Positions 1-62,211 of a DNA stretch of 62,211 bases are shown here, in pieces. Within the stretch, counting starts at the first letter, position 1, and each line of letters opens with the position of its first letter. Source of the DNA: Hyphomicrobium sp. (GTDB taxonomy: Bacteria > Pseudomonadota > Alphaproteobacteria > Rhizobiales > Hyphomicrobiaceae); contig JASBSU010000038.1 in NCBI GenBank assembly GCA_030148725.1, forward strand, positions 1 to 62,211. The letters are read 5' to 3'. Below the pieces are notes generated by a model. That model was not told the DNA's origin. It worked only from the letters and a program-made list of their open reading frames with translations, and did no database searches. The position numbers were made by a program, and so were the translations under genes.

Positions 1-16
1 GCGATTTTGCCCGCCA

Positions 17-409
17 CTAGTTCACGCTCCGCAGCGCGAAGGGGCTGTCGAGCGAGAACGCGGGGATCTCCGCGTCGAACAGCTGGCCGTTGGCGTCGGC
101 CATCTGGTAGCTGCCGACCATGATGCCGGAAGGCGTACGCAGCGGGCAGCCTGAGGTGTAGCTGAACGATGAGCCCGGCTGAATGACCGGTGTCTCGCCG
201 ACGACGCCCGGCCCACGCACTTCCTCGGTCTGGCCCATGCCGTCGGTGATCTGCCAAATGCGCGAGCGCAGCTGCACCGTCTCCTCGCTCTCGTTGGCGA
301 TGTCGATGGTGTAAGCCCAATAGAACTGGCCTTCCTCGGGTGACGACTGATCGTCGAGGTATTGCGGGGTGACGCGGATGCGGATGCCGCGGGTAATGGC
401 TTCGTACAT
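17..409 (-). CDS. apaG: ApaG family protein
   Basis: The 130-residue product has the length and fold signature of ApaG (DUF525), a single immunoglobulin-like/fibronectin-III beta-sandwich. The family motifs are visible: IRIRVTPQYL near the N-terminus, FYWAYTIDIAN, VQLRSRIWQITD, then VRGPGVVGETPVIQPGSSFSYTSG and the conserved GxMxGSY segment (MVGSYQM). ApaG was linked genetically to cobalt and magnesium tolerance in enterobacteria, but its biochemical role is unsettled. It lies upstream of metZ in the opposite genomic order (metZ is transcribed towards it, 92 bases apart), so the two may share a transcript. The family call is firm; the function is not. Confidence 0.93.
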   Translation of the reverse strand: MYEAITRGIRIRVTPQYLDDQSSPEEGQFYWAYTIDIANESEETVQLRSRIWQITDGMGQTEEVRGPGVVGETPVIQPGSSFSYTSGCPLRTPSGIMVGSYQMADANGQLFDAEIPAFSLDSPFALRSVN

Positions 410-501
410 AGTGCGGCGGAGCTCCCTGCGCCGATGCGGGCGCGAACGGCGGCGAATTCTAAGGACCGCGCGCGCCCGGTCAATGACGCGCGGGTGTTGA
501 A

Positions 502-1713
502 TTAACGGCGCGTAGCCGCCAGTCCCGCGTCGAGATCGGCGGCGAGGTCCTCGAACGCCTCAAGGCCCACGGAAAGCCGCAGCATCCCGTCGGCGATCCC
601 CAGCTCCGCGCGTGCCTCTGGCCCGATGCGGAAATGCGTGGTCGTCGCGGGGTGCGTGATGAGCGACTTTGCATCGCCCAGATTGTTCGAGATTTTGACG
701 AGCTTGAGCGCGTTCTGCAACTTGAACGCTCCCTCTTTGCCGCCCTTCACCTCGAACGCGATCATCTGCCCGCCGCCGCTCATCTGCCGTTTCGCAAGCT
801 CGGCCTGCGGATGGTCGGCGCGCCCGCAGTAGAGCACACGTGCAACTTCCGGCTGTTCCGCAAGGTGGTCGGCGAGACGGGCGGCCGTCGCCACCTGAGC
901 CCTGACGCGCACCGGCATGGTTTCGAGACCCTTGAGCATCACCCATGCGTTGAAGGGGCTCATGGTCGGGCCCGTCTGGCGCAGGAACTCTTGCAGGTGG
1001 TTCGTGATGTAGTCTTTCGAGCCGAGCACCGCGCCGCCGAGACAGCGCCCCTGCCCGTCGATGTGCTTGGTCGCCGAATAGACGACCACGTCCGCGCCGA
1101 GCTTTAGCGGCCGCTGCAGCAACGGTGTCGCGAACACGTTGTCGACCACGACGATGGCGCCGACCTCGTGCGCAAGCTTCGACACGGCGGCGATGTCGAC
1201 CAGTTCGAGCGTCGGGTTGGATGGGGTTTCGAAGAAGAACAGCTTGGTGTTGTGCCGCACCGCTTTCTTCCAGTTATCGAGGTCGCGGCCATCGACCAGT
1301 GTGCACGTGATGCCATAGCGCGGCGCCAGCACATCGACGATGTAGCGGCAGGCGCCGAACAGTGCGCGCGCCGACACGATATGGTCGCCGGCCTTTAGAT
1401 AGCCGAGGATCGCGGCGTTCACTGCGGCCATGCCGCTTGCCGTCGCCCGCGCGTCCTCTGCGCCTTCGAGCAGCCGGATGCGCTCCTCGAACATGGCGAC
1501 GGTCGGGTTGGAGAAGCGGGTATACTGGAAGCCGGGGTCTTCGTTCTTGAAGCGCGCCTCGGCCTGCTCGGCGCTGGAGTAGACGAACCCCTGCGTCAGG
1601 AACATCGCCTCCGACGTCTCGCCGAACTGCGAGCGCATCGACCCGCCGTGCACGAGCTGGGTTTCAGGTGCCCAGCTCTCCGGGCCTGCTGTTTCTTGCT
1701 TTTTGCTCGCCAT
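502..1713 (-). CDS. metZ: O-succinylhomoserine sulfhydrylase (MetZ), PLP-dependent
   Basis: This 403-residue member of the Cys/Met metabolism PLP enzyme family makes homocysteine from O-succinylhomoserine and sulfide in methionine synthesis. Visible are the N-terminal PETQLVHGG, QYTRFSNPTV and the PLP-lysine segment SATKHIDGQGR. The start ATG at 1713 is chosen because CTGGAGGAC lies just upstream. An open frame runs on to 1794, but it crosses the probable terminator hairpin and begins with a weak TTG. A SAM-II riboswitch about 100 bases upstream is the expected control element for this gene in alphaproteobacteria and supports the methionine assignment. A cystathionine gamma-lyase or synthase role is the main alternative. 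Confidence 0.92.
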   Translation of the reverse strand: MASKKQETAGPESWAPETQLVHGGSMRSQFGETSEAMFLTQGFVYSSAEQAEARFKNEDPGFQYTRFSNPTVAMFEERIRLLEGAEDARATASGMAAVNAAILGYLKAGDHIVSARALFGACRYIVDVLAPRYGITCTLVDGRDLDNWKKAVRHNTKLFFFETPSNPTLELVDIAAVSKLAHEVGAIVVVDNVFATPLLQRPLKLGADVVVYSATKHIDGQGRCLGGAVLGSKDYITNHLQEFLRQTGPTMSPFNAWVMLKGLETMPVRVRAQVATAARLADHLAEQPEVARVLYCGRADHPQAELAKRQMSGGGQMIAFEVKGGKEGAFKLQNALKLVKISNNLGDAKSLITHPATTTHFRIGPEARAELGIADGMLRLSVGLEAFEDLAADLDAGLAATRR

Positions 1714-1743
1714 GCGCACGTCCTCCAGGGCTTGCCGCCCAGT

Positions 1744-1792
1744 AAAAAACCCGGCCAGCGGAAGCGCCCTCGACAAAGAGAGGCCGCGCTTC
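1744..1792 (-). terminator. Probable attenuator hairpin between SAM-II riboswitch and metZ
   Basis: On the minus strand GAAGCGC (1792-1786) pairs with GCGCTTC (1767-1761), with inner CCTC/GAGG pairing. A second, competing stem CGGCC (1786-1782) / GGCCG (1756-1752) ends just before a run of six T (1749-1744). The second stem with its T tract looks like an intrinsic terminator in the metZ leader, downstream of the SAM-II aptamer. Termination is inferred from shape only. Confidence 0.5.
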
Positions 1793-1812
1793 AAGCTCCG
1801 GGGTGCGCACGG

Positions 1813-1866
1813 CCCTTTTAGCGAGTTGTTTTACGTGGCTGCAAGCCGGCCGGCCAAATGACCACG
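1813..1866 (-). ncRNA. SAM-II riboswitch upstream of metZ
   Basis: Reading the minus strand from 1866, the sequence carries the SAM-II (metA motif) signature. Stem P1 is CGTGG pairing with CCACG, the conserved loop is TCATTTGGCCGG, TTGCAGCCACGT follows, and the 3' pseudoknot strand is CTCGCTAAAAGGG. These blocks and their order match the known alphaproteobacterial SAM-II aptamer, which precedes metA, metX or metZ. Here it heads the metZ leader, so expression should fall when S-adenosylmethionine is abundant. A covariance search with the SAM-II model (RF00521) would settle the exact ends. Confidence 0.93.
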
Positions 1867-1963
1867 GGTAACAGCGGGGATTACTCCCGCTATAAGCTTG
1901 GCGTCAAGGCCCGGTTGCTCTAGAGCGACAAAAGCTGCGCCTTTCGCCGAGGACTTAACGAGT

Positions 1964-3025
1964 ATGGCTAAGCCAGAACCTAAAGCTGCAAAGGACGCCT
2001 CGAAGGCGGTCGAGGGCATCCTGCCGTCTCAGGCGATCCGCGCTCTGATCGACGCTGGCGAGGTCAAGCTGGCCGAGCCGATCCTGCCCAACCAGCTGCA
2101 GCCCGCGAGCCTCGATCTGCGCCTCGGCGATGTCGCCTATCGCATCCGGGCGAGCTTCCTGCCCGGCAAGGGCGAGGAAGTCGCTGCCAAGCTCGACGAC
2201 CTCAAGCTGCATGCGATCGACCTGACGAGCGGCGCCGTGCTCGAAACCGGCTGCGTCTACGTTGTGCCGCTTCTGGAAAGCCTGGCACTGCCCGGCGACC
2301 TTTGCGCCGTCACCAACCCCAAGAGCTCGACCGGGCGGCTCGACGTGTTCACCCGCGTCATCGCCGACGGCGTTTCAGCCTTCGATCAGATCCCCGCCGG
2401 TTATCGTGGCCCGCTCTACGCTGAGATCTGCCCGCAGACATTCCCAGTCGTCGTCCGCAAGGGATCGCGCCTGTCGCAGATCCGCTTCCGGGCGGGGAGC
2501 ACTGAGGCGAGGCCCGTGCAGGACATAGCGCTGTCGGTGGACCTTGCGGGCGCCAGCGACGGCCTCGTCGGATATCGCGCCAAGCGTCACACCGGTGTCG
2601 TCGACGTCGATCAGGTCGGCGCCTGTCCCGTGTTCGACTATTGGGAGCCGATCTACGTCCGCGATAAGAAGCGGCTGATCCTCGATCCCGACCAGTTCTA
2701 CATTCTGGCTTCGAAGGAAGCCGTGCACGTGCCGCCCGATCAAGCCGCTGAGATGGTGCCATTCAACCCGCTCGTGGGTGAGTTCCGCGTCCATTACGCG
2801 GGGTTCTTCGATCCAGGCTTTGGGCACGTCGAGGCTGGGGGCGCCGGCTCGCGCGCCGTGCTCGAGGTTCGCTCCCACAAGGTGCCGTTTATCCTGGAGG
2901 ATGGCCAGAACATCGGCCGCCTCGTCTACGAGCGCCTCACCGAGACGCCGGAGCTTCTTTACGGCCGCGACCTTGCCTCGCACTACCAGGCCCAAGGCCT
3001 CAAGCTGTCGAAGCACTTCAAGTAG
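1964..3025 (+). CDS. dcd: 2'-deoxycytidine 5'-triphosphate deaminase, long form
   Basis: The 353-residue product belongs to the dCTP deaminase/dUTPase superfamily, which converts dCTP to dUTP for thymidylate supply. It is nearly twice the 193-residue enterobacterial Dcd and matches the long alphaproteobacterial form (PF06559), in which two dUTPase-like units sit in one chain. The first unit contains LQPASLDLRLGDVAYRI and TNPKSSTGRLDVFTRV; the second contains GEFRVHYAGFFDPGFG and AVLEVRSHKVPFILEDGQ. The start at 1964 follows CGAGGAC at a suitable distance; the frame is open further upstream but lacks a better site. It is divergent from metZ, and the riboswitch lies in the shared upstream region. 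Confidence 0.92.
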   Translation: MAKPEPKAAKDASKAVEGILPSQAIRALIDAGEVKLAEPILPNQLQPASLDLRLGDVAYRIRASFLPGKGEEVAAKLDDLKLHAIDLTSGAVLETGCVYVVPLLESLALPGDLCAVTNPKSSTGRLDVFTRVIADGVSAFDQIPAGYRGPLYAEICPQTFPVVVRKGSRLSQIRFRAGSTEARPVQDIALSVDLAGASDGLVGYRAKRHTGVVDVDQVGACPVFDYWEPIYVRDKKRLILDPDQFYILASKEAVHVPPDQAAEMVPFNPLVGEFRVHYAGFFDPGFGHVEAGGAGSRAVLEVRSHKVPFILEDGQNIGRLVYERLTETPELLYGRDLASHYQAQGLKLSKHFK

Positions 3026-3107
3026 CGCCGCGGGCCGCGCTGCCGCCGGCTCCAATTGCGCCGTTACAACTCGCCGATCGTTAAGCTCTGACGGCTAGCA
3101 TGGCCGG

Positions 3108-3416
3108 ATGCAGTTCCTGGCCCAGATCGATCCCTGGCTCGCACTCGGCGTCGTCCTTGCGACTGCCGCAACCGACGCCGTCTACGTGATGTTCACGTCG
3201 TCGGTCATTGCCCGCAAGCGCGTCGCGGCGGCGAACTACAGCGCGCTCTGGTACACGCTCTCCTCGTTCGCGGTCATCAGCTACACGAACAACTGGATCT
3301 ACGTGGTCTTCGCGGCATTCGGCTCGTGGGTCGGCGCCTATTTGTCCATGACCTGGCTGCACGGACCGCCCGGCAAGCCGCCCGCGCCGATCTCTCCGGA
3401 AAGCGTGCAGCAATAG
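3108..3416 (+). CDS. Small membrane protein, unknown function
   Basis: The 102-residue product has three probable hydrophobic segments: about residues 10-30, beginning LALGVVLATAATDAVYV; about 45-60, YTLSSFAVISY; and about 62-82, IYVVFAAFGSWVGAYLS. A short proline-rich tail follows. It resembles the small YebE/DUF2177-like membrane proteins only in outline, and I do not recognise the family. It starts 83 bases after dcd and ends 10 bases before the convergent stop of the DUF3299 gene. Coding is supported by the well-formed hydrophobic pattern and the lack of a better frame. Confidence 0.72.
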   Translation: MQFLAQIDPWLALGVVLATAATDAVYVMFTSSVIARKRVAAANYSALWYTLSSFAVISYTNNWIYVVFAAFGSWVGAYLSMTWLHGPPGKPPAPISPESVQQ

Positions 3417-3426
3417 GCGCGGAGCG

Positions 3427-4008
3427 TCACTCCTTGCGGTGCTCGACGGCGTCCGCATCGAGTGTGTAGCCGGTGTCGGCGAGCCCCGTGAACGCCGGCT
3501 CCGTCTTCAGCGTGCCAGTCACCCAAACCGGATCGAATTGTCCGGCGATCTCGACGCCCTTCTCGCTCTTCACATAGACGATCTGGTTTGCAGGTGGCGG
3601 CGGCACGTGAATGCACGCGCCGACGAACGGCACCAGCAGGAACTCCTTGATCGTCGTCGCCTCGAAATCGAGTGGCACCACATACCCGCCGATCTTCACC
3701 TTCTTCCCGTTGTATTCGGCGACGACGCGCGGCGGCTGGTTGCTTCCCGGCTGCCGGCGCTTCACCGACATGAAGCCGCCCTCGGGCAGGGCGGGTGGTG
3801 TCGGAGCGCCATCATCGGGCGTTGGCTGCGAGCCTGAGAAGAACGTCTTCGGCTTCAGCGCATTCGCCGTATCGATCGGCGGCATCAGCTGCGCCCACTT
3901 GAGTTCGATGGGCGCGTCGGCAGCGCGCGCGCCGGGCACGGTCATTTGCATGATGAGCGCCAGCGTCAGCGTGACTCCAAGAGCTTTGACCATTTTCCAC
4001 TCCATCAT
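3427..4008 (-). CDS. DUF3299 periplasmic protein, last gene of metal-uptake operon
   Basis: The 193-residue product has an N-terminal signal peptide (MVKALGVTLTLALIMQM, cleavage near ARAADA). The mature part matches DUF3299: KVKIGGYVVPLDFE, followed by FLLVPFVGACIHVPPPPANQIVYV. A Cys-Ile-His pair in this motif is typical. The ATG at 4008 overlaps the permease stop codon (ATGA); in-frame ATGs at 4005 and 3993 are alternatives, and the 3993 start leaves a cleaner signal peptide. It is the fourth gene of a DUF2796-ATPase-permease-DUF3299 block like the Zur-controlled PA4063-PA4066 set of Pseudomonas aeruginosa. A zinc-related periplasmic role is inferred from that context. Confidence 0.88.
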   Translation of the reverse strand: MMEWKMVKALGVTLTLALIMQMTVPGARAADAPIELKWAQLMPPIDTANALKPKTFFSGSQPTPDDGAPTPPALPEGGFMSVKRRQPGSNQPPRVVAEYNGKKVKIGGYVVPLDFEATTIKEFLLVPFVGACIHVPPPPANQIVYVKSEKGVEIAGQFDPVWVTGTLKTEPAFTGLADTGYTLDADAVEHRKE

Positions 4009-5279
4009 GTGCGTACCGTCATCCCATCGGCGAGCGACAGCCTGTAGGCGCGCATTGCGGGCAGCAGCCCGGCAAGGAAGCCCGCAACGACGATACCTGC
4101 CAGCATCAGCCATTCGCGGCTGGTTGGCGCGTCGATGTCGAGATTGAGACCATACGTGGCATCGACCCACGGGCGCAGTGCGAACAGCGCTGCATAGAGC
4201 AGGACGACGCCGAGCGCCACGCCGGCCAAGGTCAGCAGGCCGGCCTCCGTGGCGAGCAGGCCGAGAACAGTGCTGGGGCGCGCCCCGACGGACCGCAGGA
4301 TGGCCATCTCGCGTCGACGCTCGTTCAGCGTCGTGAGGATCATCGTCACCATGCCCAGCAGTGCCGTGGCGACGACCATCACCGAGACGACCGCGAGTGC
4401 CGTTTCGGCAGTTCCTACGAGCCCCCACAGTTCCTGCAGCGCAGCACCCGGCATGACCGCGGACAGCGGCTCCTCGCGATATTCATTGATCGCGCGTTGC
4501 AGCTTGAACGTCGCGAGCTTCGACTTCAGCCCGACCAGCGCGGCTGTGATGGCCTTCGGCTTGAGGTCCATTTTGCGCACGTCGTCCGCCGAGATGTTTT
4601 GTCCCGGCTGCGGCATGCCGTTCTGCCAATCGACGTGGATGGCTTCGATGGCTTCCAGGCTGACGTGCACGGTGCGATCCACCGGCGTTCCCGTCTTCTC
4701 AAGTATTCCGGAAACCCGCAACGGCTTGTCGGCGTGTTCGACGAAGGAGACCGACCCGAGCCCATGCGCCACGACGATCGGATCGCCGACTTTGTACCCG
4801 AGCGCCTTCGCGACATCCGCGCCGATCACTGCATCGAAGAGGTCTTTGAACGGCCCACCCGCGGCAAACTTCAGCGTCTGCCCATGCCGATACTTGTAGC
4901 GTTCGAAGTATTCCGGCGTCGTGCCGAGCACGCGGAACCCGTGATGGCTGTCGCCCAGCGACAGCGGCACCATCCACGCGACCTCCGGACGTTTCGCAAT
5001 GTCGTCGTAGCTCTTCCACGTCACGTTGTTGGTGGCGTTGCCGATGCGGAAGATCGAATAGAGAAGCAGCTGAATGCTTCCCGAGCGCGCGCCCACGATG
5101 AGGTCGGTTCCCGAGATCGTGTCCGCGAAGCTCTGTCGCGCTCCCGTCCGCACCTTCTCGACGCCGAGCAGCAGCGTCACCGAGAACGCGATTGCGAGCA
5201 CGGTGAGGAAGGCAGTCAGCGCGCGGTTGCGCAGCGACTGCATCGCAAGGCGCGGCACGATGAGGCGGGATACGCTCAT
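4005..5279 (-). CDS. ABC transporter permease, MacB/FtsX type, metal-uptake operon
   Basis: The 424-residue product shows the MacB/LolC/FtsX layout. One N-terminal membrane segment (about 19-40, LTAFLTVLAIAFSVTLLLGV) is followed by a large periplasmic domain (about 45-290) and three C-terminal membrane segments starting near ALAVVSVMVVATALLG. The cytoplasmic motif LNERRREMAILRSVGA, which couples FtsX-type permeases to their ATPase, is present. Start ATG 5279 overlaps the ATPase stop (ATGA), showing translational coupling. Like other MacB-type proteins it probably acts on a periplasmic partner rather than forming a channel for ions. In this operon it is the homologue of the zinc-regulated permease next to ZrgA-like proteins. 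Confidence 0.9.
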   Translation of the reverse strand: MSVSRLIVPRLAMQSLRNRALTAFLTVLAIAFSVTLLLGVEKVRTGARQSFADTISGTDLIVGARSGSIQLLLYSIFRIGNATNNVTWKSYDDIAKRPEVAWMVPLSLGDSHHGFRVLGTTPEYFERYKYRHGQTLKFAAGGPFKDLFDAVIGADVAKALGYKVGDPIVVAHGLGSVSFVEHADKPLRVSGILEKTGTPVDRTVHVSLEAIEAIHVDWQNGMPQPGQNISADDVRKMDLKPKAITAALVGLKSKLATFKLQRAINEYREEPLSAVMPGAALQELWGLVGTAETALAVVSVMVVATALLGMVTMILTTLNERRREMAILRSVGARPSTVLGLLATEAGLLTLAGVALGVVLLYAALFALRPWVDATYGLNLDIDAPTSREWLMLAGIVVAGFLAGLLPAMRAYRLSLADGMTVRT

Positions 5280-6013
5280 GCCGGGATGCCCCGTTGCGAT
5301 GTTGCGATCTCGTCCAGCCGCACGACACGATCGAAGCGCGAGCCGAGGGCTTCGTCGTGACTGACCATGATGACGGAAGACCCCGCCGCTTCGGCCTCGG
5401 CGAACAGCAGGTCGAGGAATGCCAGTTGCCGGTTGCCGTCGAGCGACGATGTCGGCTCGTCGGCGACGATCAACTCCGGCGCACCGATCAGCGCCCGTGC
5501 GGCGGCAACCCGCTGTTGCTGGCCTACGCTGAGAGCGGCCGCCGAATGGCCTGCGAGGTCCGCCGCATCGAGCCCGAGGCTCTTGAGCAGCCTTGCCGCT
5601 TCGAGCACCGCCGGGCCGTTGCGCGATGCGCGTTTGGCGCGCGCTTCTGCAAAGCTGAGCGGCAGCATGACGTTGTCGATGACCGAGCCGTACGGCAGCA
5701 GGTTGAACATCTGGAAGATGATGCCGAAGTGCTCGGCGCGAAAACGATCGCGTGCAGAGTTGGAGAGCTTCGTCATGTCCGTGCCGAGCACGTCCAGCGT
5801 CCCCGCCGTCGGCGCGACAATGCCGCACAGGAGGCTGAGGAACGTCGACTTGCCGCTGCCGGATGGCCCGACCAGCAGAACGCGTTGTCCGACCGGTAAA
5901 GCGAAGCTGTCGACAGATAGCGAGAAGCCGCGTGCCCCCGGCCATCGGAAGCGCACGCCCTCCATGCGCACGACATCGGCGCAAGAGGCTTCAGTGAGCG
6001 GTTTTGCAATCAA
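5276..6013 (-). CDS. ABC transporter ATP-binding protein, LolD/MacB type
   Basis: The 245-residue product carries all ATPase motifs: Walker A GPSGSGKST, Q-loop FQMFNLLPY, signature LSVGQQQRVAAARAL, Walker B LIVADEPTSSLD and H-loop VSHDE. It pairs with the downstream FtsX-type permease. The start is given as TTG at 6013, which overlaps the ZrgA-like gene's stop (TTGA) and continues the overlap pattern of this operon. The first ATG would be at 5965 and would remove 16 residues, but it has no ribosome-binding site. Function is inferred from family and operon: energising a MacB-like complex for zinc or another metal. Confidence 0.9.
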   Translation of the reverse strand: MIAKPLTEASCADVVRMEGVRFRWPGARGFSLSVDSFALPVGQRVLLVGPSGSGKSTFLSLLCGIVAPTAGTLDVLGTDMTKLSNSARDRFRAEHFGIIFQMFNLLPYGSVIDNVMLPLSFAEARAKRASRNGPAVLEAARLLKSLGLDAADLAGHSAAALSVGQQQRVAAARALIGAPELIVADEPTSSLDGNRQLAFLDLLFAEAEAAGSSVIMVSHDEALGSRFDRVVRLDEIATSQRGIPA

Positions 6014-6609
6014 AGGACGCCACCCAGATCGAGCGTTGGCTTGTCGCGACTGACTTCGAACTTGCTCTGACCTTTGCTGGTCACGACGTTCACCGTCAGA
6101 CCCTGTGCGCCTGCGAAGTGCTTGAAGTAGTCGAACGTGATGTTCGCGAGCTGAGCAGCGGTCGTGCAGGCGAGTTCGTATGTGGCGTGAAACTGGTTGT
6201 GGCCCTCGTGATCATGATCGTGTCCTGACGCCTTTTCGTCTTTCGCATGATCATGGTCGTCGTCATGATCGTGATGCTCGGCCTCCACCTTCACGTCCGC
6301 AGAGGTGACGGTGCAGCCCGCCGCCGCCGGAAGCACGAAGATATCGAGCGGTCGCTGCAGGATGCCGTTGGCCGCATCGACCCTCGCCTTCTGGTCATCG
6401 GTTTTGGCCGCGTGCTCGAAGCCGACGATGTCCATTCCCGGAGCTTCGAGCTCGAGAGAGACACGGTTGTCTTCCACGGCGATGTTCAGCGTGCCGTGCC
6501 CGTGAACGTGCGCGCCGAGCTCGCGATGGGCTTCTTCGGCGCTGCTGGGCAAGCTGAATGCGACGGCAAACAGCAAAACTGAGAAAGCTGATAGGGCGCG
6601 CTTGCGCAT
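6010..6609 (-). CDS. ZrgA-like zinc uptake protein (DUF2796), histidine-rich
   Basis: The 199-residue product has a signal peptide (RALSAFSVLLFAVAFSLPSS) and then the DUF2796 opening HRELGAHVHGHGTLNIAVE. A metal-binding low-complexity stretch rich in His and Asp follows in the middle (starting EAEHHDHDDDHDHAKDE). The C-terminal half contains FHATYELAC and ITFDYFKHFAGAQ. The family includes Vibrio ZrgA and Pseudomonas PA4063, both produced in zinc starvation, so a periplasmic zinc-binding role is likely. The ATG at 6609 has GAGGAA upstream. It heads the four-gene overlapping block and lies 118 bases after the DUF2946 gene. No Zur box was recognised by eye. Confidence 0.9.
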   Translation of the reverse strand: MRKRALSAFSVLLFAVAFSLPSSAEEAHRELGAHVHGHGTLNIAVEDNRVSLELEAPGMDIVGFEHAAKTDDQKARVDAANGILQRPLDIFVLPAAAGCTVTSADVKVEAEHHDHDDDHDHAKDEKASGHDHDHEGHNQFHATYELACTTAAQLANITFDYFKHFAGAQGLTVNVVTSKGQSKFEVSRDKPTLDLGGVL

Positions 6610-6727
6610 GATCTTATTCCTCGATTGATAGCGCTTGCGCGGCCGCACAGGCGCGATCGCAAGCGAATGGGGGATTTGTTCTGGAGAAGGGTACCAATGC
6701 GCGAAGCGCGTTGCCCAGATGCCGAGA

Positions 6728-7105
6728 TCAGCCCTGCGGCGGTCCGCGAGCCTCGAACGGCGAAGGAAGTGCGGCGACGACCTTCGGCTCGGATGTGACG
6801 GCGTGGTGGCGGATCCTCGCATGCGGAACGCTTTCGACGGAAAGCGAGGACGGCAGCACGCCTGCACCGGACGCCACCAGTGACCAGCACAGGGGGCAGT
6901 CGTCGTGGCGATCCTGCGGAGCCGCTGGCCGGCATCCCTCCCACGGCACCATCGCCCGGCAGGCGATCGAGGTGGATTTGGAGCCGAGGTGTGAATCAGC
7001 CGAATGTGAATGCACGTGCGCGTGCGCGAACAACAGCGTCGCCTGCATCGCTACCGCGAGCAAGGCCACCAGAGCAGGGCTCGATCGACGCCGAAAAAAG
7101 CGCAT
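6728..7105 (-). CDS. DUF2946-like histidine-containing secreted protein
   Basis: The 125-residue product starts with a basic signal-like segment (MRFFRRRSSPALVALLAVAM). It then shows HAHVHSH, a Cys-Pro-Leu-Cys motif within DDCPLCWSLVASG, and a proline-rich tail. This arrangement fits DUF2946, a small family often found beside copper or zinc genes. It precedes the ZrgA-like gene on the same strand and probably belongs to the same metal-homeostasis unit. The start at 7105 is chosen for the signal sequence; the frame runs further up without support. Family membership is moderately sure, and ligand metal and role are unknown. Confidence 0.72.
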   Translation of the reverse strand: MRFFRRRSSPALVALLAVAMQATLLFAHAHVHSHSADSHLGSKSTSIACRAMVPWEGCRPAAPQDRHDDCPLCWSLVASGAGVLPSSLSVESVPHARIRHHAVTSEPKVVAALPSPFEARGPPQG

Positions 7106-7340
7106 GTGCACTCCGTGCGGTTGGCACGATAGCGCCGAGAATAGGGCAAGCGGAAGACAGCCATCGTTAACGACACGTCCGCCGCCTATAGCGAGGGGGC
7201 GCGCCGATGAACCCCGGTGGCGGCGTACCATGCAACGCGCCGCCCGCCCTGTCGGATCGCCGTTCAGCGCTCGCGGTGGCATCTCTGCCGTGGCAAGATG
7301 GACGGAGACAAAAGCCAGAAACGAGGGAGCAAACCGCCTA

Positions 7341-8003
7341 ATGAGCCGCCTCTATCAGCCCCAGCATCGCGCCCTGCAGGATCGATTCGATTCACGCCCG
7401 ATGGCCGACCGCATCGAGCAGATCGCGGTCAAGACCGAGATCGGCCCTGACGAGAAGGCCTTCATCGAGAGCCGCGACTTTTTCTTCCTGACGACGGTCG
7501 ATGGGGACGGACGTCCGACGGTATCCTACAAGGGCGGCGCTGAGGGCCTGGTGCGCGTCGTTGACGACACGCACGTCATGTTCCCCAGCTATGACGGCAA
7601 CGGTATGTACCTTTCGATGGGGAACATCGTGGCGCATCCGCAAGTCGGCTTCCTTTTCATCGACTTCGAGCGCCCTTTTCGCCTGCGCGCGCAGGGCATC
7701 GCCGAGGTGACGGATGCCCCGGAGCATCTTGCCGCCTTCCCGGAAGCCGAGCTCGTCGTGCGCGTGAAAATGACCGAGCTTTGGATGAACTGTCCGCGTT
7801 ATATCCATCGCTACCAGCGCGTTAAGTCCTCCCGCTACGTCCCGCAGGCCGGCACGGAAACGCCGATTTGCGAGTGGAAACGCATCGACGGGATACAGGA
7901 CGTATTGCGTCCCAACGAGCTGGAGCAGGTTGCGCGCTCGGGAGGCACGATCCCAATCGAGGAATGGATGGGCCGCGTCGTCACCGGTGATGAGAAGGCC
8001 TAG
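7341..8003 (+). CDS. Pyridoxamine 5'-phosphate oxidase family protein (FMN-binding split barrel)
   Basis: The 220-residue product has the PNPOx-like split-barrel pattern: ADRIEQIAVKTEIGPDEKAF, FFFLTTVDGDGRPTVSYKGG, MYLSMGNIVAHPQVGFLFID, then MNCPRYIHRY. The conserved DGxGxPxVS(Y/H)KGG element marks the flavin-binding strand pair. These proteins bind FMN, F420 or heme, and the substrate cannot be told. The start at 7341 has GAGGGAG upstream, and it replaces the much longer open frame that only shadows the DUF2946 gene on the opposite strand. It is divergent from the metal operon by 235 bases. Two hairpins follow the stop. Confidence 0.88.
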   Translation: MSRLYQPQHRALQDRFDSRPMADRIEQIAVKTEIGPDEKAFIESRDFFFLTTVDGDGRPTVSYKGGAEGLVRVVDDTHVMFPSYDGNGMYLSMGNIVAHPQVGFLFIDFERPFRLRAQGIAEVTDAPEHLAAFPEAELVVRVKMTELWMNCPRYIHRYQRVKSSRYVPQAGTETPICEWKRIDGIQDVLRPNELEQVARSGGTIPIEEWMGRVVTGDEKA

Positions 8004-8033
8004 CCGCTCTCTAGAGGTTCTCGCCATAAGCAA

Positions 8034-8080
8034 CGCCGCCGGAGAGCCTCCGGCGGCGCAGCCTGCCTCTTTTGCGAGGC
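8034..8080 (+). terminator. Two tandem hairpins after the oxidase-family gene
   Basis: CGCCGCCGGAG (8034-8044) and CTCCGGCGGCG (8048-8058) form a perfect 11-base stem with a 3-base loop. A second stem, GCCTC/GAGGC (8065-8069, 8076-8080), with a T-rich loop follows at once. They begin 30 bases after the stop and probably end the transcript. No clear T run follows. Confidence 0.5.
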
Positions 8081-8292
8081 GCTCTCCTTGCACGTTATCT
8101 CGTTGCCCGAGCGGCTAATTCGTCCCTAAGTCTGAACCTCCGCCCTGCCTGGGGCAATGCAGTCTTTGGCCGGGCTGTCGGGTCCTGCTATGCACTTTCG
8201 GCCTAGCTCGCTGCAGTTGCGGGCAGCTCAGCAACGGCGGCTAAACTGTTTGTGCTAACGGTAGTCCGCGATTGGCCGATAAGGAGAGCCCT

Positions 8293-8580
8293 ATGCCTTC
8301 ATTTCTCACTCGGAGCTACGCGACCGCTAAGAGCCACCTCGGCGGCACGCTTCTAGGCGACACCGGCTTCTTCTTCCACTTCTCATCGTTCGTGCTGGTC
8401 AACGCGATCCTGATCGCGGTGAACCTGCTGCTGACGCCGGACCGCATCTGGTTCATCTGGCCCTTGCTCGGCTGGGGCATCGGTATCTTGGCGCACGGGC
8501 TGGCTGTGAACTTCTCCAAGGAAGAGGCCGTACGCCGGCGCTCGCATGCGCGCGACGCCCGCAAGTCCGTAGCTCACTGA
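8293..8580 (+). CDS. 2TM domain-containing small membrane protein
   Basis: The 95-residue product has two hydrophobic segments (about 28-48, FFFHFSSFVLVNAILIAVNLL, and about 57-75, FIWPLLGWGIGILAHGLAVNF) separated by a short turn, then a charged cytoplasmic tail. This is the PF13239 2TM pattern, including the conserved aromatic/His positions at the start of the first helix and the tryptophan-glycine pair before the second. Such domains occur alone or fused to histidine kinases, and no specific role is known. The ATG at 8293 is preceded by AAGGAG. The 289 bases upstream hold the two terminator hairpins and its promoter region. Confidence 0.78.
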   Translation: MPSFLTRSYATAKSHLGGTLLGDTGFFFHFSSFVLVNAILIAVNLLLTPDRIWFIWPLLGWGIGILAHGLAVNFSKEEAVRRRSHARDARKSVAH

Positions 8581-8602
8581 GCGACGAGGTGCGCCGCTCC
8601 CG

Positions 8603-8986
8603 TTAGCCGCGGGGCCGGCGCACGCGCTTGGCCATCACGTCCATGACCGCGAGCGCAAATTCTGGCTCTTCGGCGACGAGGTCGAGAAACGCGGCCTTGT
8701 CGACGACCGCGACCTCGGTCGGCTCGCTCGCCATCGCCGCGGCAGCGCGTGGCGCATCGTTGATGACGGCCATCTCGCCGAAGACGCCGCCCGCCCCGAC
8801 CTGCTCCAGAACCCGGCCGAAGCTGATGACGTCGACGCTACCGCTGCGCACCACGTACAGCGCATCGCCGATTTCAGTTTCGAGGAAAATGCGCTCGCCG
8901 GCATCGAAACGCTTGAGGGGCAATCCCCGCCTTTCGAGCATATCGGTATCGAAAAAATAAGCTGCCACCTGAAACACCCAGCTCAA
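8603..8986 (-). CDS. Stand-alone cyclic nucleotide-binding domain protein
   Basis: The product (127 residues) is one CRP/PKA-type cNMP-binding fold with no DNA-binding helix-turn-helix after it. Seen are RFDAGERIFLETEIGDALYVVRSG, the phosphate-binding-cassette region GGVFGEMAVINDAPRAAAAM and a C-terminal helix EFALAVMDVMAKRVRR. The GEM..I...PRAA segment keeps the Glu and Arg usual for nucleotide binding. The start is uncertain: a TTG at 8986 gives the length stated and an ATG at 8941 would begin at MLERRG; neither has a clear ribosome-binding site. It probably works as a small regulatory subunit of an unidentified partner. Confidence 0.75.
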   Translation of the reverse strand: MSWVFQVAAYFFDTDMLERRGLPLKRFDAGERIFLETEIGDALYVVRSGSVDVISFGRVLEQVGAGGVFGEMAVINDAPRAAAAMASEPTEVAVVDKAAFLDLVAEEPEFALAVMDVMAKRVRRPRG

Positions 8987-9030
8987 TATGCGGGTGATTG
9001 TAATGGCCAGCGCGATCCTGGCAAGCCGCT

Positions 9031-9076
9031 GTCGTGCCGAAGGCGCGCAAATAAAGTCGTGGCGAAGGCGCGCAAA
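9031..9076. repeat. 21-base direct repeat, two copies, 25-base period
   Basis: Copy one (9031-9051) and copy two (9056-9076) are identical except for one base. The shared core is CGAAGGCGCGCAAA, and both copies are preceded by GTCGTG. They are separated by TAAA, so equivalent points are 25 bases apart. They lie between the dapE stop at 9085 and the cyclic-nucleotide-binding gene, upstream of the latter on the minus strand. They could be tandem operators or a recent duplication. Confidence 0.85.
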
Positions 9077-9084
9077 GGATCACT

Positions 9085-10254
9085 TCATACCCGCGTGAAA
9101 AACAGCCTCAGGAACCGCTCGTAGATCTGCGTCAGTGTTTCGAGGTCGGCGACGGCAACATGCTCGTCCACCTGATGGATCGTGGCATTGACGAGCCCCA
9201 TCTCGATCACCGGGCAATGATCCTTGATGAACCGGGCATCCGACGTGCCCCCGCCCGTCGACAGCTTCGGCGCGCGACCCGTGACTTCCCTCACGGCCGT
9301 CTGCATCGTCTCGACGAGCGGCCCCGGATGCGTCACGAACACGTCGCCCGTTCCAGAAAAGGTGAGCGTGTACTTGGCGCCCAGCTCGGCGGCAGCATCT
9401 GCGCACGCGCGGCGGAGTTTCTCCTCCAGCTCGGCGCGCTTGTGAGCGTCGTTGTAGCGGACGTTGAAGCGGGCCCGCGCCTCACCAGGAATGACATTGG
9501 TCGCCGTATTGGGAACCGAGATCACGGTCACGCCGAGGTGCGAAGGCTCGAAGTGCTGGGTTCCCTCATCGAGCTTCAGGCTGGAAAGTCTGTCGATGAT
9601 ACGCGCAAGCTTCGGCACCGGGTTATCGGCCAGTTGCGGATATGCGGCATGCCCCTGCTTGCCCGACACGACGATCTCGCCATTGAGCGACCCGCGCCGC
9701 CCGACCTTCAGTTCATCCCCGACGGTATTGCGGCTCGATGGCTCGCCGACCACGCAGGCGTGCAGGACCTCGCCGCGCGCCTTCAGCCAATCGAGCACCT
9801 TGATGGTGCCGTTGACGCTGTCGCCTTCCTCATCGCCGGTAATGAGCAGTGATATGGAGCCGGGCAGGGAGCCTTTGCCGTAAGCGAGAAAGCGCTTCAT
9901 AGCGGCGATGAAACAGGCGATCTCGCCCTTCATGTCGACGGCCCCGCGGCCATAGAGAATGCCGCCGCGGATTTCCGCGCCGAACGGAGGAGACGTCCAG
10001 GCGTCGAGGTTGCCGGGCGGAACGACATCGGTATGTCCGGCAAAGCACAGATTGGGACCTGTGTTCCCGAGCCGCGCGTAGAGGTTCTCCACGTCCGGGA
10101 AGCCCGGCTCCGAGAACGTCATGCGGTGGCACTCGAAACCGGCGGCATCGAGCACGCCTTCCAACAGCGTCAGCGCCCCGCCTTCGACCGGCGTGACGCT
10201 TTCGCAGCGGATGAGTGCTTGCGCGAGGGGAACTGGATCGTGGGACGTGGGCAT
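9085..10254 (-). CDS. dapE: Succinyl-diaminopimelate desuccinylase
   Basis: The 389-residue M20-family zinc peptidase removes succinate from N-succinyl-LL-diaminopimelate in lysine and peptidoglycan precursor synthesis. Metal-binding motifs are in place: FAGHTDVVPPG (first His-Asp), YGRGAVDMKG, ITGDEEGD (catalytic Glu-Glu), STGGGTSDARF and the C-terminal HQVDEHV. Length is as usual for DapE. It lies downstream of dapD with one membrane-protein gene between them, all on the minus strand, which suggests a succinylase-branch lysine operon. Confidence 0.96.
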   Translation of the reverse strand: MPTSHDPVPLAQALIRCESVTPVEGGALTLLEGVLDAAGFECHRMTFSEPGFPDVENLYARLGNTGPNLCFAGHTDVVPPGNLDAWTSPPFGAEIRGGILYGRGAVDMKGEIACFIAAMKRFLAYGKGSLPGSISLLITGDEEGDSVNGTIKVLDWLKARGEVLHACVVGEPSSRNTVGDELKVGRRGSLNGEIVVSGKQGHAAYPQLADNPVPKLARIIDRLSSLKLDEGTQHFEPSHLGVTVISVPNTATNVIPGEARARFNVRYNDAHKRAELEEKLRRACADAAAELGAKYTLTFSGTGDVFVTHPGPLVETMQTAVREVTGRAPKLSTGGGTSDARFIKDHCPVIEMGLVNATIHQVDEHVAVADLETLTQIYERFLRLFFTRV

Positions 10255-10419
10255 GCCGTGGTTCCTGCGAGCGTCGGATCGGGTGCTACTCTATCGCCCT
10301 TTGATGTCGATCGGGTGGGGACGCCGCCCCGTCTGTCGATGCCGAACCGTGTATGGCGCTTATCGTTCCGATATCGCTATGCCGTGCCATAGGTCACCAC
10401 CGCCGTCCAGCTTTGGCGC

Positions 10420-11154
10420 TCAACGAACTTCGGAGCCTTGCGTCTTTCCCGGCAGTGGAATCTGGTCGCCCGCCAGATCTTCTACGATGGTGATCTTCTG
10501 CCATATCTTGTTCGACAGGTCCGAGGTCAGCAGCTCGATGGCGCCCACGGTCTCGATGACGACCGGGTCGCTGAGCTTCTGAGCATAGAGTGCCGCGCAT
10601 TTAGCCGTCAGCGACAGGATCTCGGAGCAGTAATCGAGATAGCGGATGAGCTGAAAGGGCGTCAGCGGCCGCTCGGGCGACGACCGCGTCCGGATGTGCC
10701 CGAGCATGCTCGGATCCTTGGTGAGCTGGTGCATATCGACGACGTGAATGATCGACCGCAGCTCGTGCAGCGCCTTCAGCGCGCGGTCGCGCTTGATGCG
10801 TGTTTCGAGCGACGCCAGGAAGTAGGCGGCACCGCCGAGGACGATGATGAGGTTTACGCCCGCGTCGACGCCCTGCATCGTCTCCGTCAGTTCGTCCGAC
10901 GTCTTGAGCGACGATGCCTCGATGATCCCGAGCACGGCGAGCGCGATGACGCCGCCGAGCAGGGCGAGCAGCGACAGCCGCAAACTCCAGATCGGCTGCG
11001 AGACCTTCTCGATGCGCTGCGATGTCTGCCGCGCGAGGCTGACGACCTCCGTGCAGACGCCACTGAGGCCCGAACCAGGAAATCGCTCGTCGATGCGGCC
11101 CTGCAGCTGCACCAGCGTCTCGATGATCTTGCCGGGGTCGAGCGAACGATACAT
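10420..11154 (-). CDS. Membrane protein of unknown function between dapD and dapE
   Basis: The 244-residue product has a polar N-terminal region (about 1-50) with a helix likely to be amphipathic. Two hydrophobic segments follow, about 56-77 (LRLSLLALLGGVIALAVLGI) and about 95-113 (VNLIIVLGGAAYFLA). A cytoplasmic, mostly helical C-terminal domain (115-244) begins with TRIKRDRALKALHELRSI and includes IRYLDYCSEILSL. I do not recognise the family. It starts 23 bases after the dapD stop, so co-transcription with dapD is likely. Similar proteins next to dapD/dapE occur in related genomes by my recollection, but no role can be stated. Confidence 0.75.
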   Translation of the reverse strand: MYRSLDPGKIIETLVQLQGRIDERFPGSGLSGVCTEVVSLARQTSQRIEKVSQPIWSLRLSLLALLGGVIALAVLGIIEASSLKTSDELTETMQGVDAGVNLIIVLGGAAYFLASLETRIKRDRALKALHELRSIIHVVDMHQLTKDPSMLGHIRTRSSPERPLTPFQLIRYLDYCSEILSLTAKCAALYAQKLSDPVVIETVGAIELLTSDLSNKIWQKITIVEDLAGDQIPLPGKTQGSEVR

Positions 11155-11177
11155 CGAGGCCTGGCCCGTTCTGATCG

Positions 11178-12032
11178 CTATTCGCGCAGCAATTCGTTGA
11201 TCGACGTCTTCGACCGCGTCTTGGCGTCGACCTGCTTGACGATCACCGCGCAATAAAGGTTCGGCCCCGGCGTGCCGTCGGGCAGCGGCTTGCCCGGCAT
11301 GGTGCCCGAAACGACCACCGAATAGGGAGGCACCTTGCCGAAGAATTTCTCGCCCGTCGCGCGATTGATGATCGTCGTCGAGGCGCCGAGGTAGACGCCC
11401 ATCGACAGCACGGAGCCCTCGCCCACAACGACACCTTCCGCCACTTCCGCGCGTGCGCCGATGAAGCAGTTGTCTTCGATGATGACCGGGCCGGCCTGCA
11501 GCGGCTCGAGCACGCCGCCGATGCCGGCGCCGCCCGAGATGTGGCAGTTCTTGCCGATCTGCGCGCAGCTGCCGACCGTCGCCCACGTGTCGACCATCGT
11601 GCCTTCATCGACGTAAGCGCCGAGGTTCACGAACGACGGCAGCAGAACGACGTTGGGCGCGATGTAGGCGGAGTGGCGGACGATACAGCCCGGGACGGCC
11701 CTGAAGCCGGCGCGGCGGAAGTCGTCCGGCGTCATGCCGGCGAACTTCGACGGCACCTTGTCCCACCACGAAGCGCCGCCCGGCGCGCCCGAGATCGCGG
11801 TCATGTCGTTGAGGCGGAACGACAGCAGCACGGCCTTCTTCAGCCACTGATTGACGGTCCACCCCTCCGCGCCCTTCTCGGCGACGCGCACGATCCCCTT
11901 GTCGAGCAGGCCGAGGGTCGTCTCGACGGTATCGCGGATGACGCCGGTCGTACCCGGCGAGATGCCCTGGCGCTCCTCCCACACGGCCTCGATGGTGTTC
12001 TGCAACTCGGTCGTGCTGACGCTGGCCGTCAT
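11178..12032 (-). CDS. dapD: Tetrahydrodipicolinate N-succinyltransferase
   Basis: The 284-residue enzyme transfers succinyl from succinyl-CoA to tetrahydrodipicolinate, the step that commits to the succinylase lysine pathway. An N-terminal helical domain (to about 95) is followed by a left-handed beta-helix of hexapeptide repeats, seen from [20 protein letters not shown] through [21 protein letters not shown]. The conserved [23 protein letters not shown] is complete. Length matches the family. It heads the minus-strand run dapD, membrane protein, dapE. Confidence 0.97.
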
Positions 12033-12265
12033 GGAGCTTCCCCGTCTTGTGTGGTTATGCGGCCCGCGTTTTCGCCCGTGGGTAAAAACCTGTCAACGCA
12101 AACGAATTCTTTCGCGGAAATCCTCAATTGGATACGCGGTGTTAAGCCGCCGGGCTGATACTCCGACGCAGGCCGTGGGCGTTGCGTGGCGTACGTCGGA
12201 GTAGCGTCGTGTTGCAGAGCGAGAGAGTAATTGCCGTCGCCCCGAAGGGCTCCAGCGGCAAGTGG

Positions 12266-12697
12266 ATGAGCAAGGACAGCTTCGTTGCCGAGGCTGCCGT
12301 ACAGTTCGAGCGTATGTCCGGCGCCATTGCGCGGCTCGAGCGAGAGCTGGAGCAATCCCGCAAGACCGTCACCGAAATGACGGAGGAAGCCAACCGCACG
12401 CGGCGCTTCCAGGCATTCGAGGTCAGCCTCGAGAATTCCCGCGACTACAAGATCACGGACCTGCAGCGCAGCTGCAAGGACATCAAGGCACGTCTCGACG
12501 CCATTGAAGGAGACCGCTCCAGCTTCGCGAGCCTTACCTACAAGTCGTTCGCGCCGGTCGATCGCAAGTTGGCTGAGCTGGGCAATCTTCAGATTCAGAT
12601 CGAGCGCGCGGAGGCAGCCGCCCGCCGCAACGAGATGCTGTTCTTCGGCGCCCTGGCCATCGCGGCCGTGTCGCTCGCCTCGCGCTTCATTTTCTAA
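12266..12697 (+). CDS. Coiled-coil protein with C-terminal membrane anchor
   Basis: The 143-residue product is mostly charged helix: two coiled-coil stretches (about 10-45, with AIARLERELEQSRKTVTEMT, and about 60-110, with RKLAELGNLQIQIERAE). It ends in one hydrophobic segment (MLFFGALAIAAVSLASRFIF) at the extreme C-terminus. That topology is a tail-anchored cytoplasmic coiled coil. The family is not recognised. The start is uncertain: the frame is open from 12182 with GTG 12209 and TTG 12212 as alternatives, and the ATG at 12266 is the conservative choice. It is divergent from dapD and convergent with tlpA. Confidence 0.62.
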   Translation: MSKDSFVAEAAVQFERMSGAIARLERELEQSRKTVTEMTEEANRTRRFQAFEVSLENSRDYKITDLQRSCKDIKARLDAIEGDRSSFASLTYKSFAPVDRKLAELGNLQIQIERAEAAARRNEMLFFGALAIAAVSLASRFIF

Positions 12698-12742
12698 GGG
12701 CGCGTCCGCATCGGGCTCTAAGCCCGCTGTCGTGGAGCGGCG

Positions 12743-13393
12743 TCAGCCGCTTCCCTGCTTGAGCTGTGCCTCGATCAGCCGCTTCGCCTCGGCACTGTCC
12801 CAGTGCGCCGGGCCGATCAGCCGCCCGATCTCGCGCCCCTCCGCATCCATGAGGATCGTCGTCGGCATGCCGATGACCTTCAGCTTCGTGCCTTCCTTCC
12901 CCGTGGGGTCGGCATAGACCGCGAGTTTGTCCGCCTTGATATCCGTGAGGAACTTCTTGGCGGCAGCGACGCCGCCTTTGTCGACCGCCAGCGCAACCAC
13001 CTCGAACCGATCCGAGCCAAGCTCGGCCTGCAGCTTGTCGAGGGCCGGCATCTCTTCCCGGCAGGGCGCGCACCACGTCGCCCAGACGTTCAGCAGCACC
13101 ACCTTGCCCTTGAAGGCATCGAGGCCCATTTCGGTGCCGGCCGCGTTAACAAATCGGATACCCGGCATCGCCTCCGGCTGCGGCTTGAACACGAATGTGG
13201 TCATCGCGCCGGTGGCGAGAGGGTGAGCGCTGCTCTTGCTCTCTTGCGCCGGCGCCGCAGAAGTTGGCGCCGATTGATTGTCAGCCGGCCCCGACGTGAC
13301 GTATACCGCCGCGAACGCCGTCAACGCCGACGCTGCGGCGATAACCGCGTAAACCGACGGGCGAATAGGCTTCTTAAGGGGCTGCTCGCTCAT
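12743..13393 (-). CDS. tlpA: TlpA-like thiol:disulfide oxidoreductase
   Basis: The 216-residue product has one N-terminal membrane segment (about 13-33) acting as anchor. A periplasmic thioredoxin fold follows, with the active site WATWCAPCREEMP and the cis-proline segment VIGMPTTILMD. This is the TlpA/ResA subgroup, which reduces disulfides during cytochrome oxidase copper-site or cytochrome c assembly. GAAGG precedes the ATG at 13393. It is divergent from argH with only 43 bases between the two start codons, a neighbour pairing common in Hyphomicrobiales. The TlpA subgroup is inferred from context and length. Confidence 0.88.
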   Translation of the reverse strand: MSEQPLKKPIRPSVYAVIAAASALTAFAAVYVTSGPADNQSAPTSAAPAQESKSSAHPLATGAMTTFVFKPQPEAMPGIRFVNAAGTEMGLDAFKGKVVLLNVWATWCAPCREEMPALDKLQAELGSDRFEVVALAVDKGGVAAAKKFLTDIKADKLAVYADPTGKEGTKLKVIGMPTTILMDAEGREIGRLIGPAHWDSAEAKRLIEAQLKQGSG

Positions 13394-13436
13394 ATGCCTT
13401 CTTTCGCCGAGCATTATCGACCGGCCCTGACGGAGC

Positions 13437-14855
13437 ATGAATGCCGTGACGGACAAGCCTGCCAACAGCATGTGGGGCGGTCGCTTCTCGGTCTCACCCG
13501 CCGAGATCATGGAGGAGATAAACGCCTCTATCGGCTTCGACAAGCGCCTAGCGCCCGAGGATATCCGCGCCTCGAAGGCCCATGCCGCCATGCTCGCCGA
13601 CGCCGGGATCATCGAAAAATCCGACGCCGCGGCCATCATCGAAGGGCTGGAGGGCGTGCTGGCCGAGATCAACGCCGGTAAGTTTTCGTTCTCCCGCGCC
13701 CTCGAAGACGTGCACATGAACGTCGAGAGCCGCCTCAAGGATGTCATCGGCACGCCGGCCGGACGCCTGCACACCGCGCGCTCGCGTAACGACCAGGTCG
13801 CAACGGATTTCAAGCTCTACGTGCGCGAGCGCCTCGATGCGCTCGACAGCGCGCTTGCCGCATTGCAGCTCGCCCTTGTCACCAAGGCCGGAGCCAACGC
13901 CGCGACGGTCATGCCGGGCTTCACGCACCTGCAGCCGGCTCAGCCCGTCACGTTCGGACATCATCTGCTGGCTTACGTCGAGATGCTCGGTCGCGATCGC
14001 GGCCGCCTGCGGGACGCCCGGGCGCGTCTCAACGAATGCCCGCTCGGATCGGCAGCGCTGGCCGGCACGTCGTTCCCGATCGACCGTCACGCGACGGCGA
14101 AGGCGCTGGGCTTCGACAAGCCGACCGACAATTCGCTCGATAGCGTCTCCGACCGCGACTTCATCCTCGAAACGCTCGCCGCGGCTTCGATCTGCGCCAT
14201 GCACTTGTCGCGCTTCGCCGAGGAGATCGTGATCTGGTCGACGCCGCAGTTCGGCTTCATCAAGCTGTCGGACAAGTTCACGACCGGCTCCTCGATCATG
14301 CCGCAGAAGCGCAATCCGGATGCCGCCGAGTTGTCGCGCGCCAAGGTCGGGCGGATCGCCGGCGCCTTCCAGGCCCTGCTCATGGTCATGAAGGGGCTGC
14401 CGCTCGCCTATTCCAAGGACATGCAGGAGGACAAGGAAGTCGCTTTCGACGCGCTCGACAGCCTCACGCTTGCCATTGCGGCCATGACCGGCATGGTCAC
14501 CGACATGCAGCCGCAGGCCGCAACGATGTTGGCGGCCGCCGGCGGCGGGTATTCCACGGCCACCGACCTTGCCGACTGGCTGGTGCGCGTCCTGAAGATG
14601 CCGTTCCGCGAGGCGCACCACGTCACCGGGCGCATCGTTGCCGCCGCCGAGGCCGACAATCTTCCTCTGGACAAGTTGCCGCTATCGGCCATGCAGGCCG
14701 TCGAGCCGCGCATAACTGCCGATGTTTTCACGGTTTTGAGCCCCGAGAACTCCGTTGCCAGCCGCACGAGTCATGGGGGAACCGCGCCACAGAACGTCGC
14801 CAAAATGGCCTCGGCCTGGCGGAAGCGGTTGGAAAAGGGGTTGCCGAGGGGCTAG
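13437..14855 (+). CDS. argH: Argininosuccinate lyase
   Basis: The 472-residue fumarase/aspartase-superfamily enzyme splits argininosuccinate to arginine and fumarate. The N-terminal WGGRFS is typical, as are [24 protein letters not shown] and the HxQPAQP motif ([15 protein letters not shown]). The catalytic signature loop [16 protein letters not shown] is intact. Length is standard. It leads a plus-strand row with lptM and, beyond one opposing gene, lysA. Confidence 0.97.
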
Positions 14856-14948
14856 TAATGGCTTTGGAGCCAGGGTGCCCCAGAACCGCCGCGGCGGTTG
14901 GGTTTCTTGGCTATGCGGCGTTGGGGCCAGCACAGGGTCGTCGGGGAC

Positions 14949-15170
14949 ATGCGCGTATCGTTTACACCGAAGGCAATGGTTGCCGCGATGCTGGCGGCCG
15001 GGCTCTGCCTTGGAGTCGGCGGCTGCGGCGTCCGCGGCTCTCTTGATCCGCCGCCCTCCGCGAAGGCCGATGGCACCGCCAAGTCGGCCGAGGCCGCCGG
15101 TACGCAGCCGGGCAGCGCCGCACCGCCCAAGCCGCACGACGGCTTCATCCTCGATCCGCTGCTGCGCTGA
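14949..15170 (+). CDS. lptM: LptM-like small lipoprotein (LPS assembly)
   Basis: The 73-residue product starts with a short signal (MVAAMLAAGLCLGVGG), then the lipidated Cys and the GCGVRGSLDPPP stretch that marks the LptM/YifL family (GCGxxGxLxxP). A Ser/Ala/Pro-rich tail ends in DGFILDPLLR. LptM helps oxidise and mature the LptD-LptE LPS translocon in the outer membrane. The start at 14949 is chosen for the signal; an ATG at 14898 is in frame but adds a poor leader. It lies between argH and lysA, as it does in many proteobacteria, which supports the call. Confidence 0.8.
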   Translation: MRVSFTPKAMVAAMLAAGLCLGVGGCGVRGSLDPPPSAKADGTAKSAEAAGTQPGSAAPPKPHDGFILDPLLR

Positions 15171-15185
15171 CGGCTGATCGCCCCG

Positions 15186-15908
15186 CTAGCGGGTGAATTC
15201 GATCACGTCGATATCGGTCATGTCGGTCGGCCCTGGAAGCAGGGTCGGTGTGGGCCGGCGGGTGACGCTCATCTGCCAGCCATTTTTCTGCATCTGCTCC
15301 AGGAACAGCGGCGTGTCTTGCCGTCCAGGGTCGGCAAGCAGCACCCGTCCTCCCGGCGCGAGGTTACGCTCCAGGATGGCCCCGAGCGCCGGATGGCAGT
15401 GGCGCTCATAGACGACGTCCGACGCGATGATCAGGTCATAGGTCTTGTCGTCGTTCCAGGCATCCCAGTTGGCGATCGCCCGCTCGATCCCGTCGATCCC
15501 GTTCACCTCCGCGTTCACCCGGCACAGCGCCAGCGTTTCCGACACATGGTCGGTCTGGCGGACAGACGCCGCGCCGACGTAACGAGCGATGATGCCAGGC
15601 AGCCCGGCACCGGCGCCCAGTTCCAGGACCGATCGCCCGGCGATTTGGTCGCCCGCGTCGCCAATGACCTCCGCCAGAACCAGACCGGACTCCCACAGCA
15701 GCAGCCCGAACGGGAACGCTACGAAGCGGTCCGAAGCGGCCAGCAAAGCCGAATGGTCCTCCGCGGCGAGGAAACGCCAGGTGCGGCCGGCGAACTCATA
15801 CTGGAACTCCGACAGCGGCACCCCCGCGATCTCGGAAGGCAGTGTAAGGTGCCGTGCCACTTCGGTCGCCGTATCTGCGTTCATCGTCCCGCCATTGCAA
15901 TTCACCAT
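15186..15908 (-). CDS. Class I SAM-dependent methyltransferase, methyltransferase-16 family
   Basis: The 240-residue product shows a Rossmann SAM-binding motif (SVLELGAGAGLPGI) and the family's motif II region YDLIIASDVVYERHCHP. Earlier stands the conserved FPFGLLLWESG. This is the nicotinamide N-methyltransferase-like/lysine methyltransferase group (PF10294), which in bacteria includes protein lysine methyltransferases such as those acting on ETFB; the substrate is not evident. The start may be 15908 (CGGGAG upstream) or the ATG at 15884 (GGCGGGAC upstream). It opposes lptM and is divergent from lysA, 61 bases away. Confidence 0.85.
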   Translation of the reverse strand: MVNCNGGTMNADTATEVARHLTLPSEIAGVPLSEFQYEFAGRTWRFLAAEDHSALLAASDRFVAFPFGLLLWESGLVLAEVIGDAGDQIAGRSVLELGAGAGLPGIIARYVGAASVRQTDHVSETLALCRVNAEVNGIDGIERAIANWDAWNDDKTYDLIIASDVVYERHCHPALGAILERNLAPGGRVLLADPGRQDTPLFLEQMQKNGWQMSVTRRPTPTLLPGPTDMTDIDVIEFTR

Positions 15909-15969
15909 CGTCTCCCGCTATTAGCGGCATCGCTATAGCAGCTCGTTGCCCAACAAGAGACCCCGACCC

Positions 15970-17253
15970 ATGCACCATTTCGAGTACCGCGACGGCGTGC
16001 TACACGCCGAGGGCGTTAGCCTAGCGCGGCTCGCGGCCGAGGTCGGCACGCCCTTCTACTGCTATTCGACCGCAACCCTTGAGCGCCACTACCGCGTGCT
16101 CACCGAGGCTTTCGCTGGGCAGGACGCGCTCATCTGCTTTGCCGTCAAGGCCAACTCCAATCTGGCGGTCCTCACGACTTTGGCCAAGCTGGGTGCCGGC
16201 ATGGACGTCGTGTCGGAAGGAGAACTCCGCCGCGCTCTCGCCGCCGGCGCGCCCGCCGAGAAGATCATCTTTGCAGGCGTCGGCAAGACCCGCGAGGAAA
16301 TGGCCTACGCGCTCCAGAAGGGCATTCTGGGGTTCAACGTCGAGAGCGAGCCCGAGTTGCGCGCTCTCAGCGAAGTCGCAGCTAGCCTCGGCAAGACGGC
16401 GCGCATCGCGCTGCGCGTCAATCCCGACGTCGACGCCAAGACGCACGCCAAGATTTCGACCGGCAAGGCCGAGAACAAGTTCGGCATTCCTTACGGCGAA
16501 GCGCGGCGCCTTTATGCAGAGGCCGCACAGCTGCCCGGCATCGCTGTGACCGGCATCCACATGCACATCGGCAGCCAGATCACGCAGCTCGATCCCTTCC
16601 GCAATGCGTTCCGGCTGATGCGCGAGCTGGCGCAAGCTCTGATCGCCGATGGCCATAAGCTCGAGCACCTCGACATCGGCGGTGGTCTCGGCGTTCCGTA
16701 CGTTTCGGAAGGCGAGGTCGCGCCGCCCCCGTCGGCCTACGCAGCGATCGTCAAGGAAGAGCTGGGACCGCTGCGGCTCAAGATCGTCATGGAACCCGGT
16801 CGCGTCATCGTCGGCAATGCGGGCGTGCTCGTCAGCCGTGTCATCTACACCAAGGAAGGCGTCGACAAGACGTTCACGGTCGTCGACGCGGCGATGAACG
16901 ACCTCATCCGCCCGACGCTATATGAGGCGCAGCACGAGATTTGGCCGGTCGAGGAAAGCAAGCTTTCCATGCCGCCGCTCGTGCAGGACATCGTCGGGCC
17001 GGTATGCGAAACCGGAGACTATCTCGCGCTCGATCGCAAGCTGCCGCCCTTCTCGGCGGGCGACCTGCTCTCGGTCATGACGGCGGGCGCCTACGGTGCG
17101 GTCATGTCGTCCACCTACAACACGCGCCCTCTCGTGCCGGAAGTGCTCGTCAAGGGCGACAGCTATGCCGTTGTCCGCCCGCGCCTTTCCGCCGAGGCGC
17201 TGATTGCCCAGGACCGGGTGCCCACCTGGCTGGAGTACCCGATCTCGCGCTGA
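15970..17253 (+). CDS. lysA: Diaminopimelate decarboxylase
   Basis: The 427-residue fold-type III PLP enzyme makes lysine from meso-diaminopimelate. The PLP lysine lies in CFAVKANSN, with HIGSQI, the glycine-rich phosphate loop LDIGGGLGVPY, EPGRVIVGNAGVLV and the C-terminal CETGDYLA active-site segment. The start at 15970 gives the usual N-terminus (MHHFEYRDGVLHAEGV); a TTG at 15946 is an unlikely upstream alternative. With dapD and dapE also in the window, three lysine-pathway genes lie within 8 kb, though on both strands. Confidence 0.97.
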   Translation: MHHFEYRDGVLHAEGVSLARLAAEVGTPFYCYSTATLERHYRVLTEAFAGQDALICFAVKANSNLAVLTTLAKLGAGMDVVSEGELRRALAAGAPAEKIIFAGVGKTREEMAYALQKGILGFNVESEPELRALSEVAASLGKTARIALRVNPDVDAKTHAKISTGKAENKFGIPYGEARRLYAEAAQLPGIAVTGIHMHIGSQITQLDPFRNAFRLMRELAQALIADGHKLEHLDIGGGLGVPYVSEGEVAPPPSAYAAIVKEELGPLRLKIVMEPGRVIVGNAGVLVSRVIYTKEGVDKTFTVVDAAMNDLIRPTLYEAQHEIWPVEESKLSMPPLVQDIVGPVCETGDYLALDRKLPPFSAGDLLSVMTAGAYGAVMSSTYNTRPLVPEVLVKGDSYAVVRPRLSAEALIAQDRVPTWLEYPISR

Positions 17254-17361
17254 ATCGGCCCTACGCTGGCAGCCGTTTTCCCACCGACAATGACCAAACT
17301 TTAATCCTATCGCGGCACCCCGCCGCTAGGCCCGCCGCAATGTTCACGCTATCGTCTCGCC

Positions 17362-20028
17362 ATGACGGAGCCGAAGGCCGCCTCCCCATTGGATTCCAAG
17401 TTCGCACGTAAGGTGCGCGTCAGCCGCTGGGCGCTGCTCTTCGAGCGCCTGTGGCCGCGCGTCTGGGCGGTGCTCGGACTGGTCGGACTGTTCCTGCTGG
17501 TTTCGCTGGCAGGCCTATGGCCGCTGTTGTCGGATCCGCTGCACTACCTGACGCTCGCAGGCTTTGCCGCGGCGGCCATTGCCGCGCTCGTATACGCCTT
17601 CCGAACGCCGATGCCCACGCGCGACGATGCCGTGCGCCGCCTCGAGCGCGTTTCGGGCGTGCCGCATCGGCCCGCCTCCTCCTACGAGGACACGGTCACC
17701 GCGAACGCCGATGATCCCCGCACGGCCGCGATCTGGCAGGCACACCGCGCCCGGCTTTCAGCCGCGCTCGCCAAGCTGCGTGTTGGCCCGCCCCAGCCGC
17801 GTACCGACCGGCAGGATCCTGTCGCACTGCGCGCGCTGCTCGTCCTGGGTGTGGTCGCCCTGTTGGCTCTCGTCGGCGACAGCGCCTCCGACCGCCTGCG
17901 CTCTGCCTTCCGCTTCAACTCCGCGCAGGCCATCGCCGATGCCCGGCTCGACGCCTGGGTGACGCCGCCGTCCTACACCGGCAAGCCCCCGCTGATGCTG
18001 GCCGACGATGCCCGCGGCCCTGCGGCCTCCGAAGCGCAGCCTAAACTTTATGATGTTCCCGAGCGCAGCGTGCTCATCGTGCGCACCAGCGGCAAGGGAT
18101 TGGGCGCGCCCTCGCTGGAAGTCTTCGCTGAAGGCTCGGCCGACAAACAGAATGTCGAGGCCAAGGCACCGGAAGCTGGCAAGTCCACCGCTCCCAACAC
18201 TGACATAGCGGAACTCCGCTATGAGCTTCGCAAGTCCGCCGAGATACGTGTTCTGGCCGGCGGCACGGAGCTGGCGCGCTGGTCGTTCTACGTGCGCCCC
18301 GACAAGGCTCCCGTCATTGCGATGGCCAAGCAGCCCGAGCGCACCCGCCGCGGCTCAATGAAGCTCACCTACACGGTCGAGGATGACTACGGCGTCGTCT
18401 CCGCTGGCGTTGACGTGAAGCGCGATCGCAGCGCTGAAAAGCCTGTCGACCCGAAGAAGGCGTGGGCACAGCCGAAGATCTTGCAGGGGCCACGTCCCCC
18501 GCATGAGCCGCCGCCCGAGATCACGCTGCGTCTGCCGCGTCCCTCGCAGAAGCAGGCTGAGACCTACATAGATTTCGGCCCGCATCCTTACGCCGGTCGC
18601 GAGGTCATCCTGACGCTGGAAGCCAAGGACATCGCCGGCAATGTCGGCCGCTCCAAGCCGGTGAAGCTCGTTCTGCCGCAGCGTATTTTCCAGAAGCGGC
18701 TCGCCCGCGCCGTGATCGAGCAGCGCGCCAAGCTCATGGATGACCCGCGCTATGCGCCGCTCGTGAAGCGCGCTTTGGAAGCGCTGACGCTGGAGCCCGA
18801 GGGCTTCATTGATTCCACCTCCGTGTACCTTGGCCTGCGCACCGCCATCCGCAATCTCGATCGTGACACCTCGCGCGAGGGTCTGAAGTCGATCAATGAC
18901 GGTCTTTGGGAACTCGCGCTGCGCATCGAGGACGGCGATCTTTCTGATGCCGAGAAGGCGCTGAAAGATGCCCAGGACAAGCTCGCCGAGGCGCTGGAAA
19001 AGAATGCGCCCGACAGCGAGGTCGACCAGCTGATGCAGGAGCTGCGCGAGGCGCTGTCGAAGTACGTCGAGCAACTGCAGAAGAATGCGCAGAACCAGGC
19101 GCCGCCGGAAGGGCTCGACCAGCAGAACCAGCAGCTCAGCCAGCAAGACCTCGATCAGATGATGAAAAATCTCGAGGACATGACCAAGGCCGGGTCGCGC
19201 GATCAGGCGCAGCAGATGCTCGCCGAGTTGCGCGATATGCTGGAGCGCTTGCAGTCCGGACAGATGTCCCAGCAGCAGGCTCAGCGCGGCCAGCAGATGC
19301 AAAAGAAGATGGACGAGCTGGGCGGCCTCGTCGGTCGTCAGCAGCGTCTGATGGACGATACCTACCGCGAGAACCGCAAGCCGAAGACCCCAGGCGGCAC
19401 CATGCCGGGTGAGAATGGCCAGCAGCAGAGCCAGGGCCGTCAGGGCCAGGGCATGCAAGGCCAGGGTCAGGATGGCCAGGGTCAGCGCGGACAGCGCGGT
19501 CAAGGCCAGCAAGGGCAACAGGGACAACAAGGCGAGGGCCAGAGCGGCCAGGGCCAGCAGGGCAAGGGCAAAGGCAGCCTCGGCGAGCAGCAGCAGGCTC
19601 TGAAGGAGGAGCTCGAAAAGCTTCGCCAGGAGCTCGACGCGCTGGGCGCGGGCCAGGACGAGTTCAACAAGGCGCGTGACGCCATGGAGAACGCCGAAAA
19701 CGCTCTGAAGGAAGGCGATACCGACACCGCGCTGTCCGATCAGTCGGACGCGCTGGACCAGATGCGGCAGGGCGCTCAGAAGATGGCTGAGGGCATGTCG
19801 AAGGGCGGCAACTCGCGCTACGGCCAGAACGGCGAGCAGCCGCGTGACCCCCTCGGGCGCCCGCAGCGCTTCCAGGGGCCTGACGACGGGGCCTCGGTGA
19901 AGGTGCCTGGCGAGATCGACATGCAGCGGGCGCGCGAGATCCTAGAAGAGCTGCGTCGTCGCCTCGCGCAGCCGGCGCGGCCGACCCAGGAGCGTGACTA
20001 CTACGAGCGCCTGCTCCGCCGCTTCTGA
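17362..20028 (+). CDS. TIGR02302 family membrane protein with low-complexity Gln/Gly tail
   Basis: The 888-residue product matches the alphaproteobacterial TIGR02302 (DUF4175) family. Three N-terminal hydrophobic segments (VLGLVGLFLLVSLAGLW, LTLAGFAAAAIAALVYAF, and LLVLGVVALLALVG near 155) precede a periplasmic-type beta region. A helical, very charged second half follows (about 430-880). Between about 680 and 740 lies an imperfect repeat of Gly, Gln and neighbours (units such as GQGQ and GQQGQQ). It ends in LEELRRRLAQPARP. Function is unknown; neighbours suggest envelope work. It follows lysA by 108 bases. The strongly biased antisense frame over the repeat is not a gene. Confidence 0.88.
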   Translation: MTEPKAASPLDSKFARKVRVSRWALLFERLWPRVWAVLGLVGLFLLVSLAGLWPLLSDPLHYLTLAGFAAAAIAALVYAFRTPMPTRDDAVRRLERVSGVPHRPASSYEDTVTANADDPRTAAIWQAHRARLSAALAKLRVGPPQPRTDRQDPVALRALLVLGVVALLALVGDSASDRLRSAFRFNSAQAIADARLDAWVTPPSYTGKPPLMLADDARGPAASEAQPKLYDVPERSVLIVRTSGKGLGAPSLEVFAEGSADKQNVEAKAPEAGKSTAPNTDIAELRYELRKSAEIRVLAGGTELARWSFYVRPDKAPVIAMAKQPERTRRGSMKLTYTVEDDYGVVSAGVDVKRDRSAEKPVDPKKAWAQPKILQGPRPPHEPPPEITLRLPRPSQKQAETYIDFGPHPYAGREVILTLEAKDIAGNVGRSKPVKLVLPQRIFQKRLARAVIEQRAKLMDDPRYAPLVKRALEALTLEPEGFIDSTSVYLGLRTAIRNLDRDTSREGLKSINDGLWELALRIEDGDLSDAEKALKDAQDKLAEALEKNAPDSEVDQLMQELREALSKYVEQLQKNAQNQAPPEGLDQQNQQLSQQDLDQMMKNLEDMTKAGSRDQAQQMLAELRDMLERLQSGQMSQQQAQRGQQMQKKMDELGGLVGRQQRLMDDTYRENRKPKTPGGTMPGENGQQQSQGRQGQGMQGQGQDGQGQRGQRGQGQQGQQGQQGEGQSGQGQQGKGKGSLGEQQQALKEELEKLRQELDALGAGQDEFNKARDAMENAENALKEGDTDTALSDQSDALDQMRQGAQKMAEGMSKGGNSRYGQNGEQPRDPLGRPQRFQGPDDGASVKVPGEIDMQRAREILEELRRRLAQPARPTQERDYYERLLRRF

Positions 20029-20051
20029 CCCACGTTCACCAAGCGCGATGG

Positions 20052-20066
20052 TTAATTTTGCTTTAC
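20052..20066. promoter_or_regulatory. Near-consensus CtrA-type box upstream of the periplasmic ClpP-like gene
   Basis: TTAA, seven bases, TTAC: one mismatch from the CtrA full site TTAA-N7-TTAA. It sits 38 bases ahead of the ATG at 20104, a sensible promoter distance. A single mismatch in otherwise GC-rich DNA makes this suggestive, not proof. Confidence 0.35.
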
Positions 20067-20103
20067 CCTCTTTTCGCCACGAGGATGGCGGAAGCGGTAG
20101 ATC

Positions 20104-20811
20104 ATGCGTGTATCGGGGGCGTTCCTTCTTCTGGCGTTGTTTGCGTGGCCTTGGCAGTCCGCCATGGCGGCGGACGACTGCGCCGATGGCAAACTGAAGC
20201 CGGCCACCATCGTCGATGACAAGCTCGTCCTGCGCTGGGAGGGCAAGGTCAACAAGAAGATGGCCTCTGCCATCGACCAGGCGTTCGAGACCAACCAGCG
20301 CCGCGTGAAATCGGTCGAGCTGTCGCTGCGGTCCTGTGGCGGACGCGTCGACTACATGGAAGCCGCCATCGGCGTTCTACGCCACATCAAAGAGACGCAC
20401 CGTCTCACCACCGTTGTGGATCAGGGGGCGATGTGTGCCTCTGCCTGCATCCCCGTCTTCCTGGCAGCCGATCACCGCCGCGCAGCCATGAGCAGCGTGT
20501 GGTTCTTCCATCGCTCGTGGCGCAAGTCGCTGAGCGGTGGCGTCGACCAGGTGCAAACCGGCGTCCCCGGCAGCCGCTCCGTTGCCCGCTTCCACGAGCT
20601 CTACTACGCCCCGGCCGGCGTTTCGCGCCCCTGGCTCGATCAGCTTCGCAAGATCATCGAAAACAGCGGCGGGTATTGGCAGACCGGCCGCGACCTGTGG
20701 GATTCCAAGAGCGGCATGCTCACCGAAACGATCGGCGACATCCTCTATAAGGAGGATCGCACGATCTACATTGCGCCCGCGCCGGGCTGCACCGCCATGT
20801 GCCGCGGCTGA
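20104..20811 (+). CDS. Secreted ClpP/crotonase-fold-like protein (COG3904 type)
   Basis: The 235-residue product has a signal peptide (LLLALFAWPWQSAMA) and then a fold like that of periplasmic COG3904 proteins. The core is ELSLRSCGGRVDYMEAAIGVL, then VVDQGAMCASACIPVFLAADHRRAA and WFFHRSW. The CASAC segment sits where ClpP/SppA enzymes carry GxSAG, and the His of FFHR could complete a Ser-His pair, so a serine-protease-like activity is possible but not shown. Cysteines flank the motif and could form a disulfide. It is 76 bases past the TIGR02302 gene, with a near-CtrA box between. Confidence 0.72.
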   Translation: MRVSGAFLLLALFAWPWQSAMAADDCADGKLKPATIVDDKLVLRWEGKVNKKMASAIDQAFETNQRRVKSVELSLRSCGGRVDYMEAAIGVLRHIKETHRLTTVVDQGAMCASACIPVFLAADHRRAAMSSVWFFHRSWRKSLSGGVDQVQTGVPGSRSVARFHELYYAPAGVSRPWLDQLRKIIENSGGYWQTGRDLWDSKSGMLTETIGDILYKEDRTIYIAPAPGCTAMCRG

Positions 20812-20826
20812 TCCCGACCAGCAGCG

Positions 20827-21786
20827 CTACCGCCCCGGCGCCAGCCGTACGGCGAGACCGCTCACCACCTGATGGCTCACGACTTTCGTTGAGATGTGTC
20901 CGCCGGGCGGCGGCTCACCCGCCATCCAGCGCTTCGCCTGCCGGAACAGATCGAGCGGCAGCCAGCTTCCGTCGACCTCGCTCAGCGGTGCGCCGTACTT
21001 GGCGTACGTGAACTTGTATTCGACGAAGACGGAGATCTTGGAAAGGCGGATTTCGATCCCCGCCAGCGCTTGTGCGGCGGGACCGGCGTAGTTGTATTCA
21101 TACGTCCGCGGCCGGCTGCCGTCGGCGTATTCAACCTCGGTGTGCGGCAGCAGAGCGCCGCCACCCGCGCCGACGTAAGGGCTGATGCGGGTGCCGATGC
21201 TCGGCAGACGCAGGAAGCCGTTGAGCAGCAGCATGTTGTGACCGTGCGAGAACTCCAGCTTGCTCAGCACATCACGCATCCGAGCCCGCGGCAGCAGCGG
21301 CTTGCCGTTGAGCGTACCGGAGAAATTCGCCTCATCGTCGAGCGGCGCGATCGCTTTCGAATGGATGAAGTCGATGCCTGTGGCCGCCTTGCCGCCGGTG
21401 AACCACTGCGCGACGCGCGCGCCGTAATAGATCGGGCTCTTGAATGGGTTGGTGTACCAGGCGACCGGGTCGATGGTGAAGTCGGTGGCCTCGCTGGCGC
21501 CGGGATTCTCGATGCGCGCCGGGCTTGGGTAGGTGTATGGCACGCCTGTGAACGCCCCGAGGACCGTCTCGCGTCCTGGCAACACCGAGCTGCCATCACC
21601 TTTTCCGGCGTCCTGCACGGAGGTCGGCTCGTTGTCGACGCGCGCCTGTTCCATGATGCTGGCGCCGGTCGACGCGGTGATCAGGACGGCTGCCGCGACG
21701 GTCGCCGCGATGTCCCAGCGGCGCTTGCCCGGCGTCCGCGCGACATCGGTGCCCCAGCCGAGTGTCAGAAGTTCCGCCATCGGCAT
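20827..21786 (-). CDS. Outer-membrane beta-barrel protein, lipid A oxidase-like
   Basis: The 319-residue product has an N-terminal hydrophobic segment (about 25-45, IAATVAAAVLITASTGASI). Features of an outer-membrane barrel follow: YYGARVAQWFTGGKAATGIDF, LEFSHGHNMLLLNGFLRLP, GTRISPYVGAGGGALLPHTEVEY and ISVFVEYKFTYAKY. The YVGAGxGxxxPHxEV pattern recalls the family annotated as lipid A oxidase (LpxQ) in rhizobia. Assignment to that activity is from memory of the family and not secure. The ATG at 21786 is preceded by AAGGGGGAC, the strongest ribosome-binding site in the area. It is convergent with the ClpP-like gene, 15 bases apart. Confidence 0.6.
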   Translation of the reverse strand: MPMAELLTLGWGTDVARTPGKRRWDIAATVAAAVLITASTGASIMEQARVDNEPTSVQDAGKGDGSSVLPGRETVLGAFTGVPYTYPSPARIENPGASEATDFTIDPVAWYTNPFKSPIYYGARVAQWFTGGKAATGIDFIHSKAIAPLDDEANFSGTLNGKPLLPRARMRDVLSKLEFSHGHNMLLLNGFLRLPSIGTRISPYVGAGGGALLPHTEVEYADGSRPRTYEYNYAGPAAQALAGIEIRLSKISVFVEYKFTYAKYGAPLSEVDGSWLPLDLFRQAKRWMAGEPPPGGHISTKVVSHQVVSGLAVRLAPGR

Positions 21787-21927
21787 GTCCCCCTTATGTT
21801 TGTTCAATTCCGCCCGCGTTCACGAGCGGCGGGTGCCCGAGCGCAAATTAGGCGAGCCGCGACCTGTCGCCAATTCGCGCGGTCAAACGGTGGGTGTGCC
21901 CCGTTGACGCGCCCGCGGTGATACTGG

Positions 21928-22998
21928 TCACGACGAGCTTCTCGGCGCCGAAAGGCGCTCCAGCATTCTGTACACTGCGGTGATCTGCGGTGCCTTGCGG
22001 GTCAGGTAATCGGCGCCCGTGAAGCCCCACCAGTCCCAGCAACCCTGTGGATTGAGCGGCGTCGTCGCCGTCTGGGGGAACAGCACGATGATGTTGTTGC
22101 TGTCGGCCCAGCGGGCATACCCTGCATCGCGAGCGAACGCGTCCCCGACGAACGTGCGGTTCTGTCCGCAGCCGTGGAAGGCGATATGCACCCGGCACCC
22201 TCCCGTGTCCTGGCACGACAAGGGAACGTAGATCAGTCCTTCATCGCTCATGCCGTGGTTGGCGAGCCCCTCGGTGAACTGTGCCTGGTCGAAGGTCGCG
22301 AGCGTGCCGCTGGGCGCTTGGTCGGTCGGCTCATTGAGCGTGCCGTAGATCTGCTTCAGCAGCGCCCCGGCCTGATCGTAGTCGCAATCGACGATGTAGG
22401 GCTTGCCGGTGTGGTCGCACGACGGTCCGCGCTCATTGGTGACGAACGCGTGCACCGCCGGGATGTCGGATACGAAAAGGATGTTCTCTTTGGGAACACC
22501 GATGTCCTCGTAGAACTTGCGAGCCGCGTCCACGATCGCCGGCACCACGGTGGTGTCGTTCTTGCCGCTGAAGAGATAGATCCGGTCCGCTTTGACATCG
22601 GCGATCGGATCGATGCGGTCGTGATCGGCGAGCCATCGCGCCCGTTCCGCGAGTTGCTTGGGATCGGGGACGCCGAACGCCTGCAGGCCGTTCTGCATGC
22701 AGCCGTTGATCGCCTTGGTCAGGTTGAGCAGCGCCGTGCCCGGTCCAGGGATGACATCCGCGTAGAGGCTTTCAGAGCAGCCATAGGGACCGCCGGCGAC
22801 GAGGGCGGCGCCGACCACGTCTTTGGCGTGCGCCATCTCGAACTGGCCGGCCATGTAGGCACCGGACGAAATGCCGGACACCGACGTTTCCGCACGATTG
22901 GCTTCGAGCGCCGGCAGGCTCGAGGCCGTTTGCTCGCTGCAACCTGCTGCGGTGGCAACGACCACCGCAAGGATGGCCGGGATCAGGCGTCTGTGCAT
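21928..22998 (-). CDS. Secreted PHA/PHB depolymerase-like esterase
   Basis: The 356-residue product has a signal peptide ending near TAAGCSEQ (possible lipidation, though the -3 Ala is atypical). An alpha/beta-hydrolase follows with a lipase box early in the chain, GISSGAYMAGQF. This early position plus AALVAGGPYGCSES and the late HIAFHGCGQNR is the layout of extracellular short-chain PHA depolymerases (catalytic domain type 2). The expected acid residue may lie in FSGKNDTTV. Several Cys residues suggest disulfides. The substrate is not proven and could be another polyester. The gene stands alone between the barrel protein and pbpC. Confidence 0.8.
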   Translation of the reverse strand: MHRRLIPAILAVVVATAAGCSEQTASSLPALEANRAETSVSGISSGAYMAGQFEMAHAKDVVGAALVAGGPYGCSESLYADVIPGPGTALLNLTKAINGCMQNGLQAFGVPDPKQLAERARWLADHDRIDPIADVKADRIYLFSGKNDTTVVPAIVDAARKFYEDIGVPKENILFVSDIPAVHAFVTNERGPSCDHTGKPYIVDCDYDQAGALLKQIYGTLNEPTDQAPSGTLATFDQAQFTEGLANHGMSDEGLIYVPLSCQDTGGCRVHIAFHGCGQNRTFVGDAFARDAGYARWADSNNIIVLFPQTATTPLNPQGCWDWWGFTGADYLTRKAPQITAVYRMLERLSAPRSSS

Positions 22999-23032
22999 TG
23001 CTGCTCGCGCGTTGAATGACCTATGGCGGAGA

Positions 23033-25303
23033 CTACCGCGTCTGCGGCTGGCTCGCCACGACCCCGAGCGTGCCGGCCGGTTTGAGGCGGACCATCACCC
23101 GATCGACCCGCCCTTTCGCGTCGACGACCGAGAAATTCACAAATCCGCTGCCCTCCGGCTCCCAGATCACCTGCCGCGTGCGCGGATCGGAGGTGATCGG
23201 CGCGCCATTGACGAGCCAGGTGAGCGGCAGCACGCCCCCGCTCGCCTTGAGCAGCAGCGGGTCGCCGTCTTCCGTCTCCACCTCCGAACGGTCGGGCGGG
23301 AACGAGATCGCCACGCGCTGCTCGATGAACGGCCCTTGAGTGATGTCGCCACCGTTCTCCCGGAACCGCTTCAGCGGCGGTGGCAGGTCTGAGCCCGTGA
23401 CCGTGAGCGCGCCCGCAGGAGCACCGGGCAGCGAAGCCCGCCGCTCACCGAGCCGCGCGAACGCATCGAAGAGGATGGGCGCAGCAGCAACCCGGCCCGA
23501 TAGGCCCGGCGTCGCCGCACCATCCGGCCGGCCGACCCAAACGGCCACGACATAACGGCCGTCGTACCCAACCGCCCACGCGTCGCGATATCCGTAGGAT
23601 GTTCCCGTCTTGTAGGCGAAGCGCCCGGCCTTGGCATTCACCGGAGGCGGCGCATCCTTGAGAATGTCCGTGACGTACCAGGCCGCGAGCGGCGACAGCA
23701 GCCGCTTGCGCTCCGCCTGTTTCCCGTGAAGCAATGCCTGCGCCGACGCCTTGAGGTCGGAGCGTCGGTGAATGAGTGGCGTCACGTCGCCACCGCGCGC
23801 CAGCGCCGTGTAGAGCGTCGCGATATCTCGCAGCGTCAGTCCGACGCCGCCGAGTGCCATCGCCAGCGTCGGCTGGCTTTTGTCCGGAAACGATGTCTCG
23901 ACGCCGACTTTCCTGAACCGTCCCGCGAGCTTGCCAGGGCCGACCGCGTTCAGCACCTTGACGGCCGGGATGTTCAGCGATTGCGCCAAGGCATCGTGGA
24001 TCGTGACGGTGCCGTGGAAATCCTCGTCGAAGTTTTTGGGTGCGTAGTTGCCGAACCGTACCGGCCGGTCTTCGATGAGTGTTTCGGGGTGGGCAAGGCC
24101 GGCTTCGAACGCCAGGCCATAGATGAAGGGCTTTAGCGTCGAGCCCGGCGAACGCGTCGCGCCGACCATGTCGATGGCACCGAAGCGGCCGCCGTCGAGA
24201 TACCCGGCCGATCCGACATGCGCGATCACCTCGCCGGTCGTATGATCCACCAGCAGCACCGCTGCCGAAAGCTTCTGGCCGAGCAGCTTCGTCTGCTCCT
24301 CGGCAAGCCCTTCGAGGGCGCGCTGCACGCCGCGCTCGATGGTCAGCCTGTGTACCGTCTCCTTCGGCTGCGCGATCACCTCGGCTTCGGCGAGATGCGG
24401 CGCGAGCTTCGGGAACGCACGCCGCGCCGTCGGTACGGCTTCATGCGAAGCGCGCGTCGCCTCGGCCTGCGTGATGACGCCCTCTTCGACCGCCCGTTGC
24501 AGCACCCGGTCGCGCGCCATCTGCGCCGCCTTCGGATTGCGGTCCGGGCGCCGCCACTCGGGCGACTGCGGCAGCGCGACAAGCAACGCCGCCTCGCCGA
24601 CCGACAGCCGCCGCGGCTCCTTGCCGAAATAGGCGAGAGAGGCTGCCCGCACGCCTTCGATGTTGCCGCCGAAAGGCGCGAGCCGCAGGTAGAGCGCGAG
24701 TATCTGCTGCTTCGTTAGATGATGCTCGAGCTGCAGCGCGCCCACGATCTGCCGTACTTTGGCTCGGCTGGAGCGCTCGTAGCGGCCCTCGATCAATCGC
24801 GCCACCTGCATGGTGAGCGTCGACGCACCCGAAACGATGCGGCCATTGCCGATGAGCTGAACGGCAGCGCGCGTCATCGAGCGCATGTCAACGCCGCCAT
24901 GCACATAAAAGCGCTTGTCCTCGAACGCCATCAGCATCGCGAGATAGCGCTCGTCGACGTCGCCGACGTCCACTGGCAGCCGCCAGCGGCCATCGGTCGT
25001 CGTGAAGGCACGCAACAGGCGGTCGTTGCGATCGAGAACGACCGTCGAAAGATTGGTGGTTGTCGTCAGGTCGGGCGGCCCGAGCCGGTCGAGCGCGATG
25101 TAGCCGCTTGCCGTTCCGAGCAGCGAGACGCAAGCAACCGCCCCGGCCGCCATTACGAACGGTCGCGATCGTCTCCACAACGATCGCCGTGCACCATCCT
25201 CGCCCCGGCCCTCCCCCGCTGGGGGGGAGGGAGAGGTTTTGGCGGCAGATGCTCCGGCCAACGAACGACGGAGCAGTCTTTTCATGGACCCGCGCATCGA
25301 CAT
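23033..25303 (-). CDS. pbpC: Penicillin-binding protein 1C
   Basis: The class A PBP of about 756 residues has a membrane anchor (about 50-70). Its glycosyltransferase 51 domain shows EDKRFYVHGGVD and GASTLTMQ. The transpeptidase carries the SxxK Ser in GSTLKPF, SLN in AQSLNIPA and KTGTS. A C-terminal PBP1C domain of about 90 residues starts near VAISFPPD. The start overlaps the alpha-2-macroglobulin stop (TGATG); a GTG at 25306 is the alternative. The pair mirrors the yfhM-pbpC unit of E. coli. An N-terminal insert (PSPPAGEGRGE) is encoded by a palindromic element and is not part of the usual family sequence. Confidence 0.94.
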   Translation of the reverse strand: MSMRGSMKRLLRRSLAGASAAKTSPSPPAGEGRGEDGARRSLWRRSRPFVMAAGAVACVSLLGTASGYIALDRLGPPDLTTTTNLSTVVLDRNDRLLRAFTTTDGRWRLPVDVGDVDERYLAMLMAFEDKRFYVHGGVDMRSMTRAAVQLIGNGRIVSGASTLTMQVARLIEGRYERSSRAKVRQIVGALQLEHHLTKQQILALYLRLAPFGGNIEGVRAASLAYFGKEPRRLSVGEAALLVALPQSPEWRRPDRNPKAAQMARDRVLQRAVEEGVITQAEATRASHEAVPTARRAFPKLAPHLAEAEVIAQPKETVHRLTIERGVQRALEGLAEEQTKLLGQKLSAAVLLVDHTTGEVIAHVGSAGYLDGGRFGAIDMVGATRSPGSTLKPFIYGLAFEAGLAHPETLIEDRPVRFGNYAPKNFDEDFHGTVTIHDALAQSLNIPAVKVLNAVGPGKLAGRFRKVGVETSFPDKSQPTLAMALGGVGLTLRDIATLYTALARGGDVTPLIHRRSDLKASAQALLHGKQAERKRLLSPLAAWYVTDILKDAPPPVNAKAGRFAYKTGTSYGYRDAWAVGYDGRYVVAVWVGRPDGAATPGLSGRVAAAPILFDAFARLGERRASLPGAPAGALTVTGSDLPPPLKRFRENGGDITQGPFIEQRVAISFPPDRSEVETEDGDPLLLKASGGVLPLTWLVNGAPITSDPRTRQVIWEPEGSGFVNFSVVDAKGRVDRVMVRLKPAGTLGVVASQPQTR
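25209..25231. repeat. GC palindrome inserted in the pbpC N-terminal coding region
   Basis: CCCTCCCC (25209-25216) and GGGGAGGG (25224-25231) form a perfect 8-base stem with a 7-base loop. Translated it gives Ser-Pro-Pro-Ala-Gly-Glu-Gly-Arg, the peptide that dispersed palindromic elements of the GGGGAGGG type often encode in alphaproteobacteria. It lies before the membrane anchor, where an insert is harmless. Only this copy was noticed in the window. Confidence 0.65.
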
Positions 25304-28300
25304 CACTGGCCCGCGGTGACGGTGAGCTTGCCCGCCGCCGTGCGCGCGTAGCGCTCGGGACGATACATGTCCTCCACCGTCGCTGCCGGATGGACGAATG
25401 CACCGGGCGTCACGGCGCGAACGAGGTAGGCGACGGTCGCCGAAGCGGCCGGTCCCTTGGTGCTCGTCTGGCCGTCCGGCGTCGCCTCGGCTTCCTCGCT
25501 TGCCGCCGCGACATTGCCAGCCGAGAGGTTGAAGGCCGCAACGAAACGGTCGTCGCGGAACTCCGAGTGCTCCGGCTGCACGGTCGTCTTCAGCCAGTCG
25601 AGGGCTTTGACATCGCCGCTGTCGACGAGACGCGGGTTATCGATCTCGAATCCGGCAGGCAGACGATCGACCAGCATCACGCGGCCACCCGGCTCCTTGG
25701 CCGTGATCTTCACGACCGCAACCAGACGCTCGTTCTGCTTGATCTGCGCTTCTCCACCGACCGCACTCTTGAGGTCCACCGGCTTGCCGTCGAGCGTGTA
25801 GTAGCTGCGCTCCACGGTGAAGCCTTTCGAGACCGGAGGCTCGGGCGTCAGAGCCGAACCGATGACGCTGACCACGGCATCAACAGGTGCTTCGCCCTCG
25901 TTGGTAACGGTGAGCGGAGCCTTGAGCAGTTCCTCCGCCGACATCGCCCGCGTGACCGCACCGACGACCGGCGCGCCGTTGACGATGAGCTTCAGGTCCC
26001 GGCCCTCCTGGCTCAGCGCGTTCGCCGCCAGCAGCATCCAGGCCTGCTCCTGCGTCGAGGTGTAGTTCCGCGCCGTGTAGGCCTTGGCGATGACATTGAT
26101 GAGCTTCGGCGCTTCGACGTTCGAGACGCGCGTCTCGCTCGCCAAGGTCACCAGTGCCGCGCTGTCACGCAGGTCCGAGCCGTAGTCGGCGCGAAAGCCG
26201 CCGAGCCCGGTTGCTTCCGGCAGATCGAGCGCACCGAGCGCCGAGCCGAACGCCGTCTCGGCACGCACCTTGTCGCCCATCATCGCCAGCGCCGCACCGA
26301 GCTGGGCCCGCGCCAACGGCGTCGAGAAGCGGTCGATACGCGTATCGGCGTAATAGCGCAGATCGCCGATCGGCGCGCGGCCGTTGCGGGCGAGAACGTA
26401 GAGCGCGTACGCCCGGTCCTCGCCGCCCTTCTGGAAGTCCTCGGCGTAGGCGATGAAGTTCTGCAGCCTGTCGAGCGCCTGGTTGAAGCCCTGCGGGTTC
26501 ACCGCAAAGCCCTGCTCCTTGGCGCGTGTCAGGAAGTCGGTGACGTAGCCGGTCAGCCAGAGATCCGTCGTCGACGGCCCCCAGACACCGAACGCGCCGC
26601 TGTTGTCCTGCATCTCGAACACGCGATCGACGGCCTTCTGCACGCGCTCCTTCAGCTCCTTGTCGGGCGCAATGCCAAGCTGCGAGGCAACCGCGTTCGC
26701 GTAAAGCAGCGGCAGTGCACGGCTCACCGTCTGCTCGGCGCAGCCATACGGATAGCGGTCGAGCGACGTCAGCAGCGAGGGAACGTCGAGCCGCGCGATT
26801 GGCCCGGCACTGATCGACACGCGGGTGCGTGAGGCGATCATGTCGCGTACGAGGTCGGGGCTGAGCGAGATGTTTCCACCCGGCTTCAGCGTGGCGACGG
26901 TCGTGCGCTTGATGTCGGCCGCCGGCGGCTTCACGTCGAACGTCAGGTGACGCTTGACGTCGATGCCGTCGGGACCGGTGACGCGGATGTCGTAGTCGAT
27001 GAGGCCGACGTCCGTCGGCTTGATCGGCACCTGCACCGCGCGCCGCTCGTTCGCCTTGAGGTCGAGGCTTGCCGTGTGCACGGACGTCTCGCCGTTCAGC
27101 AGATCGACTTTGTATGCCGCCGCGGGCCCTTCGACATTGTGCACGGCGAGGTCGAGGCGAGCCTCATCGCCGAGCGTCAGGAACCGGGGACCGGACGCGG
27201 TAAGCGCCACGGCATCGCGTACGATCACGTCGGCTTGACCATGCCCGAGCTTGTCGGCGCTCCAGGCAACGGCCATGAGGCGCACCGTGCCGTTGAAGTC
27301 GGGGATGTCGAAGTTGACCGTGGCAGTGCCATCGGGACCGACGCTGACGATGCCAGAGAACTCGGCAACCGTTGCTTCGACCGGCGGGCTTCCCTGCAGG
27401 CCAAGGTCCGCGCCGCCGTCACCGCCCGAGCGCAGCGTGCCGCGTTCAGCGCGCATGCCGTCGATCAGTCGGCCGTAGAAGTCGCGGATTTCCAGTCCCA
27501 TGCGACGCTGCGCGTAGAACCAGTTCTCCGGCGCCGGGGTTTGGAAACGCGTCAGGTTGACGATGCCGAGATCGACTGCGGCGAGCGTGATGCGTGCCTC
27601 CTCGCCGGCCTTCAACCCTTCGATTTTCACCGGAACAGTGAGCGTCGTGCCGGACTTGATCTTCTCCGGCGGCGACATCGCAACGCTGAGCGTCTTGCTC
27701 GCCTGGTCGAGGCCGAGCCACTGCACGCCGATGGCGCGCGATGGCATACGCTTCAGGCTTTCATCGAGCGGACGATAGAGCATGGCGGTCACGTAGGCGC
27801 CCGGCCCCCAGTCCTCGCCGACCACGACGTCGGCTTCGCCACCGCCGTTCGGCACCTCGATTTCCTGCTGCGACAGCAGCCCGTTCGACAGAACCGACAC
27901 GAGCGCCTTTCCGCCAAGCTTGGTCGCGATGCGCAGCTTGGCCGTCTCGCCGCTCTTGTAGCTCGCGCGGTCGAGCGCCACGTCGAGCACTTCCGGGCTC
28001 TCCGCTTCGTTCGACGCCGAGTACCAGCCGGCGTTGAAGGTCATGCTCGCCGCCGGACCGCTGGGATCGGCCGAGGTCACATCCAGCTTATAGCGGCCCC
28101 ACTCGACGCCAGCCTCGATCTTGGCGAAGGCGCCGTCGGCAGATACGTCGAACGTGCCGTCGGCAACTTTGCGCGTCAGCGTCACGGCCTCGTAGTTCCA
28201 CTGGCCATCGCGACGATACCACTGCCAGTTCGTGTCGAGGCGATTGAGGACCCAGCTGAGGCCCTTCGCATCGACGCGCTTGCCGGCGCTGTCGAGCACG

Positions 28301-30612
28301 ACGACTTCAAACCCGGCCGTTTGCTTCTCGTCGAGCTCCGACGCTTTGAACAGCGGCTTCAAGCCGACGCGAGGCTGCTTGAGATCGACCGGAATTGTGA
28401 CGCTGCGTTCGATGGTGCGGCCGCCCGATTCACGCAGCCGCAGAATGACGTTGGCTTCGAGCGGCTTTGCCGTCTGAGTGACGGGCGGCAGAGTGACGGC
28501 TACCTGGGCGACACCCTGCGCGTCCGTCGTGGTCGAGGCTTCGAGCGGCTTCCTCACCGGTTCGATGGCCTCGTCGGCCTGCCCGAACGTGAAGCCGGGA
28601 TAGCCGTCGACGTCCTTTTTCGACGGGCGCACGACGATATCGCCCTCGATGGCGAGGTCGGCTGCCGGCGGCCCATAGAGGTACCGGCCGGTGGCCTTGA
28701 TGGTCTGCGTCTCCTGCGGAGCGAGCGCTGCGGTTGGCGCCTCGATCTTGAGGTCCAGCCGCTCGGGCACGAAGTCTTCGACGAGGAAGGACACCTGCGT
28801 GATGGCGTCCTTGTTCGGATCGGTGTGCAGCTTCGCACGCCACGTGCCGGTCTGCGCCGACGGTGCCAGAGGCAGCGTGATGTCACGGCCGCCGAGCCCG
28901 CGATCCTTCAGCGTGTAGCGCGCATGCTCGACGCCATCCGGCCGCGAGACGATGAGCGTCACCGGCAGGCTCGCCGCCTTCCCGGCCGCGTCACGGACGA
29001 GCGCCGCGATATGCACGTCTTCGCCGGGGCGGTAGACGCCGCGCTCGGTGTAGACGAACCCGTCGAGCGGTCCCGGAGCCTCGCGGCCCTTCACGCCACG
29101 ATCCGTCAGATCGAACGCGCCGGACGTCAGGTCGAGAAACGCGTATTCGCCGTTCGCATTCTCCGCAACCAGCATCGCTGGCTGCAGACCCCCTTCACCG
29201 CGCGCGAGGCCGGCGTCGAAGCGCGCATAGCCGCGTGCGTCGGTCTTGGCGGTGCCCAGCACCTCGTTGTTGCGGGCGATCAGCTTTACGTTCGCTTCGC
29301 CGGAAGGCGTCGCGTCGGCGAGCGAGCGAACGAACGCGTGCACGCCATCGTCACCGGTGAATGCGGTGAGGCCGAGGTCCGAAACGATGAACCACTGCGT
29401 CGCCTCGGTGCCGTAGTCATCGCGCGACTTCTGCGTCGGCTTGGCGACCATCACGTAGACGCCCGGCTTCAGCACACCAACCGCGTCAGTGACCGGCAGC
29501 GCCGTCGTGATCTCCTCGTTGAGCTTCTGCGGCACGTCCATCGAGCCGGTGAAAACCTTCTCGCCCGTCCGCGACTTGATCTGCTCGATCTCGTAGCTCT
29601 GGAGCTGACGCTGGAAATCGCCGTTTTCGAGCGCACCGACGAGGTTGCGATCGTTGATGCGATAGACCTCCACCTCGACTTTCGAGGTGTTGATGGAGAC
29701 GAGCGGAATGCCCTGCTGTCCGCGGCTCGGCAGCACATAGGACTTGCCCGAGAAACGCACGAACGGCTTGCGGTCAGGAACGTAGACCGCGATCTCGATG
29801 GATTTTCTCAGTTCCTCTTCTACGGAGGAAGGCAGCCCTGCGCGAACCTGCACCTGATAGCGCTGGCCGTGCGACAGCCCCTCGATGCAAAGCTGCTCGT
29901 TCTCTGCCGTTACGCTTTGCGGATCTTTGCCGTCCACCGAGACGAACTTGCTGAAATCGACCTGTCCGCGTGCCAGCCCCTCCGAGAACTGCAGGCACAG
30001 GCGCGGCGACGATGTCTCTGCGTCCGACTTGTAGTCGGTCATGCGGAAGCCGTGCTCGGTCCGCAGCTTGTCGTACGTCTCGCGCACCGCACTGTTGTCG
30101 GCGAGCGCAAGGCTCGTCTTCAGCGCATCGAGTGCCGGGCGCCAGTAGGAGCGCCGCTGCAGAGCATCGCCCAGGACCGCCAGCGCCTTGGCCCGCTGCG
30201 GATCGTTTTGGCTGCGCTCATATCCGATGTACGCTGCACCCGAGGCGTTGACCGGCAAGTCATAGCGCTCGCTGTCCTTGTTGGGATCGGGCGGAATGGC
30301 GAGCAGCGCGCGTGCCAGGCCCACCCAGCCGTCCGCGTCGCGGCTGTCGGCGACCGCCGCACCGGCGAAGCTGCGCGAGGCAGCGCGCGGATCGGAGCGC
30401 AATTGGCGCTCGCCCTCTCGCTTGAGGTCGGCGGCACTCTTGTCCGACAGCTTCCAGTTCGACTTGAGATACGCCTCGTAGCGTTCGGCATCCGATTTGA
30501 CGCCCTGATGGGCGAACGGATGCACGTCCTGCGAAGCCTGTTGCTGCGCCAACGCGGGCGTCAGCGGCAGTATGAGCGTGAAGGCCATGAATAGGCGCGC
30601 GAGCAATGACAT
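25303..30612 (-). CDS. Bacterial alpha-2-macroglobulin with intact thioester motif
   Basis: The 1769-residue product has a signal peptide (LLARLFMAFTLILPLTPALA), an N-terminal helical section and a long series of macroglobulin-like beta-sandwich domains. The bait and thioester region follows. The thioester CxEQ is present as GCAEQ (Cys1291, Gln1294, in YPYGCAEQTVSRAL), so covalent trapping of proteases is possible; many bacterial relatives have lost it. A helical thioester domain and receptor-like C-terminal domain follow. It acts in the periplasm, in E. coli together with PBP1C, the next gene here with overlapping codons. The start has AAGGTGG at a good distance. Confidence 0.95.
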   Translation of the reverse strand: MSLLARLFMAFTLILPLTPALAQQQASQDVHPFAHQGVKSDAERYEAYLKSNWKLSDKSAADLKREGERQLRSDPRAASRSFAGAAVADSRDADGWVGLARALLAIPPDPNKDSERYDLPVNASGAAYIGYERSQNDPQRAKALAVLGDALQRRSYWRPALDALKTSLALADNSAVRETYDKLRTEHGFRMTDYKSDAETSSPRLCLQFSEGLARGQVDFSKFVSVDGKDPQSVTAENEQLCIEGLSHGQRYQVQVRAGLPSSVEEELRKSIEIAVYVPDRKPFVRFSGKSYVLPSRGQQGIPLVSINTSKVEVEVYRINDRNLVGALENGDFQRQLQSYEIEQIKSRTGEKVFTGSMDVPQKLNEEITTALPVTDAVGVLKPGVYVMVAKPTQKSRDDYGTEATQWFIVSDLGLTAFTGDDGVHAFVRSLADATPSGEANVKLIARNNEVLGTAKTDARGYARFDAGLARGEGGLQPAMLVAENANGEYAFLDLTSGAFDLTDRGVKGREAPGPLDGFVYTERGVYRPGEDVHIAALVRDAAGKAASLPVTLIVSRPDGVEHARYTLKDRGLGGRDITLPLAPSAQTGTWRAKLHTDPNKDAITQVSFLVEDFVPERLDLKIEAPTAALAPQETQTIKATGRYLYGPPAADLAIEGDIVVRPSKKDVDGYPGFTFGQADEAIEPVRKPLEASTTTDAQGVAQVAVTLPPVTQTAKPLEANVILRLRESGGRTIERSVTIPVDLKQPRVGLKPLFKASELDEKQTAGFEVVVLDSAGKRVDAKGLSWVLNRLDTNWQWYRRDGQWNYEAVTLTRKVADGTFDVSADGAFAKIEAGVEWGRYKLDVTSADPSGPAASMTFNAGWYSASNEAESPEVLDVALDRASYKSGETAKLRIATKLGGKALVSVLSNGLLSQQEIEVPNGGGEADVVVGEDWGPGAYVTAMLYRPLDESLKRMPSRAIGVQWLGLDQASKTLSVAMSPPEKIKSGTTLTVPVKIEGLKAGEEARITLAAVDLGIVNLTRFQTPAPENWFYAQRRMGLEIRDFYGRLIDGMRAERGTLRSGGDGGADLGLQGSPPVEATVAEFSGIVSVGPDGTATVNFDIPDFNGTVRLMAVAWSADKLGHGQADVIVRDAVALTASGPRFLTLGDEARLDLAVHNVEGPAAAYKVDLLNGETSVHTASLDLKANERRAVQVPIKPTDVGLIDYDIRVTGPDGIDVKRHLTFDVKPPAADIKRTTVATLKPGGNISLSPDLVRDMIASRTRVSISAGPIARLDVPSLLTSLDRYPYGCAEQTVSRALPLLYANAVASQLGIAPDKELKERVQKAVDRVFEMQDNSGAFGVWGPSTTDLWLTGYVTDFLTRAKEQGFAVNPQGFNQALDRLQNFIAYAEDFQKGGEDRAYALYVLARNGRAPIGDLRYYADTRIDRFSTPLARAQLGAALAMMGDKVRAETAFGSALGALDLPEATGLGGFRADYGSDLRDSAALVTLASETRVSNVEAPKLINVIAKAYTARNYTSTQEQAWMLLAANALSQEGRDLKLIVNGAPVVGAVTRAMSAEELLKAPLTVTNEGEAPVDAVVSVIGSALTPEPPVSKGFTVERSYYTLDGKPVDLKSAVGGEAQIKQNERLVAVVKITAKEPGGRVMLVDRLPAGFEIDNPRLVDSGDVKALDWLKTTVQPEHSEFRDDRFVAAFNLSAGNVAAASEEAEATPDGQTSTKGPAASATVAYLVRAVTPGAFVHPAATVEDMYRPERYARTAAGKLTVTAGQ

Positions 30613-30780
30613 GGGTGGCCACCTTGGGGGACTGAGCCGGAAACGATCCGCTTGCAGTATCGGAGCGTTAGATGTTCCGGTGAAGGCGATCGGGGCCCAA
30701 TGTCCACGCGGTGGGGATAAGGCGGGAAATATCGCCAGTTCCCGCCACTTGCGGCTCGTTGCACGCTGGCAGAAACGACA

Positions 30781-30806
30781 AGGCCGGCGCTCGTTGGCAC
30801 CGGCCT
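30781..30806 (-). terminator. Hairpin ending the minus-strand unit upstream of alpha-2-macroglobulin
   Basis: AGGCCGG (30781-30787) and CCGGCCT (30800-30806) form a perfect 7-base stem with a 12-base loop, 35 bases past the stop of the gene at 30841. The minus strand continues with a weak T-rich stretch, and the plus strand has six T shortly after. It could work in either direction. The remaining 170 bases up to 30612 hold the alpha-2-macroglobulin promoter, with nothing else recognised. Confidence 0.5.
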
Positions 30807-30840
30807 CGTTTGAACAGTTTTTTGGGGTTGAGCGCGCCGC

Positions 30841-31425
30841 TTACTGGCGTTGCAGACCCTCGGGGATGCTCTCCGCTGCAACGCCGATCTCTGGCATCTG
30901 GGCGAGCGCGGCGGCAAGCGGCGGAACCGTGAAGAGCGGTGCCGTTGCGCGCCACAAGCTCTCGAACGAGCGGGTGGCGTGCGCACAGGTCTGCGCGCAG
31001 TTGGCGGCATAGTTCTCCAGGGCATCACGCTTGCCGGGGTCGCGACGCATGCAATCGCCGACCCAGGCCGTGGCCGGGGCGAGGACGAGCTGCTCGTGGG
31101 CTGCCAGCAGGCGCTGATCGCGAACGATGCGGCACTCGCTCGGCATCGCGAACGGGCCCATCTGCTGCACGGGGTGAGCCGAATCGACTTCGCTGAAGAT
31201 GGCGCGCACACGAATCCCCATCGACGCCATGCGCTCGGCATGGCTACGCAGGGCCTGCGCGACCGGGCTTTCGGGAGAACGGGCGATGAGCAGATAGCAC
31301 CCGCCCGTAATATGCAGGCCGTGAGCGGAGCGGGCATCAAGATCGTCGCCGATGAAGGCCGTCAGCTTCGCGACCTTCTCGGCAATGGACTGGCCATGCA
31401 GAAGAGATGGAGTTTCATTGGACAT
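30841..31425 (-). CDS. Hypothetical protein of 194 residues
   Basis: I do not recognise this family. The product is soluble, mixed alpha/beta, and rich in Ala, Arg and Cys (six Cys, of which Asn-Cys-Ala-Gln-Thr-Cys-Ala-His forms a close pair). It opens with helix LLHGQSIAEKVAKLTAFIGDD, then a strand GLHITGGCYLLIA followed by helix PVAQALRSHAERMASMG. No membrane segment or signal is seen. The start at 31425 is chosen because GGGGGACC lies upstream; the frame is open to 31524. It stands alone, 151 bases after the 851-residue membrane protein gene on the same strand. Confidence 0.68.
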   Translation of the reverse strand: MSNETPSLLHGQSIAEKVAKLTAFIGDDLDARSAHGLHITGGCYLLIARSPESPVAQALRSHAERMASMGIRVRAIFSEVDSAHPVQQMGPFAMPSECRIVRDQRLLAAHEQLVLAPATAWVGDCMRRDPGKRDALENYAANCAQTCAHATRSFESLWRATAPLFTVPPLAAALAQMPEIGVAAESIPEGLQRQ

Positions 31426-31576
31426 GACCGTGGTCCCCCTTGTTGCCCGGGATCGAAGCGCGAGACATGTCCCACCGGGTTTGTTGCTGTTGCCGCTCAT
31501 TAAGCTGCCATTTCGGTTAAGCAAGAGTTTCAGACTGACTCACGATGAGTGAATTCGAGCGTGCGCGGACAACGGC

Positions 31577-34132
31577 TTAGTCCACCATCCTGCGAAGCAC
31601 CCGTGGCGGCTCGAAGTCCACAGAGAGCGAATCCTGTGGATCGGAAAGATCCTCCAGAAGCAGCGTCTCAGAGTTCGCAACGGGCTCCGATCCCGTTGTG
31701 GCAAGCGCCAATTCGAGCTGATCGGTGCGCTGATCTTCCGTCTCGATCTGCAGCGCGTCCGACAGTCTCTTGATCGCCTCGGGAAGCGAAGTGTCGCCGA
31801 CCGGCACGTGGAAGGTTGCGGTCTCGCGTCGCAGCTCGACGCCGATGGTCGCGTGAACGTCGCTGTCACCGCGCGTCTGGCCAGGCGCGGGGAACGGAAC
31901 GACGACGGTCTGCTCTTCGACGGCCGGCGTGGTGCGCGCGGTGTTGCTGTTGGCCGGATCCGGCGCTTCCTCTAGGGCTTCGTAGGTGGAGAGTTCCGCT
32001 TCCGCGAGGCCTGCATAGTTCCCGAAGCGCTGGCGATACGCTTTGTCCGCCTTCGGGTCCGGCCGCATCGAGACAGGCTCTCGCTGGCGCTCCGGCTCCT
32101 TCATGGCGGCCGAGACCGCCGGCCGGCTTGGCCGCAGCGTCGGCTCAGGAACCGCGCCCGGACGATGCTGGAAGATGCTCGGGCGGCTCCGGCGCCGGCG
32201 CACAGTGAGGCGCGAGGCTGCCTCGGGCAGCTCCCGGCTCTCCGATTTCGGCTGCACGGCTTCCTGGATTTCGCGTTCGAACGCCGCCCGCACCTCGGGC
32301 ACCTCTTCCACCGCCGGCCGCATGGCCTCCTGGCGCCGGCGCTCGGCCTCGATGCGACCCGCTGCGCCCATGACGGCCCCGAGGATCATCTCCGGCCAGG
32401 CGCCGTTCTTGAAGGCGTAGATCCTGAACGCGGGAAGCTCCTCGCCGTGGCGGTCGGCGACGAACATGGACTTCAGCCCACGCAGCGCGCGCGGCACGGG
32501 CGCGATCTGGCTGTCCCGGTAGCATTCGATGAACTTCGACCCCTGCCGGCGCAGCTTCCGATGCGCGACGAGCCCCGGCGCGATCTTCCACGGCCGCGAC
32601 AGGACGCCCTGTCCTTCAAGCGCATAGCAGAGGTTGGCGAGCGCCTGCGCGTCGCGGCGCAGCTGTTCCCGCTGCGGGTGATGGCGCGGCGCATTGAGCG
32701 GCACCGCCACGTAGTAGGTGCCACCCGATTCGAAGATCACCTCGCGGAACACATCGAACGTGCGCCGCATATCCTCGTGGTTATGGATCTCCGAGAACCG
32801 CGACAGGATAGGGAACACCGGCCCGCGCTCCGCCTCGATCATGCTCTGCCGCGTCGCGACGAAGCGGTTCATCGGCCGCCCGATGGAAACGAGCAGCAGG
32901 CACAGGTCCACGAACACGGCAACGCCGAGCGGAATGTAGTCGCGTTTCGACAGCCCCACCGCCTCGTTGTTGAGGGCATGCAGTGCAGCCGGATTGTCGA
33001 TCGACTGCACGGCCCGCTGCTGCAGCACCCGCAACTCGTCGGCCGACGGCGGCAGCTCGAATGAAAGGAGGCCGATGAAGGTCGCCGTCAGGCGCCGGAA
33101 GGCTTCGATGGTGGCTTCCGAGCCCTCGACAGCCGCAATCTCCGGCTTCTCCAGCGTCGGAAGTTGGTCGATGGCGCGGACGACGCCACGTAGTGCCACC
33201 TGCAACTGGGCGTCGGGGCACGAGATCGATTTGCCGTTGCCTGTGTCGATCGTCGTCCGCTCAGCCCGGTCGGCAAGATCGGTCCGTATCTGCCGCAGCT
33301 GCGGGTCGGTACGGAACGCGTTGAAGCCCGTCACCGTCATGTCGAGGCGACGTCCTAGCAAGCGCATGAACTCGTTGCGCGTGCCCGTCGTGGCATCGAC
33401 CGTCGAAGCATCGTTCGAGACGATCTTGACGAGATCGGCATCGAGCGCCGCCATGTCGCCCTTGATCGACGTGACGCGTGTTTTGACGAACTCGGACGCA
33501 AAGCCGAACCGCGCGGCATCCTCATCGCGCATCTTCCGCCGCGGCCCGTCGCCCGGCGAGGAATTGGGGCATGTCGTCCCGCGCTCACGTTCGACGCCCG
33601 CCTTCTCGGTCGATAGCGCCGCGAGTTGAACCAGCGTTCCTTGCAACTGTTCGAGCCGCGTTGCCGCGCCGTGCAGCGACGATTGCACCTGGCCGACGGC
33701 ACTCTCCGCCGAACGCGCGGCTTCCGACCGGCTCTCTAGGACCTTCCAGTAGAATCCGAAGCCGAAACCGACCGAGATGACGGTCAGGAACACATACCCG
33801 AACAGGTAGGAAAGGCGCGTGAACCAGTCGATCGGCGAGAACATCTGGTCGAGCAGCCACACGACCATCGTCATGAGCATGGCGACCGAGAAGCCGATGA
33901 TCAGCTTATGGACGAGCGGCAGAACGCCCATGTTGCTCTCGATGAGCTCGAGCATGCCGACGTACGTCGCGACCCAGGAGAGGCCGGCGAGACCGACGAT
34001 CAGAAACAGCTTCTTGTAGTCGCGCTTCGGCCGTTCCGGCTCGGCCCAATCGGCCGCCGACTCGAAGCCGTAGCCCTGGCTTCCCGGGGAAGTTCTGGTG
34101 CGCGACCAAGGCGCGCCCGTCCGCAACGACAT
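31577..34132 (-). CDS. Large membrane protein with periplasmic coiled-coil region, unknown
   Basis: The 851-residue product has three clustered membrane segments near the N-terminus (about 40-60, LFLIVGLAGLSWVATYVGML; 72-95; 100-122, ending FGFGFYWKVLE). A periplasmic part of about 290 residues follows, with coiled coil (AATRLEQLQGTLVQLAALS) and two lone Cys, then a fourth segment (near 420-440, DYIPLGVAVFVDLCLLLVSIG). The long cytoplasmic tail contains TFDVFREVIFESGGTYYVAVPL and then low-complexity charged sequence. The family is not recognised. The ATG at 34132 (AGCAGGTC upstream) is used rather than TTG 34159. It follows the divergent PBP gene by 238 bases and may be co-expressed with it. 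Confidence 0.82.
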   Translation of the reverse strand: MSLRTGAPWSRTRTSPGSQGYGFESAADWAEPERPKRDYKKLFLIVGLAGLSWVATYVGMLELIESNMGVLPLVHKLIIGFSVAMLMTMVVWLLDQMFSPIDWFTRLSYLFGYVFLTVISVGFGFGFYWKVLESRSEAARSAESAVGQVQSSLHGAATRLEQLQGTLVQLAALSTEKAGVERERGTTCPNSSPGDGPRRKMRDEDAARFGFASEFVKTRVTSIKGDMAALDADLVKIVSNDASTVDATTGTRNEFMRLLGRRLDMTVTGFNAFRTDPQLRQIRTDLADRAERTTIDTGNGKSISCPDAQLQVALRGVVRAIDQLPTLEKPEIAAVEGSEATIEAFRRLTATFIGLLSFELPPSADELRVLQQRAVQSIDNPAALHALNNEAVGLSKRDYIPLGVAVFVDLCLLLVSIGRPMNRFVATRQSMIEAERGPVFPILSRFSEIHNHEDMRRTFDVFREVIFESGGTYYVAVPLNAPRHHPQREQLRRDAQALANLCYALEGQGVLSRPWKIAPGLVAHRKLRRQGSKFIECYRDSQIAPVPRALRGLKSMFVADRHGEELPAFRIYAFKNGAWPEMILGAVMGAAGRIEAERRRQEAMRPAVEEVPEVRAAFEREIQEAVQPKSESRELPEAASRLTVRRRRSRPSIFQHRPGAVPEPTLRPSRPAVSAAMKEPERQREPVSMRPDPKADKAYRQRFGNYAGLAEAELSTYEALEEAPDPANSNTARTTPAVEEQTVVVPFPAPGQTRGDSDVHATIGVELRRETATFHVPVGDTSLPEAIKRLSDALQIETEDQRTDQLELALATTGSEPVANSETLLLEDLSDPQDSLSVDFEPPRVLRRMVD

Positions 34133-34370
34133 CGATGACCTGCTCAACCCATCGCGCAAAAGCGGTCGCCCGCTCGCGACGTTTGCCGTCGCAGAGCAGC
34201 TTCAACCACCGAATGCGCGAACGCCTCTTTCGCCCTTCAGTGTCTTGCCATCGTGCCGGTAAGTGATCCGGGAGTGTTGGTAGGCTTGGTTTTTGTCGCC
34301 AGTGCGGCGTCGCAGTGGCGGAACGCTGCAGTCCACACACGCGCGCTATGCGCAGCCGCTAACGGGGCAC

Positions 34371-36806
34371 TCAGTTGGAACTCAGCTTCGCCCCGCTCTT
34401 GCGCGCGGGCGGCGGTGCGGCCGTTTTCGCCTTCATCGCGGCAGGCTTCTTTCCCGTCGCTTCGGCTTCGAGGTCTGTCAGCAGCGCCTCCAGCAGCGGC
34501 ACTGCGACCTGCGCCGCGTGGAGGCTGCGCGCCCACGGATTACGCGCCGAGCCGGTGCCGACGACGACCACGTACGAATAGGCGGCGCCGTTCGCGAACT
34601 GCAACCCGCCGGCGATCCAAGCATCGACTGTCGCGTTGACGTCCTCCGTCACCTGCGTGCCGGTCTTGGCGAAGTGCAGCTTCAGGCCGGGATGCCGGTT
34701 TGCGCACCAGTGGGAGAGATCCTTCAGGGTACCCGTCGGCTTGCCGCCCGCCTCATAGCAAAGCGGCGCCTGCAGCAATCCGCGAACGAGTGGCCGCGCG
34801 CCGGCCCGGATGACCCGATCCGGGATGACACGTCCACGCGGGTCCGGCGCGGTCTCGTCCGTGCTTGTAAAATCGTACTGCTTGATCAGCGTCGGCTGTT
34901 GCAGCGGTGATCCTCCGCGGCCGATGAGGCTAGCGAGGACCACGCCAGCGAGGTGATGGACGCGCCGTGGGGCGGCTGCAACCTGGCCAAGGACCACCGC
35001 AGTCGAAGGTGGCGTCCCGCTGCCGTCGGCGTTCGTCGGTGGCATCGTGAAGCCGAGTTGGTCGATCAGCCGCTTCATGCGCGCCTGCCCCACCTGCGCG
35101 GTACGTGTCATCAGCGGATCGTTGAGCGAGCACGCGAACGCCGTCAGCGCTCGGCGCCCATGCTGCTGATCCCCGCGCGCGCAGGTGTCGAGGCCCTGCG
35201 CCGGTGCATGCGCGTCGGAATAGACCGATTGCGGCGTATCTCGCAGAGTGTTGGCGATGGCGATCGCGGCGATGATCTTGCCCGTCGAGGCAACCATCCG
35301 GCTTTCGCGCGCGGCGTCATAGAAACCGGTCGTCGTCTCCCGCGCGAAGGGCGATCCAAAATAGGCGGCGTTCTCGCCCTGCTCGAAGTACCGCACGATC
35401 TGGCCATTCGCATTGGCCGCGGCGACGATCACGCCCGGGCTGTGCCGGTCCTCGGAGATCTGGGCTGGATCGAGCGTATACCCGCTGTCGATCTTATCGG
35501 CATACCGCGCGTTGATGTCCGACAGCTTATCCCGCGTCGTCGCGGCGAAGGCGAGGTTCCGTGCCGCGTCGAACGTCGTCGTCACGCCGCGCACGTGATC
35601 GCGCCACGCAAAGCCGTAGTGTTCTTTCATTTCTTCGCGGATGCCGTAGCGCGCCGCCGGCATCAGGGCGTTGGCGCGTACCACCGGGTTCGCCTGCGCC
35701 GGCAGCGCCAGCCCGGGCGCGTACTTGTCGAGCGCCTCCTGCAGTCGCGGCTTGATCTTCGGATCGGGAGGGCCGGCGGCCATCGTGACGAGCTCGAACA
35801 GCACTTCCTTCAGCTGCGCCTCGTCCTTGATGAGCTTCTCCGCGCACGTGCGCGCCCGCACCTCCGTGAGATACCGCCAGCGATCGAGCCGCACCGCGTT
35901 GAGCCGCTCGCTTCCCTCCAGCAGGATGATTGGGCGGTTCACTGCCGACGCCAGCACATACTGCTGGGCAACCGAGAGGTCCGCCGCCTCCTTGCCGAAC
36001 ACGATGCGGCTCGTCAGCTCGATGCCGTGCAGCGGTGATCCGCCCGTGCGCTGCGCCAGCCACAGGTGATCGGCCGCCCATTGCTTCAGCGCCCGGTTGT
36101 CGCCGCCCTCCGTAAGCTCACGATAAACGACCGGCGCCAGCCACCACTCGCCGAGCTTCCGCTTCAGTTTGACGAACGCACCCTCGTGCAGCCCGGGCGG
36201 CGTTTTGTAGATGACGCGTACGAACTGCATGGCGAGCGTCGAGCCGCCGACGCCCAGCGACAGGCGCTTGGAAGCGATCGAGCGCTTGACGGTCGAGAAC
36301 GGGATCTTGAGCACCCCCGGCAGGTCGATGCCGTAGGGGTTGAGAATGCCGCCGAGGTTGCGATCCTCGTGATAGACGAGGCATTGCCAATACTGCTCTG
36401 GCACCTCGCGCGCCGGGATCGACTTGTGGTCGGGGTTCGCGATGTAGTCGCCGAGGTCGATCGCCTCGCTCGAGTAGTTGACGTCGCGCAGGCTGTCGAG
36501 ACGCGGATCGAAGGTGCCGACGAAGCTGCCGCGCACATCGTAGATCGCCGTCGCGAGCCAGCGCTCAGCGTCGTAGTGCAGCCTGTCGCCGAGCGTGTAA
36601 TGCCCGATGAATCCGCGGACGGGCGCAAAGACGTAGACGAGAAGGAGAGCAAGAGCGCAATACGCGATGCCGGCGCCAGCGATATGGCGCAATGGTCCCA
36701 GCCGCGGATTGAAGGCGACGCGGTCGAGGAGCAGCTGCAGGATGCGGAACGGCAGCAGCAATAAAAGCTCGAGCGCCCGCAACAGCACGCGAAAAATGAC
36801 GAGCAT
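34371..36806 (-). CDS. Divergent class A penicillin-binding protein (GT51 plus transpeptidase)
   Basis: The 811-residue product has an N-terminal membrane region with two hydrophobic stretches (4-32 and about 43-68). A GT51 domain follows (motif 1 HEDRNL at Glu147; motif 2 GGSTLAMQ), then a transpeptidase with SxxK at Ser507/Lys510 (ASTGK), SLN at Ser560/Asn562 and KTG at Lys714. All transpeptidase motifs are intact. GT motif 1 departs from the usual EDxxFxxHxG(I/V)D: Leu replaces Phe, and the His position is shifted or replaced (LGGILNPYGID). The C-terminus is Lys/Ala/Pro-rich. It is not PbpC or Pbp1A by length or motifs. The start lacks a strong ribosome-binding site. Confidence 0.85.
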   Translation of the reverse strand: MLVIFRVLLRALELLLLLPFRILQLLLDRVAFNPRLGPLRHIAGAGIAYCALALLLVYVFAPVRGFIGHYTLGDRLHYDAERWLATAIYDVRGSFVGTFDPRLDSLRDVNYSSEAIDLGDYIANPDHKSIPAREVPEQYWQCLVYHEDRNLGGILNPYGIDLPGVLKIPFSTVKRSIASKRLSLGVGGSTLAMQFVRVIYKTPPGLHEGAFVKLKRKLGEWWLAPVVYRELTEGGDNRALKQWAADHLWLAQRTGGSPLHGIELTSRIVFGKEAADLSVAQQYVLASAVNRPIILLEGSERLNAVRLDRWRYLTEVRARTCAEKLIKDEAQLKEVLFELVTMAAGPPDPKIKPRLQEALDKYAPGLALPAQANPVVRANALMPAARYGIREEMKEHYGFAWRDHVRGVTTTFDAARNLAFAATTRDKLSDINARYADKIDSGYTLDPAQISEDRHSPGVIVAAANANGQIVRYFEQGENAAYFGSPFARETTTGFYDAARESRMVASTGKIIAAIAIANTLRDTPQSVYSDAHAPAQGLDTCARGDQQHGRRALTAFACSLNDPLMTRTAQVGQARMKRLIDQLGFTMPPTNADGSGTPPSTAVVLGQVAAAPRRVHHLAGVVLASLIGRGGSPLQQPTLIKQYDFTSTDETAPDPRGRVIPDRVIRAGARPLVRGLLQAPLCYEAGGKPTGTLKDLSHWCANRHPGLKLHFAKTGTQVTEDVNATVDAWIAGGLQFANGAAYSYVVVVGTGSARNPWARSLHAAQVAVPLLEALLTDLEAEATGKKPAAMKAKTAAPPPARKSGAKLSSN

Positions 36807-36934
36807 TGACTGTCGCTCGCAGGAACACGAGCGCCAACGCGCCCGACACGAGCGATCACTAGCCAGCGTTTATGGCGATATTGGCCCTGCGCGATGGCGC
36901 AATGTCGAACGCGCCACGTCTCGGCAAGCCAAGG

Positions 36935-36974
36935 TGTCAAAACGCCAGACTGTCAAAATCACCATGCTGTCAAA
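36935..36974. repeat. Three phased TGTCAAA repeats upstream of the divergent PBP gene
   Basis: TGTCAAA occurs at 36935-36941, 36951-36957 and 36968-36974, with 16- and 17-base steps. Read on the minus strand, the direction of the PBP gene 130 bases away, each is TTTGACA, close to a -35 box. They may be tandem operators or stacked -35 elements. The last copy overlaps the end of the possible microprotein ORF. Confidence 0.7.
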
Positions 36975-37062
36975 GCGTGTGCAGCAACATGAAAAGTCCA
37001 ACCCCAACAGCCGGACCTAATACCGTTGCTGCCACCAGCATGACAAAAGACTTCGCAACCAT
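36970..37062 (-). CDS. Possible 30-residue single-span membrane microprotein
   Basis: An uninterrupted short ORF with ATG at 37062 and TGA at 36972-36970 encodes 30 residues, beginning MVAKSFVMLVAATVLG and ending GLFMLLHTL. One basic residue is followed by an almost wholly apolar stretch with glycines spaced for helix packing (GPAVGVG). A weak GGGGTAG lies upstream. It is on the same strand as the flanking genes. Coding is supported only by the clean hydrophobic pattern, and chance cannot be excluded in 93 bases. Confidence 0.35.
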   Translation of the reverse strand: MVAKSFVMLVAATVLGPAVGVGLFMLLHTL

Positions 37063-37126
37063 AACACTACCCCGCACGCACGCCGTCTACGCCGCGATCG
37101 ACGCTCATCGAACAAGTCCGCCTCGC

Positions 37127-37300
37127 CACCGGAGACCCCCTTAAAATTTCCGGTGACTTGGCGAATTTACATCAGAAGAAAGTTGTTGACACGCCCTGTT
37201 TACAGGGGAAACGGCGGATAGTTTCGCAATTGCGAAAAACGCAGCCCTGACAACTCGATTGCGCGTGCGTTTGCGTGCTCAAAAAATTGAGCAGCGCAAA
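37127..37300. promoter_or_regulatory. Palindrome-dense intergenic region between ATPase and PBP genes
   Basis: The gap between 36807 and 37402 has no conventional gene. Within 174 bases lie four inverted repeats. CACCGGA/TCCGGTG is at 37127-37133 and 37149-37155. CCCTGTTTACAGGG is at 37194-37207. TTTCGCAATTGCGAAA, a perfect 16-base palindrome, is at 37222-37237. A hairpin TTTGCG-T-GCTCAA-AAAA-TTGAGC-AG-CGCAAA is at 37270-37300. The last is 103 bases past the ATPase stop and could end that transcript. The others look like protein-binding sites or promoters for the unit downstream. The stretch is less GC-rich than its surroundings. Confidence 0.7.
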
Positions 37301-37402
37301 TGCGTTAGCTGATCCTCTAGTGGAGTGGGTGCAGGGCGCCCAAACAATCGCGCGCACCGAGTCCCTTGCGCAAGCAACCTGTGGATGGGTTGCTCTTGTG
37401 CA

Positions 37403-40400
37403 TCATCCGCGCTTCGCAGTGTGCGTAGAAGCCCCGCGCGACGGCCCGTCGAACAGGCGCAGCTGACGCTCGTCCTGCCCCTTCGTCTCGCGCGAAAGCT
37501 GCTCGATCCGATCGAACGGAACCTGCTCCGCCATGATGAGCGAACGCTGCGCCTTCATCGGACGCACGAGGCCTTCCTGCACGAGGTGGAACTCGCCGAC
37601 CGTCTGGCCAGGAAGCACCGCCGCCGGCTCCAGGCCGGACTCGCTCTGGAACGCCGCCTTGAGCTTGCGAAGCGCCGTATCCTCGCGCACGCGGCCGATG
37701 AACCAGCTCGTGATCTGATCGCGGCTCTTGTAGTCGAGATCGCCGGGCGACTGCGTCGCGAGCATGATGCCGAGCCCCGCCGAACGCGCACGCTTCAAAA
37801 GGCTCTGCAGCGGCTCCGCAGTCGCGGGCTTGGAGTTCGCCGGAATGTAGAGGTCGGCCTCGTCGAACATGACGACGGCCTGCAACTCGTCGTTCGGGTT
37901 CCGCTGGCAGAACCGCAGGGCCTCCGAAAGGAACTGCGACACCCAGAATAGGATGTTCTCGTTGTCGCCGAGGAAGCCGGTGTAGATGATCGACAGCCGC
38001 GTACGCCCCTCGCGCGCATATTGGCCGAGGCCGAGGAAAGCCTCCATGCTGAGCGGCTCGCCGCCGCCCTCGAACAGAGCCGAGTTGCGGTGCCGGAGAC
38101 TGTCGAGCTGCGCAACGAGGTCACGGCGAATCTTGCCGGACGGGTCCATGCGCTGCGTGAGATCCGAAAGCTCCGGATCCTCGTCTTCCAGCAGGTGAAT
38201 AAGGTCGGTGAGAGTGACCTCGCGGCTGTGACGCGAGCCGAGAATGCGCAGCGCAACCGACAGCGTGCCCCACTGCTTCTGGTGGGTCGCCGAATGCTTC
38301 AGATGCAGCATGTCGCCGAGCGCCGCTGCAGAAAGGTTGGCGAGCAGCTGCTGCTCGTGCTCCGGCAATTCGTTGATGCCGTTGGGAAGCAGCGTGATCG
38401 AGATCGGACGCCCCGAGGCGCGCCCAGGCGTGAAGACGGCGACGTCGATGGCGTCGGCAAGCTTTTCGCGCTCGCCGCGACGCTCCGAGAAGCCCTCGTC
38501 GTTGTCGCGCCAAACGTCCGGATTGGCGTAGCTGCAAAGATCGCCCTTACGGTCGATCAGCACCGCCGGAATACCTCGTAGCAGAAGCTGCTCGATGAGG
38601 CTCAACGCCAGCGTGGTCTTACCGGAGCCTGAGCCACCGAGCACCGCTGCGTGGCGCTTGAGGACGTCCTTGTTGAGCGTGACCGGTCGCGCACCCTGAC
38701 GGATCTGGCGGCCGGCAAAGATGCTCGATCCCGAAGCATTCTCGTCGAGAATGACCGACAACGGCAGCTCTTCCTCTTCGGTGGTCGCAGTTTCGGCATT
38801 GTCGCCCGCTTCAACCGGAGCGCTGGCGGCCTCATCGAGCGCGCCCATCAGGCTGCGCGAGCGATTGGCCTTCGACCCGTTGGCGGCAGCTTCAGCCTCG
38901 GCCGCAGCCGACTTCGGCAGCGCCCGTCCGAGCAGATCGAGCCGCAGGAGCTGAATGATGCTGGGCAGGTTCGAGAGCAGCTTGGCATTGCTGAGCCAGC
39001 CCATGAAGCCTGGGTCCTGGCGGTGGTGCGTGTGGAACTCGCGCACCATCATCATGCGCTCCCACTCGGCCAGCGGCACGATGAGCGCCCGCCCGCCGTT
39101 CTCGCGGAATTTGCGGAACGCCGTCGCAGTCTGGTTCTTGCGGTTCGGCGGATAGTCGGACGCACGCAGCATGAAGCACTGCTTTTCGCCCATGTTGGCG
39201 AGAACGCGGTCGAGCTGCCGCTTCAGGCCGCCGCCCTGCGTCGGCTTGTTGCAGATGAAGACGCGCCCGTCGGTCGTCAGGCCGCCCTGGTGCCGCAGCG
39301 TGAAGTCGATGGCGCCGAGATCGTCTCCGAGCTCCAGACGCTCCGAGCTGAGCAGGATCGTTCCCGCCCATTCTTCTTTGGCGAGGACCAGTGCGCCGGA
39401 CAGCACATCAAGTAGTTCGCGCTCGTCGGACGGAATTTCCGCCTCGGACGCGTTCTGAAAGCGCTCCCAGGCTTCGCGGTAATCGACGCTCGGCATCGCC
39501 GGCGTCTTGTCTCCGTCCTCGGCAAGGCCGAGACCGAGCGCCGCCGCGAGCCGCGAAATGAACCCGCCGCCGCCGCCCTTGTCCGCCTCGGCTTCGTCCT
39601 CGTCAGGCTCTTCACCCTCGGGACCGGTCTTGGAACGCAAGCGGCTGTGGGCATGCTCGAGCAGCCGGCGGGTCGAAAGCCCGGAGAACTCCTCGTAGAA
39701 CTGCGGTCCGAAATAGGCGGACGGATCGGAATAGCCGGCGCCCGTCTCGCTGGTCTCGGCGATGTGCTGCAGCCGCTTCGCAATGATCAGGCGCGCCTCT
39801 TCCGGCGTGCGCGATTCGAGCAGCGCTACCGGGCCCGCTTTCTCGATGCGGTCGATGTAGGACTGCGCCAGCACGCCGCGCACCTGGCCGTAGAAATCTT
39901 CCAGGCACGAGATGATCAGAATGGCGTTGGGGACGCGGTTGGCGATCTGGATGAGGTCGCGCACCGCGCGCTGGAAGCGCTCCTCGGCGTCGGAGAAGAA
40001 CCGCAGGTCCTCCACCTGATCGACGCAGAATACGAGCGCCGCGCTGTCGACGGTCCACATCAGCGCACCGAGCGCGGCAATGATTTCGAAGGCGCGATCT
40101 TCACCATCGTTCGGATCGAGTGCGGCGACGGCCTGATGCGCAAGCTCGGTGAGCGGGCGGCCGTGCAGGTATTGGCGCACGCGCTGATCGATGCGCGGAT
40201 CCCGGCGCTCCAGATAGAGCAGCGCCCGCACGACGTTGATGTCGAGCTCGCGCGAGGCGTACTTCGGCGCCGCGACGACATCGTCGGCAATCTTGAGAAC
40301 GAGCTTCGCGAGCTTTGCCTCATCGAGGTTGGCTTCTCGCAGGTTTGCCAGATCCTTGGCGTCGACGGCGGCATCGGCCACCATGCGCCCGGTAAGGCGC

Positions 40401-40807
40401 TGCAGGGCAGTCTCGCCCGAGGAATCCGGATCGTACGTCTTCTCCAGCGAATGCACGAGCCGCCGCAGGTAATAGTCTGCGTAGTTGGCGACGTCCGGCG
40501 TCATCTGCGCATAGCCGAAATAGGCCGTGCCGTCGCGATGTGCCGACGTGCGCAGGGCACGCAAGAGGTGGGTCTTTCCGGCGCCGGATTGTCCATGGAA
40601 CAGCAGGATACGATCCTGCGTGCCAGGGCCGCGCCCGGACGTGATGCTCGTCAGGAGGTCGGAGAATTTGCGCCGCGCCTTGGCGTGCACTTCCGCGACG
40701 TCGACCGGATCGGCGCGCCAGATATCGTCTTCCCAGGTGATCGATTGCTCGAACGCCGAGAAGAGTCGGTCCGGAGCCGGTTGCGGAGAAGCTTCTTTAA
40801 GCTGCAT
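37403..40807 (-). CDS. Dual P-loop ATPase: AAA/ORC-like domain fused to HerA/FtsK-like domain
   Basis: The 1134-residue product has two nucleotide-binding units. The first (about 15-400) has Walker A GQSGAGKTHLL (Lys78) and Walker B LVFCVDQVED (Asp263), as in ORC/STAND-like AAA ATPases. A charged linker with an acidic and glycine run follows near 400-430. The second (about 690-1110) has Walker A GGSGSGKTTLAL (Lys730), Walker B VVMFDEADLYIP (Asp982, Glu983) and GIMLATQSPGDLD, as in HerA/VirB4/FtsK motors (DUF87). It lies 21 bases after the winged-helix-like gene, with GAGGGG before the start. No nuclease is adjacent. Function unknown; DNA translocation or defence is possible. Confidence 0.85.
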   Translation of the reverse strand: MQLKEASPQPAPDRLFSAFEQSITWEDDIWRADPVDVAEVHAKARRKFSDLLTSITSGRGPGTQDRILLFHGQSGAGKTHLLRALRTSAHRDGTAYFGYAQMTPDVANYADYYLRRLVHSLEKTYDPDSSGETALQRLTGRMVADAAVDAKDLANLREANLDEAKLAKLVLKIADDVVAAPKYASRELDINVVRALLYLERRDPRIDQRVRQYLHGRPLTELAHQAVAALDPNDGEDRAFEIIAALGALMWTVDSAALVFCVDQVEDLRFFSDAEERFQRAVRDLIQIANRVPNAILIISCLEDFYGQVRGVLAQSYIDRIEKAGPVALLESRTPEEARLIIAKRLQHIAETSETGAGYSDPSAYFGPQFYEEFSGLSTRRLLEHAHSRLRSKTGPEGEEPDEDEAEADKGGGGGFISRLAAALGLGLAEDGDKTPAMPSVDYREAWERFQNASEAEIPSDERELLDVLSGALVLAKEEWAGTILLSSERLELGDDLGAIDFTLRHQGGLTTDGRVFICNKPTQGGGLKRQLDRVLANMGEKQCFMLRASDYPPNRKNQTATAFRKFRENGGRALIVPLAEWERMMMVREFHTHHRQDPGFMGWLSNAKLLSNLPSIIQLLRLDLLGRALPKSAAAEAEAAANGSKANRSRSLMGALDEAASAPVEAGDNAETATTEEEELPLSVILDENASGSSIFAGRQIRQGARPVTLNKDVLKRHAAVLGGSGSGKTTLALSLIEQLLLRGIPAVLIDRKGDLCSYANPDVWRDNDEGFSERRGEREKLADAIDVAVFTPGRASGRPISITLLPNGINELPEHEQQLLANLSAAALGDMLHLKHSATHQKQWGTLSVALRILGSRHSREVTLTDLIHLLEDEDPELSDLTQRMDPSGKIRRDLVAQLDSLRHRNSALFEGGGEPLSMEAFLGLGQYAREGRTRLSIIYTGFLGDNENILFWVSQFLSEALRFCQRNPNDELQAVVMFDEADLYIPANSKPATAEPLQSLLKRARSAGLGIMLATQSPGDLDYKSRDQITSWFIGRVREDTALRKLKAAFQSESGLEPAAVLPGQTVGEFHLVQEGLVRPMKAQRSLIMAEQVPFDRIEQLSRETKGQDERQLRLFDGPSRGASTHTAKRG

Positions 40808-40828
40808 CAGTCGATGCCCCTCGACGTC

Positions 40829-41962
40829 TCAGTCTTCGACGCGCACATAGTGCCAAACGGTATTCTTGTAGAGGATCGCGGACTCCTCGAATTCTTTGAT
40901 GTTTTGTTTGTTTTTTAGATCGGCGCCAGCCAGCACCAATTGCCCCGCGCGGTGCGCGCCGGCCAGCATGTCTTTGAATTCGATCTCGGAAAGACCCCAT
41001 TCGGGGTGCGAGGTGCGAATCGCGTCCCACACCCGAGAGATAAACGCCTTGCGCGCCCCTGGCCAGCCCTCGGCATTGCCGCGTGCCGCATTGAGCACAC
41101 CGGCAGAAAATTGCGAGAGTCCAGGGCGCTGCTGCGCCGCTTCCACTTGCGGTGTGAGCGCGACCACTGGCGCCGGAATTGATTCGGTCGCCTTCCGCAA
41201 GGCAACTCTTGGACTTATCGGCGCCGTTGCTGGTGTATCCGCACCTGCAAGCTTGCGCAGTATCGCCAGGCGCAGGCTGTCACCATCCAGGCGGGCAACG
41301 CCGGTCTGGTCGGTGCACAACGCGCTGATCAGGCGCACGTCGGTCGGTAGCTCACGTGGCTTTGCGAGAAGCTGGCCAGCTAGAACACGCCCGGCCTTGG
41401 CCGACAGCGCCGCGCCTTTCTCAAGTCCTTCCTTGACGTTATCGCCGAAGGCGCGCTCCAGAGCGACGAGCGCCAGCGCGGCCCGCAGCTTCGACGGCGA
41501 AAGCGCCTGCCGAACCGAAAGTCCGAATGCGTGCTGCACCAGCAGTGCGGAAAGTCCGTCCACCCGCGACAAGGCACTGCGCAACGCCGGCTTGCTGGCG
41601 TCGACGCCGAGCCCCTTCGCCACCAGCCAGATATCGCGCTGGTCGGACCATGTCCGTGTGTGCGCGTGCTTCTCGCCAAAATAGCTCGCCACCATCGTCT
41701 CGCCGATCTCGGAGAGGCGAAGCCGGCCGCGCTGCTCACGCAGGATGCCGGCAACCATCAGTCGCGCCAACGTCGTATCCGCCGTGGTGCGCCACTGGGT
41801 GGCAGACAGCTTAGGCGTCGCGATGGAATTGAGGTCTCGCACGATCTGTGCGCGCGTGGCCCCGCCCGCGCAGGCAACGCGCGCAAGAATGATGTCGTCG
41901 AGGCTGGTATGCGATGCGCCGCTCAGCGGCAGCGCCCCGGCGCTCCTGCTCATGGCTGACAT
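40829..41962 (-). CDS. Winged-helix-like partner protein of the dual ATPase
   Basis: I do not recognise this 377-residue family. The N-terminal 90 residues read as a winged helix: DDIILARVACAGGATRAQIV, then TLARLMVAGILREQRGRLRLS as recognition helix and wing, followed by EIGETMVASYFG. A mostly helical middle follows, then a linker rich in Pro and Ala (about 240-275). A second small domain (about 290-377) also suggests a winged helix: RKAFISRVWDAIRTSH, IEFKDMLAGAHRAGQLVLA and a final ILYKNTVWHYVRVED. GAGGAG stands before the ATG. The 21-base gap to the ATPase gene shows that the two work together, probably as DNA or regulator and motor. Confidence 0.78.
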   Translation of the reverse strand: MSAMSRSAGALPLSGASHTSLDDIILARVACAGGATRAQIVRDLNSIATPKLSATQWRTTADTTLARLMVAGILREQRGRLRLSEIGETMVASYFGEKHAHTRTWSDQRDIWLVAKGLGVDASKPALRSALSRVDGLSALLVQHAFGLSVRQALSPSKLRAALALVALERAFGDNVKEGLEKGAALSAKAGRVLAGQLLAKPRELPTDVRLISALCTDQTGVARLDGDSLRLAILRKLAGADTPATAPISPRVALRKATESIPAPVVALTPQVEAAQQRPGLSQFSAGVLNAARGNAEGWPGARKAFISRVWDAIRTSHPEWGLSEIEFKDMLAGAHRAGQLVLAGADLKNKQNIKEFEESAILYKNTVWHYVRVED

Positions 41963-42277
41963 GCAACGCGTCTCCTCATGCCGTTAGCATGGCCACACGC
42001 GCGAATCAGCGGCCGCTCGCGACGAATTGTGTGAGAGATTGTCGTGGCTTCAAGAGGGCGAGGCGCGAAAGGGAGGGACGGTTGCATGCGCTCCCCAAGT
42101 TTTCGATCGGACGCCCGGCTTTCGCCCCACATGGGTCAAATTGCCAACAACATATTAACGCGTGATCGCACCGGTGCTTGACCGTGCCGTCGACGCAACC
42201 AGGGGGAATGCCACGCGAATATGCGATTGAGCCGGAGGGCGGCTCGCATTCGAACGTGTGGTTACAACCCATTAGCA

Positions 42278-42292
42278 TTAACGGCGAGTTAA
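42278..42292. promoter_or_regulatory. CtrA full-site box (TTAA-N7-TTAA)
   Basis: TTAA (42278-42281), seven bases, TTAA (42289-42292) is an exact match to the CtrA consensus of alphaproteobacteria. It sits 57 bases before the CAP-domain lipoprotein ATG, where it could overlap the -35 region of a CtrA-activated promoter. The rest of the 387-base divergent gap (41963-42349) has no further recognised element. Confidence 0.7.
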
Positions 42293-42349
42293 CGGGTTTA
42301 CGCGATGATCAACCGTTGTACCGCATCCATCCACGCGGGAGTGGCCTGT

Positions 42350-43024
42350 ATGTATCGCGTCGCGCTTTGCGCAGTGGCTGCCATTGCTATGGCAGCCTGC
42401 AGCCTGGGATCTCAGTCGATCTCCTCGGGCTACAATCAGCCTGACACCACGGCTTCCATCAATTCATCGCCCAACGTGCAGAGCGTTGCGCTCGGCGGCG
42501 AGCCGTCCGTGCCGCGCGCCAAGACCCCTGCGGTCGCTGGCCAGCAGTATGCCGCGCTCGATCAGGCGCCGAAGGGCTCGTACGAGAAGGCGCCGACAGG
42601 TGCCCTGTCGGATCGCGATTATTCGCATACCGCGCTGGACGCCGAGCGCGCGCGCGACATCATCAATCAGTACCGCAAGGACAAGGGCCTGAAGCCGCTG
42701 AAGCTCAACGCCGAGCTGACAGAGGCAGCCAAGGCGCACGCACGCGATCTCGCCAAGTGGGACCGCATCTCGCACTATGGCTCGGACGGCTCCAACCCGT
42801 GGGACCGTGTGAAGCGCACCGGCTATCATGCGCGACTGGCCGCCGAGAACGTCGGCACCGGCCAGGTCGATTTCAATGAGGTCATGCGCGGCTGGAAGGA
42901 AAGCCCCGGTCACAACAAGAACCTGCTTCTCGGCGACGCGACGCACATGGGCATCGCCCTGGTGCAGGACCCGCGCACCGAGTTCAAATCCTTCTGGACG
43001 CTCGTGATCGGCTCGCCGATGTAG
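42350..43024 (+). CDS. CAP (SCP/PR-1) domain lipoprotein
   Basis: The 224-residue product has a lipoprotein signal (MYRVALCAVAAIAMAAC, lipobox MAAC). A disordered Ser/Pro/Ala stretch to about 95 and a CAP domain follow. In the domain are DIINQYRKDKGLKPLKLNAEL, AKAHARDLAKWDRISHYG, the AAENVGTG segment and the active-like pocket WKESPGHNKNLLLGDATHMGIAL. His of SHYG and of SPGHNKN match the conserved CAP cavity histidines. The start at 42350 has GCGGGAG upstream; an ATG at 42305 adds 15 residues before the signal. The CtrA box just upstream suggests cell-cycle control. The molecular role is unknown. Confidence 0.88.
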   Translation: MYRVALCAVAAIAMAACSLGSQSISSGYNQPDTTASINSSPNVQSVALGGEPSVPRAKTPAVAGQQYAALDQAPKGSYEKAPTGALSDRDYSHTALDAERARDIINQYRKDKGLKPLKLNAELTEAAKAHARDLAKWDRISHYGSDGSNPWDRVKRTGYHARLAAENVGTGQVDFNEVMRGWKESPGHNKNLLLGDATHMGIALVQDPRTEFKSFWTLVIGSPM

Positions 43025-43046
43025 GCCCGCCGACAGGCGAGACTTC

Positions 43047-43071
43047 AGCATGGCGAGCAAGGCGCCATGCT
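43047..43071. terminator. Bidirectional hairpin between converging genes
   Basis: AGCATGGCG (43047-43055) pairs with CGCCATGCT (43063-43071) over 9 bases with a 7-base loop, 23 bases after the CAP gene stop and 82 bases after the converging flippase stop. A second short stem CCGGCGC/GCGCCGG follows near 43090-43110. Either could end both transcripts. No T tract is visible. Confidence 0.55.
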
Positions 43072-43152
43072 CAGGCGCCAGGGCTTCCGGCGCGAGCGCC
43101 GGCTCTCAGCTCGCGCAACTCCTGCTGAGCACCAAGCCTCTCTCGACTCGTG

Positions 43153-44550
43153 TCAGCCCTTCTTACGCGACAGGTTCCGCCACACCGCCACCTCGATGCC
43201 GAGCGTGCGGCTGGCGGCGACGCTGTTTGCGAGCGCGCCAAGCGAAAGCACCACCGACGTGGCAATCGCTGCACCGATCAGTCCGTAAAGCGGTACCAGC
43301 ACCAGATTGAGCACGATGCTGGAGAGCGCCATCGAGACCTGCACAACGGCGCTGATCCCCTGCTTGCCAAGCATGTTCAACAGGAACTCCGTCGGCCCCA
43401 TCGCAGCGCGGAACAGGAAGCCTGCGACGAGGATCAGCATCACCGGATATCCCGAGACGAACTGCGGACCGAACAGCCACAGCAGCGGAATGCCGAGCGC
43501 CAGGATGGCGACGCCCGCCGCGAGCGACGGCCAGAAGGTCCAGTGCGATGCCTCGCGCGCAAAACGGTTGAGCGCTTCCTTGTCTCCACGTGCAGCGAGC
43601 GCGGCGAACTGGTTGGCCACCGAGCTGCCGACGGCGTAGTGCACGAACAGAATGAGCGACATCGTCTTCGCAGCGGCGAAGTAGATCGCAACGTCGGTCG
43701 GCGACATGTAATGCGAGACGATCAGCACGTCAGCACTCTGCAGCGTAAGCTCGCTGGCGTTCACGATGAGCAGCGGCCAGCTCGCCTTGAGCCACGTTGG
43801 AAATGCGTAGCTGCGCTCACCTTCGCCAACGATCTTCCTCACCCGACGCCGCATCAGCCATGACTGTACCGCGCTGGCGCCGAACGCCGCCACGACGGCT
43901 GCCGCCACCGCGGTGGTCGCAAGCATCGGTAGACCGGATGCGAGAGCGATGGTCATCACCGCGAGCAACAGCGCCGGACGCAGCACATACGGCGGCACCA
44001 TCGAGAGGCTCATCCAGGCGAAGGCTTTGCCGATGCCGTCCTGCACCCACGACAGCGAATAGAACGGAATGCACAACAACCCGATGTAGGCCGGCGTCAT
44101 GAAGTTGTCGTCGAATGGCTTGAACGCATAGAGCAGTCCGGCGCATGCGACCGCCACGACCGTTGCCATCGCGAACGTCAGCATAGAGGTCCCGACGACC
44201 ATGCCGCGCACCTTGGCGCTGTCGCCCGTCTCGCGGTAGTGCGGAATGAAGCGGATCGTCGTCACGCCGAGCCCGAGATCGGTGAGACCGCCGAGGATCA
44301 TCACCCACGTCCACACGAAGACGTAGATCCCGTATTCATAGCCACCCATCCACCGCGCAAGCGCGATTTGCGACAGGTAGAGCAGGCCGGCGCTGGCGCA
44401 GCGCAGGGCGAACACGGTGAAGGCGTCGCGTTGCGCACGATGGCGATCGTTCCGGGCATGCGCGATCTGCGCCAGCTGCCCGAACAGGCCCTTCACCCTC
44501 CGCAACAAGGCAGATGGTGGCGTCGCGGCGATTGCGCTGGTTTGGCTCAT
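43153..44550 (-). CDS. Polysaccharide/oligosaccharide flippase, MOP superfamily
   Basis: The 465-residue product has about 12 membrane segments and the Wzx/RfbX outline. The N-terminal segment FALRCASAGLLYLSQIALARWMG is followed by EYGIYVFVWTWVMILGGLTDLGLGV, a typical first repeat of polysaccharide exporters. A later segment is YFAAAKTMSLILFVHYAVGSSVANQFAAL, and it ends VAVWRNLSRKKG. It probably moves lipid-linked glycans across the inner membrane. Start 44550 (MSQTSA) lies 13 bases after the 71-residue gene; the frame runs further up but overlaps that gene. No glycosyltransferases are adjacent, so the substrate is unknown. Confidence 0.86.
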   Translation of the reverse strand: MSQTSAIAATPPSALLRRVKGLFGQLAQIAHARNDRHRAQRDAFTVFALRCASAGLLYLSQIALARWMGGYEYGIYVFVWTWVMILGGLTDLGLGVTTIRFIPHYRETGDSAKVRGMVVGTSMLTFAMATVVAVACAGLLYAFKPFDDNFMTPAYIGLLCIPFYSLSWVQDGIGKAFAWMSLSMVPPYVLRPALLLAVMTIALASGLPMLATTAVAAAVVAAFGASAVQSWLMRRRVRKIVGEGERSYAFPTWLKASWPLLIVNASELTLQSADVLIVSHYMSPTDVAIYFAAAKTMSLILFVHYAVGSSVANQFAALAARGDKEALNRFAREASHWTFWPSLAAGVAILALGIPLLWLFGPQFVSGYPVMLILVAGFLFRAAMGPTEFLLNMLGKQGISAVVQVSMALSSIVLNLVLVPLYGLIGAAIATSVVLSLGALANSVAASRTLGIEVAVWRNLSRKKG

Positions 44551-44563
44551 GCCGAGGGCATCA

Positions 44564-44779
44564 TCAGGAGAGCATGCGGTCGCGCTGGCGCTCGCGCACC
44601 CGCTCGGCGACGTCCGCCCATGCGAGGGAACGCGGTCGGTCGCCGGTTTTGTAGTGAAGGGCCGAGAAGAAGTCTGCGACTTCGGCGGCGTACAGTCCAT
44701 GCATTGCCTCGAGAACGCCCGCCATAGCGTCGGACTCGGGGTCGTCTATGGATGGCTTTTCTTGCCAGAGGTTTGCCAT
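44564..44779 (-). CDS. Small acidic hypothetical protein
   Basis: The 71-residue product is helical and without signal or membrane segment. It starts MANLWQEKPSIDDPESD, continues with AMAGVLEAMHGLYAAEVADFF and ends VRERQRDRMLS. It reads as a real gene because its composition is balanced, an AGGA lies 9 bases before the ATG at 44779, and it is spaced 13 bases before the flippase. A role in the same unit as the flippase is possible; no function can be given. Confidence 0.58.
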   Translation of the reverse strand: MANLWQEKPSIDDPESDAMAGVLEAMHGLYAAEVADFFSALHYKTGDRPRSLAWADVAERVRERQRDRMLS

Positions 44780-44914
44780 CGGCTCGGAATCCTGGTGTCA
44801 ACTTCGCAAAAGACCGGTCAGCAAGAAGCGCGCCACCGTTTCCTGCGCCAAAATGAAACTTGCTGGACGGCCATCCGTGCTAGGCTCCCGGAAAGGTCCG
44901 CTGGAGGGTTCGTC

Positions 44915-45136
44915 ATGTCCCGATCGTCGCGGTTAACGCTTTTTAGCACAGCAGCAACATTGCTCATGGCTGGGTCGGCGCTTGCCCAGGCAGGTCCGGC
45001 CGCGGGGGCCGCTGGCGCCCCGCCGCCCCCTGCCGATGAGACGAAGGTCGAGCCGCGGCAACCGAGCGTGCCGCAGGATCGCGTACCCCCGCCCGGATGT
45101 CCGTACCGCGATGGAAAGCTCGAGTTGATCGTTTAG
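44915..45136 (+). CDS. Small secreted proline-rich protein
   Basis: The 73-residue product has a clear signal peptide (MSRSSRLTLFSTAATLLMAG, cleavage after ALAQ) and an Ala/Gly/Pro-rich mature part. That part includes GAAGAPPPPADETKVEP and then PPPGCPYRDGKLELIV, with a single Cys. GGAGGG precedes the ATG at 44915. The family is not recognised. It is divergent from the 71-residue gene and convergent with the carboxypeptidase. Confidence 0.65.
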   Translation: MSRSSRLTLFSTAATLLMAGSALAQAGPAAGAAGAPPPPADETKVEPRQPSVPQDRVPPPGCPYRDGKLELIV

Positions 45137-45195
45137 GGACGCATCTCCCCGGCAGTCTCACTCCGGCGTAGCCAGCCCCGCGCGCCGCCGGCAAC

Positions 45196-46293
45196 TCACT
45201 GCTGCTGGAATGCGGCAGCAGGCATGGGCGGCGGCACCGTGCCGCGCAATTGGACCGCAGCAGCCGGCGCGCCGTCGCCGCTTTCGCCGGCCTGCCCGCC
45301 CGCCGGTCCGATGGTCACGGTCTCTGGCTTTGGCTCGCCCGCCGCCGGCTTCTTCTTAGCGATCTTGCGCTTTTTCGTTCCCGGCTTCTTCGCCACGTGC
45401 TCCTTGCAGCCCCAGGAGACGACGTCATTGCGAACGCTGCGCACCTGCGCGGCGTCCGCCAGCGGCATGTTATCGACCGTGGTGGAGTTGAAAAGCTGCT
45501 TCCACCCGGTTTGCTGGAAGCCATGCTCGAGCAGGCTCGCGGCGCGGATGTTGCGCTCCGCGCTCGAATTCTCGCCGAGCACAACGGCGATCACGCGGCG
45601 CCCGTCGCGGCTCGCCGTAGCAACGACGTTGAAACCGGAATCGCAAGTGAACCCGGTCTTCATGCCGTCGGCGCCTTCGAACGACGTCAAAAGCCCGTTG
45701 TGGGTCGTCAGCCGCTGTTTGCCGAGCCGCATGTCCGGCTTTTCCCAGTAATGCGCATACTCGGGGAAGTCGGTGATGATGGCACGAGCGAGTTTCGCGA
45801 GGTCGCGCGCCGTCGTCACCTGCGCCGGCGCCGGAAGCCCGTTGGCGTTGACGAACACCGTGCGGTCCATGCCGAGCTTGCGCGCCTTGGCGTTCATTTC
45901 CGCCACGAAGGCGACTTCGCTGCCCGCGACGGCCTCTGCCAGCATCACAGCCACATCGTTCGCCGACTTGATGATCAGCGCTTGCAGGCCAAGGTCGACG
46001 CTCATCTGACGGCCGACCGCCAGGCCGATTTTGCTCGGCGGCTGCACATGCGCGGCCTCGGAGCAGGAAATCTTTGATTTGAGGGTGAGCTTCCCGGTCT
46101 TCAGCGCCTCGAACACGAGGTACGCCGTCATCATCTTGGTGAGCGACGCGGGATGCCAGAGATTGTCGGCGTCCTCAGCGAAAAGCACCTTGCTGTTCGA
46201 CAGCTCGACGACCAGCGCTGGGCCGGCCTCAACCGTACGCGGCGCGAATGCTCCGAGCAGCAGTAGGGCGACGAATGCGGTGCCGCGGCGCAT
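45196..46293 (-). CDS. D-alanyl-D-alanine carboxypeptidase (S11 family)
   Basis: The 365-residue penicillin-binding protein removes the terminal D-Ala from peptidoglycan stem peptides in the periplasm. It has a signal peptide (TAFVALLLLGAFAPRTVEA). The active site is SLTK (PASLTKMM), then SAN (KSANDVAV), then KTG (GMKTGFTCDSG). The C-terminus is a Lys-rich linker (KKPGTKKRKIAKKKPAA) followed by a Pro/Ala/Gly tail and not the usual PBP5 C-terminal domain, so the membrane attachment may differ. The start at 46293 has GGGGGAA upstream. It is one of three penicillin-binding enzymes in the window. Confidence 0.93.
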   Translation of the reverse strand: MRRGTAFVALLLLGAFAPRTVEAGPALVVELSNSKVLFAEDADNLWHPASLTKMMTAYLVFEALKTGKLTLKSKISCSEAAHVQPPSKIGLAVGRQMSVDLGLQALIIKSANDVAVMLAEAVAGSEVAFVAEMNAKARKLGMDRTVFVNANGLPAPAQVTTARDLAKLARAIITDFPEYAHYWEKPDMRLGKQRLTTHNGLLTSFEGADGMKTGFTCDSGFNVVATASRDGRRVIAVVLGENSSAERNIRAASLLEHGFQQTGWKQLFNSTTVDNMPLADAAQVRSVRNDVVSWGCKEHVAKKPGTKKRKIAKKKPAAGEPKPETVTIGPAGGQAGESGDGAPAAAVQLRGTVPPPMPAAAFQQQ

Positions 46294-46400
46294 TAGGTTC
46301 CCCCGACAGTCTTCGACCTCGCCGGATAACATCTCAGGGCAGGCGCCGCAACGCAGCCGGCCGGGCTTTCGGGGATGGTGTGACCGTCTGCGCACAGTCA

Positions 46401-46428
46401 GCGACGCCCGAAAAAATTCGGGCATCGC
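46401..46428 (-). terminator. Hairpin with A4/T4 loop between two minus-strand genes
   Basis: GCCCGAA (46406-46412) and TTCGGGC (46417-46423) pair perfectly around AAAA. The stem extends through GCGA/TCGC across one C-A mismatch to 46401 and 46428. It lies 23-50 bases past the stop of the membrane-protein gene and upstream of the carboxypeptidase start. It may end the first transcript. The loop resembles that of the hairpin at 37270-37300. Confidence 0.5.
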
Positions 46429-46450
46429 CTTATTTCGGCGGTTTTGACCG

Positions 46451-47086
46451 TCAGATCGCCAGTTTGCGGTAGGCGTGCGCGACCGCAATCATCGTCACCG
46501 GCACCGAGACAAGAGTACCGACGATGAGCGCCAGGATGCCCAGAAAATTGATGCCCATGAGCGCCAGGAACAGCAGAAAGAGCGTCCACTTGTGGCCCTT
46601 CGTGATGCGCCAGCTCTCTTTGATCGCCTCGATGGGGCCGAGGCCCCGCTCGACCACCAGATACGGCACGAACAGCAGCGCGACGAGCAGGATGAAGCCG
46701 GGGATGATGAAAGCGACGAACCCGAGCGCCACGATGATGCCGGTAAGGATGTGCGCGACGAGGAAGCGCCAGAACGGACCCGGATTCCACAGATCGCCGA
46801 GCTGCACGGTTTCGATGTTGTCGTGCGCGCGCAGCGAGAAGGTGATGAGGCCCATGCCGACAAAGATCGAAACCACGACGCTGGCCAGCGTCGAGACGAG
46901 GTACATCGTCGTCATTGGCGGCGGGATGAGTTCGCCGTCCGGTCCGATGTCCGGCTGCGGTCCGAACATGCCCGGGATTGCCGATATGATGAGCGCCAGG
47001 ACGAGCGCGCCGATGAGGATCCAGGGACGCTTCTTGAACGTCTCCCAGCCGTAGCTGATGCAATCGCCGACCGACAGTGTGGACAT
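46451..47086 (-). CDS. Multi-pass membrane protein, unknown function
   Basis: The 211-residue product has about five hydrophobic segments: about 22-40, PWILIGALVLALIISAIPG; about 60-82, beginning YLVSTLASVVVSIFVGM; 105-125; 128-148; and about 170-195, LFLLFLALMGINFLGILALI. Between them lie FSLRAHDNIETVQLGDLW and GPIEAIKESWRITKGH. The GxxxAIxxSWxxxKG pattern before the last helix pair occurs in DUF975-like and glycerophosphodiesterase-associated membrane domains; the family is plausible, not sure. It is transcribed towards the carboxypeptidase gene. Confidence 0.75.
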   Translation of the reverse strand: MSTLSVGDCISYGWETFKKRPWILIGALVLALIISAIPGMFGPQPDIGPDGELIPPPMTTMYLVSTLASVVVSIFVGMGLITFSLRAHDNIETVQLGDLWNPGPFWRFLVAHILTGIIVALGFVAFIIPGFILLVALLFVPYLVVERGLGPIEAIKESWRITKGHKWTLFLLFLALMGINFLGILALIVGTLVSVPVTMIAVAHAYRKLAI

Positions 47087-47169
47087 GGCCCCTCCGAAAA
47101 GTGCTGCGGGCCAAGGTTTAGCGAAAAACCATCAACGCTCCGTGATGCGTGCGCGCGCGATTGAAACAA

Positions 47170-47202
47170 TCGACCTCGGCCGACACTGTCAGCCGAGGTC
47201 GA
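47170..47202 (-). terminator. Hairpin downstream of mgtE
   Basis: CGACCTCGGC (47171-47180) and GCCGAGGTCG (47192-47201) form a perfect 10-base stem, 11 with the flanking T-A pair, around an 11-base loop. On the minus strand it is followed by ATTGTTTC. It begins 37 bases past the mgtE stop and is the clearest intrinsic terminator in this part. Confidence 0.65.
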
Positions 47203-47238
47203 ACGCTGAAGGCTGATGCAACTTGTTCGCTCGGCGCC

Positions 47239-48588
47239 CTAGAGCAGCGTCCCGCGCAGGATCACCAGAGCGACGCTGAAATAGATGACGAGCCCCGTGA
47301 CATCGACGAGCGTCGCAACGAACGGCGCCGACGCGCTGGCAGGATCGAATCCGAGCCGCTTCATGATGAAGGGCAGCATGGCGCCCGCCAGCGACCCGAA
47401 CGTGACGATGCCGACAAGACCGGCCCCGACCGTCAGCGCCACGAGTTCCCAGTGTGGGCCGTAGTCGTAGATGCCGAACAGCTGCCAGGCGACGATGCGC
47501 GCGATTCCGAGCGCAGCGAGAATGCCGCCGAGCATCAGGCCCATTGGAATTTCGCGCACCGCGACCCGCCACCAGTCCCGCAGGCGCAACTGCCCGAGAG
47601 CCAGCGCGCGGATCAGAAGTGACGTCGACTGCGAGCCTGAGTTGCCGCCCGAGCTCATGATGAGCGGGATGAACAGCGTCAGCACCACCGCGCGCGCCAG
47701 TTCGTCCTCGAAGTGCTGCATGGCGCTCGCCGTCAGCATCTCGCCGAGAAAAAGCACGCTGAGCCAGCCGGCGCGCTTGCGGATCATCTGCAGGAAACCG
47801 ATTTCGAGATACGGCTCCACTGTGCCTTCGACGCCGCCGAACTTCTGCACGTCCTCGTCGCTCTCGGCCACGATGGTATCGATGATGTCGTCGACGGTGA
47901 TGATCCCCAGCACCTGATGGCGTGCGTTCAGCACCGGAAGCGCGAGCAGGTCGTGGATCGAGATGAGCCGCGCCACCTCCTCGCGATCGGCATCCGGCGC
48001 CACCCAGATCGGCTCATTGCCCGCGCCAATGGTCAGGATCGATTGCTGCGACTCGCCGGAGATCAGCTCGCGCAGCGACACGATGCGCACCAGCGTGCGC
48101 GTGCGCGGATCGACCACGAGCACCATGTAGACGGTCTCGCGCGTCTTCTGCACATCTCGGATGTAATCGAGCGTCTTCCCCACCGTGTAGGTCGAGGGAA
48201 CCGCGACGAATTCCGTCGTCATCAAGCTGCCGGCCGACCCTTCGGGATAGGCGAGCAGCAGCTTCAGCTGCATCGCCGTTTCGAAGTCGACATGCGCGAG
48301 CAGCGCGCTGCGATCGTGCCCGTCGAGCTGGCGCAGCGTATCGGCGGCGCGGTCAGCGGACATATCCTTGAGGATCTGCCCGGCAAGTCCGCTCGGCAGT
48401 TCAAGCAGGATCTCGCCGCCGTTCTTGAGCTCGGTGCGGTCGAGCACATCGATGGCGCGCTCCGGCGGCAGTTCCGCGATATGCGCAGCCGCGCTCTCCA
48501 CGTCCTCCTCATTGAGGCGTGCGACGATGTCGGCGATGTTGAGATCTGCGAACGGGTGCGTGACAGCCGCTGCGACGGTATCTTCCAT
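47239..48588 (-). CDS. mgtE: Magnesium transporter MgtE
   Basis: The 449-residue product has the three-part MgtE build. An N-terminal helical magnesium-sensor domain (about 10-130) precedes a pair of CBS domains (about 130-260, with MTTEFVAVPSTYTVGKTL and ITVDDIIDTIVAE). A five-helix pore follows with SSGGNSGSQSTSL and DPASASAPFVATLVDVTGL, the conserved selectivity segments. Length is standard. GAGGTGAG precedes the start. MgtE works as a homodimeric Mg2+ channel gated by cytoplasmic magnesium. Confidence 0.95.
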   Translation of the reverse strand: MEDTVAAAVTHPFADLNIADIVARLNEEDVESAAAHIAELPPERAIDVLDRTELKNGGEILLELPSGLAGQILKDMSADRAADTLRQLDGHDRSALLAHVDFETAMQLKLLLAYPEGSAGSLMTTEFVAVPSTYTVGKTLDYIRDVQKTRETVYMVLVVDPRTRTLVRIVSLRELISGESQQSILTIGAGNEPIWVAPDADREEVARLISIHDLLALPVLNARHQVLGIITVDDIIDTIVAESDEDVQKFGGVEGTVEPYLEIGFLQMIRKRAGWLSVLFLGEMLTASAMQHFEDELARAVVLTLFIPLIMSSGGNSGSQSTSLLIRALALGQLRLRDWWRVAVREIPMGLMLGGILAALGIARIVAWQLFGIYDYGPHWELVALTVGAGLVGIVTFGSLAGAMLPFIMKRLGFDPASASAPFVATLVDVTGLVIYFSVALVILRGTLL

Positions 48589-48839
48589 TTCTCACCTCGG
48601 GTTTCCGCCGTCGCGGATGGCCCGTGGCGAGCGAGAGGGCTCAGGCCAGGACGCGGCGCGACGGCTCGGACAATCGACTGCTACTGTCGCTTGGCATTGG
48701 CTCTTTCTCTCTATGGATTGGCAGCACCGCTGGGGCGCCGCCGCGGCTCATATGGACCTGTCGTTCGTCGCGGTCAAGCGGCCGAACGCGCGGCACGCTC
48801 ACGGCACACCGCGTTGGCTAAGGCGGGATGAACTGAGCG

Positions 48840-50141
48840 TCAGGCGCGTTGTGCGGCGGCGGCCGCCGATGGTGTTTCCTGCGAATACCGCCCCAGCCCC
48901 AGCAGCGCCGTGAACGTGATGGCGGAAGCCGCGAACAGGTAATAGCCGACCGCTTGCAGGCCGTAGTCGGTCGCCAGTGTGGTGGCGATGTAGGGTGCCA
49001 GAGAAGCACCGAAAATGCCCGCTGCGTTGAACGCCAGAGACGTCCCCGTATAGCGCACGCCCACCGGGAACGGCTCCGAGAGCGCCGTACCGAGCGGCCC
49101 ATAGGTGAGGCCCATCAAGGCCAGGCCGACGATCATGAAGGAGATGGCGCCGACCGCGTGACCGGAGCCGAACATCGGCTGGATCAGCAGCCCGAAGCCG
49201 CCGATGAGCGCCGTCGCCCACAGCAGCACTTTGCGACGGCCGTACTGGTCCGCGAGCCACGCCGAGAGTGGGATCGTGAGACCGAAGAACACCACACCGA
49301 TCATCTGGATCGGCAGGAACTCCTGCCGCGTATAGCCGAGCGCGCTGATGCCCCAGCTGAGCGCGAAGACCGTCATCAGGTAGAACAGCACGAAGGTCGC
49401 GAGCGCACCGAATGTGCCCAGGACCAGCAGCCACGAATGCTTTGCGAACACCGTCACCAGGGGCATGTGCACGCGATCGTCCTTCTCGACGGCCCGCTTG
49501 AACTCCGGCGTCTCGGTGATGCGAAGACGCACGTAGAGCCCGACGAGCACCAGCGAGGCGCTGGCGATGAATGGAATGCGCCAGCCGTACGCCATGAACT
49601 GCGCTTCGCTCATCAGTTCGGTGATCAGCAGGAAGATGCCCGTCGAGCACAGGAAGCCGATCGGCGCCCCGAGCTGCGGGAACATGCCGAACCACGCCTT
49701 CTTCGAGGGCGGCGCATTCTCGGTCGCCAGCAGAATCGCTCCGCCCCATTCGCCGCCGAGGCCGAGGCCCTGGAAGAAGCGGCAGGCGGCGAGCATGATC
49801 GGGGCCCAGATGCCGACGGTCTCGTAGGTCGGCAACAGCCCGATCGCCACGGTTGCGATGCCCATCGTCAGCAGTGCTGCGACGAGCGTTGCCTTGCGCC
49901 CGATCCGGTCGCCGAAATGCCCGAACAGCATCGCCCCGACCGGCCGCGCGAAGAACGCGATTGAGAAAGTCGCGAACGATTGCAGCGTCGCCGTCGTCGG
50001 GTCCGCGTTGGGGAAGAACAGGTGGGGGAACACCAGCACCGCGGCCGTTGCGTAGATGTAGAAATCGAAGAACTCGATGGCCGTGCCGGCGAGGCTGGCG
50101 AGCAGCACGCGGCGCGTGGAGACGTTGTTCGATCCGCTCAT
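48840..50141 (-). CDS. MFS transporter, metabolite:H+ symporter (MHS) family
   Basis: The 433-residue product has 12 predicted membrane segments and the MHS opening ASLAGTAIEFFDFYIYATAAV. The MFS signature between helices 2 and 3 is GHFGDRIGRKATLV, and FQGLGLGGEWGGAILL closes helix 4, as in ProP, ShiA and KgtP relatives. The substrate, an organic acid or osmolyte, is not evident. It is divergent from the VOC-domain gene across 268 bases. A 251-base gap to mgtE holds no recognised element. Confidence 0.92.
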   Translation of the reverse strand: MSGSNNVSTRRVLLASLAGTAIEFFDFYIYATAAVLVFPHLFFPNADPTTATLQSFATFSIAFFARPVGAMLFGHFGDRIGRKATLVAALLTMGIATVAIGLLPTYETVGIWAPIMLAACRFFQGLGLGGEWGGAILLATENAPPSKKAWFGMFPQLGAPIGFLCSTGIFLLITELMSEAQFMAYGWRIPFIASASLVLVGLYVRLRITETPEFKRAVEKDDRVHMPLVTVFAKHSWLLVLGTFGALATFVLFYLMTVFALSWGISALGYTRQEFLPIQMIGVVFFGLTIPLSAWLADQYGRRKVLLWATALIGGFGLLIQPMFGSGHAVGAISFMIVGLALMGLTYGPLGTALSEPFPVGVRYTGTSLAFNAAGIFGASLAPYIATTLATDYGLQAVGYYLFAASAITFTALLGLGRYSQETPSAAAAAQRA

Positions 50142-50322
50142 GGGCGAGCCTCGGCTGATGCAGCTTGCAGTCTGTCAGCCGCCTGGAGGAGGCCGTATGC
50201 GCGCGCCGATATGCATAGTCTGCCATGTGCCGGTCAAGTCGCAGCCTATGGCGGCAGCCGATTGGTACCCGGGCGCCGCGCTCCGGGAGCCGGGGAATTG
50301 ACAGGCTCCACTGGCCGGCTAA

Positions 50323-50373
50323 CCTCGGCCGGCGATCCGGGAGGCATCGGCCTAGACGGCCGAAAGGCCGAGG
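50323..50373 (+). promoter_or_regulatory. Alternative hairpins in the leader of the VOC-domain gene
   Basis: CGGCC-GAAA-GGCCG (50357-50370) forms a stem with a GNRA-type loop. TCGGCC (50347-50352) can pair instead with GGCCGA (50358-50363), and CCTCGGCC (50323-50330) with GGCCGAGG (50366-50373). These pairings exclude one another, and the region ends 36 bases before the ATG at 50410. It may be a structured leader or a terminator of an unseen upstream transcript; GC content alone can also produce this. Confidence 0.35.
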
Positions 50374-50409
50374 CCCGCCCGCTGAATTCATTCAGCAGGA
50401 GTGCGCCCG

Positions 50410-51060
50410 ATGCCCAGGATCGACACCTATCGCAAGCAGGCAAAGCAGCTCGTTCGCTGGCATCGCGAGCGCAATTACTCGGTCGGCGAGAAGGTTCGCC
50501 TCCTATCGCGCTACCGGCATCTGACCGACGCAGCCGTCCTCGATATGCCGCTGCCGCTTACGCTGGCGCAGGAAATCGTCGCCGCAGAAGCCGGATTTGC
50601 GGACTGGGCCGCCCTGAAAGCGGCAGCCGCGGAGGCCACGCCGCCAGTCTCAACCCCGGCAGTCGACCCGCCGCGTTTGAGGGGCGTGGTCCCGATACTG
50701 TTTGTAAGTGACGTCCCAGCCGCCGCCGCCTTCTATCGCGACCGGCTCGGCTTCGCCGTCGACTTTCTGCACGGAAAGCCGCCCTTCTACGGCGCCGTTT
50801 CCCGTGATGGGATCTGCTTACACCTGCGGCTCGTGTGCACCCCGAACTTCCGCGATCTGGCGCGGCACGAGTCCTCGCTCATCCTGGCGAGCATCGAGGT
50901 CACGGATGTCAAAGCGCTGTTCGATGAATGCAAGGCGCGTGGCGCCGAGATCGCGCGCAAGCTCGCCCGGCAGGCGTGGGGTGGCATGGATTTCCATGTC
51001 CGCGACCCCGACGGCAACGTGATCTCATTCGTTCAGTATGATGTGCCGACGCAGGGGTAA
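50410..51060 (+). CDS. Glyoxalase/VOC-domain protein with extra N-terminal domain
   Basis: The 216-residue product has two parts. Residues 1-75 (RIDTYRKQAKQLVRWHRERN to IVAAEAGFADWAALKAAA) resemble the short domain that often precedes ankyrin repeats, with its AxxxIAxExGFxxWxxLK ending. Residues 90-215 are one VOC module: VVPILFVSDVPAAAAFYRDRLGF, then DFHVRDPDGNVISFV. Such modules occur in glyoxalases, bleomycin or fosfomycin resistance proteins and dioxygenases; the substrate is unknown. AGGAG precedes the ATG at 50410; the frame opens slightly earlier at a GTG (50401). Confidence 0.85.
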   Translation: MPRIDTYRKQAKQLVRWHRERNYSVGEKVRLLSRYRHLTDAAVLDMPLPLTLAQEIVAAEAGFADWAALKAAAAEATPPVSTPAVDPPRLRGVVPILFVSDVPAAAAFYRDRLGFAVDFLHGKPPFYGAVSRDGICLHLRLVCTPNFRDLARHESSLILASIEVTDVKALFDECKARGAEIARKLARQAWGGMDFHVRDPDGNVISFVQYDVPTQG

Positions 51061-51075
51061 TCTGCCGGCGGGAGG

Positions 51076-51162
51076 TGGTGCCCGGAGTCGGAATCGAACC
51101 GACATACCCTTGCGGATGCGGGATTTTGAATCCCGTGCGTCTACCAGTTCCGCCATCCGGGC
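51076..51162 (-). tRNA. tRNA-Leu (anticodon CAA)
   Basis: On the minus strand the acceptor stem GCCCGG pairs with CCGGGC, followed by A and an encoded CCA (51078-51076). The D arm reads GCGGAACTGGTAGACGC, the anticodon loop TTCAAAA (anticodon at 51128-51126) sits in a GGGA/TCCC stem, and a class II variable arm precedes the T arm GGTTCGATTCC. The long variable arm and CAA anticodon give leucine, reading UUG. The 256 bases to the next gene hold its promoter region. Confidence 0.96.
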
Positions 51163-51418
51163 GCCTTCAGAAGCGGGCATAGCTACAGCCTTTGCCACTC
51201 GCCTGTAAAGACTTGAGCGAAGGAGCCCGGCGAGCTCATATCCCAAGCCGCATCAAGGCCGAAGGCAGGCACCACCCGACGGGCGCGGCGCTTCCACAAC
51301 GGGTGGCGCCGCGACCGTCGCGGCAGACGCAACTCGACCTCCTATTGAGGGTTTGTTCATGCGCTTGAGGCTCCTTCCTGGGAGCTGCCGGCGATGCCCT
51401 GGTGCAAAGGAACGCGAC

Positions 51419-52462
51419 GTGCCAACCGATCCCACCCCCATGACGGACGCTCAGTTCGTCCGCCGCGTGCTCATCGTCGTCGCCATATTGGCCGGCGCAG
51501 CCGCGCTTTACCTGCTGTCCGACATCCTGCTTTTGGTGTTCGGTGCGGTGCTGGTGGCCGTCATCCTTCGGGCGATTGCGCGTCCCATCGAGAGGAACAC
51601 GACGCTCGGCCCGAAGCTCTCGCTCGCCGCGGCAAGCATCGGTGTGGCTGTGTTGATCTTCGGCGTGGCGTACCTGTTCGGCTCTCAGATCAGCGATCAG
51701 CTCGCGACTCTGATGGAACGGCTTCCCGCGGCGACGGCGAGCCTCACCAGATCCGAGCCGTTCCAATCCGTGTCTGAGATCCTCAAGGGCTCCTCGGTCG
51801 GCAATTTGCTGGCCAGTGCGGTGTCGTGGGGTACGACTTTGGCCGGCGGCCTGGCGAGCCTGTTCGTCGTTCTGATCGCCGGCATATACATCGCGATCAG
51901 CCCTCAAACCTACCGCGACGGGCTCTTGAAGCTGTTTCCCAAGGGAGCGAAGTCGCACGTCGCTGACACCCTGGATGATGCAGGAGAGTCGCTGCGCTTG
52001 TGGCTCGGCGCCCAGCTGCTGGCGATGGTCATCGTCGGCGCGGTAACGGGCATTGGTCTCGCCATCATCGGCGTGCCGTCGGCACTGGGCCTCGGTCTCA
52101 TCGCTGGCTTGCTCGAATTCATCCCGATTGTCGGCCCGGTCGTCGCCGCGATACCCGCGTTGCTCATCGCCTCGACGCAGAGCTGGGATCTCGTCCTGTG
52201 GACGCTCGCCCTGTTCGTCCTCGTCCAGCAGATCGAGGGCAACATCGTCATGCCGTTGGTTTCTGGCCGCGCGGTGGACCTGCCGCCGGCAGTCGGCCTC
52301 TTTGCAGTGATCGCCATCGGCATCTTGTTTGGCCCATTGGGCCTGCTGCTCGGCTATCCGCTGGCCGTGGTCATGGATGCAGCTGTCCGTCGCCTCTACG
52401 TCCGCGACACGCTCGGCGAAAAGGTCGCCACAGCCGCCGAGAAGGCCGACGGGCAGGCGTAG
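51419..52462 (+). CDS. AI-2E family transporter (PerM type)
   Basis: The product, about 347 residues, has seven to eight membrane segments in the AI-2E exporter pattern. Two N-terminal helices (VLIVVAILAGAAALYLLSDI, LLVFGAVLVAVILRAIA) precede a long soluble stretch. The conserved PFxxP-like helix region follows, LEFIPIVGPVVAAIPALLIA, and QQIEGNIVMPLVSGRAVDLPP closes it. The family includes autoinducer-2 exporters and Na+/H+ antiporters, so the substrate is open. Start GTG 51419 has AAGGAA upstream; an ATG at 51440 is possible and longer frames are not supported. Confidence 0.88.
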   Translation: MPTDPTPMTDAQFVRRVLIVVAILAGAAALYLLSDILLLVFGAVLVAVILRAIARPIERNTTLGPKLSLAAASIGVAVLIFGVAYLFGSQISDQLATLMERLPAATASLTRSEPFQSVSEILKGSSVGNLLASAVSWGTTLAGGLASLFVVLIAGIYIAISPQTYRDGLLKLFPKGAKSHVADTLDDAGESLRLWLGAQLLAMVIVGAVTGIGLAIIGVPSALGLGLIAGLLEFIPIVGPVVAAIPALLIASTQSWDLVLWTLALFVLVQQIEGNIVMPLVSGRAVDLPPAVGLFAVIAIGILFGPLGLLLGYPLAVVMDAAVRRLYVRDTLGEKVATAAEKADGQA

Positions 52463-52465
52463 CTT

Positions 52466-52537
52466 GGGTGGAGTGCCACCCCACTGTTCGCCGCCGAAGG
52501 CGGCAAGGCGCCAAGGGCGCCCGCGCCTTAGGCGCGG
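52466..52537. terminator. Tandem hairpins between converging genes
   Basis: GGGTGG/CCACCC (52466-52471, 52476-52481), CCGCC/GGCGG shortly after, and CCGCGCC/GGCGCGG (52521-52527, 52531-52537, loop TTA) fill the 129-base gap between the AI-2E transporter and the single-span protein. They could end both transcripts. The T runs are weak. Confidence 0.5.
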
Positions 52538-52591
52538 CTATCAATGCACGCGACAGAGCAGAGCGAACGCTACACCGACGCTCGCGTCACT

Positions 52592-52945
52592 TCACTTCCA
52601 AGAATAAGTAACTCTTCCCGTGTGATGCCGGTGCTCGGTGATCTCGATGTGGTCGCCGACGTGCGGGTCGGTCTTCTTCATCGCCATGACCGAAACGCGC
52701 CGGCCGCCGTTGTCGAGCGCCACCTCCACGGATAGCCCCTCTTCGACCAGCTGCGTGTTCTTGATGTTGAGCGGGCCGACGGCCATCACCGTGGCCGGCA
52801 CGCGCACATTGTCGATGCGCGCGTCATAGTCCTCGTAGACGAAATACGCCCCGATGGCGACCAGCGCCACGGCGCCGATGCCGATCTTCTTCAGGCGCTC
52901 GAGCCAAAGTGCGCGTTCCAGCTTGCGCCGGGTTTCCTCACGCAT
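52592..52945 (-). CDS. Single-span membrane protein downstream of meaA
   Basis: The 117-residue product has a basic N-terminus, one membrane segment (about 20-38, IGIGAVALVAIGAYFVYEDY) and a soluble C-terminal part. That part runs from about 45 (RIDNVRVPATVMAVGPLNI) through SVEVALDNGGRRVSVMAMKK to HIEITEHRHHTGRVTYSWK. It may be a small beta domain on the periplasmic side. The family is not recognised. AAGGAAG precedes the ATG, and the gene follows the meaA stop by 39 bases, so it is probably in the same transcript. Confidence 0.72.
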   Translation of the reverse strand: MREETRRKLERALWLERLKKIGIGAVALVAIGAYFVYEDYDARIDNVRVPATVMAVGPLNIKNTQLVEEGLSVEVALDNGGRRVSVMAMKKTDPHVGDHIEITEHRHHTGRVTYSWK

Positions 52946-52984
52946 GGAAGCTTCTTCCTTATTGCTTGGCGCGCGCGGCGCCTG

Positions 52985-54976
52985 TCACGCTGCCATTGCC
53001 TGGCTGTCAACGAGCCGGACAATGTCAGCCATGATGTCGTTGAGCTGGAAGTTCTTCGGCGTGTAGACGGCCGCGACGCCGAACGCTTTCAGCTTCACTT
53101 CGTCCTCAGGCGGAATGATGCCGCCGACGACCACCGGCACGTCGGTCAGCCCTTCCTTGCGCAGCCGCTCCATCACTTCCTGCACCAGCGGCACGTGGCT
53201 TCCCGAAAGGATCGAAAGCCCGATCACGTGAGCGCTCTCGTCCACCGCGGCACGCACGATCTGCGCCGGCGTCAGGCGGATGCCCTCGTAAACGACCTCC
53301 ATGCCGACGTCGCGCGCACGCACCGCGATCTGCTCGGCACCGTTCGAGTGCCCGTCGAGGCCCGGCTTGCCGACCAGGAACTTCAGCCGCCGCCCGAGCT
53401 TGGCCGACAGCGCGTCGACCTGCGCGCGCACGCTGTCGAGCGCCAGTCCCTCGCGCGCCACGGCCGCCTGTGCGACGCCGGTCGGTGCGCGGTATTCGCC
53501 GAACACGCGACGCAGTGTCTTGCCCCACTCGCCTGTGGTGACGCCGGCACGTGCAGCCGCGATCGACGGCTCCATGATGTTGCGGCCTTCCTTGGCCGCC
53601 CGCTCCAGCTCTGCGAGGGCGGCATCGACCGCCTTGGGGTCGCGCGCCGCGCGCCAGGCTTTCAGCTTCTCGATCTGCTCGGCCTCGACCGCCGGATCGA
53701 CAACCATGATGGCACCCTCGCCCGCCGTCAGCGGGGATGGCTCGGTCTCGGTCCACTTGTTGACGCCGACCACGGTGAGATTGCCCGTCTCGATACCGGA
53801 CAGCCGGCCGGTGTTGCTCTCGACCAGCCGCCGCTTCATGTAGTCGATGGCCGCTACCGCGCCGCCCATGGCCTCGATGGTCGCGAGTTCGGCCGTCGCC
53901 TGCTCCTTCAGCTCGGCGACCTTTTTGGCAATCGCTGTCGAGCCATCGAAGATGTCGCCGTATTCCAGCAGATCGGTTTCGTAGGCGAGGATCTGCTGCA
54001 TGCGCAGCGACCACTGCTGATCCCACGGACGCGGCAAGCCGAGCGCCTCGTTCCATGCCGGTAGCTGGACGGCGCGCGCACGCGCCTTCTTCGAGAGCGT
54101 CACCGCCAGCATCTCGATCAGGATGCGATAGACGTTGTTTTCCGGCTGCGGCTCGGTGAGGCCGAGGCTGTTCACCTGCACGCCATAGCGGAACATGCGT
54201 TCCTTGGGATTGGTGACGCCGTAGCGGTTGAGAGTGATGTCCTCCCAAAGCTCGTTGAACGCCCGCATCTTGCAGATTTCGGTGATGAACCGCATGCCGG
54301 CGTTGACGAAGAACGAAACGCGCCCGACGACCTGCCCGAACTGCGCTTCCGGCACCTCGCCGGAGGCCTTCACCGTATCGAGCACCGCGAGCGCGGTAGC
54401 GAGCGCGTAGGCCAGTTCCTGCACCGGCGTCGCGCCGGCTTCCTGCAGGTGATACGAGCACACGTTCGTCGGGTTCCACTTGGGAACGTTCTTGTAGGAA
54501 AAGACGATCGTATCCTTGATGAGCCGCAGCGACGGCTCTGGTGGGAACACGTACGTCCCGCGCGACAGGTATTCCTTGATGATGTCGTTCTGGATGGTCC
54601 CCGTGAGCTTGTCGCGCGAGGCGCCCTGCTCGTCGGCGAACGCGACATAGAGAGAGAGCAGCCAGGCTGCCGTCGCGTTGATCGTCATTGAGGTGTTCAT
54701 CTGGTCGAGCGGAATGCCAGCCAGCAGCGTGCGCATGTCGCCGAGGTGCGATACCGGCACGCCGACCTTGCCGACCTCGCCCTTGGCCAGTTCGTCGTCA
54801 CTGTCGTAGCCGGTCTGGGTCGGCAGATCGAAGGCGATCGAGAGCCCCGTCTGCCCCTTGGCGAGGTTCTTCCGGTAAAGCTCGTTCGACTTGGCGGCCG
54901 TGGAGTGGCCGGCATAGGTACGAAATAACCAGGGCTTGTCGGGCGCCCGGTCGGCCCCGCTCTTGCCATCGCGCAT
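52985..54976 (-). CDS. meaA: Ethylmalonyl-CoA mutase (MeaA)
   Basis: The 663-residue coenzyme B12-dependent enzyme has the methylmalonyl-CoA mutase fold. The barrel domain begins KPWLFRTYAGHSTAAKSNELYR and contains LPTQTGYDSD and NTSMTINATAAWLLSLY. A C-terminal B12 domain follows, with the base-off motif GLDGHSNG (DxHxxG), then ILSGSHVPLVQE and VVVGGIIPPED. It rearranges ethylmalonyl-CoA to methylsuccinyl-CoA. Length and the missing small-subunit extension fit the MeaA/Ecm branch and not methylmalonyl-CoA mutase. GAGG precedes the ATG. ccrA lies 700 bases upstream on the other strand; mcd lies 5 kb away. Confidence 0.95.
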   Translation of the reverse strand: MRDGKSGADRAPDKPWLFRTYAGHSTAAKSNELYRKNLAKGQTGLSIAFDLPTQTGYDSDDELAKGEVGKVGVPVSHLGDMRTLLAGIPLDQMNTSMTINATAAWLLSLYVAFADEQGASRDKLTGTIQNDIIKEYLSRGTYVFPPEPSLRLIKDTIVFSYKNVPKWNPTNVCSYHLQEAGATPVQELAYALATALAVLDTVKASGEVPEAQFGQVVGRVSFFVNAGMRFITEICKMRAFNELWEDITLNRYGVTNPKERMFRYGVQVNSLGLTEPQPENNVYRILIEMLAVTLSKKARARAVQLPAWNEALGLPRPWDQQWSLRMQQILAYETDLLEYGDIFDGSTAIAKKVAELKEQATAELATIEAMGGAVAAIDYMKRRLVESNTGRLSGIETGNLTVVGVNKWTETEPSPLTAGEGAIMVVDPAVEAEQIEKLKAWRAARDPKAVDAALAELERAAKEGRNIMEPSIAAARAGVTTGEWGKTLRRVFGEYRAPTGVAQAAVAREGLALDSVRAQVDALSAKLGRRLKFLVGKPGLDGHSNGAEQIAVRARDVGMEVVYEGIRLTPAQIVRAAVDESAHVIGLSILSGSHVPLVQEVMERLRKEGLTDVPVVVGGIIPPEDEVKLKAFGVAAVYTPKNFQLNDIMADIVRLVDSQAMAA

Positions 54977-55029
54977 GCGTCAACCTCGGTTGGGTTCGGC
55001 TGTTGCCGTAACGTACCCATAACCATCTG

Positions 55030-55059
55030 CGCAATGCAAAATTATCTTTGCCGCAATGC
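55030..55059. promoter_or_regulatory. Direct and inverted repeats upstream of meaA
   Basis: CGCAATGC occurs at 55030-55037 and again at 55052-55059, 22 bases (two helical turns) apart. Between them GCAAA (55036-55040) and TTTGC (55047-55051) form an inverted repeat with a 6-base spacer. The core lies about 60-75 bases upstream of the meaA ATG, in a promoter position. It recalls the TTTGCAAA half-sites of ScfR-family regulators (PccR, RamB) of short-chain acyl-CoA metabolism, though spacing and matches are imperfect. Confidence 0.45.
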
Positions 55060-55067
55060 GCCCGCGT

Positions 55068-55445
55068 TTAGACGCGGCGAAGCTCGCGCCGGAACGAGGC
55101 GTCCTCGCGCATGTCGCGCTTGAACTCGTAGTGCCTGGAGCGGATGCGGGTGACCAGCGCCATTGCGCGCAGCGAAATCAACAGCACGAAGAGCGCTACG
55201 ATCATCCCCACGGTACAGGCGATGACGACGTTCGTCTCGCGGTCGTGGGTCGGGACGAAATGTGCGAGTTCGAAGAGATAGTTGGTGACGAAGGCGCCGA
55301 AGATGAAACCGGGTACGAAAATGAGGGCGAGGACGGCGCGGGACAGCACGTGAAGGGTGAGTACGCCTGCCCATCCCGACAGCAGCGCCACCACCACCAG
55401 GGTGTAGGTATCGACTGTCACGGCCCTTTCCAGGAACTCGAGCAT
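55068..55445 (-). CDS. Small membrane protein upstream of meaA
   Basis: The 125-residue product has three hydrophobic segments (about 13-32, YTLVVVALLSGWAGVLTLHV; 35-58, LALIFVPGFIFGAFVTNYLF; 72-93, IACTVGMIVALFVLLIS) and a basic cytoplasmic tail ending REDASFRRELRRV. The family is not recognised. It ends 91 bases before the meaA start on the same strand and is divergent from ccrA by 237 bases, so both pathway genes flank it. That position may be chance. Confidence 0.72.
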   Translation of the reverse strand: MLEFLERAVTVDTYTLVVVALLSGWAGVLTLHVLSRAVLALIFVPGFIFGAFVTNYLFELAHFVPTHDRETNVVIACTVGMIVALFVLLISLRAMALVTRIRSRHYEFKRDMREDASFRRELRRV

Positions 55446-55682
55446 TGCCAGCAGCTTCCCTGACTTTTCGCGGTCTTGTTATAACCCGGATGAGTATGGT
55501 CCAGTTTTGCCTTCTAGTTCGGTTTTTCCTAAAGGTTGGTTGACATGCACGTGTCGCGGCGCCACAGCCTCTTCATTGCAGCGCGAAATCGTGCTTGAAA
55601 CGCCAACGGATGAGTTCGGCGCACCACGCCGTGACCGTCAGACCCGGCCACATGGCCGGTAATCCATTCACGGGAGCCAAGA

Positions 55683-56999
55683 ATGACGAGCCAAAGCGCC
55701 GCCAGGACTGACGTTGCCATGGGCGCACCGGCGACTGCCGAGAAGAAAGATCTGTATGAAATTGGCGAGATTCCGCCGCTCGGACACGTTCCCAAGAACA
55801 TGTATGCCTGGGCGATCCGCAAGGAGCGCCATGGCGAGCCCGATACCGCGATGCAGGTTGAGGTGCTTCCCACTTGGGAGCTCGACAGCCACGACGTCCT
55901 AGTGCTCGTTATGGCAGCTGGCGTTAACTACAACGGCATTTGGGCCTCGCTCGGCAAGCCGCTGTCGCCGCTCGATGGCCACAAGAACCCCTATCACATT
56001 GCCGGCTCGGATGCCTCGGGCATCGTCTGGGCTGTCGGCTCCAAGGTGAAGCGCTGGAAGGTGGGCGACGAGGTCGTCATTCACTGTAACCAGGACGACG
56101 GCGACGACGAGGAGTGCAACGGCGGCGACCCGATGTTCTCGCCCAGCCAGCGCATCTGGGGCTACGAGACACCCGACGGTTCCTTCGCCCAGTTCTGCCG
56201 CGTGCAGGACCGCCAGCTCCTCGAGCGGCCGAAGCACCTCACCTGGGAAGAGGCGGCGTGCTACACGCTCACCCTCGCCACCGCCTATCGCATGTTGTTC
56301 GGACACCGTCCGCACGTGCTGCGCCCCGGCCATAACGTGCTCGTTTGGGGAGCCGCCGGCGGCCTCGGCGCATTCGCCGTACAGCTCTGCGCCACGTCGG
56401 GTGCCAACGCCATCGGCGTCGTTTCCGAGGACGACAAGTTCGACTTCGTGCGTCAGCTCGGCGCCAAGGGCGTGATCAACCGCAAGAACTTCAAGTGTTG
56501 GGGTGAGCTGCCGCAGGTCGGCACGCCCGAATACGACGCCTGGTTCAAGGAGGCCCGCAAGTTCGGCGCCGCCATCTGGGAGATCACCGGCAAGGGCAAC
56601 AACGTGGACTCGGTGTTCGAGCATCCCGGCCAGTCGACGTTCCCGGTCTCGGTCTTCGTCGTGAAGCGCGGCGGCATGGTCGTCATCTGCGCCGGCACCA
56701 CCGGCTATAACCTCACCATGGATGCCCGTTACCTCTGGATGCACCAGAAGCGCGTCCAGGGCTCGCACTTCGCGAACCTGATGCAGGCCTCTCAGGCCAA
56801 TAAGCTGGTCATAGAGCGCCGCATCGATCCGTGCATGTCGGAGGTCTTTCCGTGGGAGGACATTCCGAAGTCGCACATGCGCATGATGCGCAACGAGCAT
56901 AAACCGGGCAACATGGCCGTGCTTGTTTCAGCACCGACCACCGGACTGCGCACCTTCGAGGACGTCCTCGAAGCCAGCCAGCGTCTGCACCGGAAGTAA
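55683..56999 (+). CDS. ccrA: Crotonyl-CoA carboxylase/reductase
   Basis: The 438-residue medium-chain dehydrogenase/reductase converts crotonyl-CoA, CO2 and NADPH to ethylmalonyl-CoA, the key step of the ethylmalonyl-CoA pathway. Visible are PKNMYAWAIRKERHGEP, MAAGVNYNGIWASLGKP, HIAGSDASGIVWAVG, the acidic loop NQDDGDDEECNGGDPMFS and the nucleotide-binding WGAAGGLGAFAVQLC. The C-terminal part contains GSHFANLMQASQANKLV. Length and the acidic loop separate it from plain quinone oxidoreductases. GGGAG lies 6 bases before the ATG. A TTGACA lies at 55540-55545, about 140 bases upstream, without a clear -10. Confidence 0.96.
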   Translation: MTSQSAARTDVAMGAPATAEKKDLYEIGEIPPLGHVPKNMYAWAIRKERHGEPDTAMQVEVLPTWELDSHDVLVLVMAAGVNYNGIWASLGKPLSPLDGHKNPYHIAGSDASGIVWAVGSKVKRWKVGDEVVIHCNQDDGDDEECNGGDPMFSPSQRIWGYETPDGSFAQFCRVQDRQLLERPKHLTWEEAACYTLTLATAYRMLFGHRPHVLRPGHNVLVWGAAGGLGAFAVQLCATSGANAIGVVSEDDKFDFVRQLGAKGVINRKNFKCWGELPQVGTPEYDAWFKEARKFGAAIWEITGKGNNVDSVFEHPGQSTFPVSVFVVKRGGMVVICAGTTGYNLTMDARYLWMHQKRVQGSHFANLMQASQANKLVIERRIDPCMSEVFPWEDIPKSHMRMMRNEHKPGNMAVLVSAPTTGLRTFEDVLEASQRLHRK

Positions 57000-57019
57000 G
57001 AAGCTCGCGCTGCCGCTGC

Positions 57020-58288
57020 TCAACTCGCCGGCATGGCAGATGGAGACAGAGGGGTTGCCGGACCGGGTGGTTCGGCGGCCCCTTTTTCTTTCGTCTCGGG
57101 CATTGCGAACTGATAGATCGCGAGCCCCACGCCAGCGATCGCCGCAAGCGACAGGAACGCGGTCGAATATCCAGCTTCAACGACCACGAAACCGGCAAAG
57201 GCCGTGCTGAGTGCGCCACCGATACCGGCTGCCGCAGCGATGAATCCGAGAGCGGCATTGAAATGCCCCTGGCCGTAAGTGAGATCGGCGACGACCACCG
57301 GGAACAGGGCGCCGAAAATGCCGGCGCCGACGCCGTCGAGAAGCTGCACCCCGACGATCCAGTAGGGCGAGTCCGAAAGCGGATAGAGCGCTCCGCGCGC
57401 TGCCAGCGCCGCGAACGCGATGAGAAAGATCGGCTTGCGTCCCCACGTATCGCACTTCTTGCCGGCGAAATAGGCGACCGGCACCATGATGAGCTGTGCC
57501 GCGACGATGCACGCCGCCATCAGCGATGTCGCAAGCGTCGGATTGAGCAGCGCAAGCTTTTGACCGGCGAGCGGAAGCATCGCGGCGTTCGCAAAATGAA
57601 ACGCCACCATGGCAATGGCGAACGTGCGCAGGTTGCGGTCGGCGAGGACCACCTTCCAGCTCGCGGACTTTTCGGTGCCGTCCCCATCGGACGGCTTGAG
57701 GCCGCGTGCCACGCGGTTGTCGATCGCTGCGGCGGGAATGGCGAGCGCCGATGCGACGCTTCCGACGGCCATCGCCGCCATCAGCCAGAAGACGACGACC
57801 GGTCCGAACGCGTAAGCGAGCACGGCCGCAACGGCTGCCGCCCCGGCGTTGCCCGCGTGGTTGAAGGCCTCGTTCCTTCCCATGCGGCCGGCGAATGCCT
57901 GCGGTCTGAAGATGCCGAGCGTGATGGCTGCGATGGCTGGAGGGAACACGGCTGCGGCGATCGCCGAGAGGCTCTGCAACCCGCCGATCGCCAGCTTTCC
58001 ATCGACGAGGGGAACGAGCAGCGACGTCACCGTGACGAGGATGGCGGCGGCAATAACGACGGTGCGTTTGGCATTCGTGCCGTCGATGAGCGCACCGGCC
58101 GGCGCCTGCGCGACAATCCCCGCCAGCGCCGCGATGGACATGACGGTGCCGATGGACGCCTCGTCCCAGTGATGCACCGTCAGTAGAAAGATCGCGAGAT
58201 AGGGCCCAAGGCCGTCACGGACGTCAGCCAGAAAGAAGTTGAGCGCATCGAGTGCTCGGCCCGCCTGAGTTGCAGTCCGCTGATCCAT
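57020..58288 (-). CDS. MFS transporter
   Basis: The 422-residue product has about 12 membrane segments, with the opening LDALNFFLADVRDGLGPYLA. It continues with APAGALIDGTNAKRTVVIAA, a weak form of the MFS loop signature, and a second half containing YFAGKKCDTWGRKPIFLIAF. The DxRDGLGPYL start is typical of a poorly studied MFS group found beside diverse genes. The substrate is unknown. The ATG at 58288 gives a standard N-terminus; the frame runs further up without support. It converges on ccrA with a 20-base gap. Confidence 0.85.
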   Translation of the reverse strand: MDQRTATQAGRALDALNFFLADVRDGLGPYLAIFLLTVHHWDEASIGTVMSIAALAGIVAQAPAGALIDGTNAKRTVVIAAAILVTVTSLLVPLVDGKLAIGGLQSLSAIAAAVFPPAIAAITLGIFRPQAFAGRMGRNEAFNHAGNAGAAAVAAVLAYAFGPVVVFWLMAAMAVGSVASALAIPAAAIDNRVARGLKPSDGDGTEKSASWKVVLADRNLRTFAIAMVAFHFANAAMLPLAGQKLALLNPTLATSLMAACIVAAQLIMVPVAYFAGKKCDTWGRKPIFLIAFAALAARGALYPLSDSPYWIVGVQLLDGVGAGIFGALFPVVVADLTYGQGHFNAALGFIAAAAGIGGALSTAFAGFVVVEAGYSTAFLSLAAIAGVGLAIYQFAMPETKEKGAAEPPGPATPLSPSAMPAS

Positions 58289-58380
58289 GTGGGCCGGCCA
58301 AGATGCTGATGTCCGGGCGTGAAAATGCGGTCGGTGAGATAAGGTTCCGCGATCAGCACTTAAGTCCAAGATCGTCGGGG

Positions 58381-59256
58381 TTATCGCCGTGCCGGCATCG
58401 GCGCTGCAACGGCATCGAGCCCGACCGAACTCATGCGTTTGAACTCGAAAATTCCGCGGTTGAGCTCGGCACCCAGAATGACGATCACCGCAGTCATCTG
58501 GAAGAAGATCATGGCGACCATCAGCTGCGACAGGCCGGCATAGAACCGCGTGTAATCGCTGAAGTTGAGATAGTACGAGTAAAGGCTCGCGAGCGTCAGC
58601 CAGAGCACGGTGGAGACAACGACGCCTGGCCACACGTCCTTGATCCGCCGTTTGCCCGCCGCCAGCCACAGGTGAAATGCCAGCAGCTGCCCGCCGATGA
58701 CGGCGGCCGCCGACGTATAGCGCAGAGCGGCGCCGAGCCAGGTCGAGCGCATCAAGGTGAAGGACTGCGTGAGGCTCGGATCGAACCGCGCGGCCATCGC
58801 CGGCCCGACGACGACCACCCAAGTCAGCACCAGCATCGATACGGCGCTGACGAAAACGAACACCATGCTGCGGGCGAGGCAGTAGAGGTATGGGCGCTTC
58901 TCGATCACGCGATACGCGCCATTCAGCGCCGTGCGCAGGGTTTCGATGGCATTGGTGGCGAAGAACAGCGACAGGCCGGCGCTGACGGTCAACAGGTCGA
59001 TGCGCGTACGCCCCATGATTGCCTCGACCTGCGGCGCAAGCCCTGCGGCTACGCCCGACGGCAGGATCTGGAACAGCTGCTCGACGGCTTGATTGGCAAG
59101 CTCTCGCCCCCCGAAAATGCCCGCAACGGCACCGAGGAATATGCAGAACGGAAACAGCGAAACGACAAACGAGAAGGCCACCGCGCCCGCCATGGCGAAG
59201 CCGCTGTGCTCATAGAGCCGGTAAATGGCCTCGAGCAAAGTGCGGTAGCGCTGCAT
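58381..59256 (-). CDS. YihY/BrkB family membrane protein
   Basis: The 291-residue product has about six membrane segments and the YihY/virulence-factor BrkB pattern: YRTLLEAIYRLYEHSGFAMAGAVAFSF cut by the first span, then VSLFPFCIFLGAVAGIFGG. Later come FATNAIETLRTALNGAYRV, WPGVVVSTVLWLTLASLYSYYLN and YAGLSQLMVAMIFFQMTAVIVILGAELN. The family was once mistaken for RNase BN; the true role, possibly transport, is unknown. It is divergent from the 191-residue gene, 156 bases away. Confidence 0.9.
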   Translation of the reverse strand: MQRYRTLLEAIYRLYEHSGFAMAGAVAFSFVVSLFPFCIFLGAVAGIFGGRELANQAVEQLFQILPSGVAAGLAPQVEAIMGRTRIDLLTVSAGLSLFFATNAIETLRTALNGAYRVIEKRPYLYCLARSMVFVFVSAVSMLVLTWVVVVGPAMAARFDPSLTQSFTLMRSTWLGAALRYTSAAAVIGGQLLAFHLWLAAGKRRIKDVWPGVVVSTVLWLTLASLYSYYLNFSDYTRFYAGLSQLMVAMIFFQMTAVIVILGAELNRGIFEFKRMSSVGLDAVAAPMPARR

Positions 59257-59412
59257 TCCCTTCTCCTGGGGCCGGACTGAAATTTGGCTGGACCCTAACC
59301 GTGACCGCCGCCCGGGTCTATGCCGCCAATGCCGCGCACCGCCTCATAAATTCACGGCCGCGGGCCGGCCCGTGGACGGCGCCGCGTTACACACTTAGAA
59401 TGATAGGGAGTA

Positions 59413-59988
59413 ATGGTTAGTTCAGTGGAGAGGCACGCGTTGCCACGCGAAGACCACGACAGCCACGCCGAAGTGTCTTTCATCCGGTACGAGCCGACAC
59501 GCACGGCGCGGCTGCGGTTGTCCGGTTCTGAGCCCCCGCCGCTCCCGGACCGCCAGGCGCTGGGCGATGGGTTTGGAACGGCTGACGAGGACGGCCTGCG
59601 CATGCTCGCCGCTCTTGGAACGCTCACCAGCTTGGAGCCCGACTATTCCGACGATTTTGCCGCCGAAGAGGCTTCGGTCACGATCATTGATGCCGCCGAT
59701 GACGAGACGGTCGCGGCAGCCTTCGCAGCGCAACCGGTCGATACCCGCCCATTGCGCCGCCTGATCGAGCAGCCGGCAGAGCCCGCGCTCCTTCTCAATG
59801 GATACGAGACCTTTCTAGGCCCAGGCGATGAGGCGATGGTCGAAATCGTCAACATTTCGACCCTGCCGCAGGAGCCGGAGCCCGAACCACCCTCGAAGAC
59901 CTACGTCCGGCCGGCCTCGCTCACCGAGCGCCTGGCCGCCGCCACGGGCCCAGGTGCCAGATTCCTCAAGGCTTTATCCGGCAACTGA
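59413..59988 (+). CDS. Hypothetical acidic protein upstream of mcd
   Basis: The 191-residue product is soluble and acidic, with a Pro-rich tail (PQEPEPEPPSKTYVRP) and no signal or membrane segment. Recognisable stretches are EDGLRMLAALGTLTSLEP and AEPALLLNGYETFLGPGDE. The family is not recognised. AGGGAG lies very close to the ATG, so a slightly later start is possible. It ends 111 bases before mcd on the same strand and might be co-transcribed with it. Confidence 0.65.
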   Translation: MVSSVERHALPREDHDSHAEVSFIRYEPTRTARLRLSGSEPPPLPDRQALGDGFGTADEDGLRMLAALGTLTSLEPDYSDDFAAEEASVTIIDAADDETVAAAFAAQPVDTRPLRRLIEQPAEPALLLNGYETFLGPGDEAMVEIVNISTLPQEPEPEPPSKTYVRPASLTERLAAATGPGARFLKALSGN

Positions 59989-60099
59989 GGGACCTGCGGC
60001 ACCAATTGCCTTGACGACAGGGCCCGTTATTCTGCAACGCAACACCATTGAGGCGTCACCAGCGGCGCCAGACGATACGAATTTCCCGGGAGGATAAGG

Positions 60100-61779
60100 A
60101 TGTCGATTGCGGTGAAGACGGCCGAGCAGGATCTACTTTCAGCCGGCCCCGAGGCGCTTTTGCAGCGCGCCGAACGCGCGGTCGCCTCGGCCGACAAGAT
60201 CCTTGCCTCCGCAAAGACCGGCGTACGATCGCTCGTCGCCGCAGCCGGCGGCGTCGACAATGCTCAGCATCAGGCGCATGGGCTTGCCTGGCTCGCGACC
60301 GCCGTCGAGGGCCTGCGCCAGATGCACGTCTGGGGCACTCGCCTCTCTTCTGAAGGCCGCTTCGGCGAGTTCGAGCAGCTCCTGCTTGCTGCGGCATTCG
60401 CCGAGTACCTCGCGCAGATCGCCGGCGGCATACCGATGAGCCAGCTCGAGCTGATCCGTCCCGAGCAGCTTGGCGTCTCGCGCGCCGAGATCCGCCGCTT
60501 CGAGGACGAGGTCGCCGACGTGATCGCGGCCGGTTCGAGCCAGGACGTCAAGAAGCGCCTCGCTGACTTCATCGCCGCCCAGCCGAATGCCGCAACCTTC
60601 GGCGACGCTGGCCTCGACGAGACGCACGCTGCCATCTTCGATCAGATGCACACCTTCTCTGAGGAGGAGGTGAAGCCCTTCGCCCACGAATGGCATCTGG
60701 AGAACGCCTATATCCCGCTCGAAGTGATCCAGAAGGTCGCTGAGCTGGGCGTGTTCGGCCTCACCATGCCGGAGGAGTTCGGCGGCCTCGCGCTCGGCAA
60801 GGAAGCGATGTGCGTCGTGTCCGAGGAGCTGTCGCGCGGCTACATCGGTGTCGGCTCTCTTGGCACGCGCGCCGAAATCGCCGGCGAGCTCATCCTCAAC
60901 AACGGCACCGACGAGCAGAAGCAGAAGTATCTTCCGAAGATCGCGTCCGGTGAGATCCTGCCGACGGCCGTCTTCACCGAGCCGAACACCGGTTCCGACC
61001 TCGCCTCGCTCAAGACGCGCGCGGTGAAGGAAGGCGACACCTACAAGGTCACCGGCCAGAAGACCTGGATCACGCATCCGGTCCGCGCCGATCTGATGAC
61101 GCTTCTAGTGCGCACCAATCCCGCTGAGGCAGGCTACAAGGGTCTGTCGATGCTGCTCGCCGAAAAGCCGCGTGGCACCGACGAGGACCCCTTCCCCGCC
61201 ACCGGCATGACCGGCGGCGAGATCGAGGTGCTCGGCTACCGCGGCATGAAGGAGTTCGACATATCCTTCGACGCCTTCGAGGTCCCTGCGTCCAATCTGC
61301 TGGGCGGCACCGAGGGGCAGGGCTTCAAGCAACTCATGAACACCTTCGAGGCGGCACGCATTCAGACGGCTGCACGCGCCGTCGGCGTCGCCCAGGCAGC
61401 CATGGACCTCGGTCTCAAGTATGCCCTGGAGCGCAACCAGTTCGGTAAGCCGATCTATTCGTTCCCGCGCATCTACAACAAGATCGTCATGATGGCCGTC
61501 GAGACGATGGTCGCTCGCCAGCTGACCTACTTTTCCGCACGCGAGAAGGACCAGGGCCATCGCTGCGACCTCGAAGCCGGCATGGCAAAGCTGCTCGGCG
61601 CCCGCGTCGCTTGGGCCAATGCGGACAACGCGCTGCAGATCCACGGCGGCAACGGCTTTGCGCTCGAGTATCCGATCAGCCGCGTCCTGTGCGACTCCCG
61701 CATCCTCAACATCTTCGAGGGTGCCGCGGAGATTCAGGCGCAGGTGATCGCGCGCCGGCTGCTTGAGGATAAGGGCTGA
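60100..61779 (+). CDS. mcd: (2S)-Methylsuccinyl-CoA dehydrogenase
   Basis: The 559-residue FAD-dependent enzyme oxidises methylsuccinyl-CoA to mesaconyl-CoA in the ethylmalonyl-CoA pathway. An N-terminal extension of about 155 residues (VKTAEQDLLSAGPEALLQRA onward), absent from ordinary acyl-CoA dehydrogenases, marks this branch. The dehydrogenase core carries MPEEFGGLALG, FTEPNTGSDLASLKTRA, TGQKTWITH, the adenine/FAD loop ALERNQFGKPI and IHGGNGFALEYPISRVL, with NIFEGAAEIQAQVIARR at the end. GGGAGG precedes the ATG. With ccrA and meaA nearby the assignment is well supported, and a hairpin follows the stop. Confidence 0.95.
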   Translation: MSIAVKTAEQDLLSAGPEALLQRAERAVASADKILASAKTGVRSLVAAAGGVDNAQHQAHGLAWLATAVEGLRQMHVWGTRLSSEGRFGEFEQLLLAAAFAEYLAQIAGGIPMSQLELIRPEQLGVSRAEIRRFEDEVADVIAAGSSQDVKKRLADFIAAQPNAATFGDAGLDETHAAIFDQMHTFSEEEVKPFAHEWHLENAYIPLEVIQKVAELGVFGLTMPEEFGGLALGKEAMCVVSEELSRGYIGVGSLGTRAEIAGELILNNGTDEQKQKYLPKIASGEILPTAVFTEPNTGSDLASLKTRAVKEGDTYKVTGQKTWITHPVRADLMTLLVRTNPAEAGYKGLSMLLAEKPRGTDEDPFPATGMTGGEIEVLGYRGMKEFDISFDAFEVPASNLLGGTEGQGFKQLMNTFEAARIQTAARAVGVAQAAMDLGLKYALERNQFGKPIYSFPRIYNKIVMMAVETMVARQLTYFSAREKDQGHRCDLEAGMAKLLGARVAWANADNALQIHGGNGFALEYPISRVLCDSRILNIFEGAAEIQAQVIARRLLEDKG

Positions 61780-61804
61780 TCTGAAGGCACGACTTGCGAT
61801 TGTA

Positions 61805-61834
61805 CGGGCGTCCGGCGACAGCGTCGGGCGCCCG
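61805..61834 (+). terminator. Terminator hairpin after mcd
   Basis: A 13-base-pair stem (two G-T pairs) runs from CGGGCGTCCGGCG to CGTCGGGCGCCCG around the loop ACAG, followed by ATTTCGTTTC. It lies 26 bases past the mcd stop. This is a strong intrinsic-terminator shape. Confidence 0.75.
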
Positions 61835-62009
61835 ATTTCGTTTCATCATCGATCAGCGCTTCACCACGTTTTAGCCGAACGCCACGTCCGAAGGCCGCCG
61901 TTCCGTCCTACGTTAATCTCTTCCGACTACTGATGGGTATCCTTTGAAACAAATCGGGGCCTGCATCCGCAGGGCTCCCGCGGCACCGCGTGGTTTGAGT
62001 ATTTTGCCG

Positions 62010-62211
62010 ATGTCGAATGCCCACCAGTCCCCCGCTGAACGACCTGACGAGGCCGCACGTGAAACCGCGCCTGCGGCTCAGCCCGACCCGGTCGCGCGCC
62101 TGAAAAAGGTCGATGAGGAGCTGCGCGAGCGGCTGCTCCGCAAGCTCAACGAGATCCCGCCGCCGCCCGCGCCGAGCATGCTTCAGCGCCTCAAGGCCAA
62201 GAGCGGCGGAC
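62010..62211 (+). CDS. Hypothetical protein, 3' end cut by the window
   Basis: An ATG at 62010 opens a frame that is still open at the window edge, 67 codons seen. The visible part is charged and helical: MSNAHQSPAERPDEAARE, a Pro/Ala linker, then VARLKKVDEELRERLLRKLN and EIPPPPAPSMLQRLKAK. It looks like a flexible N-terminus followed by a short coiled coil. No Shine-Dalgarno sequence stands out. The 175 bases between the mcd terminator and this start hold its presumed promoter; a short CCTGC/GCAGG hairpin is the only structure seen there. Confidence 0.6.
   Translation, partial: MSNAHQSPAERPDEAARETAPAAQPDPVARLKKVDEELRERLLRKLNEIPPPPAPSMLQRLKAKSGG

Follow-up and report, generated by a model that had tools for sequence, protein, structure and literature searches.

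The locus considered here raises the question of what a two-gene module, in which a winged-helix-like protein is paired with a large ATPase that joins an Orc/CDC6-like unit to a HerA/FtsK-like motor, does for Hyphomicrobium and its relatives. Both open reading frames claimed by the first-pass annotation (377 and 1134 residues, 21 bases apart) are present in the window, i.e. the whole stretch of 62,211 nucleotides that was analysed; that they lie on the minus strand had been overlooked there. The gene of the 377-aa partner protein (41962-40829) stands upstream and is followed, after the intergenic gap of 21 bases (40808..40828), by the gene of the 1134-aa fused ATPase (40807-37403), in which translation, Pfam and alignment delineate an Orc-like AAA unit, a possibly restriction endonuclease (REase)-like domain and the HerA/FtsK motor. 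By eye, GAGGAG precedes the start of the former gene and GAGG that of the latter. Among the 84 loci examined, for which a simple ORF-picking gene caller that missed some genes was used, the two genes adjoin on the same strand in all 72 in which both were called, an operon-like coupling far beyond chance. A called large gene stands without a called partner in 9 of 81 loci; seven of these have 0-2 bases upstream, and in two of the nine (L077 and L107) the partner is in fact present. In three loci (L102, L104 and L105) it is the large gene that was left uncalled, though tblastn matches it.

According to Pfam, Foldseek and the 82-sequence alignment, residues 40-395 of the large protein (39623..40690, minus strand) form the Orc/CDC6-like AAA unit. 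The Pfam models AAA_22 and AAA_16 match above cut-off, from residues 64 and 50 on, respectively, and BrxC_BrxD reaches 22.7 bits against a cut-off of 22.2; structures of BrxC, TnsC and ORC-Cdc6 are among the Foldseek matches of the large protein, none with E < 0.001. The Walker A lysine K78, the Walker B aspartate D263 and the following Q264 are invariant in 82/82 full-length orthologues, a set in which some rows are near-identical owing to the overlap of two collections. The HerA/FtsK motor occupies residues 690-1120 (37448..38740, minus strand; Pfam, Foldseek and alignments), with DUF87 (45 bits) and HerA_C (42.5 bits) both above cut-off from about residue 699 on, and with HerA structures among the best Foldseek matches (again none with E < 0.001). 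Here the Walker A residue is K730 and the Walker B pair D982-E983, accompanied by R1006/R1008 and Q1019, which, by analogy to the description of DndH in the available part of PMC10853773, would serve as arginine finger and sensor-1 Gln. K730, D982, E983, R1006 and Q1019 are invariant in the same 82 orthologues, as are R1008 and Q1019 across a wider alignment of 13 sequences. For the large protein, the structure model stems from a shallow alignment and is of low quality in the motor (mean pLDDT 63). Pfam and Foldseek bear out the proposal that an Orc-like AAA unit and a HerA/FtsK motor share a single chain. The two P-loop units postulated earlier (Lys78/Asp263 and Lys730/Asp982-Glu983) stand, with the same residues in 82/82 sequences, but a third unit between them had been missed.

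This middle domain (residues about 440-630; 38918..39490, minus strand) was delineated from the model, Foldseek and hhalign. Its order of strands and helices in the structure model hints at a restriction-endonuclease-like fold, and Foldseek matches the large protein to EcoT38I and EndoMS, as well as to RNase H and APOBEC structures; the placing of the REase matches on the middle domain is ours, Foldseek giving no aligned model residues. In an hhalign comparison with Mrr_cat, 3 of 200 column shuffles did as well, and two versions of the Mrr comparison place D501 alike and shift the place of the (E/Q)xK motif by one residue. As judged from the model, the domain thus possibly bears a weak resemblance to the REase fold. 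The (D/E)xK motif is absent from it, with C519-N520-K/R521 in or beside that place, and it is for this reason that we predict the domain to be probably catalytically dead. It could be argued that it is instead an active nuclease with an altered site, which would make the large protein a one-chain capture-and-cut enzyme, since E479, D501, C519 and N520 are invariant in 82/82 orthologues and EcoT38I and EndoMS are among the structural matches. We regard this as very improbable: apart from the missing motif, position 521 varies (Arg in 70/82, Lys in 11/82 and Gly in 1/82), D501 is not kept in five aligned sequences of the second family of the order, and the published class, as far as the available part of PMC10853773 describes it, has an inactive REase here.

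The AlphaFold model of the partner (mean pLDDT 82; the domain boundaries are our own reading) comprises an N-terminal winged-helix-like region (about residues 20-95), a helical middle (105-238), a low-confidence linker (243-274) and a C-terminal winged-helix-like domain (282-377), and so supports, at the level of a model, the winged-helix-like character assigned earlier. The Foldseek matches are of the wHTH type and weak, none with E < 0.01; the protein has no Pfam match over cut-off and no PADLOC or NCBIfam match, and PADLOC detected no kinship with DndG/SspB.

The view that no named system has such a composition is not supported. A genome comparison of 2024 predicted mobile "HerA/FtsK capture systems" coupled to Orc/CDC6 ATPases, with a matching domain set: an Orc/CDC6 ATPase, an inactive REase, HerA/FtsK, wHTH proteins and an active REase (PMC10853773, in its available part, which treats systems of this architecture as predicted defence systems). 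Common to those systems and to our pair are the Orc/CDC6 AAA+ unit, the HerA/FtsK motor and a separate multi-wHTH protein in the operon, possibly also the inactive REase-like domain after the AAA unit, with domain fusions varying. On the other hand, the capture systems as described there have an active REase in the operon, whereas none was found beside the pair; they sit in a mobile neighbourhood, whereas the pair is a family-wide fixed locus; and they carry a wHTH after the inactive REase, whereas none is seen before the motor in our model.

Other known systems are less similar. In DndH, according to the same part of PMC10853773, a HerA/FtsK motor likewise follows a REase domain at the C-terminus, but the PADLOC match to DndH is weak, with its best stretch at residues 974-1057 (E 2e-7), and neither DndF nor DndG was matched in the partner and the five neighbours tested. 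HerA-NurA shares the HerA motor and differs in that NurA is missing here (0/36 genomes) and an Orc-like AAA unit is fused; the HerA_antiphage model (NF042943) reaches 30.6 bits against a curated cut-off of 800. BrxC and BrxD of BREX resemble the large protein in their Orc/Cdc6-type AAA, the N-terminal structure of BrxC being among the Foldseek matches, but the BrxD model scores 34.5 bits (E 1e-8) against a cut-off of 350 bits, and PADLOC matched nothing in the partner and the five neighbours tested, so neither PglX nor PglZ. Membership in MADS was considered and rejected: the mad8 model, which scores 73 bits here, matches 106/200 genomes at about 140-182 bits, which we read, at the genome level, as FtsK, and it apparently matches FtsK motors generally. 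No mad gene was matched in the partner and five neighbours, and our literature search on MADS found nothing on mad8.

The statement that no recognised nuclease partner lies next door was confirmed by a Pfam scan of 14 neighbours in the window, which found no nuclease family; 4 of the 14 have no family at all, and since these include conserved neighbours of 860 aa and 227 aa, a nuclease of an unknown type is possible. DUF559 occurs in 13/36 genomes (8/22 of the own family) and is absent from the own genome. A conserved third operon gene was rejected: beyond the two genes themselves, even the commonest neighbour family on the same strand is found in no more than 36/84 loci, and the shared genes reflect family synteny. 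Control of the pair by CtrA was rejected as well. The TTAA-N7-TTAA box, which we take to be the CtrA consensus, is found in 46/65 loci (42/51 with a called CAP neighbour, 4/14 without), in most of them with either of two short spacings to the CAP lipoprotein gene, which is divergently oriented; as the spacing is kept to that gene and not to the pair, the box was assigned to the former. A pattern search found no LexA boxes in five close relatives.

The large ATPase is present in 35/36 genomes of its family, the own genome included, and the system in 28/297 genomes sampled across the order, so that the check for conservation in Hyphomicrobiales found it across part of the order, a spread too narrow for a general housekeeping gene. 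In 49/54 loci (the window among them) with the 5 kb on both sides that this comparison required, one or more of six gene families that flank the pair in the window recur. For five flanking genes, distances correlate with those of the large protein at Pearson coefficients of 0.82-0.93, and for the partner at 0.80, in a comparison without an unlinked or horizontally transferred control gene. No match was found in 50,697 phage records, nor a pattern match in viral contigs. In comparisons with three close relatives, the large protein has a dN/dS of 0.06-0.11 and the partner one of 0.17-0.22, which indicates that the pair is under purifying selection. These comparisons present it as a standard, vertically inherited chromosomal gene pair in Hyphomicrobium and relatives. 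The second family has a divergent two-gene version (8 matches, a count without denominator).

Many of the named tblastn matches are from Hyphomicrobium and Filomicrobium (Hyphomicrobium zavarzinii, H. facile, H. sulfonivorans and Filomicrobium insigne among them), which are hyphal budding bacteria. Together with the HerA/FtsK motor, this invites the idea of a lineage-specific second FtsK-type motor that would carry the chromosome along the hypha and into the bud. For Hyphomonas neptunium, segregation of the chromosome into a bud at the stalk tip is described (PMC6650430, in its available part). The idea is nonetheless unlikely, as the pair also occurs in the second family and in one Methyloligella-named MAG. 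Methyloligella divides by fission.

The main rival explanation is a standing anti-invader system without a nuclease of its own, which would capture plasmid, conjugating or phage DNA and either block it or pass it on to a nuclease that the host encodes at another place, with no need to keep a dedicated one in the operon. Beyond the domain set shared with the predicted capture systems (PMC10853773, as above), it is suggested by the partner, whose N-terminal winged helix evolves fast (dN/dS 0.17-0.29, versus 0.05-0.08 in the C-terminal one), as expected of an invader sensor, and by the distant relatives. One of these lies on a conjugative Xanthobacter plasmid, without the motor half and near transposase genes. 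Others are three-gene operons of Methylobacterium, Nonomuraea, Tsukamurella and genome G248, in which a DUF559 nuclease-like gene accompanies a small gene in front of a fused AAA-middle-HerA protein. The latter is 21-22% identical to our large protein in all four; in Nonomuraea and Tsukamurella each of its halves is matched by the large-protein profile, in Methylobacterium the motor half alone significantly so. Their small partner (223-235 aa) is not matched by our partner profile, with no more than one sub-threshold Pfam match to suggest a winged helix. We know of no name for these operons, and the part of the literature reached by our search held no description of DUF559 with HerA as a system. 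Defence genes usually spread sporadically, unlike this pair with its presence in 35/36 family genomes and its shared synteny; neither DUF559 nor NurA is a constant companion in trans; and the large protein is intact in a reduced, AT-rich relative (1.8 Mb, locus GC 0.40) with no detectable partner. We therefore consider the anti-invader function a serious but doubtful reading.

Instead, we favour, with a probability of roughly 0.45, the view that the pair is a nuclease-less, vertically inherited loader-translocase of the capture type, probably domesticated for the handling of host DNA, which seems the most likely use where a family passes on a trait vertically and no nuclease is recognised with it. 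We count against it the fast N-terminal winged helix, the plasmid relative, the spread of 28/297 and the predicted-defence architecture. Directly observed are the two ATPase domains, the conserved residues, the gene coupling, the family-wide presence with its shared synteny and the lack of a recognised nuclease among the neighbours tested; what we infer is the whole course of the mechanism, its role in the host and the direction in which the system evolved. The winged-helix partner would bind DNA and bring in the large ATPase, whose Orc-like AAA unit would act as a nucleotide-controlled loader or clamp and whose dead REase-like domain could offer a further surface for DNA binding or docking, while the HerA/FtsK part would close as a ring and pump double-stranded DNA. 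The host might use this activity, taken over from an anti-invader ancestor, in segregation, clearing or replication-linked loading. More tentatively, an anti-invader machine may have been domesticated in the ancestor of Hyphomicrobiaceae and kin, where it would have lost its nuclease and become a fixed, strongly constrained loader-translocase that serves the host chromosome as a further motor of the FtsK class next to FtsK itself, and whose DNA-binding subunit a reduced genome can even do without.

Here a family is thus seen to carry the components of a predicted defence machine as a fixed gene pair, without a recognised cutting enzyme. It offers named species with a non-mobile system for the study of the capture model, and the proposed reading, if true, would link prokaryotic immunity to chromosome handling.

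On the minus strand, the partner gene (41962-40829, 377 aa) is followed after 21 bases by the large ATPase gene (40807-37403, 1134 aa), in a genome of 3.84 Mb; the closest named relatives for the large gene are those of Hyphomicrobium. Pfam detects AAA_22/AAA_16 and DUF87/HerA_C in the large protein, every match over the cut-off. For the partner no Pfam match passes the cut-off, and PADLOC and NCBIfam return none. In its AlphaFold model (mean pLDDT 82) both ends look winged-helix-like and the middle is helical, and Foldseek returned many winged-helix proteins, none with E below 0.01.

The large protein has a clear orthologue in 35 of the 36 family genomes (own included; the exception is G022) and the partner is present in 34 (absent from G014 and G022). 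Among 24 other genomes of the order, the large protein occurs in five (G036, G043, G050, G052 and G059, with G043 counted by a contig-end fragment only) and the partner in four. An order-wide sample gave matches in 28/297 genomes at E <= 1e-60. With the partner profile, the class sample yielded 1/289 genomes, namely our own, and the phylum sample 2/299 clear cases, our own being one, plus three marginal matches (E about 0.008-0.009). In a scan of named genomes, many of the best 80 of 103 relatives are titled Hyphomicrobium, Filomicrobium or Hyphomicrobiaceae, and MAGs named Methyloligella and Rhodomicrobium are also among these 80. Neither 50,697 phage records nor a pattern search of viral contigs gave a match, and 72,556 plasmid records gave four distant partial ones, two of them on records that look chromosomal by size or ribosomal genes.

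The pair is inherited together with its surroundings. Of the 54 loci that extend 5 kb or further to each side (window counted in), 49 have at least one of six neighbour families from the window and five have none. Correlation of pairwise distances links the large protein to five flanking genes (Pearson 0.82-0.93, Spearman 0.55-0.76) and to the partner (Pearson 0.80, Spearman 0.67), in a comparison that covers these linked genes only. The commonest neighbours among 84 loci (a divergent CAP lipoprotein in 52, a transglycosylase in 36, a D-Ala-D-Ala carboxypeptidase in 34 and a flippase in 23) are envelope genes that track family synteny, and, the pair itself excepted, no same-strand neighbour family exceeds 36/84 loci. 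Measured against three close relatives, the large protein has a dN/dS of 0.06-0.11 (REase-like domain 0.05-0.16, motor 0.04-0.07) and the partner one of 0.17-0.22; within the partner, the N-terminal winged helix (0.17-0.29) evolves faster than the C-terminal one (0.05-0.08) and a short linker is the fastest part (0.54-1.36).

Several neighbouring genes deserve mention in their own right. A TTAA-N7-TTAA box, which we take to be CtrA-like from its consensus, lies at 42278-42292, before the CAP lipoprotein gene (42305-43024, plus strand); it recurs in 46/65 loci, in most of them separated by one of two short distances from the divergent CAP/SCP lipoprotein gene, and suggests that this gene is under cell-cycle control. 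On the minus strand, the 811-aa protein at 34371-36806 (family in 36/84 loci) matches a single domain, a transglycosylase (53 bits in Pfam), and Pfam detects no transpeptidase in it. Proteins of 860 aa (31577-34159) and 227 aa (30841-31524), conserved in 21/84 and 20/84 loci, belong to no Pfam family, and at 23033-30612 penicillin-binding protein 1C adjoins a bacterial alpha-2-macroglobulin (1769 aa), all three regions also being on the minus strand.

In the model of the large protein (mean pLDDT 63) an alpha/beta domain at residues ~440-630 separates the two ATPases, with ten-residue pLDDT means mostly of 74-88 and three blocks at 60-64. No Foldseek match of the whole model reached E 0.001; HerA ranked first (2.1e-3) and the restriction endonuclease EcoT38I second (2.9e-3, probability 1.00, low TM-scores), followed by more HerA chains, BrxC at rank 6 and, lower, EndoMS, with RNase H and APOBEC structures also among the matches. 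Compared by profile with eleven domains of the Mrr type, the middle domain aligns D501 with the Mrr aspartate and, when 15 sequences are used, C519-N520-K521 with the QxK motif, a placement that moves by one residue with 82. The margin of this match (19.7) is small, because 3/200 column-shuffled controls score as high (they average 12.9) and scores of 14.7 and 17.1 are obtained for the AAA and motor segments. E479, D501, C519 and N520 are invariant across 82 aligned orthologues, and residue 521 is Arg in 70, Lys in 11 and Gly in one. Five sequences from a second family of the order, which has a divergent version of the pair, all keep E479 and C519, four keep N520 and none keeps D501, two having Glu there. 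We read this domain, on weak support, as REase-like and non-catalytic; that it is an altered yet active nuclease we consider very improbable.

This architecture invites comparison with the predicted Orc/CDC6-coupled capture systems. PMC10853773 (2024) describes mobile neighbourhoods in which an Orc/CDC6 ATPase is followed by an inactive REase and accompanied by an active REase, wHTH proteins and a HerA/FtsK motor, and which are proposed to capture invader DNA; PMC12839542 (2026), which claims the earlier work as its own, adds BREX-related capture systems. In the sections of the two papers covered here we found no experiments on these capture systems; the main text of PMC10853773 contains no term beginning alphaproteobacteria, Hyphomicrob or Rhizobiales, and no other paper on this class, or on HerA in Hyphomicrobium, was among the matches listed. 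The pair has the ATPase and motor features of the class, and possibly its dead REase and wHTH protein; however, the active nuclease was not found with it and mobility was not seen, and therefore we regard it not as a plain member but as a variant that may work like a capture system.

Relatives beyond the family include a distant partial copy on the conjugative Xanthobacter plasmid pXAUT01 (locus L131, 6769-9278), with a protein that resembles the partner (profile E about 1e-17), a 455-aa ATPase that is AAA only (E 5e-21), the motor half missing, and transposase genes just past its end. As a query, its AAA half matches the second family (eight genomes) more strongly than the window's own. There the partner gene immediately precedes the gene of the fusion protein (1016-1173 aa, or 810 aa at a contig end) in 8/8 genomes, the partner profile including the sequence itself for 5/8 partners. 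Nine of the neighbouring genes, taken from three of the eight loci, yielded no nuclease family.

DUF559, a nuclease-like domain, forms a three-gene operon with a small gene and AAA-HerA in Methylobacterium aquaticum, Nonomuraea, Tsukamurella and genome G248. Their profile matched 6/398 genomes of the phylum sample at E <= 1e-20, three of them being of the window's kind (G000, G029, G059). In Tsukamurella tyrosinosolvens (locus L134, 1492-8963) the operon is flanked by ribosomal-protein genes, an odd insertion place, and the insert also holds a DEAD/DEAH-box helicase gene and a VapB-PIN pair. DUF559 occurs in 13/36 genomes (own family 8/22), Mrr_cat in 19/60 relatives and NurA in 0/36, and our own genome lacks all three. 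No constant partner in trans is seen, since DUF559 is patchy, NurA absent and the own genome without both.

We propose that the partner would sit on DNA, the Orc-like unit act as a loader, the REase-like domain as a DNA clamp and the HerA/FtsK ring as a DNA pump. The same machine could be a standing defence without a nuclease of its own, as likeness to the capture systems might suggest, a serious alternative to which we give lesser weight. That the ring is a chromosome pump for the bud or hypha appears unlikely, and we rank this and the active nuclease below both host-DNA use and defence. Genome G014 (1.8 Mb) bears on the choice between these two: on a 14.1-kb contig (GC 0.40) it encodes a full-length large protein 63% identical to the window protein, with 14/15 checked residues the same and Arg at residue 521, as in most orthologues. 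Its partner was not found genome-wide at E <= 0.001 nor within 4 kb upstream on the contig, and could sit in missing sequence, as the genome is about 95% complete. That this reduced genome has kept the large protein agrees more with a host role than with accessory defence, without proving it. We tentatively favour, at a probability of about 0.45, a machine of DNA-bound partner, loader, clamp and pumping ring that would serve the host's own DNA.
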